DNA from: Vulcanimicrobiota bacterium
GTDB taxonomy: Bacteria > Vulcanimicrobiota > Vulcanimicrobiia > Vulcanimicrobiales > Vulcanimicrobiaceae
DNA length: 43,247 nucleotides
Reading direction: 5' to 3'
NCBI GenBank assembly: GCA_028287525.1
Contig: JAQBPM010000267.1
Location: 1-43,247 of the forward strand
Below the pieces are notes generated by a model. It ran no database searches. It was not told where the DNA came from and saw nothing but the letters and a program-made list of their open reading frames with translations. A program made the translations under genes and the position numbers. How positions within the stretch are numbered: position 1 is the stretch's first letter; each line of letters starts with the position of its first letter. Below are positions 1 to 43,247 of this stretch, in pieces.

Positions 1-131
1 GAACGATGGTCGCCGGCGCGACGATCGCCGCGAGCCTCGGCGCAACGGTCCGCTTCGATCCGAAGCATCAGCGCGTCGTCGTGCGCACGCCGGGCGTCGT
101 CGTCGCCGGCGCTGCCGACGACGAGCCGTAA
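1..131 (+). CDS. C-terminal end of a protein with a copper-amine-oxidase-N-like (stalk) repeat; partial at window edge
   Basis: Open frame from the window edge ending TAA at 129-131; tail reads MVAGATIAASLGATVRFDPKHQRVVVRTPGVVVAGAADDEP, resembling the LGA-V-WD---V-V- pattern of Cu-amine-oxidase-N domains. Confidence 0.4.
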   Translation, partial: TMVAGATIAASLGATVRFDPKHQRVVVRTPGVVVAGAADDEP

Positions 132-496
132 CACTCTGCTGCTAGTCGCGATCCCGTCGCGGTGATCTGTACCGCTGGACCGATCGTGGCGATCGCGCAA
201 CCGGTCGGGCCAGCGCATTATCAGGAAGGGCGTGTGAGCTCGCCGACGGCACGACGTTCTCGATTCAAGGTGATGCGCGCGATGCGGACTTCCGCAAGGG
301 ATTGCGCAAGGGCGACCGCATCGAGATCTGTTTCGGGCCGTCGCGGAGATGGGCCGATCAGCCGCCGACCGCGCGCGAAGCGTGGGCCGTGCGCGTGAAA
401 GACGGCGAGTCGTTCACCACGATCGGCGGACCCGGCAAGAACGCGCGCATCTCGCGCTAAGGCTGCGTGCGCGGCCGTCGGTGACCGGGTTGCTTT

Positions 497-1065
497 TCAT
501 CGCGCGAGACCGAACAGGAAGCCCGAGATCAGCTGGTAAACCTCCGCGAACAAAAAGTCCGAGTGGCTGCCGGAGAAGCCGCCGGTCGTGTAGATGCCGC
601 TAGTGACCCGGTATTGATGGACGGGCAAAAGATCGGCCACGACGAGCCGATGCGTGCTGTCCGCCAGACCCGTTGCCGTGAAGCCGTGCGCGACGCTCAC
701 CGCGTCGGCACCGCCGAACGTTGTGATGGTTGCGGCGGTGGGACCAGACGCGCCGAGCGCGGCGCGCGGCGTGCCGAAGAGGTTCGCCAGTTTCCCCGCG
801 AGCGGATACCAGGTGCCCAGCGCGCGATCGAGCGACGAGTTCGTGATGAGCATCGCAGCGGCAGCTTCGAGACGTCGAGCGCGCGGTACGCGTCGGTCGA
901 CCAGCCGTGCGAGTACACGTAGACGTCGTCGAATCCAAGCGGCGTTACCGCGATCGCCTCTTGCACCACGGCGACCATGTCCGTATCGAAGATGATCCCG
1001 TTCTCATTGATCGGAACGGTGATGTAGTGCGACATTGCGGATACCGTTCTGATTTGCATGGACAC
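497..1065 (-). pseudogene. Alpha/beta-hydrolase remnant, frameshifted and probably internally deleted
   Basis: N-terminal piece (MSHYITVPINENGIIFDTDMVAVV...VYVYSHGWSTDAYRALDVSKLPL) and C-terminal piece (MLITNSSLDRALGTWYPLAGK...GGFSGSHSDFLFAEVYQLISGFLFG) lie in different minus frames joined near 850. Confidence 0.6.
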
Positions 1066-1090
1066 GTATTCCAGGCATTTCTTCCTGCTT

Positions 1091-1490
1091 CTACGCCGCC
1101 GGTTTCACCGCGAAGTCATCTTCGCGGCCAGTGCCTTCGGCTCCACAGGCTGACGCGGGTGAACTCTCCGCGTATCGTGCGAGGTTGCGCGCCGCGTTGA
1201 CATCGCGGTCGTGGGACGTGCCGCACGATATGCACGTCCAAGTTCGCTCGGCGAGCGCCAGGAACTCGTTCTTCGCGCAGCACGTCGAGCAGAGTTTCGA
1301 GGATGAGAACCATCGGTCGGCGACAACGACCGTCGAGCCCGCCACCTGAGCCTTATACTGCAACCGCCGTCGAAACTCGAAGAAACCAACATCGGCAATC
1401 GCACGAGAGAGCTTCCGATTCGCGAGCATGCCAGCCACGTTCAGGTCTTCGATAACAATGGTTTGGTAGCGAGTAAGCGAGGTCGTGAGT
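1091..1490 (-). pseudogene. tnpB: Truncated IS200/IS605-family TnpB (OrfB) C-terminal remnant
   Basis: Translation contains TIVIEDLNVAGM, ADRWFSSSKLCSTC...WTCISCGTSHDRDVNAARNL (RuvC-like motifs plus CxxC/CxxC zinc finger); N-terminal part missing, upstream codons of the ORF are antisense to an NHL-like frame. Confidence 0.8.
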
Positions 1491-1847
1491 TTATGCAGCG
1501 CGCAGACGCTGCTGGCAGGTACGAGCGGTCTTGCGTTGAGCGAGACGACGGGGCGGCTCGTCGTTACCGTACTCGGATCGTTATCGCCGCACGTGGTGGA
1601 ATTTTCGAGCACGGCGAGCGGCAACAGCGTGCCCTTGGCGGCGATCGGAGGCGTGTCCACCGGACTGCTGCGGCCTGCGGGCGTCGCGGTCGATGACGCG
1701 GGCTCCATCTATGTCGCGAATACCGCCGCGAACAGCATCACCGTCTATGCGTCGGCGGCGCTCGGTGATGCCGTTCCGATCCGCACGATCCGCGGCCCCC
1801 ACACGGGCCTGAACTCACCCGTCGCGATCGCTATTGTTGCGAATTAG
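1485..1847 (+). pseudogene. C-terminal fragment of an NHL-repeat / beta-propeller protein
   Basis: LRPAGVAVDDAGSIYVANTAANSITVYASAALGDAVPIRTIRGPHTGLNSPVAIAIVAN is NHL-repeat-like; 5' part absent at the TnpB junction. Confidence 0.5.
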
Positions 1848-2232
1848 CGTCGCCCGAATCGTTGTCGTCCCCCCACTCGCTCTGCGTCGGCGCGCTGTGC
1901 CCAATGCTTTGGACGTGGAACATCTTGTCCGGACCGCGGATGCCCCATAACACGACTTGCCTGTTGATCGGTAAGACGCCCACCTGTTGAAGCGCGATCG
2001 CCTGCGACATGTCGAGCAGCACGATTTGCCCGTTGCGCTTCTTCAGCGAAAGCAAGTTTTTCGTCAGATCGACGCCGACGAGAATGCCGTAAATTCGCTT
2101 GATCTGGGGAACGGGAGCCGCCTGGGCGCCGGCGGGCACCGGCGTCGCCGCGAACGGCAATGCCGTCGCGACGACCGCAGGGAGCATGAGTGCCGGAACG
2201 ATCTTGGTCATGAATCGCATACGATTCTCCAC
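1831..2232 (-). CDS. Secreted hypothetical protein with N-terminal signal peptide
   Basis: 133 aa; MRFMTKIVPALMLPAVVATALPFAATPVPAGAQA signal-like N-terminus. Confidence 0.6.
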   Translation of the reverse strand: MENRMRFMTKIVPALMLPAVVATALPFAATPVPAGAQAAPVPQIKRIYGILVGVDLTKNLLSLKKRNGQIVLLDMSQAIALQQVGVLPINRQVVLWGIRGPDKMFHVQSIGHSAPTQSEWGDDNDSGDANSQQ

Positions 2233-2234
2233 TG

Positions 2235-4343
2235 TTAGAGCCCAAAGACGGTGAGGGTCGACGAACCGCCCACGTAGGCCTTACCGTTGGCGACGAGCGG
2301 TGAGATGAAGGGGTTGTGGTTCGGGTTGTTCCAGCTGCCGGCCGAATGGCTGAAGAGCGGTGAAGCGACATTGCGTGCATCGTACGCTTCGAGCACCAAC
2401 GGGTTGGAGCGCTCGATGACCCAGAGCAGCCCCGTCCCATCAGTCAAGCCGTTCGATGTCACGATCGGCGACGATCCGCCGTACCCTCCGATGGTGCTGC
2501 TCGCCGAACTCTGCGCCAGCGACGATCCGGTCAACTTGAACGCACGGACTCGATCGTTGTCGGTCTGATAGTATACCCACGGCCCGCCGGGACCGCCGAA
2601 GTATGCCGGACCACCCCATACGCCGTTTCCGCTGTCTTGGTAGACCTGAACCGCGCCCGGGTTGCCGGGCCCTTCGCCGCCGAGGCTGCTCTGGTGCAGG
2701 AGAAAGAGCTTCGAGGCTTTGCCCATCGCGACGGCGAGATCGTTCGGAAGCAGCATGACGCCGCCCGACCCGAAGTCCAAGTCATTGACGTTCAGATTCG
2801 AAAAGTCGTCGGGCGTGAAGAAGCTGCTCACGCCGGAGAGATCGCCCGGAAGCTTGATCACGCTCTCGCCGAAGTTTTTGCCGGTTGTGTTAGCGTCGTA
2901 CGCGCCGTTACCGGTCACGGCGAAGATGTTTCCGTTGCTATCTGCCGCCGGGGCGAAGCCGCCTCCCCAGACCGACGCGAGGAAGTTGCCGTCGGGCGGC
3001 ACGTCCTCGGCGGTGATGAACGCTTTCATCAGCCCGAGCGAGGAACTGAAGCGCATGATCCAACCCCACGAGGTGGGCTGGTGATGGTCGCAGTGCGAGC
3101 CGAAGGCGACGTAGAGCGAGTTGTTCGCCCACATCAGGCCGGCCCGATTCATTTGGTTGTGGTTGACGAAGTTGACGCTCGTACCGTTGCTGAGCGTCGC
3201 GCTCGCCGCGACGGTCACCGACGCCTGATCGTTGCCGGTGGCGACGTCCATGGCATGGAGTATCGTGTGGATGACCCCGGTCGAGGGCATCGTCGCTGCG
3301 ACGACGTACATCGTCGCGCTGGTGCTGCTCGCGCGGACGATCACCGGTGTCCCCGTGATGCCGTACTGCGGCTGAATGTCGAAGCAGCCGATCTCGCTGC
3401 TGGACTGCGGCGGCCCCAGATTCTTGTGCCACAGCAGCGCGAACGTGTCCGCATCGAAGGCGTAGACGCTGTCGCCCTCGGTGGCGACGATGACGATATT
3501 GTGCATCACCCCGCTGATGGGAATTTGGGAGACGTACAACGGCTGGGCGAGCACGTCGCCGTCGAGCGACAGCTGCGTCTTCTGGGTCATATTCTTGACG
3601 TTGGCGGCCGTCAACACGGTCTCGTTCTGGTTCCACCCGCTTCGGAGATTATCGCTGTGGTAGGTGAGGTAATCCCCGGCGAGAGGAGCCGGCGTGGGTG
3701 TCGGCGCAGCGGCGGCTTGCAGTTCGATCCCCTCCACGATCGAATGATCAACGACGTTGGTGAAGACGATGGTGATCTTTCCCGTCGCGTCCGCAGTTGC
3801 CGCGAACGGCGCCGTGGCGAAGGCCTTGTACCTCGCGCCGGTCGTAGCGAAGATGTCGAAATTGGTCAATACTTGCGTGCCATTGATGCTGACGTTGAAC
3901 ACGCGTTTGCCGGCGGCGCTATACACGTATTCGCAGAAGTGCAAGCGAACCGTATAGGCGCCGCTCGGCGTCAAGTTTGGGAGGATGTAGCTGAAGTTGC
4001 CGTAGCGGCCGTGCTGGTAGACGCTTTGCGGTGCGGCGTTCGTGACACCGCTGGTATTGATGGCGACGGACGTTCCGCCTGAGACCGTCCCGCCGCTGAA
4101 GTCGGTGTCCGCGACGTAATGTGGGGGACCCGGTGCATCAGGGCCTCCGGCGGAGATGTACAGGGGAACGCCCGCGACGACGGCCGCCGCTTGACGCACC
4201 GCGCCCGAAGCGTCCGGCGGCAGAACCGCCGAACTTCCGCCGCCATGGTGACAGCCTGATGCCGCCGCGAGCGCGAGAGCGATCATGATGCAGCGAAACG
4301 CCGAGGTCGGAACTGGCGACGCTGACCAGTCTCTCCGATGCAT
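2235..4343 (-). CDS. Lipoprotein with malectin-like carbohydrate-binding domain and PQQ/quinoprotein-like beta-propeller
   Basis: Probable start MHRRDW... at 4343; lipobox AASGC; malectin-like YVADTDFSGG...YTVRLHFCEYVYSAAGKRVFNVSING; propeller-like NIVIVATEGDSVYAFDADTFALLWHKNLG. The supplied 835-aa ORF extends upstream of the likely start. Confidence 0.75.
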   Translation of the reverse strand: MHRRDWSASPVPTSAFRCIMIALALAAASGCHHGGGSSAVLPPDASGAVRQAAAVVAGVPLYISAGGPDAPGPPHYVADTDFSGGTVSGGTSVAINTSGVTNAAPQSVYQHGRYGNFSYILPNLTPSGAYTVRLHFCEYVYSAAGKRVFNVSINGTQVLTNFDIFATTGARYKAFATAPFAATADATGKITIVFTNVVDHSIVEGIELQAAAAPTPTPAPLAGDYLTYHSDNLRSGWNQNETVLTAANVKNMTQKTQLSLDGDVLAQPLYVSQIPISGVMHNIVIVATEGDSVYAFDADTFALLWHKNLGPPQSSSEIGCFDIQPQYGITGTPVIVRASSTSATMYVVAATMPSTGVIHTILHAMDVATGNDQASVTVAASATLSNGTSVNFVNHNQMNRAGLMWANNSLYVAFGSHCDHHQPTSWGWIMRFSSSLGLMKAFITAEDVPPDGNFLASVWGGGFAPAADSNGNIFAVTGNGAYDANTTGKNFGESVIKLPGDLSGVSSFFTPDDFSNLNVNDLDFGSGGVMLLPNDLAVAMGKASKLFLLHQSSLGGEGPGNPGAVQVYQDSGNGVWGGPAYFGGPGGPWVYYQTDNDRVRAFKLTGSSLAQSSASSTIGGYGGSSPIVTSNGLTDGTGLLWVIERSNPLVLEAYDARNVASPLFSHSAGSWNNPNHNPFISPLVANGKAYVGGSSTLTVFGL

Positions 4344-4371
4344 AAGGACTCCCCAGAAGTGAGCGTGTGGT

Positions 4372-5682
4372 CTAAGTGCGATAATCGTCTGGTAGGCTGT
4401 CGTACGCGTCGTGCGTCGTTTGACGCCGCCGCAGTGCGGAGAGGCCGGGTGAAACGCTCCCAGACCTCCCCACCTGTGGCGACCGCCGGCACTGCGGCGA
4501 GCGGCACTCCGCCGCCAGCGGTATCGGGGGTGCGGGAGCTGCAGTGGGAGGCGGCGGCGGCGGCAAAGGCATGTAGCGCGCCTGCGCAAGGGCGGGAGCG
4601 TGCCACCTCTCCAGCGCGTCGCGAGAAAGGGGCCGAGTCGACGCCGCCGCAACGGCGCCCTTAACCGCCTCGTGCGCCCGACGGGCGTCCACCCCAAACG
4701 CCCGCTGGACGAGTGCAAACATCTGCGTCGAACGCCGCGCATACCAGCGGACGGCGGCGGCGTTCCGATCGGCTGCGAGCTGAAGGTTCTGCCCCGCCAT
4801 TACCGCGTACGCGTAGGACGGGGTGCCGGGCTTCCACGCCTCGTGCCCGTACTCGAACGTCGCGTGAAGGCGAGGATCGAGCGTTTGATGGACGAGCGCC
4901 GCGAACTGGTAGATGTACATGTCGGTCGCGCCGACGGGAAGCGTGAACCAGGGATCCTTTCCGGTTGCGTTTGCGAGCGCGACCATATATTCCGGCGCGA
5001 CTCCGGCCGGCGCGACCTGCGTCGCGCGCGTCGTTGCCGGACGGCCCGGCCAAACCGCCGTCTCCACGAACGTGTCGCCGTGCATCCAGTCCTTGAAGCG
5101 CAAGACGTTGAACGAGCGCAGCGCCTGCAAAAAAAGCGGGTGGAACGGTGAACTCGCGTACGTTTGAGCGAACCCTGGCAAGACGAGCCGGACGTCACGA
5201 AGCGGATCGCTCGGATCCGTCGCGGTCACGCGCATACGGATCCCCGCGGGTCGCGGCACGATGCGCAACACGATTCGCCCTCGCGACCGCGCGATGACGG
5301 CAGCTCCCGTGCCGTTGAAATCGAAACGCCCCTTCCCGGCATACATGAGGGTGTAATCGCCGGCGGGATATGCTGCGCGAGGGTAGAGGACGGTCTCGGC
5401 GACCTGACCCGGCGCGAGGAACCGTACGTTGCCGGCGCGATCGAGAACGAGCGGATTCCGGCTGTACCAGGGCGCAGCTTGCTTCATCGCGTCGACGAAG
5501 ATGACGCCGGCTCCCCGTCCCGGGACGATGTCGCGTACGTCGGCGGCGGCCCGGTACGCGACGCGGGCCTCTGCACGCTGCATCGTGACGGCGGGCTCTG
5601 CGGAGCGCCCGCCGGTGTGCGAACATCCTTCGGCTGTCGCTACGAACACGACGCAGGTCAGCATCGTGCGAAGTGCTGACAC
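4372..5682 (-). CDS. Lipoprotein resembling large secreted cellulose-binding-associated proteins; Pro-rich tail
   Basis: Lipobox-like ATAEGC; RFKDWMHGD...GVAPEYMVALANATGKDPWFTLPVGATDMYIYQFAALVHQTLDPRL...EYGHEAWKPG; C-terminus becomes PLPPPPPPTAAPAPP and low complexity. Confidence 0.6.
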   Translation of the reverse strand: MSALRTMLTCVVFVATAEGCSHTGGRSAEPAVTMQRAEARVAYRAAADVRDIVPGRGAGVIFVDAMKQAAPWYSRNPLVLDRAGNVRFLAPGQVAETVLYPRAAYPAGDYTLMYAGKGRFDFNGTGAAVIARSRGRIVLRIVPRPAGIRMRVTATDPSDPLRDVRLVLPGFAQTYASSPFHPLFLQALRSFNVLRFKDWMHGDTFVETAVWPGRPATTRATQVAPAGVAPEYMVALANATGKDPWFTLPVGATDMYIYQFAALVHQTLDPRLHATFEYGHEAWKPGTPSYAYAVMAGQNLQLAADRNAAAVRWYARRSTQMFALVQRAFGVDARRAHEAVKGAVAAASTRPLSRDALERWHAPALAQARYMPLPPPPPPTAAPAPPIPLAAECRSPQCRRSPQVGRSGSVSPGLSALRRRQTTHDAYDSLPDDYRT

Positions 5683-5720
5683 GAGAACCCCCGAACGGGA
5701 TAAGACGCGTTTTGGGAAAA

Positions 5721-5879
5721 GCGGGGGCGCCCGCGTGCAGTGGTCGCCCGCCGCCAGTGTGCCTCAGGCGGCGAGTCGCGCGAAACGGACTAAGGTCGCT
5801 TCAACTGCGGCGAAGTCCCGGAGGCCTCCGGGACTGATGGATGACGCGGTTCGGTGTCACCACCGCTTTCGGTGGTTTT
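5721..5879. other. Cluster of four stem-loops in an intergenic region (structured leader or small RNA candidate)
   Basis: GCGGG-N4-CCCGC 5721-5734; CGCCGCC...GGCGGCG 5749-5773; perfect 22-bp palindrome AGTCCCGGAGGCCTCCGGGACT 5814-5835; ACCACCG-CTTT-CGGTGGT followed by T-run 5859-5879. Confidence 0.4.
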
Positions 5880-5990
5880 GCGCGAGGCGCGCGTGCGATT
5901 ACGTCCGGCATCGGAGTCGCGCGGACATCAAGAAGCAGCGCTCGCAACCGGTCGAGCGTTGAGCTGCGTGGGGACAGTTCCTCTGGCAGT

Positions 5991-6638
5991 TTATTGCGCT
6001 TCGGGAAGCCAGCCGAGGACGCGCGCGGTCATCTCCGTGCGGTTCTGGGATTCCGTCTTGACCAGCAAACGCTTCGTATGCCATTCGACCGTCGTGCTGG
6101 AGATGCACAGGGTTCGCGCAATCTCCGACGACGGCGCACCATGAATGATGCACGAAAGCAGCTGCACTTCTCGGGTCGTAAGGCCGTACCGGCGTTTGGT
6201 CCGATCGAGAATCCGATTGCGGTTCACCCGCCACAGCCAGCACGCGAACGACTGCCCATCACCGCTGCTTTCCAATGCCATGATTCCGACGACGATATCC
6301 GGTGCGATCAGCGTCATCGCCGGCTCGTTGGTGCGCAGCGCTACTACAGATTTGCGCCGGATTATCCGCACCAGCAGTTCCGGCAAGCACCCCGGTGCAG
6401 TTGGGCCGAGGCCCTCGAGAAGCTTCCGAAATTCCGCGCGATGATCGCTGGCATGAAGCTTTCCTTCACCGCTAACCACGGCGGTAAATGGTGCACCGTG
6501 CTGTTCTACATATGATAGTGCGAACGAAGACGTCTCTGTATCTTTGTCCTGTTTATGGAAGCGATCAGACTCCGCGATGCGTTGATTCACAGTAGTATCT
6601 CGCTTAGCGAGTTTTTGATATGGTTGAGCATCCGTCAC
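5991..6638 (-). CDS. LuxR-family transcriptional regulator (C-terminal HTH)
   Basis: YGLTTREVQLLSCIIHGAPSSEIARTLCISSTTVEWHTKRLLVKT is a LuxR HTH; divergent from the EPS operon. Confidence 0.8.
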   Translation of the reverse strand: MTDAQPYQKLAKRDTTVNQRIAESDRFHKQDKDTETSSFALSYVEQHGAPFTAVVSGEGKLHASDHRAEFRKLLEGLGPTAPGCLPELLVRIIRRKSVVALRTNEPAMTLIAPDIVVGIMALESSGDGQSFACWLWRVNRNRILDRTKRRYGLTTREVQLLSCIIHGAPSSEIARTLCISSTTVEWHTKRLLVKTESQNRTEMTARVLGWLPEAQ

Positions 6639-6704
6639 CTCTTACCGACGCGTGCACAGGACTCAAACACGATTGCTTCACCGCCCTGCGGAGGACGATT
6701 CTAT

Positions 6705-6748
6705 GTGAACCCTTGGTCTCGGTAGTGATTTGCCGTGTGAACGCATGG
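6705..6748 (+). promoter_or_regulatory. Direct repeat upstream of the EPS operon: GTGAACCCTTGG (6705-6716) and GTGAACGCATGG (6737-6748)
   Basis: 10 of 12 positions identical, start-to-start spacing 32 bp, in the divergent LuxR/export-protein intergenic region. Confidence 0.3.
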
Positions 6749-6790
6749 TATCGTTGCGCCACAATTCTCCCGATTATCGCGAGGATAGCA

Positions 6791-7933
6791 ATGCGCAACC
6801 GCTGCTCTGTGTTTGTGATCACCGTCGCTCTCTTGTTTAGTACAAACGTCCGAAGCGCCCAAGCAGCGCTCCATCCGGGTGATAAGGTCGACGTCCAGGT
6901 CTACAATCACCCGGAGCTCTCCGGGGTCCGGACGCTCGATGCGATGGGCAACGTCTCCGTGCCCGTAGCGGGAAGCGTCGCCGCGGCGAATCTCGAGCCG
7001 CGCGACGTAGCCGCTCGCATCCGCTCTAGGCTTGCTCCCTACGTACGGGGGGTCGCAGTTCAGGTTCGGCTCGACACGCAAAGCGAATCGATCTTCGTAG
7101 CCGGCGGCCCGGGCGGTTCCGTGAAGTTCGTTCCTGGGGAGACGCTCTCGAGCGTCGTCGATCGCCTCCAGACGACGCACGTTACGCCGCAGGCCCAGAG
7201 CAGCGCCGACGCCTCCGGGGTGGTGCGCGGTTCCGATGCGGTGGATCTGTTCAACGGCGCTGTGGACTTTCGTCGCGTCAGCTTGATGCGCGAGGGCACG
7301 GTGATGGGGCCATACGACCTACTCGCGCTGCGCGCGGCTGGGCAATTAGGCCCACCGCTCGCGCCGAACGACACGATTCAACTCGTGAACAAGCCGATCG
7401 CGGTGACGATCACGGGCGACGTGCAGCATCCCGGCATTGCCTATTTGCGGGATGGCGAGCCGCTCGCTCAGGCTCTCACACAGGTAGGCGGCGCCTCGCC
7501 GACGACGGCGACGAACAGCGGAATCGTGCTCGAGCGCGCCGGCGCCGCGAATCGCGTATCACTCGGCGGTGACCAGTTCGCCCAGCCGGCACAGAACGGC
7601 GACCGCCTCTTTGTTCCCCGCGCGCCGCACGTCGACGTCGTGGGCAACGTGACGAAACCCGGCGATGTGGTCCTGCGCGGCAACCCGACGCTCGTCAGCG
7701 CCATCTACTATGCCGGCGGTCCGTCGCAGTACGCGAACCTCAAAGCGGTTCAAGTGATCCACGGTCCCACGAAAAACACGTACAACTTGGACGCGCTGCG
7801 TAAGGGGCGTGCCGGCGAGAACCCGACACTCTCCGATGGCGACGTCGTGCTGGTTCCGCAGGGGAGCACGTTCGACCTGAACTCGGTGTGGTCGGCGATC
7901 GGTGCCCTCGGGCTGTTCGGGCTGCACATATAA
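6791..7933 (+). CDS. Polysaccharide export protein (Wza/SLBB family)
   Basis: Signal peptide then LHPGDKVDVQVYNHPELSGVRTLDAMGNVSVPVAGSVAAANLEPRDVAARI and repeated SLBB-like segments (ITGDVQHPGIAYLRDGEPLAQALTQVGG; VVGNVTKPGDVVLRGNPTLVSAIYYAGG). Confidence 0.85.
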   Translation: MRNRCSVFVITVALLFSTNVRSAQAALHPGDKVDVQVYNHPELSGVRTLDAMGNVSVPVAGSVAAANLEPRDVAARIRSRLAPYVRGVAVQVRLDTQSESIFVAGGPGGSVKFVPGETLSSVVDRLQTTHVTPQAQSSADASGVVRGSDAVDLFNGAVDFRRVSLMREGTVMGPYDLLALRAAGQLGPPLAPNDTIQLVNKPIAVTITGDVQHPGIAYLRDGEPLAQALTQVGGASPTTATNSGIVLERAGAANRVSLGGDQFAQPAQNGDRLFVPRAPHVDVVGNVTKPGDVVLRGNPTLVSAIYYAGGPSQYANLKAVQVIHGPTKNTYNLDALRKGRAGENPTLSDGDVVLVPQGSTFDLNSVWSAIGALGLFGLHI

Positions 7934-8541
7934 TGACTGCACCGGTCATCGCCTATCGCGAGAACGTAGCGTACCGCAGGCGCAAACGCGCCCTCGACCT
8001 CATCATCGGCGCCTGCGCCCTGTTGGTCGCGCTGCCGATCCTCGTGATCGCCGCAATCGCAATCCGTCTCGAAGACGGCGGCGCGATTTTCTTCCGTCAG
8101 CGCCGCGTCGGTCGTTTCGGGCGCGTCTTCACGATCTACAAGCTGCGGACGATGGGGCGCGCGGATTGCGTCGACGCGCTCTCCCCGACCTCCGGCAACG
8201 ACGCTCGGGTGACGCGCGTCGGCGCGGTATTGCGCAAGACGTCGATCGACGAGCTTCCGCAGCTGATCAACGTGCTCCGGGGCGAGATGTCGGTGGTCGG
8301 GCCGCGGCCGGAGATGCCGTTCATCGTCAAGCGCTACGAGCCGTGGCAGCACTTGCGCCACCTCGCAACACCCGGCATCACGGGCCTGTGGCAGACGACC
8401 TGCCGATCCCGCGTTCCGTTGCATCGCCCCGAAGCGACGCAGATCGATCTCGAATACGTGCGAACCGCCTCGACGGGCACGGATAGCCGCATCGTTCTGC
8501 GCACTTTTCGCGCCCTGCTGCGAGCAGACGGAGCCTACTAA
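7933..8541 (+). CDS. Sugar phosphotransferase initiating glycan assembly (bacterial sugar transferase family)
   Basis: KRALDLIIGACALLVALPILVIAA...FFRQRRVGRFGRVFTIYKLRTM...RKTSIDELPQLINVLRGEMSVVGPRPEMP; start overlaps preceding stop (TAATG). Confidence 0.9.
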   Translation: MTAPVIAYRENVAYRRRKRALDLIIGACALLVALPILVIAAIAIRLEDGGAIFFRQRRVGRFGRVFTIYKLRTMGRADCVDALSPTSGNDARVTRVGAVLRKTSIDELPQLINVLRGEMSVVGPRPEMPFIVKRYEPWQHLRHLATPGITGLWQTTCRSRVPLHRPEATQIDLEYVRTASTGTDSRIVLRTFRALLRADGAY

Positions 8542-9846
8542 GTGACGATTCCCAAGACTATCTGCATCATCGGCACGGGGTACGTCGGAATGGCGAGCGC
8601 GATCGGGCTCGCCGAGCTCGGCCATCAGGTGTACGGCTACGACATCCAACCGGAGCGCGTCCGCGCGCTTCAGCGCGGAATCACGCCGTATAACGAAGCC
8701 GGGATCGAGGAGCCGCTTCAGCGGCATCTAGGAACCGGACGCATCGCGTTCTTCGAGGACCTCGCCCAAGCCGTCGGCCAGGCCGATTTCGTGATCGTCA
8801 CCGTCGGAACGCCGTCACTCGAAGACGGCGCGGCAGACCTCTCCGCGGTGCGGGATGCGATCTCCACGATCGTTCCCGTCATGCCCGAACATGCCGTGAT
8901 CGTGCTGCGCTCAACGGTGCCGGCCGGCACGACCAACCAGTTTGCCGAGCAATACGACGCGGAGTTCATCTACGCACCCGAGTTTCTGCGGGAAGGATCG
9001 GCGATAGCCGATTTCCTCAATCCGGACCGCATCGTCATCGGAGCCGCGTCGATGCCCGCCGGCCAGCACTACGCGCGGCTTCTCGCCGCGCTCGATCGCC
9101 CCGTCCTGGTCACTTCGTATCGCAATGCGGAACTCGTCAAGAGCGTTTCGAACGCCTTCTTGGCGCTGAAGATCAGCTTCGCGAACGAGGTCGCCAACTT
9201 GTGCGACGTGCTGGACGCGGACGCCCTCGAAGTGCTGCGCGGCGTCGGAGAGGATCGCCGGATCGGCGGAGAGTTTCTTGCGCCGGGGATCGGTTTCGGC
9301 GGACCCTGCTTCGAGAAAGACGTGAAGAGCTTGTGCCACGTCGCCCGGCTGCACGGTGCGCCGCCCGAGCTGCTGACAGCGACCTTGCGCGTCAACGAGT
9401 CGCAGCCGCGCCGTATCGTCGACGTCCTCGAAGAGGAGCTCGGCGGCCTGGGCGGCGCGCGCATCGCGGTCTGGGGACTCACGTTCAAGGCGGGCACCGA
9501 CGACGTTCGCGACTCGCTCGCCTTGCGCATCGTCGACGATCTGCGCGCTCGCGGCGCTGTGCCGCTCGCATACGACCCCGCGATCGCGCTGCACCCCGAG
9601 ATTCGCTGCGAGGTCGCCTTCTCCGCACTCGAGGCCCTGGATCGCGCCGATGGATTGCTGGTCCTCACGGAGTGGCCGGAGTTCGCCGCGATCTCGCCCT
9701 ACGCGGTCGCCGCGCGACTCCAGGGCGACGTCGTCGTAGACGGCCGAAACGTACTCGACCCGCAATCCTACGCGGCGGCCGGCCTTCGCTTTCGCGGCGT
9801 CGGCCGTCGCCCTGCAACCACGTTGCCGCTGGCCGCGGCGAGCTGA
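8542..9846 (+). CDS. ugd: UDP-glucose/GDP-mannose dehydrogenase family protein (UDP-glucose 6-dehydrogenase-like)
   Basis: GTG start; ICIIGTGYVGMASAIGLAELGHQVYGYDI...FIYAPEFLREGSAIADFLNPDRIVIG...LAPGIGFGGPCFEKDVKSL. Confidence 0.9.
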   Translation: MTIPKTICIIGTGYVGMASAIGLAELGHQVYGYDIQPERVRALQRGITPYNEAGIEEPLQRHLGTGRIAFFEDLAQAVGQADFVIVTVGTPSLEDGAADLSAVRDAISTIVPVMPEHAVIVLRSTVPAGTTNQFAEQYDAEFIYAPEFLREGSAIADFLNPDRIVIGAASMPAGQHYARLLAALDRPVLVTSYRNAELVKSVSNAFLALKISFANEVANLCDVLDADALEVLRGVGEDRRIGGEFLAPGIGFGGPCFEKDVKSLCHVARLHGAPPELLTATLRVNESQPRRIVDVLEEELGGLGGARIAVWGLTFKAGTDDVRDSLALRIVDDLRARGAVPLAYDPAIALHPEIRCEVAFSALEALDRADGLLVLTEWPEFAAISPYAVAARLQGDVVVDGRNVLDPQSYAAAGLRFRGVGRRPATTLPLAAAS

Positions 9847-9852
9847 GGTGTC

Positions 9853-11202
9853 ATGACCATCGATCGCATCACTGGATTGCTTCGCCGCCAATGGCTGGTC
9901 GTCGCAATCGTCCTGGCCATCGGCGTGATGGCGTACTTCACCCTGCAGGAGAGGATGCGGACGTTCAACGCGACCGCGTCGATCCTCGGCGTCGCCGCTC
10001 CATCGCAGAACGCCGCGGCCCTGGATCCGCAGAAAGACCCGACGCAGTCTGCGGTGACGCCGCAAGATCTCCCCAGCTTGATCACGAGCTCCACGGTCGT
10101 GCAGCGGGTCGGCCGCGATCTTCACCTCTCGTTGAACGACACGATGAAGCTTGCCGGTGAAGTGAGAGTCCGGCCGCCGGCGTCCAACGTCATCCAGATC
10201 ACGGTGACGGACCGCAATCCGCGCCGCGCCGTCGCAGCCGCGAACGCATTCTCGACCGAGATCCAAGCGCTCGAGCGCGAGATCGCGACGTCGCGCTACG
10301 GATCGTTGATCGCCGACCTCCGATCGCAGCTCCAAAGCCGACGCGACGTGCTGGCCGGGATCGACTCCAAGCTGGCCGCCGTTTCGGCTCAGGATCCGTA
10401 CATCACGACGGAGGCCGGCACGACGGCGATCAACACCCAGCTGGTCGCGACGCTGCACCAGCGCGATGCGATACGCGCCACCATGCAGGGCGACGCATCG
10501 GCTGCGCAGTTCGCCGCGGCGCGCCCGCAGCTCACCCGGCAGCTCGCGTCGCGCGAGATCATCGACAAGAATCCAACGTTCAACAGCCTGCGGGAACAAT
10601 ATGGCAAGGATCTCGCGCAGCTCAACGTCGCGCTGGCAGGGTACACCGACGCATTTCCGGGCCTCGCCGGCCAAAAGTCGCAAGTCGGACGCGAAGGCCA
10701 GATGCTCTCGGACCTGCAAACGCGCGAGACGGCGCAGCCCGCCAAGAGCGAATCGTACGTCGCCGCAATGCTGGACAAGAACAAGGCCGACGCAGCGTAC
10801 GCGAGCGATCGCGCGCAGCTCGCGACGTTCGACGCGGTGATCGCCGACCTCACGCAGCATCTCAGCGCGAGCCGCACCTCCGGCCTCTCCGTAGCGGCAC
10901 TCCGTCGCGAGCGGGAAGCCGGCGACCAGGCGTTTGCGCGCCTTTCGGATCGGCTGGCAACCGCGATGGCGGATCGATCGCAAGCCGCGGCGATCGCGCC
11001 CGCGGTCGTGATCGATCAGGCGACCTTCGCGAGCCCGTCGTTGTTGTCGCAGCCGCGCGTCCTGGGCACCGCGCTGGCAATCGCGTTCCTGTGGCTCGCT
11101 CTCACGCTCGCGTTCCTCGTGGACGCGTCGGACAAGCGGCTGCGCACGCGAACGACGATCGAAGATCTCTACGGCAGCCCCGTGCTGACCGACGTCGGAT
11201 AG
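9853..11202 (+). CDS. Wzz-like chain-length determinant / polysaccharide co-polymerase
   Basis: N-terminal TM, long coiled region, C-terminal TM (VLGTALAIAFLWLALTLAFLVDASDKRLRTRTTIEDLYG). Confidence 0.75.
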   Translation: MTIDRITGLLRRQWLVVAIVLAIGVMAYFTLQERMRTFNATASILGVAAPSQNAAALDPQKDPTQSAVTPQDLPSLITSSTVVQRVGRDLHLSLNDTMKLAGEVRVRPPASNVIQITVTDRNPRRAVAAANAFSTEIQALEREIATSRYGSLIADLRSQLQSRRDVLAGIDSKLAAVSAQDPYITTEAGTTAINTQLVATLHQRDAIRATMQGDASAAQFAAARPQLTRQLASREIIDKNPTFNSLREQYGKDLAQLNVALAGYTDAFPGLAGQKSQVGREGQMLSDLQTRETAQPAKSESYVAAMLDKNKADAAYASDRAQLATFDAVIADLTQHLSASRTSGLSVAALRREREAGDQAFARLSDRLATAMADRSQAAAIAPAVVIDQATFASPSLLSQPRVLGTALAIAFLWLALTLAFLVDASDKRLRTRTTIEDLYGSPVLTDVG

Positions 11203-11216
11203 GAGTGTCCACTTCG

Positions 11217-11861
11217 ATGGAATCGCTCAAAGAGAACTTTCGCATTCTGCGGATTCGCGTCGAGTCGCAAACCGCGCTGCCGGCGATCGTGGTGGTCAGT
11301 GCGGCGATGTCCGGCGACGGTACGACGTACGTCGCGTCGGGTCTCGCGCGCGCGTTCGCCGAGGCCGGGCATCGGACGCTGCTGCTGGAAGCGAACACGG
11401 CGCGCCCGGGCGTCGCGGAGAGCCTCGACATCCGGCCGATACCGCCGACGTGCACTGCGGTCGGACTCCACGCGCGCCAAGCCGACGTGCCGGGTCTGTG
11501 GGTCACCGCATTGCGCGGCGGGCCGGCGGACGGGACGATCCGCGAACTCACCAGTCGGTTGCGAAGCGAGTTCGCCGTCACCGTGATCGACGCGGCGGCG
11601 ATCCCGACGTCCAGTACCGCGCTCCAATTCTCCCATGCCGCCGACGCGCTGCTCGTGGCGGTGCGAACGGGGCGCCGGGCTTGCGTCGCCGATCAAGAGC
11701 TCCTGCGGCTGATCGGCGATGGTGACGTGCGTCTGCTCGGCATCGTGCCGACGAAAGCGCGAGGCCGCCGCCTTTCCCCGCCGCTGAGCACGCCGCAGCT
11801 CGTTCCCGAAGTCGTCGATTCGCCGGCGCACTTTGCGCCCCGCGCCGGCGCCCGGGGATAG
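11217..11861 (+). CDS. BY-kinase (CpsD/CapB)-like ATPase, P-loop degenerate
   Basis: MESLKENFRILRIRVESQ... resembles CpsD N-termini; P-loop position reads SAAMSGDGTTYVASGLARAFAEAGHRTLLLEANT; no Tyr cluster at C-terminus. Alternative GTG start at 11205. Confidence 0.7.
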   Translation: MESLKENFRILRIRVESQTALPAIVVVSAAMSGDGTTYVASGLARAFAEAGHRTLLLEANTARPGVAESLDIRPIPPTCTAVGLHARQADVPGLWVTALRGGPADGTIRELTSRLRSEFAVTVIDAAAIPTSSTALQFSHAADALLVAVRTGRRACVADQELLRLIGDGDVRLLGIVPTKARGRRLSPPLSTPQLVPEVVDSPAHFAPRAGARG

Positions 11862-11862
11862 C

Positions 11863-12831
11863 ATGGCCGTTCTGGTAACGGGCGGAGCCGGATTTCTCGG
11901 CAGCCATCTCGTCGATCGCCTGGTGCGCGACGGGAACGACGTCATCGTCGCGGACAACCTTTCGACCGGCCGGATCGGCAACCTCGGCCCGGCGCTCTCG
12001 GCGGCGAGCGCGACGCTGGTGTACGTCGACGTCGCTTCACCGACCGCCGAGCTGCGGGCTGCGATCGAAGCCGCGTCGGCGGACCCCATCGATGCGATCT
12101 TCCACCTTGCCTCCCCGGCCAGCCCGGAAGCCTACGACGCGAATCCGTGGGAAACGCTGGCCGTCAACGCGCTGGGTACGATGTCCCTGATCGAGCTTGC
12201 GCTCGAGCGCGACGCCCTCATGCTCTTCGCGTCCACGTCCGAGGTGTACGGAGATCCCGGCGTTCATCCGCAGCCGGAGTCGTATTTCGGCAACGTCAAC
12301 CCGGTGGGCCCGCGAGCCTGTTACGATGAAGGCAAGCGCTTCGGTGAAGCCGCGATATCCGTTGCGATCCGGCGACGCGGTTTGAACGGACGCATCGTGC
12401 GTCTGTTCAACTGCTACGGGCCGCGAATGGACATCGGCGACGGACGGCTCGTTCCGGCGCTGCTCGCCGCGGCGACCGCGGGCGAACCCCTGCCAATTCA
12501 CGGGAGCGGGCTTCAGACGCGTTCGATGACGTACGTCGACGACGTCGTCGACGGGTTGATACGGGTTGCCGTGTCGTCCGGGGCCTATGACCCGGTGAAT
12601 CTCGGCAGCGAAGAAGAGCACACCGTCGTGGAGATCGCGCACGAGGTCGCTGCAGCGGTGGGGACGGCGTACGACGCCGTTCACCTTGCCCCGCGCCCGG
12701 AAGACCCGCACCGCCGGCGGCCCGACATCACGCGGGCGCGGCAGCTGGGCTGGTCGCCCACGACGCCGCTGCAGGAAGGGCTGCGCCGGACGTACGCCTG
12801 GTATCGCGCCTATGGGCTCCAGTATGCGTAA
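11863..12831 (+). CDS. NAD-dependent epimerase/dehydratase, UDP-glucuronate decarboxylase (UXS)-like
   Basis: [17 protein letters not shown]...[34 protein letters not shown]...[39 protein letters not shown]...[17 protein letters not shown]. Confidence 0.85.
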   Translation: [322 protein letters not shown]

Positions 12832-12840
12832 GGCCGCGCA

Positions 12841-14193
12841 GTGATCGCTGCGGCGCGGCCGGCGCGCGCGGCGTCGGATTGGTCGCTGAACGGTGTGGTC
12901 GCCTGGTGGCGGGCGCGTCCGTGGATGCCGATCGCCATCGTGCTCGTGCTCTGGGCGATCATGCCGGGAATTCGGCGCCTCATCGACTGGCGGATCGGCT
13001 TCAACTACATCGCCGTGGCGAGCATCGTGCCGCTGCTTGCGCTTCTCCCGTTCGCGGTGCTCGTGCTGTATCGGGACCATGCCAAGTACCGGCGCTCGAT
13101 CGCTCTGTGCGCGTGGCTGTGGGCGGGCGGTTTCGGTTATTCCCTCGTCGTCGGCCTCGCGGCCGGCAATGGGCTGGCGGCCATCTACTCCGCGCTCAAT
13201 TTCATTCTGCCGATGTTCTTCGGATTGTGGGTCGCGCGGCTGGACATCGCACCGGAAGCGCTGAGCGAGCGGGTCGCGTCGATCGCGCTTTGGATTGCGA
13301 CGGGGCTGGCGATGTACGCGGTCTTTCAGTACGTCGCACTGCCCGAGTGGGACGCGGCGTGGATGCGGAACACGAACATCATCAGCGTCGGATACCCGGC
13401 GCCGTTCCAATTTCGTCCGTTCTCGACGCTCAATGCGCCGGGTCCGTTCGCCGACTTTCTGGTTGCGGTGCTCCTGTTGAACCTGCCGCGCCTCAAACGC
13501 CCCTCGTGGCTGCAGCTCGTGCAGATCATGCTCGTCGCCGGCGTCCTCGTGCTCACCATGGTGCGAACTGCGTGGATCGCCGCGCTCGTGGGCGTGTTCG
13601 CCTACCTGCTGATGAGTCCGAATCGCGCGAAGAACCTCGCGGTCTTCAGTCTTGTCGGCATCGTCTGCGCGCTGCTGGTGTTCAATGCCGGCGTTCTGCT
13701 GGGGAACGACCAGGCGGGGAGCGACCTCTCGCGCCGCTTCGAGACGCTCGGAAATCTGCAAAGCGATAGCTCGTACAATGACCGCCAGTCATATTTCGGC
13801 GACAAGCTGCAGATTGCGCTAAGCCAGCCGACGGGCGGTGGTCTTGGTCTGCTGGGAACCGCGGCGAAGCTGGGCTCCGCCCAACAGGTCGTCGACTTCG
13901 ACAACGGCTACATCGGGCGACTCACCGAGATGGGATACTTCGGGACGGCCTGCTACCTCGCGACGCTGGCCGCCGGCCTCGCGCTGGCGTGGCGGTATTG
14001 GGCCGAGGCGCGCCGGCGGGGGAGTCCGCGTGAAGCCGCGTTCGGCGCCGCCGTGTTCGCGTTGCAGTTAACGTTGGCGCTCAGCGACACCTCGAGCGAT
14101 CATCACAATCAGTTCATGGGGATCTTCTTCTGGCTCAGCCTCGCGCTGATCTGCTGCCGTCACGAACGCATCAGGAGAGCGGTGCGAGCGTGA
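12841..14193 (+). CDS. O-antigen ligase / Wzy-like polymerase family membrane protein
   Basis: Multi-TM protein in an EPS operon; GTG start; C-terminal FGAAVFALQLTLALSDTSSDHHNQFMGIFFWLSLALICC. Confidence 0.7.
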   Translation: MIAAARPARAASDWSLNGVVAWWRARPWMPIAIVLVLWAIMPGIRRLIDWRIGFNYIAVASIVPLLALLPFAVLVLYRDHAKYRRSIALCAWLWAGGFGYSLVVGLAAGNGLAAIYSALNFILPMFFGLWVARLDIAPEALSERVASIALWIATGLAMYAVFQYVALPEWDAAWMRNTNIISVGYPAPFQFRPFSTLNAPGPFADFLVAVLLLNLPRLKRPSWLQLVQIMLVAGVLVLTMVRTAWIAALVGVFAYLLMSPNRAKNLAVFSLVGIVCALLVFNAGVLLGNDQAGSDLSRRFETLGNLQSDSSYNDRQSYFGDKLQIALSQPTGGGLGLLGTAAKLGSAQQVVDFDNGYIGRLTEMGYFGTACYLATLAAGLALAWRYWAEARRRGSPREAAFGAAVFALQLTLALSDTSSDHHNQFMGIFFWLSLALICCRHERIRRAVRA

Positions 14194-17018
14194 CCGCAGC
14201 TCACAACGCCGTCGGCCGTATCGTGCGCAACGGGATGAGCGGGGCAGGCGCTCGCATCCTAATGATGGTGGTGGGGTTCGCCCTCACGCCCTACATCGTC
14301 CACTCGCTGGGATTTTTGGACTTCGGCTTGTGGGCGACGGTCGGCGCGCTGGCCGGATACCTGGGCATCCTCGACTTCGGACTCGGCGGCTCGTTCGTCA
14401 AGTTCATCGCGCAGTATGTCGAGCGCAACGAGCACGCGTCGGCACGCCAAGTCATCACCTTCGGCATGCTGTTCTACCTCGGCTTCGGGATTCTGACGGC
14501 CGTGCCGGTGTTTCTATGCGCACCAGCGCTCGTCCATTTGTTCAAGATGCCGGCGGAGGCGTATCCGCACGCCGTAGCGGTGTTCCGGGCCCTGTTCGTG
14601 ATCTTGATCGCGTCGCTGGCCTTCGGAATACTGGGGAGCTGCATCATAGCGGTCCACCGGCTCGACTTGGCGAGCCGCAACAACATCGTCGGGTACGCGG
14701 TCTACGCCGCCCTCGTCGCCGTGCTGCTCCACCTGCACCGCGGCATCTTCGGCGTCATCGCGGCGCAGGCTGCGCAAGTTGCCGTGACCGCGACGTTGCA
14801 TTACTTCACCGCACGGCGCCTTTTCGGTCCGGTTTGGCACGATCCGCGGCGCTTGGACCCCCGGATCGTCAAGCAGATGTTCAGCTTCGGCGGTTGGACG
14901 CAGCTCACGACGATCTTCAACGTGATCATGTTCGACGCCGGACGGTTCCTCTCGGCCGGCATCGTGGGCGTCTCGAGCGTTACCTATTATGAGATCGGCG
15001 GCAGGCTGGCATACATTTCGCGCGGACTACCCGGCTATCTGCTCGATGCGCTTCCGCCCGCGGCGGCGGCGGCGGACGCACGCGGCGACCGCGAAGAGGT
15101 GCGTCACATTTCGGTCAGCACGGCACTCTATTTCCTGCTCGTTACGACGCTGCTCGCGGGCTTCGTCTGGGGCGCTTGCGGCCCGATCATGCGCGTTTGG
15201 TTCGGGACCGATCACCCCTACGTGCACGATATCGTGCTCTGCCTAACCCTCGCATACGTGGTCAGCTCCGGCGCAGCCGTGCGGGTCACCGTCGTTCGTT
15301 CGCTGGGTCGGCCCGAGCTCGAGACCGCGTGCGTTGCGTCCGGAGCGGCCGCGACCGTCGCGGCTACGCTGCTGCTGGTGCCGCACCTCGGCGTGGTGGG
15401 CGCCGCGCTGGGCTACTCAGCGGGATGGATTGCGTACTCGGTGTGCTCGCTCGTCGTCGACAGACGCGGGAACGTATACGAGTGGTGGCATTCCACCGGA
15501 GACGCTTCGTTGCGGATCATGGCGGTCGGCGTCTTCAGCGCCCTCGGATTGAAGGACGCGGTCGATCTGCCGTGGATCGCTGGCCTGTTCGCGCACCGCG
15601 TAACGGGATTGTTCGCGCTGGCCGCGTCCGGCGTGCTGTACGTGCTCGCCTTCACGCTGCTGATCTGGGCGGTCGGCGCCTGGCGTTTCGAGGAGCGGCG
15701 ATTCGTGCACGTCGCGACGCGACTGCGCGGTGTCCTGCTCCCAGCGTCGCGCTCGATCGCGATCGTCGCGCTTGCGGCGGGCGCCCTCGTGGCGTCGGTC
15801 GCGTCGGCAACGACGGCCGCGGCACCAGCAAGCGAAACCCCGCGCTCGGCCGCAAGCTTCGTCGACTCGGTGGGGATGAATCTGCATCTGGCATACGGCG
15901 ACACGCCGTACGCCAACGTCGATCGCGTCGCGCAGCTGCTCACGGCTCTGCACGTGCGCCACGTGCGCGACGGCGTCGAACCGGGCCGGACGGATCTGTG
16001 CGCCGCTGCGCAGCGCCTCTCGCGAAACGGCATCCGGTTCACGTACATCACCAAGCCCAATCTCGACGGCGCGGGGCTCGCTGCGTGGCGCCGCTGCGTC
16101 GGCCGTTCGATCGAAGCGTACGAAGCGCCCAACGAGTACAACACGAGCCATCCTGCCGCGGACGGCGACTGGGTCGCGACGATCCGCGCGTATCAGCGTT
16201 CGCTCTATCGCTCGGTCAAGTCGGATCCCGCACTTGCGGATCTGCCCGTGATCGGTCCGTCCTTCTCGACCATAGCGGCGTACGCGCAGGTCGGCGATCT
16301 CTCAACGAGCATGGACCGCGGCAATCTGCACCAGTATTTTGCAGGCCGGCCGCCGGAGACGAACGGGTGGGGCGAGGGCGGTTATGGCAGCCTGCGCTAC
16401 GGGATCACCCACGCGCGAGAGGTCGCGGGCGCAAAGCCGATCGAGGTGACCGAAAGCGGTTACGGGACGGCACCGCGCCCGGAGATGGTTCCGCGGCCGA
16501 TTGCTGCGCGCTACATTCCGCGAATGTTTTTCACGCAGTACAACTCCGGGATCGAGCGCACGTACCAGTACGAGCTCTTCGACGAGGGCGGACCGCCCTT
16601 CGACACGTTCGGGCTTGCGGATGCTCACGGCGCGCCCAAACCGGCGTTCCTTGCCCTGGCGAGCATCATGCAGCTCCTCGCCGCGGCAGGCTCTCCATCG
16701 CATCCTTCGCCGGCGCTGCAGGTCGAAGTAAACGCGGCCGGCGCACCGGTTCGCCACACGTTGCTCGCCGGTCGCGACGGGATCTACCTCGCGCTGTGGC
16801 TCGAGTCGTCGGCGATCGATCCGAATACACTTCGCGAGGACCCGGTCCCGACGGCTCAAGCGACCGTCTCACTCGGAGTCCCGCTGGCCTCCGCGACCCG
16901 CTACGCGTCCGACGCCATGGGGACCCTGCAGCCGGTTCGGCTCGTTGCGGCGACCCGGCTCACGACCACGATCTCCGACGCGGTCACCATCCTCAAGCTC
17001 GTTCCGAGGCACTCATGA
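14190..17018 (+). CDS. Wzx-like polysaccharide flippase fused to a C-terminal glycoside-hydrolase-like (clan GH-A-like) domain
   Basis: N-terminus SGAGARILMMVVGFALTPYIVHSLGFLDFGLWATVGALAGYLGILDFGLGGSFVKFIAQY is Wzx-like; from about 15850 the same frame reads FVDSVGMNLHLAYGDTPYANVDRVAQLL...YEAPNEYN...IEVTESGYG...YQYELFDEGG, homologous to the three secreted proteins at 29.2-33.8 kb. Confidence 0.85.
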   Translation: MTAAHNAVGRIVRNGMSGAGARILMMVVGFALTPYIVHSLGFLDFGLWATVGALAGYLGILDFGLGGSFVKFIAQYVERNEHASARQVITFGMLFYLGFGILTAVPVFLCAPALVHLFKMPAEAYPHAVAVFRALFVILIASLAFGILGSCIIAVHRLDLASRNNIVGYAVYAALVAVLLHLHRGIFGVIAAQAAQVAVTATLHYFTARRLFGPVWHDPRRLDPRIVKQMFSFGGWTQLTTIFNVIMFDAGRFLSAGIVGVSSVTYYEIGGRLAYISRGLPGYLLDALPPAAAAADARGDREEVRHISVSTALYFLLVTTLLAGFVWGACGPIMRVWFGTDHPYVHDIVLCLTLAYVVSSGAAVRVTVVRSLGRPELETACVASGAAATVAATLLLVPHLGVVGAALGYSAGWIAYSVCSLVVDRRGNVYEWWHSTGDASLRIMAVGVFSALGLKDAVDLPWIAGLFAHRVTGLFALAASGVLYVLAFTLLIWAVGAWRFEERRFVHVATRLRGVLLPASRSIAIVALAAGALVASVASATTAAAPASETPRSAASFVDSVGMNLHLAYGDTPYANVDRVAQLLTALHVRHVRDGVEPGRTDLCAAAQRLSRNGIRFTYITKPNLDGAGLAAWRRCVGRSIEAYEAPNEYNTSHPAADGDWVATIRAYQRSLYRSVKSDPALADLPVIGPSFSTIAAYAQVGDLSTSMDRGNLHQYFAGRPPETNGWGEGGYGSLRYGITHAREVAGAKPIEVTESGYGTAPRPEMVPRPIAARYIPRMFFTQYNSGIERTYQYELFDEGGPPFDTFGLADAHGAPKPAFLALASIMQLLAAAGSPSHPSPALQVEVNAAGAPVRHTLLAGRDGIYLALWLESSAIDPNTLREDPVPTAQATVSLGVPLASATRYASDAMGTLQPVRLVAATRLTTTISDAVTILKLVPRHS

Positions 17019-17875
17019 GTTCTCCCGAACCGGACTCCCTCGCGATCGTCATCGCGTCGAAGAATCGGCGTGACGATCTTGCCCTCGCACTTCGCTCGAT
17101 CCGCGAACAACGGACCCAGCCCGACCGGATCATCGTCATCGATCAATCCGATCCCCCGTACGCGCTGGTCGAGGACGACGTACTGCGTTATCGGCACGAT
17201 CCGACGATTCCGGGTCTCACCGTGGCGCGCAACGCCGCCATCGCGCTCAACGATTGTGCCAACGTCCTCTTCATCGACGACGACGTCGAGTTCGTCAGCG
17301 ACGTCGTCGCGCATCTGCGCGACAACTTCCGCGCGCATTCCGATGCGATCGGGCTGCGCTGCGCCATCTCGCCCCCGCAAGTCAGGCACTTCGTGGAGCA
17401 GCCCGGCTTCGGAAGCCGCATTTGGGGCGCTTGGCAGCGCGTCTTTTGGCGCGGTTTCTTCGACAATAACACCGCCGAGCTGAACGACCGCGGAGAGGTC
17501 GGGTTCGCGCCGGGGTGTGCGATGGCGTTCCGCTCCACGCTGTTCGAGACGGAGCGCTTCGACCCGGCACTGGTCGACTACAGTTACGGAGAGGATTGGG
17601 AGTTCTCGAAGCGCGCGCGCCGGCACGGCCGGCTGTACCACGTCGCCGACGCCGTGCTCGTTCATCACGAGTCGACGCTCAATCGCTACGGACAGCGGCG
17701 ACTGCTCGCGCAGCGCTGGCGCAACATGCTGTATTTCTACGACAAGCTCGAGCACGATCGCACCGCGTTCGATCGCTTTTGGCGCCTGTGGTGGATGCTC
17801 GGCGAAACCGCCGTGTGGCTGCGCAAAGGGTACGGCCTGCCCAAGCAGGAGGCGAGATGGCCGAAGGGCCGCTGA
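17015..17875 (+). CDS. Glycosyltransferase family 2
   Basis: LAIVIASKNRRDDLALALRSIREQRTQPDRIIVIDQSD...NVLFIDDDVEF...GEDWEFSKRARRHGRLYHV; ATGA overlap with preceding gene. Confidence 0.85.
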   Translation: MSSPEPDSLAIVIASKNRRDDLALALRSIREQRTQPDRIIVIDQSDPPYALVEDDVLRYRHDPTIPGLTVARNAAIALNDCANVLFIDDDVEFVSDVVAHLRDNFRAHSDAIGLRCAISPPQVRHFVEQPGFGSRIWGAWQRVFWRGFFDNNTAELNDRGEVGFAPGCAMAFRSTLFETERFDPALVDYSYGEDWEFSKRARRHGRLYHVADAVLVHHESTLNRYGQRRLLAQRWRNMLYFYDKLEHDRTAFDRFWRLWWMLGETAVWLRKGYGLPKQEARWPKGR

Positions 17876-19062
17876 CGATCTTCATCGTCCACCCCTCCGA
17901 GCTGCTCACCGATCATCGCCCGCACGGCGACGGCATCGTTGCGTACGGCTTCATCGCGGCGCTGGCGCGGCGCGGTCACCGCGTGCACGTAGCGTGCCAG
18001 GAAGTCGACGTGCGCGGCCCCGTCTCGGCCAACGTGGTGCTGCACCCGATAGTCTGCAGAAAGAGCGGCATCGCAGGCTGGCTCGAGTACGCCCTTCGCG
18101 TGCGGATGCTCTTCCGTCAGATCGACCGCCGCGAGCGGATCGACGTCGCGCATCAGCTCAACCCGGTGTTCTCCGGCCTGAGCCTTGCGCTGCTGGGCTG
18201 CAGCGTTCCCATCGTTCTGGGCACGTACGTTGCGCCGTGGCCGCACGATGCACCGCCCAGCACGGGTCTTGGGGCGCGCTTTTTGCGCTTGGCGAAGGCC
18301 GCGGTCTTGCGCGTGCAGCAGGGACGCGCGGCCGCTCTCCTCGCGACGACGCGCATCGCGACCGAAACGCGTATCGACGCCGCACCCGCGATTCGCGCGA
18401 AGGTGCGCGAGCAGAAGCACGGCGTCGACACCGCGCTGTTCGCGCCGGCGCCGCAGGAGCCGCCGGAGGCGGCAGCGCGCACGCGCGTGCTGTTCGTCGC
18501 CAACGTCAGCCCGGTGAAGGGCGTCTACACGCTGCTCGACGCGTTCGGTCGCGTGCGCGCGTCCGTCCCCGAAGCGACGCTCGTGATCGCCGGCGGGGGA
18601 CGCCACTTGGCGGACGTGCGCCGGCGCACCAGTGAGCTCGGACTGAACGGATGCGTCGACGTGATCGGGAACGTTGCCCGTCACGAGATCCCGGCGTTGA
18701 TGCATCGCAGCGCGGTGTACACGCTGCCGTCGTTCGGCGATCCGTACGCGACGAGCGTGATCGAAGCGTTCGCGGCCGGGATGCCGGTCGTCGTGACGCA
18801 TTCCGGCGGACTTGCCGAGCTGGTCGACGACCTTGGCGGACTGCGCGTCACGCCCGGCGACCCCGAAGAGCTCGCGCGAGCGCTCGTCTCCCTTCTCCGC
18901 TCACCCGAACGCGCGCGCCGGATGGGCGCCCACAACCGCGGCCGTGCCGAACGCGAGTTCAGCTGGGATGCCGCCGTGGCGACGCTCGAGGCGACGTACG
19001 CAAGCGTCCTGCGCCCCGTTTCCGCCGCAGGAAGGATCGCATGCCCGCCGTCACTGTCTTGA
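17857..19062 (+). CDS. Glycosyltransferase family 4
   Basis: IFIVHPSELLTDHRPHGDGIVAYGFIAALARRGHRVHV...RVLFVANVSPVKGVYTLLDAFGRVR...YTLPSFGDPYATSVIEAFAAGMPVVVTHSGGLAELV. Confidence 0.85.
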   Translation: MAEGPLTIFIVHPSELLTDHRPHGDGIVAYGFIAALARRGHRVHVACQEVDVRGPVSANVVLHPIVCRKSGIAGWLEYALRVRMLFRQIDRRERIDVAHQLNPVFSGLSLALLGCSVPIVLGTYVAPWPHDAPPSTGLGARFLRLAKAAVLRVQQGRAAALLATTRIATETRIDAAPAIRAKVREQKHGVDTALFAPAPQEPPEAAARTRVLFVANVSPVKGVYTLLDAFGRVRASVPEATLVIAGGGRHLADVRRRTSELGLNGCVDVIGNVARHEIPALMHRSAVYTLPSFGDPYATSVIEAFAAGMPVVVTHSGGLAELVDDLGGLRVTPGDPEELARALVSLLRSPERARRMGAHNRGRAEREFSWDAAVATLEATYASVLRPVSAAGRIACPPSLS

Positions 19063-19982
19063 TCGCGGCCTATCAGGCCGAGCTGTTCGTAGGGCGCGCC
19101 GTCGCATCGGCTCTCACGCAGACGTTGCGCGACATCGAGGTGCTGGTCGTCGACGACGGCTCGCGCGATCGGACGGCCGACGTCGCGCGCGCGGCGGCAG
19201 GCGGGGATCCGCGCCTCTCCGTGATCCGCCTCGAGCGCAATCGCGGCGTTTCGGCGGCGCGCAACGCCGGGCTGCGGGCGGCACGCGGCCGCTGGGTCGC
19301 GCCCCTCGATGCGGACGATACGTTCGCCGGGCAGCGTCTCGAGCAGCTCGCCGGCGAAGCGGACCGGCTCGGCGCCGACCTGCTCGCCGACGACGTCGTC
19401 GCCGTGCGCGGCAGGGTCCCGACGTTGGGTGGCTTCGCAGCGCCGCTGCGCGGCCGCCGGCCGAATGCTGCGCAATTCGTTGCGCTCGACATTTTCGGTT
19501 CCGACGCCATGTCGATAGGCTACATGAAGCCGCTCATGCGCCGCTCGTTCCTGGAGCAGCGTGGGCTCGAGTATCCCGAGGACATCTACGCCGGAGAGGA
19601 CTTTCATCTCTACGTCCGGTGCCTGCTCCACGGTGCGCAGCTGCGCTTCGTCGGCGAAGGATACTATCGTGCCAACGTGCGCGACGAGTCGCTTTCGCGC
19701 AGCGACCCGGAACGCGTGTACGCGGCCTTCGCACGCTCCATCGCGGCGTTGCGTGCCGAGGCGGAGGGGCTCGGCGACCGGGCCGCAGTGCGGGCGCTCG
19801 ACCGGCGCAGCGCCGATCTGGCTGCGTATCGTGCGTACTCGCGCTTCTCGGATGCGATGCACGCCGGCCGCGTGATCGAAGCGCTGCGCACCCTGCGCGG
19901 CCTCGCGTCACGCGCGTATACCTGGCGGCGCCTGGGCATGGCCGCCAGGCGCCGGCTGGTGCGCGGAACGGCGAGCGCATGA
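19041..19982 (+). CDS. Glycosyltransferase family 2 (tandem paralog 1)
   Basis: VTVLIAAYQAELFVGRAVASALTQTLRDIEVLVVDDGSRDRTADVAR...APLDADDTF. Confidence 0.85.
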   Translation: MPAVTVLIAAYQAELFVGRAVASALTQTLRDIEVLVVDDGSRDRTADVARAAAGGDPRLSVIRLERNRGVSAARNAGLRAARGRWVAPLDADDTFAGQRLEQLAGEADRLGADLLADDVVAVRGRVPTLGGFAAPLRGRRPNAAQFVALDIFGSDAMSIGYMKPLMRRSFLEQRGLEYPEDIYAGEDFHLYVRCLLHGAQLRFVGEGYYRANVRDESLSRSDPERVYAAFARSIAALRAEAEGLGDRAAVRALDRRSADLAAYRAYSRFSDAMHAGRVIEALRTLRGLASRAYTWRRLGMAARRRLVRGTASA

Positions 19983-20962
19983 CTTCCGGGGTCCGTGCCA
20001 GCATCGTCATTCCGGCATACAACGCCCAGCGCTTCATCGCGGGCGCCATCACGTCGGCGCGCGCGCAGACGCTCCGCGACATCGAGATCATCGTCGTCGA
20101 CGACGGATCGCGCGACGGGACGGCGACGGCGGCACTGGACGCCGCCGGCAACGACCCGCGCGTGCGCGTGATTTGCTACGAGATGAATCGGGGTGCCGCT
20201 CACGCGCGCAACGTCGCGCTCGCGGCAGCGAGCGGCACCTGGATCGCCCCGCTCGACGCGGACGACGCGTTTTCGCCCGACCGGCTCGCGCGCCTCGTAC
20301 CGCTCGCCGAAACGGTCGGCGCCGATCTGCTCGCCGACAACATCGAGCTCGACCTGCCGGGCGTCCCGGCGTTGACCGCATTCCGGCACGGCGAGCAGCA
20401 TCCGCGGCATCCGCTGAGCCTGCTCCGGTTCCTGGCGCTCGACACGCCCGGTTCGGAAGATCTTCCCGCCGGCTTCATGCACCCGGTGATGCGCCGCACC
20501 TTCCTCGAGCGGCACGGGCTGACGTATCCGGAAGACATCCATGCCGGCGAAGACTTTCACCTCTACGTGCGCGCGATGCTGCGCGGAGCGCGGCTGTTCT
20601 GCATCAGCGACGCCTACTATCGCGCGCGCGTGCGGGCCGATTCCCTCTCGCGCGCCGACCCCGCGCGGAACGCCGAGGCCTTCACCCGTTCGATCGCGGC
20701 ATTGCGCGCCGAGGCCGACGCGTTGGGGCAACGCCGAATTTCGCGCGCGCTCAGCCGGCGCGCCGATGCTCTCGCTTCGTACGCCGAGTACTCGCGTCTC
20801 GCCGACGCGCTGCGCGAGCGGCGCTTGGCCGAAGCCTTCCGACGCTTCGCGCGCATGGCAACCCGGCGCTACACGTGGCAGCGCCTGCGCGGCGCGGCCG
20901 CGCGCCGGCTGATACCGCGTCGCCCCGGAGCGCTGCGCACCCTCGGAGGATCCCGACCGTGA
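19979..20962 (+). CDS. Glycosyltransferase family 2 (tandem paralog 2)
   Basis: ASIVIPAYNAQRFIAGAITSARAQTLRDIEIIVVDDGSRDGTATAAL...APLDADDAF; collinear with the preceding gene through YPEDIHAGEDFHLYVRAML. Confidence 0.85.
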   Translation: MTSGVRASIVIPAYNAQRFIAGAITSARAQTLRDIEIIVVDDGSRDGTATAALDAAGNDPRVRVICYEMNRGAAHARNVALAAASGTWIAPLDADDAFSPDRLARLVPLAETVGADLLADNIELDLPGVPALTAFRHGEQHPRHPLSLLRFLALDTPGSEDLPAGFMHPVMRRTFLERHGLTYPEDIHAGEDFHLYVRAMLRGARLFCISDAYYRARVRADSLSRADPARNAEAFTRSIAALRAEADALGQRRISRALSRRADALASYAEYSRLADALRERRLAEAFRRFARMATRRYTWQRLRGAAARRLIPRRPGALRTLGGSRP

Positions 20963-22194
20963 CCACCGTCGTCGTAGCGCGCCACGCGCCATACCCGCCC
21001 CGCAGCGGAAGCCCGCTGCGCACGTGGCTGATGATCCGGGCCCTGAGGGGCCTCGGACCGGTGCACGTGTTTTCGGTCGGCGGCGATGCGGCGGCCGAGG
21101 CCATGCCGGGCGTCGAACGATGGGTGCACGTCGGCGACCGCGAGTATCCGGGAACCGCGCGCGGCGGACTGCGCCGGCTCGAGAAGCTGCTTCGTCCGCG
21201 CGAGTTTCCCCTCGAAGACGACGCCGCGACGCACGATCTCAACCGCCGCTTGACGGAGTTCCTCGAACGAGCGGCGCCCGACCTCATCGTGCTCTCGCAT
21301 TGGGCCGACGCGCTCCCTGCCGCGCTCGCCGGCCGCGCGAACATCATCGTCGACGCGCACAACATCGAGCCGCTGCTCGAGGAAGACCTGCTCCGCAGCC
21401 GCGGACGCCTCACGGCAGCGATGCGGATGCGGCTGTGGCGATTTCGCCGTCGCCACCGTCACGTGTTCCGGAGCGCTCGCCGCGTCTGGGTTCCGAGTGA
21501 GGACGACGTGCGCGGACTCCGGCGTCTCGCGCCGGGGATTGCCGAGCCCTTCGTTTGGCCGAACGTCGTCGACGTCGACGAGTACGCCGACCTTCGCAGC
21601 GGAGCGACGCAGCCGCCGCCCGGCCTGGAGCCGAACGGGCGCACGCTGGTCTACGTCGGCTGGTACCACTACGCTCCGAACGCCCGCGCGGCGGCAGCGC
21701 TCATCGAGCGCGTCTTTCCGCGCCTCGTCGCCGGTTTTGCCGACGCCAGGCTGATCCTGGTCGGCCGTGATCCCACCGATCTCATGCTCGCCGCCGCGGA
21801 GCGCGATCCGCGAATCATCGTGACCGGCGGCGTTGCGGACGTCCGGCCGTACTTGCGGCTGGCCGACGCGTGCGCGGTTCCCCTCACCGAAGGCGGCGGT
21901 ACGCGCTTGAAGATTCTGGAAGCATTTGCCGCGCAGATCCCGGTGATCAGCACGACCAAGGGCGCCGAGGGGCTCGGCGTCGAGGATGGCGTGCAACTGA
22001 TCATCGCCGACGACGACGACCGGTTCGCGGCGGCTGCGGCGGCGATCTTCCGCAACCCGATTCCGGCGCTCGAGCGTGCGAGCCGCGCCTACGCGTTCGT
22101 CTGTGAGCGCTACTCGCTCGGCAAGCTGGAACGCCTTCTCCCGCAGGCGCTCGCGCCGGGCCAAACGACAATGACTCGTGCCGGATCGCGTTGA
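20959..22194 (+). CDS. Glycosyltransferase family 4
   Basis: GTG start; VVVARHAPYPPRSGSPLRTWLMIRALRGLGPVHVFSVGG...LVYVGWYHYAPNARAAAALIERVFP...PLTEGGGTRLKILEAFAAQIPVISTTKGAEGL. Confidence 0.85.
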   Translation: MTTVVVARHAPYPPRSGSPLRTWLMIRALRGLGPVHVFSVGGDAAAEAMPGVERWVHVGDREYPGTARGGLRRLEKLLRPREFPLEDDAATHDLNRRLTEFLERAAPDLIVLSHWADALPAALAGRANIIVDAHNIEPLLEEDLLRSRGRLTAAMRMRLWRFRRRHRHVFRSARRVWVPSEDDVRGLRRLAPGIAEPFVWPNVVDVDEYADLRSGATQPPPGLEPNGRTLVYVGWYHYAPNARAAAALIERVFPRLVAGFADARLILVGRDPTDLMLAAAERDPRIIVTGGVADVRPYLRLADACAVPLTEGGGTRLKILEAFAAQIPVISTTKGAEGLGVEDGVQLIIADDDDRFAAAAAAIFRNPIPALERASRAYAFVCERYSLGKLERLLPQALAPGQTTMTRAGSR

Positions 22195-24286
22195 CCGGTG
22201 GAGCCTGCTTCGGCCGGTTGCAAAACGCTGTTATCTTCCCTGGCGCCACGTCGTTTCCGCGTCGGATCGGCGTTTGGAGCGAGCGGTTCGAGGCGCCGCT
22301 TGGGTGAGCATCGACATCTTCGATACCGCGGTGTTCCGGAGCGTTCCCGAACCGGAGGACGTTTTCGAGATCGTCGGCATCCGCGCTCAAGGCAGAGCCG
22401 GAATGCCGTCGAGCCCACAGCAGTTCCGGTCGCAGCGGGCCGAGGCGGAGCGATCGGCCCGCGAAGAAGCATGGCAGCATTCGCGCGCCCAGGAGGTTAC
22501 GCTGGACCAGATCTACGCGTGCCTGCACGACGCGCTGCCGGAACTCGACGTAGAGGACACGATGAGGGAGGAGCTCGCGGTCGAGCGGGCGGTCTGCGTC
22601 GCCAATCCGGACATCAAGGCATTCTATGAGCGCCTGCAGCGGGATGGCCGAAACGTCGCGTTCGTCTCCGATACATATCTGCCCGCGTCGTTCATCGACG
22701 ATCTTTTGACGTCGGTCGGCTACGGCGGATGCCACGAGGTGTTCGTCTCGAGCGAGTTCGGCGCGACGAAGTATCACGGCAGCTTATTTTCCCAGGTCGC
22801 GGCAGCGCTCGACGCGCCGCCCGCCCGAATCCTGCACGTCGGGGACCGGTTTCAGTCCGACTTTCATAACGGCCGCAAAGCGGGACTCCAGACCTATTGG
22901 TACCGCAAGGCGATCGCGCCGCGCGAGCAGTTTCGGTCCGAGGCGACGCTCGCGGGAAGCGTTCTTGCTCGAATCGAGGCGCTGGCGATCGACCGCGGGG
23001 ACGGAGAACGTGATTGCTTCGAGGCGTTTGCCGCGGGCGTCTTGGGTCCGCTCTTTCTCGGGCTGACGCAATGGCTGGCTCGCTCCGTCAAAGAGCAGGG
23101 CGCTGAGCTCGTGTTGATCTGCGCTCGAGACGGCTACGTCATCCATCAGATCTACGAGCGTCTGCGGCGTTCCGGCGACTTGCCGCCGTCGTCCTATTTC
23201 ATGGCATCCAGGCGCGCCCTGAGCTTCCCGTCGCTGACGAAGGTCGACGAGCGCGCGCTCGAGGTGACGCTCTGCGTCGGTGCAGAGGGCGCAACGGTGC
23301 AGGCTTTCTTCGAGCGCATCGGTCTCGACATCGGTTCCTTCCCGGTTGAGTTGCGCGAGACGGGCTGCGACCCGATGACCAGAGTCGCCACGGCGCCCGA
23401 CTACGCCAAGCTCCGCACGCTCTTCACTCGCCTCGAGCCGTACGTGCTGCAGGCGGCCGCAGCTGAACGTCCGTTGGCGCTGGACTACTTTCGCTCGACC
23501 GGCTTTTCCGCGAGTTCCGAGCAGCTTGCGTTCTTCGACGTCGGTTGGGGCGGTTCGCTGCTCGAAGCGACATCGGCGCTGGTCCGCGAATTCGGGGCGC
23601 GCACCGAGTGTCGTGCCTACTATCTGGCCACGGACGAGCGCATTCTGAACCTTCGGAGAGAAGCGGGCACCGCGACGTCGTGGCTGTCGCACGCCGGAGC
23701 GCCCGCCGACGTGCACCAGGCCGTCCATGCGGCGCTTTGGCTGCTGGAGGTCTTCTTCTGTGCTCCGCATGGTTCGGTCACCGGCTATCGCCGTGACGAG
23801 CGTGGAGCCGCGTCCCCAGTCTTGCGCGAGTTCGATCACGATTCGCATCAAGCACGGGCTGTTGCGAGCATTCACGAAGCGTCGCTGCGCTTCGTCGACC
23901 GGTGGCTTGGGATTTTCGGCGGCACGGGCCTGGAGATTTCACGAGACGATGCTTTCCGGCGGCTCCGGCGGTTCGTCGAACGGCCGACCAATCACGAAAT
24001 CGCCGCGTTCGGCGAGTTCACGCATCTGGATCACCTCGGATCGACCGCGATCGAACGTCCCTTGGCGCCGGCGGTCTCGCCGTGGGAGATGCTGACGCAC
24101 CCGAAGTCCGTTATCGCTCGATATCGCAGCTCTTTCTGGAAATTGGGGTTTCTGCAGCGACTGCTTCGCAGCGGCGCCTGGGCTCGGAAGCTCTCGCACG
24201 TCCTTCGCCGGCGGGTGCTGCTTCGTTCGGTCTGGCGCCGTCTGCGCGGGACCGTCTCTTTCACGTTTGCCACCCGTCCATCGTGA
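22178..24286 (+). CDS. HAD-superfamily hydrolase-like multidomain protein (COG5610-like) of polysaccharide loci
   Basis: WVSIDIFDTAVFRS...FVSDTYLPASFIDDLLTSVGYGG...ILHVGDRFQSDFHNGRKAGLQTYWY; second half LVLICARDGYVIHQIYERLR...QLAFFDVGWGGSLLEA. Confidence 0.7.
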   Translation: MPDRVDRWSLLRPVAKRCYLPWRHVVSASDRRLERAVRGAAWVSIDIFDTAVFRSVPEPEDVFEIVGIRAQGRAGMPSSPQQFRSQRAEAERSAREEAWQHSRAQEVTLDQIYACLHDALPELDVEDTMREELAVERAVCVANPDIKAFYERLQRDGRNVAFVSDTYLPASFIDDLLTSVGYGGCHEVFVSSEFGATKYHGSLFSQVAAALDAPPARILHVGDRFQSDFHNGRKAGLQTYWYRKAIAPREQFRSEATLAGSVLARIEALAIDRGDGERDCFEAFAAGVLGPLFLGLTQWLARSVKEQGAELVLICARDGYVIHQIYERLRRSGDLPPSSYFMASRRALSFPSLTKVDERALEVTLCVGAEGATVQAFFERIGLDIGSFPVELRETGCDPMTRVATAPDYAKLRTLFTRLEPYVLQAAAAERPLALDYFRSTGFSASSEQLAFFDVGWGGSLLEATSALVREFGARTECRAYYLATDERILNLRREAGTATSWLSHAGAPADVHQAVHAALWLLEVFFCAPHGSVTGYRRDERGAASPVLREFDHDSHQARAVASIHEASLRFVDRWLGIFGGTGLEISRDDAFRRLRRFVERPTNHEIAAFGEFTHLDHLGSTAIERPLAPAVSPWEMLTHPKSVIARYRSSFWKLGFLQRLLRSGAWARKLSHVLRRRVLLRSVWRRLRGTVSFTFATRPS

Positions 24287-25560
24287 GTTCGAGCTTGCCG
24301 ACTGAAAGGCCGCAGACTTTGAAGATCGCTCATGTGAGCAAGAGCGATGCGTGGGGTGGCGGCGCAAGCCGCACCGCGCAAGACCTGACGGCATCGCTCA
24401 ACGCTCGCGGACACAAAACGACGCATTTCTGCGCCTGGGCGGGCGCAGGCTTTGGGGACACCCGACGACCGCTGTTCGGTACCGGGCTTATCCAGCGCGG
24501 GATCCGGAAGGCGCATCGGGTGGCGGGCAGGCTCGGATTCCCCGAGCTGGTGCCGTTCGAGCTGCCAATGGCGATCGCTCAGGGACTCGTGCGCGATTAT
24601 GACGTCGTTCATTTCCACGATCTCACGACCGCGATATCACCGCTGACGATCCGATACGTGTCCTCTCGGCGGCCGACGTTCTGGACGCTGCATGACTGCT
24701 CACCCGTTACCGGAGGGTGCATTTTTCCGCTCGGCTGCGAACGCTACAAGACGCGATGCGGGACGAACGGCGGTTGCCCGCAGCTTAGCGACTGGCCGCT
24801 GGAGTGCAAGATCGACAACACCGGATTCATGCAGAGCGTCAAGCAATCGCTGCACCGCACCCGTCGCGTGCACAACATCGCCGGCTCCAACTGGATGGCC
24901 GACTTTGCGGTCGAGAGCGGCAAAATGCCGATTCGTCCCACCGTCATCCCGTATAGCGCCGATACGCGCTTATTCCGCCCGGCGGATGATCGCAGCGCGC
25001 TGCGCCGGAGCCTCGGACTGCCGGTCGACGGTCCGATCGTCCTCGTGTCCGGCTCACTGCTGCGGGACGAGCGAAAGGGAATACGCCATTCGTTGGCAGC
25101 GATTGCGGCGTGCGCCGACCTCTCACCGTTCGTGCTCGTCATCGGCGGAGAGCCCGACGATCGTTTCAGGGCCGCGATCGGCTCTCTCCCGCACAAGATG
25201 ACGGGCTACGTCTCCGATCAGGAGCAACTCGCACGCTGGTACGCCGCAGCCGACGTGTTTCTGTTTTGCTCGTTAGCGGAGACGGGACCGCTTTCCGTCG
25301 CCGAAACGATGGCGTGCGGAACGCCGTTCGTCGGCTTCGACGCCGGAGGCATATCCGACATGGTCGTTCCGCACGAGACAGGCATCGTGGTCGGGCAAGG
25401 CGACGAGGCGGGCTTAGCGCGCGCGCTTCGCCACATTCTGAGCGGCGGACGAGCGGAGGCCTGGGGACGAGCGGCGCGCCGGCGTGCCGAGTCGCGCTAT
25501 TCGTACGAAGCCTACACCGACCGGCACGTCAGCCTCTACGAACAGGCGCTGGTGAGGTAA
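24283..25560 (+). CDS. Glycosyltransferase family 4
   Basis: LKIAHVSKSDAWGGGASRTAQDLTASLNARGHKTTHF...TFWTLHDCSPVTGGCIFPLGCERY...DVFLFCSLAETGPLSVAETMACGTPFVGFDAGGISDMV. Confidence 0.85.
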   Translation: MSSSLPTERPQTLKIAHVSKSDAWGGGASRTAQDLTASLNARGHKTTHFCAWAGAGFGDTRRPLFGTGLIQRGIRKAHRVAGRLGFPELVPFELPMAIAQGLVRDYDVVHFHDLTTAISPLTIRYVSSRRPTFWTLHDCSPVTGGCIFPLGCERYKTRCGTNGGCPQLSDWPLECKIDNTGFMQSVKQSLHRTRRVHNIAGSNWMADFAVESGKMPIRPTVIPYSADTRLFRPADDRSALRRSLGLPVDGPIVLVSGSLLRDERKGIRHSLAAIAACADLSPFVLVIGGEPDDRFRAAIGSLPHKMTGYVSDQEQLARWYAAADVFLFCSLAETGPLSVAETMACGTPFVGFDAGGISDMVVPHETGIVVGQGDEAGLARALRHILSGGRAEAWGRAARRRAESRYSYEAYTDRHVSLYEQALVR

Positions 25561-25570
25561 GAGCCCACGA

Positions 25571-25777
25571 TCAGGACCCCTCGCCGCCTATCGCATCTGC
25601 GGAGCCGGCATGATGGAACTCCGAAGATCGGTCGCTCTCGAGGTCGATATAGTGTGCCTCGGTCGCAGCGGGATATTCGGCAGAGTCTATTTCCAGCCGA
25701 GAAAACCGGCCTGATGCGGCCTCCGATGCGAGCGACGCTCGGGACCATCCGGCACCGGGCAACGTGAGGCGGCTCAT
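25571..25777 (-). CDS. Possible short ORF (68 aa) coupled by ATGA overlap to the upstream GT4 gene
   Basis: MSRLTLPGAGWSRASLASEAASGRFSRLEIDSAEYPAATEAHYIDLESDRSSEFHHAGSADAIGGEGS; begins inside the stop of the 25774-26910 gene. Confidence 0.3.
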   Translation of the reverse strand: MSRLTLPGAGWSRASLASEAASGRFSRLEIDSAEYPAATEAHYIDLESDRSSEFHHAGSADAIGGEGS

Positions 25778-26910
25778 GCGCTGGTCATCCTTCTCTGCCT
25801 GGCGATCGGGCGCTCGAGGCGTTCCCAGGCGGCGTCAACGAGTTGTGCGAGGGTCGCGCCGAAGCGCTCGTGTCCGAACGTCTCTGCGTGCGCGCGGATG
25901 CGGCCGCGATCGAACGGAAGCCGCTCCAGGCGGTGCATCGCTTCGACGAACGCTTCAACCGTCTGCTCGCCGGCGAAGACGCCCGTTACGCCGTCGATGA
26001 TGGTCTCGCACGCCCCACCCTCGCCGAAGGCCACGACGGGACGTCCGCACGCCATCATCTCGACGGGTGCCATTCCAAAGTCTTCGAATGCCGGAAACAG
26101 CATGGCGCGCGCACCGCGCATCAGCGCCACTAGCTCGGCGTCGGAGACGTGTCCGCGATACTCGACGTGCGGCGCCTGCAGCACGTCGCGGCCGGGTCCC
26201 GTTCCGACGACGATCAGGCGCCGCCCGAGAACGGCCGTTGCCGCAACGGCGAGGTCGATGCGTTTGTACGGCACCAGGCGCGAGGCGACGAGGTAGTAGT
26301 CCGCGTCAACCGCGGTGCCGTGCGGAGTGAAGCGCGAGATGTCGATCGGCGGATGGAGAACGCGGCTGTCGCGGCCGTAGTGCTTTGCGATCCGGGCGCG
26401 CGTCGTCTCGCTGTTCGCGACGAACTCGTCGACGCGCCCGGCGGTGACGAAGTCCCACACCCGCAGGCGCCCGAGCATCGCGCTCGCAAGTGGACGAGCG
26501 GGCGCCGGAAGCGTGCGCAGCTCGTCGAACGGCCGCTCCCACAAGGCGCGCATGGGCGTGTGGCAATAGCAGATGTGGTGCTGGCGCGCGCTTCGCAGGA
26601 TCCCCTTCGCCGCCGTATGGTGCGAAGAAACGATGACGTCGTACTCCGTGAGGTCAAAACTTTCGACGGCTCCCGGATACAAGGGGAGGAACCATCGATG
26701 GCGCCGGGCTGCCCCCGGTATTCGCGCCAAGCCTGAGGAGCGGATGCGCGGCGCGAGCGACGCGGGGCCGTGGTCTTGCGAATACAGGATCGCGAAGATC
26801 GGCGCGTCGGGAAATGTCTGCGCCATCACCTCGACGCAGCGTTCCGCGCCGCCCCGCTGGACGAGCGGATCCGATACGATGGCGACGCGCGGACTACGCG
26901 ACCGCGGCAT
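25774..26910 (-). CDS. Glycosyltransferase family 4
   Basis: RVAIVSDPLVQRGGAERCVEVMAQTFPDAPIFAILYS...YLVASRLVPYKRIDLAVAATAVLGRRLIVVGTGP...AMLFPAFEDFGMAPVEMMACGRPVVAFGEGG. Confidence 0.9.
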   Translation of the reverse strand: MPRSRSPRVAIVSDPLVQRGGAERCVEVMAQTFPDAPIFAILYSQDHGPASLAPRIRSSGLARIPGAARRHRWFLPLYPGAVESFDLTEYDVIVSSHHTAAKGILRSARQHHICYCHTPMRALWERPFDELRTLPAPARPLASAMLGRLRVWDFVTAGRVDEFVANSETTRARIAKHYGRDSRVLHPPIDISRFTPHGTAVDADYYLVASRLVPYKRIDLAVAATAVLGRRLIVVGTGPGRDVLQAPHVEYRGHVSDAELVALMRGARAMLFPAFEDFGMAPVEMMACGRPVVAFGEGGACETIIDGVTGVFAGEQTVEAFVEAMHRLERLPFDRGRIRAHAETFGHERFGATLAQLVDAAWERLERPIARQRRMTSA

Positions 26911-28030
26911 CGATCACGCGGACGGTCTGCGAGGCGATGTGCGCGGCGTCGAAGCGGCTGATCCCCGCGCGCGCCGCGATGCGGGCGGCGCCCAACCGCT
27001 CCGGGTCGCGCAGATAGGCGACGATCGCGGTAGCGAACGCCTCTTCGTCGCCGGCCGGAACGGCACGTCCCGTGACGCCTTGTATCACCGTCTCTGCCGC
27101 GCCGCTGTCGTCGAAGCAGACACTGGGCGTCCCGCACGCGGCCGCCTCGATCACCGCGCGGCCGAACGCCTCGCGCGTCGAACAGTTGCAGTTGACGTCA
27201 CTCGCGGCATAGATGCCGGTAGCGTCGTCGGTCCAGGGCAAGAACACGATGCGATCGCCCAGCCCCAGGCGCTCGGCGAGCGCGTGCAGCTCGGGGACGA
27301 AGTCCGCGTCGCGAAAGACGGGGGCGCCTGCGATCACGAAACGCGCCGGGATCGACTCGTTGACGCGCGCCGCGATGCGCAAGAATCGGTCGTGACCTTT
27401 CCAGCGGTTGATGCGGCCGACCAGCGAGACCACCGGCAGATCGTTCGGCAGGCCGAGCGCCGCGCGCGCGCCGGCCCTCTCCGGGACCCGGGCGTAGCGA
27501 TCGAGGTCGAGCGGTGCATAGATCACGCTGGTGGGTCCGGCGGCGATCGTATCGGCGACCATCTGCGAGCATGCGATTCGCGCGCGCGACCCCAGCCGCG
27601 CGGCGACGCGAAGCGCGGTCAGCCCCTTTCCGGCGATCATGTCGTGAAAGTGCATCACGCACGGGACGCCGGCGAGGCGCGCGGCCAACGCGCCGATGAG
27701 ATGCGCCTTCATCGAGTTGGTGTAGACGGCGTCGACGCGCCGCCGCGCCAGGATCGTGCCAAGGCGGCGGGCGGCGTCCGATGCGGCAAATGCCGCCCCG
27801 AACCGCAACCGTTCCCGCGTGGAGCGCAGGATCGCCGGGTGGACCGGGACGATCCCGACGTCACAGCCGCCGGAGCGCAGGCGCTGCGCGAACGCCCCGT
27901 CCTCGAACAGCACGATCGACGGTTCGATCGCGTCATGTGGAAGGTGTTTGAGCAGCGTGGCCAGGGTCTGTTCGGCGCCGCCGGCAGTCGCGCCGACGTG
28001 ATCGACGAACGCGACGCGCAGCGGCTTCAC
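26894..28030 (-). CDS. Glycosyltransferase family 4
   Basis: GTG start at 28030 (KPLRVAFVDHVGATAGGAEQTLATLLKHLP...VVSLVGRINRWKGHDRFLRIAARV...NCSTREAFGRAVIEAAACGTPSVCFDDSG). Confidence 0.9.
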   Translation of the reverse strand: MKPLRVAFVDHVGATAGGAEQTLATLLKHLPHDAIEPSIVLFEDGAFAQRLRSGGCDVGIVPVHPAILRSTRERLRFGAAFAASDAARRLGTILARRRVDAVYTNSMKAHLIGALAARLAGVPCVMHFHDMIAGKGLTALRVAARLGSRARIACSQMVADTIAAGPTSVIYAPLDLDRYARVPERAGARAALGLPNDLPVVSLVGRINRWKGHDRFLRIAARVNESIPARFVIAGAPVFRDADFVPELHALAERLGLGDRIVFLPWTDDATGIYAASDVNCNCSTREAFGRAVIEAAACGTPSVCFDDSGAAETVIQGVTGRAVPAGDEEAFATAIVAYLRDPERLGAARIAARAGISRFDAAHIASQTVRVIDAAVA

Positions 28031-29166
28031 GCCGCCGCCCGGTAGATGTCCGCTATGCGCCCGGCGATCGCCGGCCACGAGAACCCGCGCACGTAGCGGA
28101 TGCATGCCTCCTCGGAGGGAAGCGCGATCCGCCCGGTGAGCGCATCGCTCAAGCCGCGCGCAAGGGAACGTGCGTCGCACCCGTCGAGCACGAGCGCCGG
28201 GTCGAGCATGTTGACCGTATCGGGCAGACCGCTGACCGGCGTGACGAGCGCCGGCGTCCCGCACGCGAGCGCCTCCAGCGCGACCAGGCCGAACCCTTCG
28301 AGCGACGTCGTCGGGACGATGGAGACGTCGGCCGCGCGATAGATGGCCGGCAGGGCGCGCGGATCGACGAAACCGGTCAGATGCACCCATCGTTCGAGCC
28401 CGCGCGAAGCGACCTGCGAACGGAACGTCTCCTCGAGCGGGCCGGTGCCGGCGATCACGAGGAGCACGTCGGGGATCACGCGGCGGAGCGCGTCGACGGC
28501 ATCGATCAGGTTTTCGATCCCCTTTGCGCGCACCAATCGGCGCACCGCGACGACGGTTGGGCGATCGGTGGGCCAGCCTAAGGCTCGGCGCACCTCGGAG
28601 CGCGGCCGCTCATCGTGGAACCAGTCGAGATCGACGCCGCCGGGGACGACCGAGATCGCGTCAGGATTGACGCGGTAGCGCTCGGCCAGCAGCTGCGCGT
28701 ACGCCCGCGAAAGCACGATGAACCGCGCGCCGCGCGCGTACACGATACGCTCGAGGAGCGTCTTTGCCAGAACGACTGCCGGTGAGGCGCCTTCGGATGC
28801 GCCCTCGAGCGCCCACGATCCGTGGAAGTGCACGACGTGCGGCCGCGAGCGCAGACGGTCGAGGACCGGAAACGCGTACGGAGCGAAGTGCGAAACCACG
28901 ACGTCACTCTCGGCGAGCGAGCGTGTGATGCTGCGGCGCAACGCGCTCCATCGGCGGAACATGCCGACGTCGTCGGGGGCAAACGACTCGAGCACGGCCG
29001 CCCCATCTCGCCCGCTGGCGTCGCCGGCGATGAGGGCCCGTGTGCGCACTCCCTGCGGCGGCAACGCGCGCAGCAAGTTGAAGAAGTACACGTCGAGGCC
29101 TCCGCCACGCTCACGCGTACCCGTCATGCCGAGCTGGAGCACGCGGAGCGCAGCGGTCTCTCCCAC
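28027..29166 (-). CDS. Glycosyltransferase family 4
   Basis: LRVLQLGMTGTRERGGGLDVYFFNLLRALPPQGV...TVVAVRRLVRAKGIENLIDAVDALR...VPTTSLEGFGLVALEALACGTPALVTPVSGLPDTV. Confidence 0.9.
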   Translation of the reverse strand: MGETAALRVLQLGMTGTRERGGGLDVYFFNLLRALPPQGVRTRALIAGDASGRDGAAVLESFAPDDVGMFRRWSALRRSITRSLAESDVVVSHFAPYAFPVLDRLRSRPHVVHFHGSWALEGASEGASPAVVLAKTLLERIVYARGARFIVLSRAYAQLLAERYRVNPDAISVVPGGVDLDWFHDERPRSEVRRALGWPTDRPTVVAVRRLVRAKGIENLIDAVDALRRVIPDVLLVIAGTGPLEETFRSQVASRGLERWVHLTGFVDPRALPAIYRAADVSIVPTTSLEGFGLVALEALACGTPALVTPVSGLPDTVNMLDPALVLDGCDARSLARGLSDALTGRIALPSEEACIRYVRGFSWPAIAGRIADIYRAAA

Positions 29167-29217
29167 GCCGGTATCGTAGCGCGGCAGCCGACCGCAAGCG
29201 CCCCCGTGACCGGTGGT

Positions 29218-30579
29218 TTAGGGTGTGACGTCGAGCAAGGTAGGACTGCCCCCGATGTTCAGCGTGACCGAGGCCGCCGAAGCGACGGTCCCCGTCACCA
29301 CGTTCCCGGCATCGTCGAAGGACGTCGAGCGAAGTCTCGACGGGGTGCGGGCGAAGGTCAGGCGCGTCGCCTGCGGCGAGAGCGCGAGCGGCGTATTCGT
29401 ACGCGCATCCCACTCAGGCGCCTCGAGCCATAGCGCTAGGACGAACGATCCGTCCCGTTTTTGGAACAGGGCGTGGTGAACTTGCGCCGGCGCAGCCAGC
29501 GTGTACGACAGAGATCGCGGCACGACCGGCGTGCCCGGATCGCTCAGGTGTGCGAGCAGGTTTTTCACCGCGGCGTAGGCGGGCTTGATGGTCCCCCTGC
29601 CGTCCGTCAGGCCGTAGCTGCCGAAATACCCGCCGCCTTCGTCGACGAGCTCGTAGACGTACGTTCTCGGAACATGCGCGTTCCACGCCTCCAGCAGCGT
29701 CCGCACGGTGTACCGCGCTTTCGTCGCGGGCGGCACGTATACGGTATTCGACGTATCCCCATAGCCCGTTTCCGTGATGTAGACGGGCTCTGCGCCCGTC
29801 GGTTGCGCCGCGATCGCGAGGTCATAGCCGAGCGAACCATAGACGCCGAACGAGTTCCCGCCGCCCCATCCGGGCGTGCCGGGATTTCGCGCGGCAAAAT
29901 AGGCGTGCAAATTCCCCACATCACTCGTCGCGGCGACGGAGCCGAGTGCCGCATACGCCGACTGGCTGGTGAGCGACGGCGCAACGACGGTGACGCCGCG
30001 CATCGCCTTGACCGTCGAGTGGAGCCACTGCTGCACGGATCGGTCGGTCTGCGGCCAGTTCGTGTCGCTTGCGGGATGCGAGGCATCCCATTCGTTGAGG
30101 CCTTCATACGCGTCCGCCGTCCGTGAGGTGCACGAATCCCACGTCGTGACGTCGGTCGGACTCATCCAATGCGCGACGATGAAGTCGCCATGGATTCCCT
30201 GCGATGCGAGCTGGCGAAAGTTGGAGCACAGGCTCGTATTTCCCGTATAGACGCCGTCGCGGACGTGACGAACGCCTAACCCTACGAGAAGATTGTCAAC
30301 AGCGCTGAAATTGTTTCCGTAGAGCGTTCCATAGTATCCCAGGTGGACGTTGACGCCGACGGAGTCGACGAAGGCATCCGCACCGCGAGCGGTCTCGGCG
30401 CTCGTACTTTGCAGTACTGACTCGGTCGTCAGCATCGCGCTGCTCGGGGCGGCGCCCGAGCTCGCGACGACACCGGGGTTCGGAACGGCGCCGGATCCGC
30501 CGCCTCCGCATGCGGAAAGTGCGACCATCGACACAGAGCAACACAGTGCCGCGGTCAAGCGGCATAGACTTGAATTCAA
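29218..30579 (-). CDS. Secreted glycoside-hydrolase-like lipoprotein, tandem paralog copy 1
   Basis: TTG start; lipobox LSAC; AFVDSVGVNVHLGYYGTLYGN...YEGLNEWDASHPASD...VYITETGYGD...RTYVYELVDEGGGYFGSYGL. Confidence 0.85.
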   Translation of the reverse strand: MNSSLCRLTAALCCSVSMVALSACGGGGSGAVPNPGVVASSGAAPSSAMLTTESVLQSTSAETARGADAFVDSVGVNVHLGYYGTLYGNNFSAVDNLLVGLGVRHVRDGVYTGNTSLCSNFRQLASQGIHGDFIVAHWMSPTDVTTWDSCTSRTADAYEGLNEWDASHPASDTNWPQTDRSVQQWLHSTVKAMRGVTVVAPSLTSQSAYAALGSVAATSDVGNLHAYFAARNPGTPGWGGGNSFGVYGSLGYDLAIAAQPTGAEPVYITETGYGDTSNTVYVPPATKARYTVRTLLEAWNAHVPRTYVYELVDEGGGYFGSYGLTDGRGTIKPAYAAVKNLLAHLSDPGTPVVPRSLSYTLAAPAQVHHALFQKRDGSFVLALWLEAPEWDARTNTPLALSPQATRLTFARTPSRLRSTSFDDAGNVVTGTVASAASVTLNIGGSPTLLDVTP

Positions 30580-30640
30580 ATTCTCTCATCCCTCGCTGCG
30601 TCTTGCGCAGCGGACGCGAACACATGCTGTTCGCAAGTCC

Positions 30641-30697
30641 TATCGGCACGGCGAGCGCCCACAAGAGCAAATTTACGAGCGTGTGAGCGTCGTCTCG
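30641..30697 (-). promoter_or_regulatory. Conserved upstream block, copy 1
   Basis: TATCGG (30641) and TGTGAGC (30682) start 41 bp apart, as at 32233/32274 and 33832/33873. Confidence 0.5.
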
Positions 30698-30783
30698 ACC
30701 ACCCTACAAGGGAGGGATCGCACTGCAGCGACGGGCCGCTATCGCTCTACAACTGCTGAGCGAGCGGTGCTTCCGTTTCGGCG

Positions 30784-30802
30784 AAAAACCGTGCCAGCAC
30801 GG
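30784..30802 (-). terminator. Intrinsic terminator after paralog copy 2
   Basis: Minus strand CCGTGC-TG-GCACGG followed by TTTTT. Confidence 0.65.
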
Positions 30803-30818
30803 CCCGAAATCGGTTCCG

Positions 30819-32225
30819 TCAGGACGTGATGTCGAGCAAGATAGGACTCGCGCCGACCTGTATCGTCAGCGCGCCGGCCGGAGCGACCGCGGTCGTCGAT
30901 GCGTTGCCGTTGTCGTCGAACGCCGTCGTGTGAAGCGACGACGGCGAGCGACCGAACGTCAGGAGGGCGGCTTGAGGCGCGACCGCGACCGAGTGGTTCC
31001 CGTTCGGATCCCACTCGGGCGCCTCGAGCCACAGCGCCAGGACGAACGAGCGATCGCGCTTTTGGAACAGTGCGTGATGAACCTTGGCGGGCACGGTCAG
31101 CGTGTACGCGAGGGATCCCGGCGCGATTGGGGTTCCCGGATCGCTCAGGTGCGCGAGCAGATTCTTTACGGCGGAGTATGCGGGCTTGACGGTCCCGTTC
31201 GCGTCGGTCAAGCCGTAGCTGCCGAAATCTCCGCCGCCGTTATCGACGAGCTCGTAGACGTAGGTCCGTGTGACGCCGGCGTTCCAGTTCTCGAGCAGCG
31301 TGCGCATCAGGTAACGCGCCTTCGTCCCGGCCGGAACCGCGTACGAAGTGCCCGGGGCGTCGCCGTAGCCGCTCTCGGTGACGTACATCGGCTTCGTTCC
31401 CGTGGGCTGACGAGCGATCGCGAGATCGTAATCGAGCGCACCGTAGACGCCGAACGAGTCCCCGCCGCCCCACCCGGCCGTGCCGGGATTTCGCCCCGCG
31501 AAATAGACGTGAGCATTGCCGACATCACTGCTCGCACCGAGCGCTCCGACCGTCGCGTACGCCGATTCGCTGGTGAGCGAGGGCGCCACGACCGTCACGC
31601 CACGCGTCGATCTCACCGTCGAGGAGAGCCACTCTTGGACGGACGCGTCGGTTTGCGACCAGTTTCCGTCAGTCGCGGGATGCGAGGTGTCCCACTCGTT
31701 GAGGCCCTCGTACGCATCCGCAGTCCGCGCAGTACACGAGTCCCATGCCGTGACGTCGCTCGGGCTCATCCAGCTGCCGACGATGAAGTCGCCGTGTATG
31801 CCGAACGAGGCGAGCCGGCTGAAGTTCGAGCACAGGCTCGTCTGCCCGGGAGAGATACCGTCGCGGACGTGGCGGATTCCGAGTCCCGTGAGCAGCGATG
31901 CTATGGCGGAGAAATTGTCGCCGTAGAGCGTCCCATAGTAGCCGAGGTGGACGTTGACGCCCACGGAGTCGACGAAAGCGTCCGCGGCACGAGCGGCCTC
32001 GGACGGGCCGAGGTTCGGGCTGGGAGTCGAACTCGGACTCGCAACGGGGCTCACGACCGGGCTCGGGCCCGTGCTTGGCGTCGGGGCTGCGCTTGCGCTC
32101 GGGCCCGCGACGAGGTCGGCGTTCGGAACGAGACCGGGCCGGCTGCCGCCTCCGCATGCCGCGAGCGTGAGAAGCAACAGCGAGCAAAACGATGCCGTGA
32201 TGACGCGGCATAGGTTTGAGTACAC
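30819..32225 (-). CDS. Secreted glycoside-hydrolase-like lipoprotein, tandem paralog copy 2
   Basis: GTG start; lipobox LAAC; Pro/Ser-rich linker PTPSTGPSPVVSPVASPSSTPSP; AFVDSVGVNVHLGYYGTLYGD...YEGLNEWDTSHPATD...MYVTESGYGD. Confidence 0.85.
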   Translation of the reverse strand: MYSNLCRVITASFCSLLLLTLAACGGGSRPGLVPNADLVAGPSASAAPTPSTGPSPVVSPVASPSSTPSPNLGPSEAARAADAFVDSVGVNVHLGYYGTLYGDNFSAIASLLTGLGIRHVRDGISPGQTSLCSNFSRLASFGIHGDFIVGSWMSPSDVTAWDSCTARTADAYEGLNEWDTSHPATDGNWSQTDASVQEWLSSTVRSTRGVTVVAPSLTSESAYATVGALGASSDVGNAHVYFAGRNPGTAGWGGGDSFGVYGALDYDLAIARQPTGTKPMYVTESGYGDAPGTSYAVPAGTKARYLMRTLLENWNAGVTRTYVYELVDNGGGDFGSYGLTDANGTVKPAYSAVKNLLAHLSDPGTPIAPGSLAYTLTVPAKVHHALFQKRDRSFVLALWLEAPEWDPNGNHSVAVAPQAALLTFGRSPSSLHTTAFDDNGNASTTAVAPAGALTIQVGASPILLDITS

Positions 32226-32232
32226 GTTTTTC

Positions 32233-32287
32233 TATCGGCGCGGCGCGCGCCGTCAGGATCGAATTCGCACGGATGTGAGCATCGTCG
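32233..32287 (-). promoter_or_regulatory. Conserved upstream block, copy 2
   Basis: TATCGG at 32233 and TGTGAGC at 32274, 41-bp offset. Confidence 0.5.
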
Positions 32288-32342
32288 CGCGCGCTGCGCG
32301 CGGAAGGAATTTCAACGCAGCGAGGCTGTCGAGCGAAAGAAA

Positions 32343-32365
32343 GAACGCCCTGTTGCAGGGCGTTC
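32343..32365 (-). terminator. Intrinsic terminator after paralog copy 3
   Basis: Minus strand GAACGCCCTG-CAA-CAGGGCGTTC followed by TTTCTTTC. Confidence 0.7.
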
Positions 32366-32399
32366 GGTGATATTCCATGACGTCGGAACAGAGCGAGCG

Positions 32400-33764
32400 C
32401 TAGGGCATGATATCGAGCAAGGTAGGGCTCCCTCCGACGGAAAGGGTAACCGCGCCGCTCTGGGCGAGCGCCTGCGTCGTTACGTTGCCGCCGTCGTCGA
32501 ACGACGTCGTGCGCAGCATCGACGGCACGCGGCCGAACGTCAAGACCGTTGCTTGCGGGGCAACCGCGATCGGGACGTTCGCGTTCGGATCCCACTCCGA
32601 GACCTCGAGCCACAGCGCGAGGACGAACGATCCGTCGCGCTTTTCGAATAGCGCATGGTGAACCTGCGCCGGCGCGGCGAGCGTGTATGCGAGCGATCGC
32701 AGCGTGACGGCTCTACCCGGATCGCTGAGGTGCGCGAGCAGATTTTTCACCGCCGTGTACGCGGGCTTGACGTTCCCGTTGCCGTCCGCCAGGCCGTAGC
32801 TCCCAAAATATCCGCCGCCTTCGTCGATAAGCTCGTAGAGATACGTCCGTGAAAGCTTTGCATTCCACGCTTCCAGCAGCGTCCGCAACGTGTATCGTGC
32901 TTTGGTTGCAGGCGGCACGTATACCGTGTCGGACGTATCACCGTAACCCGTCTCCGTCACGACGATCGGTTTCGTCCCAGTCGTTTGCCGCGCGATGGCG
33001 AGGTCGTACTTCAGCGAACCGTAAACGCCGAAAGAGTCACCGGCTCCCCATCCGGTCGTGCCGGGATTCCGCGCCGCGAAGTAGACGTGCGCATTGCCGA
33101 CGTCGCTCGTGGCGGCGACGGAGCCGAGTGCGGCGTACGCCGACTCGCTGGTGAGCGACGGAGCGAAGACCGTGACCGGACGCATCGCTTTGACGGTGGA
33201 GTAGAGCGACTGCTGCACCGACGCGTCGGTTTGCGGCCAGTTCGTGTCGGTTGCGGGGTGCGAGATGTCCCACTCATTGAGGCCCTCGTACGCATCCGCC
33301 GTCCGCCCGGTGCACGAGTCCCACGTCGTGACGTCGGTCGGGCTCATCCACGAGCCGACGATAAAATCACCGCGTATACCGTGCGCTCCGAGTTGGCTGA
33401 ACTCGGAGCACAGGTTCGTCCACCCGGGAGAGATGCCGTCGCGGATATGCCGAATCCCCAATCCGGTGAGCAGGTTTTGCACGGCGGTGATATCGCTGTA
33501 GCGCGTCCAATAGTAGCCGAGATGCACGTTGACGCCGACGGAGTCGGCGAAGCTTGCCGCGCGACGCGGCATCTCGGTGAGGCTCGTACTTTTCGCCGTC
33601 GCGGCGGTGACGAGCGTCGTATCGTTTGCGGCGAGGCCGGAGTCCGCAACGACGCCGGCATTCGGGACGACGCCGGATCGGCCGCCGCCTCCGCATGCCG
33701 CCAGCGCGACCGCCAGCAATGAGCAACACAATGCCGCTCTGAAGCGGCACAGGCTCGAATACAC
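32400..33764 (-). CDS. Secreted glycoside-hydrolase-like lipoprotein, tandem paralog copy 3
   Basis: GTG start at 33764 (VYSSLCRFRAALCCSLLAVALAACGGG) aligned with the other copies; SFADSVGVNVHLGYYWTRYSD...YEGLNEWDISHPATD...IVVTETGYGD. Confidence 0.85.
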   Translation of the reverse strand: MYSSLCRFRAALCCSLLAVALAACGGGGRSGVVPNAGVVADSGLAANDTTLVTAATAKSTSLTEMPRRAASFADSVGVNVHLGYYWTRYSDITAVQNLLTGLGIRHIRDGISPGWTNLCSEFSQLGAHGIRGDFIVGSWMSPTDVTTWDSCTGRTADAYEGLNEWDISHPATDTNWPQTDASVQQSLYSTVKAMRPVTVFAPSLTSESAYAALGSVAATSDVGNAHVYFAARNPGTTGWGAGDSFGVYGSLKYDLAIARQTTGTKPIVVTETGYGDTSDTVYVPPATKARYTLRTLLEAWNAKLSRTYLYELIDEGGGYFGSYGLADGNGNVKPAYTAVKNLLAHLSDPGRAVTLRSLAYTLAAPAQVHHALFEKRDGSFVLALWLEVSEWDPNANVPIAVAPQATVLTFGRVPSMLRTTSFDDGGNVTTQALAQSGAVTLSVGGSPTLLDIMP

Positions 33765-33831
33765 GTTTTCCTTCCCTTTCGCTGCACCACGCACAGCGGA
33801 CACGAAACAACATCCTTGTTCGTAAGAATCG

Positions 33832-33888
33832 TATCGGCGCGGCGCGCGCGATAAGGAGGGAATTCTTGCTGGTGTGAGCGCCGTCTCG
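33832..33888 (-). promoter_or_regulatory. Conserved upstream block, copy 3
   Basis: TATCGG at 33832 and TGTGAGC at 33873, 41-bp offset. Confidence 0.5.
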
Positions 33889-33994
33889 CCGGACCGGCGT
33901 CAAGAAAACGAAAACGCCCGTCTTGCAGAGCGTCGTTCGCTGGTTGCGCTTGTGAGAGGCCGAGCGTTACCGGCCTTTGGCTAGCCTCGAGCCG

Positions 33995-34630
33995 TTAGAC
34001 GAAGCCGTTGCGGATCGCGTAGATGGCGGCGTGCGTCCGAGCGCTGACGCCGAGTTTGGCGAAGATGCGGGTGACGTGGTTCTTCACGGTCTTCTCGGAG
34101 AGAGCGAGGCGCACGCCGATCTCTTTGTTCGAGAGTCCTCCCGCGATGAGCGCGACGATCTCACCTTCGCGCAGCGAGAGCTCGTCCTGCGGCGTCTGCG
34201 GCGACTGGAGCCGGCGCAGCAGCACGCCCGCGACGCGCGGATCGAAATACGGCTCGCCTTCGGCCACGGTCTTGCAGGCGCGGCGCAGCTCGGCGGGTTC
34301 GATGTCGGTAAGGATGTAGCCCTCCAGCCCGCACGCCAGGGAGCGCTGCAGCGTGAACTGGCCGGCGTGCGAGGTGAGCAGCATGATGCGCGTCGCGGGC
34401 GAGGCGGTCTTGCACGTCGCGACGGACTGCTCGAGCCCGCCGTCACAGCTCTCGAAATCCAACAGCAGCAGATCGGGGCGCACGAAGCCGACGTTGGCAT
34501 CCTCGACGCTGCGCGCGTCGCCCACGACCTCCAGCGCGTTCTCGTCCGTCAGCAACCGGCAGAGCGCCTTGCCGACAAGCGGCTGGGCGTGAACGACGAG
34601 CACGCGCGGCAGTTGTACGGTCGCGATCAT
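33995..34630 (-). CDS. NarL/FixJ-type response regulator (receiver-like plus LuxR HTH)
   Basis: LPRVLVVHAQPLVGKALCRLLTDENALEVVGDARSVEDANVGFVRPDLLLLDFES...LSLREGEIVALIAGGLSNKEIGVRLALSEKTVKNHVTRIFAKLGVSARTHAAIYAIRNG. Confidence 0.85.
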   Translation of the reverse strand: MIATVQLPRVLVVHAQPLVGKALCRLLTDENALEVVGDARSVEDANVGFVRPDLLLLDFESCDGGLEQSVATCKTASPATRIMLLTSHAGQFTLQRSLACGLEGYILTDIEPAELRRACKTVAEGEPYFDPRVAGVLLRRLQSPQTPQDELSLREGEIVALIAGGLSNKEIGVRLALSEKTVKNHVTRIFAKLGVSARTHAAIYAIRNGFV

Positions 34631-34956
34631 CGTTCCGGCCCTCCGCGCAGCACGACCATCGCCCGCGCCCATCCCGCGTCGGTTCTGGTGCGGACGAGAA
34701 ATCCGTACTCCGTGCGATCTTCCACCTGGTAGCCCGCGCGGAGGGCCTCATTGAGCGAGACGAAGATAACCATGAGCGCATTTTGAACGCCGCCCGGTAC
34801 GGCGCGCTTACGGCGGCGAGAGTCGCGACCTTACCGTGCGCTTACGCCGAACGGCCGCAGGGTCCCCAAAGGCGGCCATGCGGCCCTACCAGCTAGGACG
34901 AACGTCCAGAAGCGTGTCGCAAATGCAGATCAAGAAGGCGCTTGCCATGCCCGCCC

Positions 34957-35382
34957 TCACGTGTGGGCAGCGAGTTCTTTGCGCGCAGCTTCACCGATCT
35001 CGGCCGACGTGTAAGCGTGCCCGTCGATGCCCCAGCCCCCGTCCGGCGCTTCCGTGATGAGGCACCAGGTGCGCTCTGCGAGCGTTGGATCTCCGGCCTG
35101 CGCAGCGATGATCTCGGTCATCTCCTCGGTGACGCCGAGTTTTTTCTCGCGGTCGAGCACGCCGGCCGGCGTAAGGATCTGTACGCGCACGTAGTTGCTC
35201 TCCCCGTTTGCGTTCGCCATCGCATCCGCTTCGAGCTCGTGAACGAACGCCGCAGTGTTCTCCAGAAAGAGCGGGATGGGCGGGACCTTTTCCCAGCGCA
35301 TGAGCGCCGCGGTCAAGGCCTTCGTGAGCTCGGGCTTGCTGCTGAAGGTGCCTTTGACTGCATAGACGTCGATCATGGGCAT
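34957..35382 (-). CDS. Tautomerase-family (MIF/4-oxalocrotonate tautomerase-like) protein
   Basis: MPMIDVYAVKGTFSSKPELTKALTAALMRWEKVPPIPLFLENTAAFVHEL; Pro directly after initiator Met. Confidence 0.6.
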   Translation of the reverse strand: MPMIDVYAVKGTFSSKPELTKALTAALMRWEKVPPIPLFLENTAAFVHELEADAMANANGESNYVRVQILTPAGVLDREKKLGVTEEMTEIIAAQAGDPTLAERTWCLITEAPDGGWGIDGHAYTSAEIGEAARKELAAHT

Positions 35383-35502
35383 GGGGTGGTCCTCCGAGTA
35401 TCTCGCGATGCGATGCGCCGGCGTTCCCACGGGAAGCCGCTTTGCATGCTGCGAGAATATCGCTTAAACTAACTCAAGGATAGTACGTACCTGGAGGTTC
35501 GT

Positions 35503-35982
35503 ATGGACGCCGCTTCCGCAACCAGAGTCGTCGGCAACTGTGACGTCGCGACGTGCGTCTCGCGCGCAGTGCTTACTCATCTCGCAAGCAAGTGGGGTTC
35601 GCTCGTTCTGCGAGCGCTCAGCCGCGGTGAGCGGCGCTATTCCGAGATCCGCTGGGCGATCGAGGGCATCTCGGAGAAGATGCTGGCGCAGACCCTCCGG
35701 GACCTCGAGCGTGACGGTCTCATCTTACGTACGAGCTTTCCGGTCCTTCCGCCGCACGTCGTCTACAGTCTCACGCCGCTTGGCGAGGAGTGCGCCGCTC
35801 ACGTCGCCACCCTGCTTCGCTGGATCGAGACGCACGTCACCGACCTGAAGAAAGCGCGGCGCACATATGACGCCGTCCGCGCGGCGAGAGAGTCCCCGCC
35901 TAAGCCGGCGAGAGGCGTCGCTCCTCGCGTACCTTACGTCGAGGTGCGTACTTCTCAACCGAGGGTTCAAAGCGTAGAGTGA
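35503..35982 (+). CDS. HxlR-family transcriptional regulator
   Basis: CVSRAVLTHLASKWGSLVLRALSRGERRYSEIRWAIEGISEKMLAQTLRDLERDGLILRTSFPVLPPHVVYSLTPLGE. Confidence 0.9.
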   Translation: MDAASATRVVGNCDVATCVSRAVLTHLASKWGSLVLRALSRGERRYSEIRWAIEGISEKMLAQTLRDLERDGLILRTSFPVLPPHVVYSLTPLGEECAAHVATLLRWIETHVTDLKKARRTYDAVRAARESPPKPARGVAPRVPYVEVRTSQPRVQSVE

Positions 35983-36019
35983 GACCGTTCGCGCCGGCGT
36001 TCAGCCTTCGGAGAGAAAC

Positions 36020-36421
36020 ATGGCCCAGACAATCGAGAAAACACATAAGGCGCTTGTCCTCGAAGCGTTCGACGTCTTGTTCAACAAGCGCGACTACGCG
36101 GCGGCCGAGCGGTACTGGTCGCCAAACTACATTCAGCACAGCGCTCACATCGAGCCCGGCCGCGAAGGCCTGTTCAACTTGATCAAGAGCAGCCCGCCGA
36201 CGTTGAAATACGAATCGGACATGATCGTGGCGGACGGAGATCTCGTGATCGTCCATGGGCGGTTCTCCGGACACGGCCAGCCGGCGAACTGGATCGCCGC
36301 TGACGTCGTTCGCATCGAGGACGGACGGCTTGCCGAGCACTGGGACGTCATCGAGGACGAAGCCACGGCGCAGCAATCCAAGAGCGGCAAACCCATGTTC
36401 GGGAACGCGTTTCCTGAATAA
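36020..36421 (+). CDS. SnoaL-like / NTF2-fold protein
   Basis: EAFDVLFNKRDYAAAERYWSPNYIQHSAHIEPGREGLFNLI...GRFSGHGQPANWIAADVVRIEDGRLAEHWDVIEDEA. Confidence 0.85.
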   Translation: MAQTIEKTHKALVLEAFDVLFNKRDYAAAERYWSPNYIQHSAHIEPGREGLFNLIKSSPPTLKYESDMIVADGDLVIVHGRFSGHGQPANWIAADVVRIEDGRLAEHWDVIEDEATAQQSKSGKPMFGNAFPE

Positions 36422-36515
36422 GCGGCCCGGCGAAATCTGACCTCGCCGCGAATCTTTCGGCCTATCCGATTCGTCATCGCATCGCAATGCTATCCCTTAC
36501 GAAGGCGAGACGAAC

Positions 36516-37211
36516 GTGATCAAGCTATCCTGGGCCGTTCCGGCGCTCATCCTGGCCCTGGCCGCCGGCGCTTCGGCGGCCGATCCCCAGAGCCAGAAAT
36601 ATCCTCCCCTTGACCAATACATGATGCCGCACGCCGCGGAGATGTCGCTGGCCAGGAGCGCCGCGCCGGAGAGCATCACAAGCCACGCGACCGTCAAAGT
36701 GTTGGGGTCGTCCGGCTACACGGTGGCGGTGAACGGCGACAACGGCTTCACTTGCATGGTGATGCGCGGGTGGGCCGCGCCGACCTACACGCCCGCGCAG
36801 CTCCGCGGCATCGTCTACGACGCCAAGGTCCGCGCACCGATCTGCTTCGACCCAATCGCTTCCCGCACCGTGATGCCGTACTACGAACTCCGCAGCCAGC
36901 TCGGCCTGCAAGGTCAGTCGCCGGATCAGATTGCGAAGGGCGTACAGTCCGCTTACGATACCGGACGACTGCCGAAGCGTGAGGCGGTCAGCTTCGCGTA
37001 CATGTGGTCCGCCGAACAATACCTCGGCCCGGGTGCCGGCCACTGGCATCCCCATCTCATGATCTTCGCCCCGTACTACGACAACGCGAAGCTGGGCGGG
37101 AACGCTTTCGGCGGTCCGCTGCCGGGCCTCTCGGACGATGCCGGAACGCCGTTCGCCGTCGTCGTCGTGCCCCTCGACCACGAGCTCTTCATCAAGATGT
37201 CGCAACGGTAA
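36516..37211 (+). CDS. Secreted hypothetical protein
   Basis: Signal peptide MIKLSWAVPALILALAAGASAADP; coherent 231-aa ORF with His-rich GHWHPHLMIFAPYY. Confidence 0.65.
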   Translation: MIKLSWAVPALILALAAGASAADPQSQKYPPLDQYMMPHAAEMSLARSAAPESITSHATVKVLGSSGYTVAVNGDNGFTCMVMRGWAAPTYTPAQLRGIVYDAKVRAPICFDPIASRTVMPYYELRSQLGLQGQSPDQIAKGVQSAYDTGRLPKREAVSFAYMWSAEQYLGPGAGHWHPHLMIFAPYYDNAKLGGNAFGGPLPGLSDDAGTPFAVVVVPLDHELFIKMSQR

Positions 37212-37439
37212 CCGGGGATTACGCGGAGCCGCTCGGCGAACGCTTGAGGCCGCGCGATCGGCTCCGCGTAGGACGCCTTACTTGGCCGCAATCGCTCCGG
37301 GCTGTCCATGCAGACCGATGCTCGACGAGTCCTAGTTTGAAGTTCACGCCGGCAAGGTGCCACTGCTCGCCGGCGTATCGACGCGCTTCCGCCAACGCTC
37401 AACGTTATTGCCAAGATGAAACCGCACGTCGGACCTCCG

Positions 37440-37869
37440 ACGAAGCCGGCAATCTGCAAGAGGGCGCCAAAGCTGAAGCTTGCCGCGAACGGTTCGCCGC
37501 GCTGGAGCATCACGGCCAGAGGTTAGCGCGCCTGAGCTGGTGGAAATACCGATCGACGCACGTTGCCCGCGGGGAAGCCGCGTACGACGGCGACGCGATC
37601 CTCGATTGCCCTCGGAACATCGTACGAGACCAAGCGCACTGGGCGCTCTTCTTTCTCGGACCGGGATCGAACCGCTTCGGCTGATCTACGAAGTCCGGCA
37701 GCCGCAAGCGGCCGTGGACGCGGTGGCGGAGCTCATCGGAGTCGCGCCTGCTCCGCGAATCGACTGGGCGAAACTCGACCTAGCGATACAGCGCGACGCG
37801 ACCACCGAGGTTTGGCGTGCTCGGGTCATCCGCGAGCGCGGTGACCCGAACTCCGTCGACAAGGTGTGA
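37440..37869 (+). pseudogene. Decayed Stf0-like sulfotransferase remnant
   Basis: Frame 1 ...ALEHHGQRLARLSWWKYRSTHVARGEAAYDGDAI...VRDQAHWALFFLG; then another frame ...GIEPLRLIYEVRQPQAAVDAVAELIGVAPAPRIDWAKLDLAIQRDATTEVWRARVIRE; pattern resembles Stf0 C-terminal half with a frameshift near 37650. Confidence 0.45.
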
Positions 37870-37999
37870 GCCCTGGTTGCGGTCGCGACATCTTGCGGTG
37901 ATCGCGGTGCAGAACCAACCCGCTAGAATCAATCCGGTCGTGAGTGACCAGGCGACCACGCAATACGTCCCGCGGCAAAAATTCAGTGCGGCCGGCAAG

Positions 38000-38021
38000 A
38001 AAAAACCCCGCCGTAGCGGGG
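38000..38021 (-). terminator. Intrinsic terminator downstream of tRNA-Glu
   Basis: Minus strand CCCCGC-TACG-GCGGGG followed by TTTTTT. Confidence 0.85.
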
Positions 38022-38028
38022 TCTTCAC

Positions 38029-38103
38029 TGGTAGCGCCAACGGGAGTTGAACCCGTCTCTCCGCCTTGAAAGGGCGGCGTCCTAACCGATAGACTATGGC
38101 GCC
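38029..38103 (-). tRNA. tRNA-Glu (TTC), CCA encoded
   Basis: Minus strand GGCGCCATAGTCTATCGGTTAGGACGCCGCCCTTTCAAGGCGGAGAGACGGGTTCAACTCCCGTTGGCGCTACCA; anticodon loop CTTTCAA. Confidence 0.93.
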
Positions 38104-38155
38104 GGGACCGGGCGAAATTGCCCGTTCGGCGGCGCCGCACCTGCGTCGGCGGGTG

Positions 38156-39403
38156 CTAGAACGCGCCTAGCCCGTTCGGCGAACCGAGCGTCGTGTCGCC
38201 GGCCGGGACGCCGCTCACTTGGTGCAGCTTGGCCGAGTTGGCGTAGAGGCTCGCTGCGCCGATTTGACCGGAGCCGAAGTCACGCGCCGCGGCATACAGG
38301 CCCGCGATGAACGGCGCGCCGGCGCTCGTGCCGCCGAGCACGATCCAGCCGCCCGATTGGGTGTCGTACACGGCGAGTCCAGTCACCGCATCGGCCACGA
38401 AGGAGACGTCCGAGACGCCCCGACTGCCGCACGCGGCAGTCTGCCACTGCGGCCGCGCCACGTACGCGCTGCACCCGGTTCCGGTGCTGTTCATAGCGGT
38501 CTCCGACCAGCCGCGCGCGTTCCACGCCGTCTTGAGGGTCGTTCCGCCGACCGCGATGACGTTCGCGGACGACGCCGGGAATTCGACGCCGGCTTGATCG
38601 CCGATGCTTGCGGTCACCGCGATCCCAGGGTGCGCGTAGTATGCATCCAGCGTCGCGGCATCCGCCGTCTCGGGAGCACCATAGCTGTTGCTGATCGCGG
38701 CCGGGTGCGTCGCGGCGATCGCGTTGACGGCTTGCGCGAGCGCGCTCATGTCGTTGCTTGCCGCTTCGACGAGCGTGATGCGGCACGTGGGGCACGCTGA
38801 GGATGCCATGGCGAGATCGAGCGAGATCTCCATCGACCATCCTTTGTCGGCCTGCGGATATCCGCCACGCTGCAAGCTGCCGTTCAACTTCGAGAAGCAG
38901 CCGTTCGCGGTCGTGCACGGCGGCAGGCCAAACTGCGAGCGGTAGACGGCGAGATCCGACTCAGCCGATGGATCGTCAAATGCGTCGACGATCGCAATCG
39001 TCGGTCCGTTCGCGGCGGCCGACGTCGAGGGAGCGCTCAGCCCGTATGCCGACCACAACTGCTTCGGCGTGTATCCTTTCACCGAAGCCGGATGAGGGTT
39101 CGGGTTTGCGCCGGCGCTCGTATTTTGCACCGTATGACACCGCAGCAGCCCCGAACACACGGGAGAAAGCACGAGGTTGACAACCGCGCCGACCAAGCCG
39201 AACAAACCGCCCAGCAAACCCGGGGTCGGAGTAGGCGAAGGCGTTGGGGTCGGCGAGTCACCGGGGAGCGCGCGCGAAATGTTGTCGGCGATGCGTCCGT
39301 GATCGCCGGCCGGAATGACCGATCCGCCGCCGGATGCACAGGCGGCGAGCAGTGCGAGCGCGAGAAGTCCCGCCAGCATGCGGGTGCGAGAAGGTGCTTG
39401 CAT
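38156..39403 (-). CDS. S53-family (sedolisin-like) serine peptidase lipoprotein lacking an obvious prodomain
   Basis: Lipobox LLAAC; GPTIAIVDAFDDPSAESDLAVYRSQFGLPPC; WSMEISLDLAM (E..D); GGTSAGAPFIAGL (Ser). Confidence 0.8.
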   Translation of the reverse strand: MQAPSRTRMLAGLLALALLAACASGGGSVIPAGDHGRIADNISRALPGDSPTPTPSPTPTPGLLGGLFGLVGAVVNLVLSPVCSGLLRCHTVQNTSAGANPNPHPASVKGYTPKQLWSAYGLSAPSTSAAANGPTIAIVDAFDDPSAESDLAVYRSQFGLPPCTTANGCFSKLNGSLQRGGYPQADKGWSMEISLDLAMASSACPTCRITLVEAASNDMSALAQAVNAIAATHPAAISNSYGAPETADAATLDAYYAHPGIAVTASIGDQAGVEFPASSANVIAVGGTTLKTAWNARGWSETAMNSTGTGCSAYVARPQWQTAACGSRGVSDVSFVADAVTGLAVYDTQSGGWIVLGGTSAGAPFIAGLYAAARDFGSGQIGAASLYANSAKLHQVSGVPAGDTTLGSPNGLGAF

Positions 39404-39414
39404 GTCGTTCGCCT

Positions 39415-40383
39415 TTATCCGCGGTTGGTGACGACGTCGATCATTGCATCGACGACGATAGGATCGAATTGGGTGCCGCGCGCGGCCTCGAGCCGTTCGA
39501 GGGCGACCGACGGAGAGAACGGCGGCCGATACGGACGCCGGCCGATCATCGCGTTGAACGCGTCGGCCACCGCGACGATGCGCGCCGCGGTCGGTATCGC
39601 GCCTCCGGCGGTGCCGTCGGGGTAGCCGTATCCATCGAAGCGCTCGTGATGGCTGCGCACGATCGGCGTCAAGTGCGCGACCAGCGCGACCTCGGAGACG
39701 ATCACCGCACCGGCCGCCGCGTGCCCGCGCATGATCGCCATCTCGTCGATATCGAGTGAGCGGGGCGCGTTCAAGATCGCGAGCGGCGTCTTGATCTTGC
39801 CAATGTCGTGGACGAGCCCGCTGCGTGCAACGTGGACGGCATCGTGGCGCGCGAGCGCCAAACGCTTCGCCAGCCGGGCGCACCACGCCGAGACGGCACG
39901 CGAGTGCTCCGCGGTCAGGGCGTCCACCTGATCGAGGCGCGTCATGAGGTCGTCCAGCGCGACGTCGATCTCGTCGATCGCCTCGTGCCGCGCCGCATCG
40001 CGAACGAGCCGCGGGCGGGTGGCGAGCCGCTCTACCTCGGCACGCACGACGTCGACCTCGGCAGCCGAGAGTCCCACACCCGGCGTGCGGTCCAGGTTGG
40101 CGGCCACCACGCCGGCGGCGGCGCCGACGATCGCAGGTACCGGGACGACGCCTGCATACCGCTCGCACGACGCGTCCACCCAGGAGAGAAGCCGCGTCCA
40201 GTCTGCCGCGCCGACCGAGGCGGCAAAGCGCTCGACGAAGCGCATGGCGAGGATCTCAGCCGCGACGGTCCGATGTGCCGGCGCGATACCCTCGAGCGCG
40301 GCCGTGGCAAATTCCCGAGTACGCTCGCGAAGCGCATCGGCCAGTCGTTCGTCTCCCCGCCGTACGGCGTTGCCGAGAAACAT
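39415..40383 (-). CDS. HD-GYP domain protein (putative c-di-GMP phosphodiesterase)
   Basis: GLVHDIGKIKTPLAILNAPRSLDIDEMAIMRGHAAAG...RSHHERFDGYGYPDGTAGGAIPTAARIVAVADAFNAMIGRRPYRPP; start at 40383 preceded by GGAGG. Confidence 0.9.
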   Translation of the reverse strand: MFLGNAVRRGDERLADALRERTREFATAALEGIAPAHRTVAAEILAMRFVERFAASVGAADWTRLLSWVDASCERYAGVVPVPAIVGAAAGVVAANLDRTPGVGLSAAEVDVVRAEVERLATRPRLVRDAARHEAIDEIDVALDDLMTRLDQVDALTAEHSRAVSAWCARLAKRLALARHDAVHVARSGLVHDIGKIKTPLAILNAPRSLDIDEMAIMRGHAAAGAVIVSEVALVAHLTPIVRSHHERFDGYGYPDGTAGGAIPTAARIVAVADAFNAMIGRRPYRPPFSPSVALERLEAARGTQFDPIVVDAMIDVVTNRG

Positions 40384-40546
40384 CGGGACCTCCAAACCAG
40401 CGAACGGGCGCTCTTACGGTCTCCCGGCCTACCGTGCCCAAAATCACAATACCGCCCCTTGCTTCCTCAGCACACTACCCCCAATTGGGTATCAATGCGA
40501 AGAGGGCAACCCTTCTCTTCCTGCGGCGCTTTCCAAGCTCGCTTGG

Positions 40547-43141
40547 TTAACGAAGACTTGACCGAGCAGGCCGTCGTCGTTCGTCGATCAGGCCCTCGCG
40601 CAGAGCAAACGCCACGGCCTGACGGCGGCCGCTGCAGCCCAGTTTTTTGCAGATGGAACGGACGTGGACGTCGATCGTCTGTGGGCTCCTGCCGAGGTCG
40701 GCCGCGATCTCCTTGCTCGTCGAGCCGGCGGCGATCATTCCCAACACCGCCTTTTCCGTGTCGCTGAGGAGCCCGCTGCGCGCCCGGTCGGTGAGCGGTA
40801 ACGGAAGCGCGCCGAGAAAACGCCCGACGCCGCCGAGGTCGTAGCGTTCCAGAGCCTCCAGGGCTTCAGCCAGCGACGGCTCTCCGTGCCAGCCGCTCGT
40901 CCAGCGCGCGTAGAGACCGCGCACGGCATCGACCAGAGCGGTAAAACGCGGCCCGGCTTTTCGCGTGAGGTTCCGCAAGTCGGCGATCGCGCTCCGTGCC
41001 CGCCCGTCGTGCGCCAAGAGGATCTCCGCGATCGCGAGGTATGCGCGGCTGCGCAGCGCGAGCCGGTCGTTGGGATCGATTCGCCTCACGAGGTCACGGC
41101 TGCGCCGGATCGCTCCGGCGCTCTCGGAGCGTCTCCCCGACGCTGCGGCGTAGACCGCGATCTCGGCCCAGCGATAGGCCTTCCGGTCGTCGTCGAAGAG
41201 TTTGTCCGCGCTCGGCGCAAGCAGTTCGTAAGCGTGGTCGAAGCGGCCGTCCCACGCTGCGCGCAGCGCCTGCGCCGGCAGGAGCGATTCGCTGGTCATC
41301 GGGGTGAGGAAAATCTGCAGCCGCCGCAACTCGTCGTCCAGCCGTTCGATCGCAGCGACGTCGCCGGCGTCGACTTCGAGCGCATACGCGTTCATCGTCG
41401 CATAGACGCGCAGCGCCGGACTCCCCGCCTTTCGCCCGGCCTCATCGAGCTTCGCGAGCGCGTGCCGTCCCGCCGGCACGTCGTCGTCAGCGAGGATGGC
41501 GACGTTGAACAGCACGCTGCACGCGCGTGCGGCGACGTCGTATTCGTACGCGGCGTCGGCAGCCTCAAGCGCGCGGGTCGCAAGATCGCGCGCCGACGAG
41601 TAATCCAAGGAGCTCAGCGCAACGTACGAGGTCTGATGCAGGATGCGGCTGCGCAGGCCCGCGTCACGCACCCGATCCAGCCGCGTCAGCGCGCGCGCAG
41701 CGGCGGCCTGCGCGTCGTCCGTGCGGTGCCGGCTGACGTATGCGGTGCCCAAAAGTGCCCACAGCGCCGCCGTATCGCCCTCGTCGTCGGCGCGCGACGC
41801 CTCTCCTTCGAGCAACTCGATGACGTCCGCGCGATCGCGCCGCACGAGATCGAGCCCGTAGCGCAGCACGATCTGCCTGCGAACCTCGCCTTCGGCAGCG
41901 TCGATCGCCATGCGGAACCACGCTTCGGCGACGTCGAACCGCTCGTCGAGCGACGCCAGCGCAGCCTTCATCCCAAGCGCAATCGGATGGTGAGCAATCT
42001 CATCGTCCGGCACCGCCGCGAGGGCTTCACGCACCGGCGCCACCTCGCCGAGATCGAGTGCCCGAAATCCGCGCGCGTCGAGGGACCGCGCGATCGCGAT
42101 CGGATCTCCGGTTCGTAAACGAATCGCGATCGCATCGCTCCAGCGTCCGGCGCTCTCGAGGACGTCGGCGGCTCGTTCGAAGAGCGCGGTCGACCGAGGT
42201 GACCGTTCCTGCGCGATTCGAGCGATGAGCCGGTCCCGGTACGGCTCGAAGTAGGCGTACCCCGTCGCGCCGACTGCATACGCGAAGCCCAGCTGCAGCA
42301 GCTCGCGCACCGTCGCGGCCGGATCGACGGCGAGCTGCGCCAACGTTGCCGCGTCGAAACGGCCGAGCAGCGCGGTGGAAAAGAGCGCGTCCTGCGACGG
42401 CTGGTCGCGCGCCGCGAGCGCCGCTTCGACGAGGCCGTCGTACAGAGTATCCGGCGTGAGCGATTCGTCGAACCGCCCTCCGGTCAGCGCGAAGGCAAGA
42501 CCGAGCGGCCATCCCCCGGTCGCTCGATGCAGCCGGACGAGGGCAGCGTCGTTCATGTGGACTCCGGCAGCCTCAACCGCGGTCCGCAACTCAACGACGT
42601 CGACGCGCAGGTCCTCGCCGTCGATCGGGAGTTCCGTGACGCCGGTGGCGAGCCAGCCGGCGACCGGGAACGAACTGGCGTCCGAACCGATCAGCACCCA
42701 CCGCAGGCGCGGCGTCGTCGCCTCGATCAGGTCGCGCACCAGCGCGACCGCTTCCGGCGCATCGTTGAGCGCCTGCACGTTGTCGAGCACGACCGTCGTC
42801 GTGACCGCGGCGAGATGCTCGCACGCCCATGCGACGGCGGGAGCACGCTCCTCGCCCGAAGCGAGCCGCTGCGCGGCGATGGCGACGGAAGAACGCATCG
42901 CCGGTGCGAGATCTCCGAACGCTGCCGCCAGCGCGTGAAGGAGCGCCGCCGGATGTACTTGGTTCCCGGCGAGATCGATCCACACCGACCCGATCGCGCG
43001 CGCGGTGAGATACTCGCGCACCGCGGTGCTCTTCCCGCTTCCGTCGCTCGCAACGACAAGCGCTAGCGATGCCCGTAACGCGCCGTCGAGGCGTGCGAAC
43101 AGCCGGTCGCGTGGGAAGACGAACGCGGAAGAAGCGATCAC
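40547..43141 (-). CDS. LuxR-family regulator with N-terminal ATPase (MalT/LAL-type)
   Basis: P-loop ASDGSGKSTAVREYL; C-terminal LLSDTEKAVLGMIAAGSTSKEIAADLGRSPQTIDVHVRSICKKLGCSGRRQAVAFALREGLI. Confidence 0.9.
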   Translation of the reverse strand: MIASSAFVFPRDRLFARLDGALRASLALVVASDGSGKSTAVREYLTARAIGSVWIDLAGNQVHPAALLHALAAAFGDLAPAMRSSVAIAAQRLASGEERAPAVAWACEHLAAVTTTVVLDNVQALNDAPEAVALVRDLIEATTPRLRWVLIGSDASSFPVAGWLATGVTELPIDGEDLRVDVVELRTAVEAAGVHMNDAALVRLHRATGGWPLGLAFALTGGRFDESLTPDTLYDGLVEAALAARDQPSQDALFSTALLGRFDAATLAQLAVDPAATVRELLQLGFAYAVGATGYAYFEPYRDRLIARIAQERSPRSTALFERAADVLESAGRWSDAIAIRLRTGDPIAIARSLDARGFRALDLGEVAPVREALAAVPDDEIAHHPIALGMKAALASLDERFDVAEAWFRMAIDAAEGEVRRQIVLRYGLDLVRRDRADVIELLEGEASRADDEGDTAALWALLGTAYVSRHRTDDAQAAAARALTRLDRVRDAGLRSRILHQTSYVALSSLDYSSARDLATRALEAADAAYEYDVAARACSVLFNVAILADDDVPAGRHALAKLDEAGRKAGSPALRVYATMNAYALEVDAGDVAAIERLDDELRRLQIFLTPMTSESLLPAQALRAAWDGRFDHAYELLAPSADKLFDDDRKAYRWAEIAVYAAASGRRSESAGAIRRSRDLVRRIDPNDRLALRSRAYLAIAEILLAHDGRARSAIADLRNLTRKAGPRFTALVDAVRGLYARWTSGWHGEPSLAEALEALERYDLGGVGRFLGALPLPLTDRARSGLLSDTEKAVLGMIAAGSTSKEIAADLGRSPQTIDVHVRSICKKLGCSGRRQAVAFALREGLIDERRRPARSSLR

Positions 43142-43158
43142 ATCTCTGCGGGAAAGCG

Positions 43159-43230
43159 TGGGCCCGGCTGGATTCGAACCAGCGCGCTACCAGTTATGAG
43201 CCGGCTGCTCTACCGCTGAGCTACGGGCCC
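43159..43230 (-). tRNA. tRNA with CAT anticodon (Met, or Ile2 if lysidine-modified); CCA not encoded
   Basis: Minus strand GGGCCCGTAGCTCAGCGGTAGAGCAGCCGGCTCATAACTGGTAGCGCGCTGGTTCGAATCCAGCCGGGCCCA; anticodon loop CTCATAA. Confidence 0.92.
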
Positions 43231-43247
43231 GTAGCGCCTATCCCTTC

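Follow-up and report, generated by a model that had tools for sequence, protein, structure and literature searches.

Why do EPS loci encode a cutter of their own product? The question has been posed for PslG (PMC9075953), and it arises again in a 43,247-nucleotide contig of a Vulcanimicrobiota bacterium, analyzed here over its whole length (the window). One domain appears in it four times, once at the C-terminus of a Wzx-type flippase ORF and three times in tandem lipoproteins (Table 1). The first-pass annotation had described these as four versions of a candidate glycan-active domain tied to a polysaccharide locus, and had suggested an undescribed module for EPS maturation, trimming or self-recognition. 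Our preferred reading, to which we assign a probability of roughly 0.6, is that the four copies are retaining EPS glycosidases of the window's Wzx/Wzy locus, comprising a membrane-tethered cutter and three outer lipoproteins. At the level of the family there is good support for a glycan-active EPS module, and this reading is discussed below alongside the observed homology, predicted fold, catalytic residues, purifying selection, lipoboxes, locus context and recurrence in EPS loci.

Table 1 Coordinates of the features discussed, in positions of the window
Feature	Position	Strand	Details
Wza-type polysaccharide export protein (Poly_export, SLBB)	6620..7933	+	
UDP-glucose/GDP-mannose dehydrogenase	8542..9846	+	
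NAD-dependent sugar epimerase/dehydratase	11833..12831	+	
Wzy_C polymerase/ligase	12841..14193	+	PF04932 E 9e-12; overlaps flippase ORF start
Fused ORF, Wzx-type flippase then predicted glycosidase domain	14190..17018	+	942 aa; single open frame; PF01943 residues 12-276, E 1.3e-16
Possible internal translation start	15690..15707	+	GAGGAG nine bases 5' of in-frame GTG at 15705; from sequence
Hydrophobic helix linking flippase to glycosidase domain	15756..15812	+	Residues 523-541; hydropathy 2.15; RLRGVLLPASRS precedes
PslG-like glycosidase domain of the flippase ORF (~390 residues)	15849..17015	+	Profile match E 1e-121
GT2 glycosyltransferase	17015..17875	+	PF00535 E 1.2e-10; directly 3' of fused ORF
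GT4 glycosyltransferase, farther downstream of lipoprotein A	25774..26910	-	PF00534 E 4e-21; same strand as lipoprotein A
GT4 glycosyltransferase, downstream of lipoprotein A	28027..29166	-	PF00534 E 5e-38; 51 bp from lipoprotein A
Lipoprotein A, PslG-like glycosidase (predicted)	29218..30579	-	Predicted acid/base E163, nucleophile E270; lipobox LSAC
Conserved upstream element, gene A	30641..30697	-	Aligned across three upstream regions
Lipoprotein B, paralog of A	30819..32225	-	Lipobox LAAC
Conserved upstream element, gene B	32233..32289	-	Aligned across three upstream regions
Lipoprotein C, paralog of A	32400..33764	-	Lipobox LAAC; likely start GTG at 33764
Conserved upstream element, gene C	33832..33888	-	Aligned across three upstream regions

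Four related copies in one EPS locus

Genes for Wza, Ugd, Wzy, Wzx and glycosyltransferases are all present in the window, and relatives of the domain are enriched beside such genes elsewhere, which bears out the proposed link to a polysaccharide locus. Near the start of the locus lies a minus-strand gene (4372-5682) for a secreted protein without a Pfam match. This protein contains EYGHEAWK, similar to EYSNEVWN, a motif of a different family of barrel-type proteins that occurs close to EPS genes, and it may be a further glycan-active protein. The product of another minus-strand gene (2238-4700), which overlaps the start of this ORF, is large and secreted and includes a Malectin domain (E 6e-20).

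The three lipoproteins are paralogous to the flippase C-terminal domain, as had been proposed: the motifs quoted at the time occur in all four copies, and a search of the own genome with lipoprotein A returned E values of about 0, 4e-220 and 6e-201, followed by the flippase tail at 1.9e-74. No fifth copy was found in this search (assembly 81% complete, 502 contigs). Over the domain only, the lipoproteins are mutually 72-76% identical and the flippase tail is 39-41% identical to them, which points to a similarity far beyond chance. The four copies form one group in both trees (support 81/95 with IQ-TREE on 84 domains, 0.975 with FastTree on 94 domains), and the three lipoproteins cluster within it at 100/100. 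Judged from these trees, the flippase-linked copy is sister to the three lipoproteins but too diverged to be a near copy of them, and the simplest history would be duplication within the window locus and the joining of one copy to the flippase. Among the three lipoproteins, dN/dS is 0.20-0.26 at a dS of about 0.8; they have thus been diverging for a while under purifying selection. By pattern, each carries a lipobox cysteine followed by glycines, and a single frame runs through the flippase and its domain, so that the predicted arrangement is the one first suggested, with one flippase-tethered copy and three lipid-anchored ones. The GTG at 33764 was taken as the likely start of lipoprotein C because it is homologous to the start of the neighboring gene, and it coincides with the end coordinate given in the first-pass annotation; an alternative reading from 33803 is possible.

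An element of about 57 bases is common to all three lipoprotein upstream regions. Its first half, GACGNNGCTCACA-N8-AATT-N3-TC, has three zero-mismatch occurrences in the genome, one ahead of each lipoprotein gene. That the element is conserved despite a dS of 0.8 suggests that the three genes share a promoter or a site for a regulator, although part of the conservation could reflect common ancestry. A gene for a LuxR/NarL-type response regulator (33995-34672, also on the minus strand) immediately precedes the lipoprotein run, and its product is a candidate regulator of the run. At the other end, lipoprotein A likely shares a transcript with the GT4 gene that follows it. RNA folding of the leaders was also compared with that of shuffled sequences; because the gene C leader was more stable (z -3.2) and that of gene A not clearly so (z -1.6), an RNA element is not claimed.

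Predicted fold and catalytic residues

No Pfam-A or NCBIfam model matched the domain above cut-off, in keeping with the earlier suggestion of an unnamed family, and single-sequence searches (Pfam, PDB and a scan of genome contigs) identified no relatives. PslG was reached solely by a profile built from 49 relatives of multiple species. It was the top match of this profile among PDB sequences (E 6e-13), followed by an uncharacterized structure and then by weaker matches to GH17 and GH39 enzymes. In the profile alignment, the conserved TE of the family aligns with the TE of PslG that contains, by chain offset, the nucleophile E276 (for the catalytic residue roles in PslG, see PMC6813494 and PMC11912335). 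The Pfam GH39 model was not matched by the 49 members at E 0.1, and the domain was filed as PslG-like, not GH39. For the xylan or xyloside substrates that had been named for assay, nothing was found beyond weak similarity to GH39 beta-xylosidases.

The AlphaFold2 model of lipoprotein A (pLDDT 94.1, pTM 0.94) is an eight-strand (beta/alpha)8 barrel with its strands in order, followed by a C-terminal beta-sandwich. Enzymes of clan GH-A are recognized by an Asn-Glu acid/base behind strand 4 and a Glu nucleophile on strand 7. In the model (domain numbering), N101-E102 lies right behind strand 4 (94-98), E209 is on strand 7 (205-211) and H164 sits on strand 6. When the model was compared with the PDB using Foldseek, PslG entries ranked 1-3 (E 2.4e-18 to 1.6e-17, TM 0.66-0.68) and the next enzyme was more than four orders of magnitude behind; all matches were GH-type barrels, and sequence identity to PslG in the match is just 16%. 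The relatives have one common fold, not unrelated ones.

All 84 distinct domains, which come from about ten phyla, have the two glutamates together with the Asn and the His, and 83 have the Arg. It should be noted that 51 loci were retrieved with a peptide pattern containing NE, so that the invariance of NE there is partly selection; the Arg, the His, the second Glu and the copies found by profile are unaffected by it. In the flippase ORF, the invariant residues correspond to a predicted acid/base E649 (16134-16136) and nucleophile E755 (16452-16454). From the fold and the catalytic pair, the four copies are predicted to be retaining glycosidases of clan GH-A, in an unnamed PslG-like family, and the glycan-active domain of the first-pass annotation holds in this predicted form, with PslG as the nearest fold and the catalytic pair conserved.

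Two other functions were weighed at this point. Lipid anchoring and the presence of several copies would suit surface recognition by non-catalytic EPS-binding or self-recognition proteins. This is very improbable, as the catalytic residues are retained at the frequencies given above, profile-found copies included; the retention of these residues in every copy also argues against the self-recognition role first entertained. Retaining clan GH-A includes transglycosylases as well, and the profile has weak similarity to the beta-1,3-glucanosyltransferase 4wtp (E 1.3e-4). With the same retaining chemistry, the enzymes might couple EPS chains to one another or to a different glycan, by attachment or cross-linking, and the sequence by itself does not separate the two activities. 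However, the nearest characterized fold, that of PslG, belongs to a hydrolase and is far ahead of the others, and we consider transglycosylation quite unlikely.

The flippase-glycosidase reading frame

The Polysacc_synt domain of the flippase half scores 61.3 bits against a curated cut-off of 28.2, and a simple scan gave ten hydrophobic peaks ahead of residue 500 (the MOP fold has 12-14 membrane helices). Residues 523-541 look like either an extra membrane helix or a signal-like segment. In an AF2 model of the fused protein made without an alignment, residues 505-541 form one long helix at low confidence and the pLDDT of the flippase half is mostly 30-60. Helix 523-541 follows an Arg-containing stretch; if the end of the flippase is cytoplasmic, this helix would carry the glycosidase domain across to the periplasmic side.

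A polytopic membrane N-terminus is present in only one of 98 family ORFs (84 distinct domains, with some loci represented twice), that of the window; most others begin with a signal-like hydrophobic stretch or a lipobox, or carry additional N-terminal sequence. By open-frame length, no further flippase fusion was found in 149 genomes of the window's phylum and 66 cyanobacterial genomes, nor in 396 Acidobacteriota genomes, where part of the long frames were opened. The flippase half has no relative at E 1e-8 in 98 other genomes of the family, and the fusion therefore rests on one MAG assembly.

Alternatively, some or all of the glycosidase part could be translated from the GTG at 15705 and secreted as a protein in its own right, or the fusion could stem from a recent or assembly-derived stop loss. 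There would then be no flippase-tethered enzyme but four ordinary secreted EPS hydrolases. The upstream GAGGAG, the good signal-peptide-like stretch that follows the GTG and the finding of no second flippase fusion among the 98 family ORFs all point in this direction, and the fragmentation of the MAG into 502 contigs would favor a stop loss by assembly. On the other hand, the frame is uninterrupted across both halves, GAGGAG reads equally well as Glu-Glu codons, and a gene of its own normally has a stop ahead of it. We regard this explanation as somewhat unlikely. Judged from the reading frame, the GTG could give a free, secreted copy with a signal-peptide-like N-terminus, and the locus may make both fused and free forms. 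A true flippase-hydrolase chimera, in which a cutter is coupled to a lipid-linked-sugar transporter for trimming, release or proofreading at the exit of repeat units, with the three lipoprotein paralogs farther out, remains a tentative proposal that falls a little short of even odds.

In the open-licence literature, we found no published description of a flippase-hydrolase fusion and no use of the names PslG-like, PslG homolog or PslG family. The earlier word "undescribed" stands in part: the sequence family and the flippase fusion are new, but hydrolases within EPS loci, including PslG, are familiar (PMC9075953, PMC6813494). The novelty lies in an unnamed PslG-like family, enriched in EPS loci and repeatedly amplified, and in an apparent Wzx-flippase fusion.

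Family distribution, proposed mechanism and known systems

The PslG-like family spans about ten phyla in a patchy manner, with members in 10 of the 149 genomes of the window's phylum, 0 of 10 other genomes of the same genus and 6 of 396 Acidobacteriota genomes. This rarity and patchiness fit an accessory, transferred trait. EPS glycosyltransferase or Wzy relatives of the window's genes lie within 10 kb in 25 of 51 loci, and a GT or Wzy gene lies within 300 bp of the family member in 14. With whole-genome counts as the control, a Wza-family gene was found within 25 kb in at least 11 of 33 genomes (1.4 expected, P about 3e-8) and a Wzy_C gene within 10 kb in at least 8 of 33 (1.0 expected, P about 3e-6); the observed counts are lower bounds owing to short contigs and include the window's own genome, and the genomes are non-independent draws. 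In Methylocystis sp. MJC1, the gene order is flippase, O-antigen ligase-type gene and family member, and a Granulicella tundricola plasmid has family members, annotated as hypothetical or as RICIN-domain proteins, in a full EPS locus. About half of the family loci show no EPS genes, and the neighbors are mixed at twelve such loci. EPS as a substrate is therefore not a family-wide rule, and some members probably have other functions as secreted proteins. As for whether homologs are found mostly outside polysaccharide loci, a point raised with the initial proposal, they are clearly enriched in EPS loci but also occur outside them.

Several lineages have more than one copy. In an Acidobacteriota genome, three tandem family genes (L127, 7699-11798) lie within a Wzy/GT run and group by genome, which makes them an independent parallel to the three lipoproteins of the window. 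The same grouping by genome holds for a tandem triplet in another Eremiobacterota genome (L020/L113), for two copies in G102 and for four in a Synechococcales MAG, and the trees indicate that the family expanded separately within the EPS loci of several lineages. Two three-copy sets (L128 and L129) are of mixed origin in the tree. One cyanobacterial member (L116 4292-5370) is split over three frames next to an intact copy (G179) and is either a decayed or a misassembled paralog.

The lipoproteins might also be nutritional enzymes that degrade foreign polysaccharides and merely adjoin EPS genes. Half of the relatives are encoded elsewhere than in EPS loci, and some of these carry N-terminal modules such as LamG; surface anchoring would also suit foraging. 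However, a paralog is fused to an EPS flippase in the same locus, a GT gene lies only 51 bp from lipoprotein A, and the family is enriched near Wza and Wzy genes across genomes; we consider a nutritional role improbable.

Under our preferred reading, all four enzymes would be dedicated to the EPS of the window's Wzx/Wzy locus. The flippase-borne copy would sit on the periplasmic side of the inner membrane, at the point where lipid-linked repeat units come out and are joined by Wzy, and would cut nascent or stalled polymer for release, length control or clearance. The lipoproteins would act farther out, in the periplasm, at the outer membrane or on the cell surface, in trimming, remodeling or clearing EPS. 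Enzyme activity, EPS as the substrate, membrane topology and the division of labor are what we infer here, and flippase-tethered cutting is modeled, by analogy, on the proposal for PslG held at the inner membrane.

A natural Wzx-hydrolase fusion would place the cut at the membrane exit point, and the fused ORF would offer a single protein in which the coupling of flipping and trimming could be tested. The PslG-like family may qualify as a new glycoside hydrolase family and could supply new EPS-degrading enzymes. Cultured cyanobacteria, for example Leptolyngbya sp. PCC 7375, as well as Acidobacteria and Kineococcus have members whose current annotation is hypothetical or follows an attached module.

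Among known systems, PslG of Pseudomonas aeruginosa (CAZy GH39; PDB 4zn2, 5bx9, 9g17) shares with the family the barrel and beta-sandwich, the aligned TE and a gene within an EPS locus. It is a retaining endo-beta-glucosidase that cuts Psl (PMC11912335) and occurs both in the periplasm and at the inner membrane (PMC6813494), and its inner-membrane association and catalytic residues are important in Psl production (PMC6813494, PMC9075953). It differs in serving the Psl system as one free copy per locus, with neither a flippase fusion nor tandem lipoprotein paralogs. The GH17, GH30, GH51, GH5 and GH39 beta-xylosidase enzymes have the same clan GH-A barrel and catalytic pair, but their matches are much weaker than those of PslG, by profile and fold alike. 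AlgL and the glycosidase domains of PelA and PgaB are likewise polymer cutters encoded with polymer-making machinery; they belong to other families with other chemistry, and no Wzx fusion was found in their published descriptions. Finally, Wzx/MOP-type flippases (PF01943) match the N-terminal ~495 residues of the fused ORF, which differs from them in its extra helix and the predicted glycosidase domain of ~390 residues at its C-terminus.
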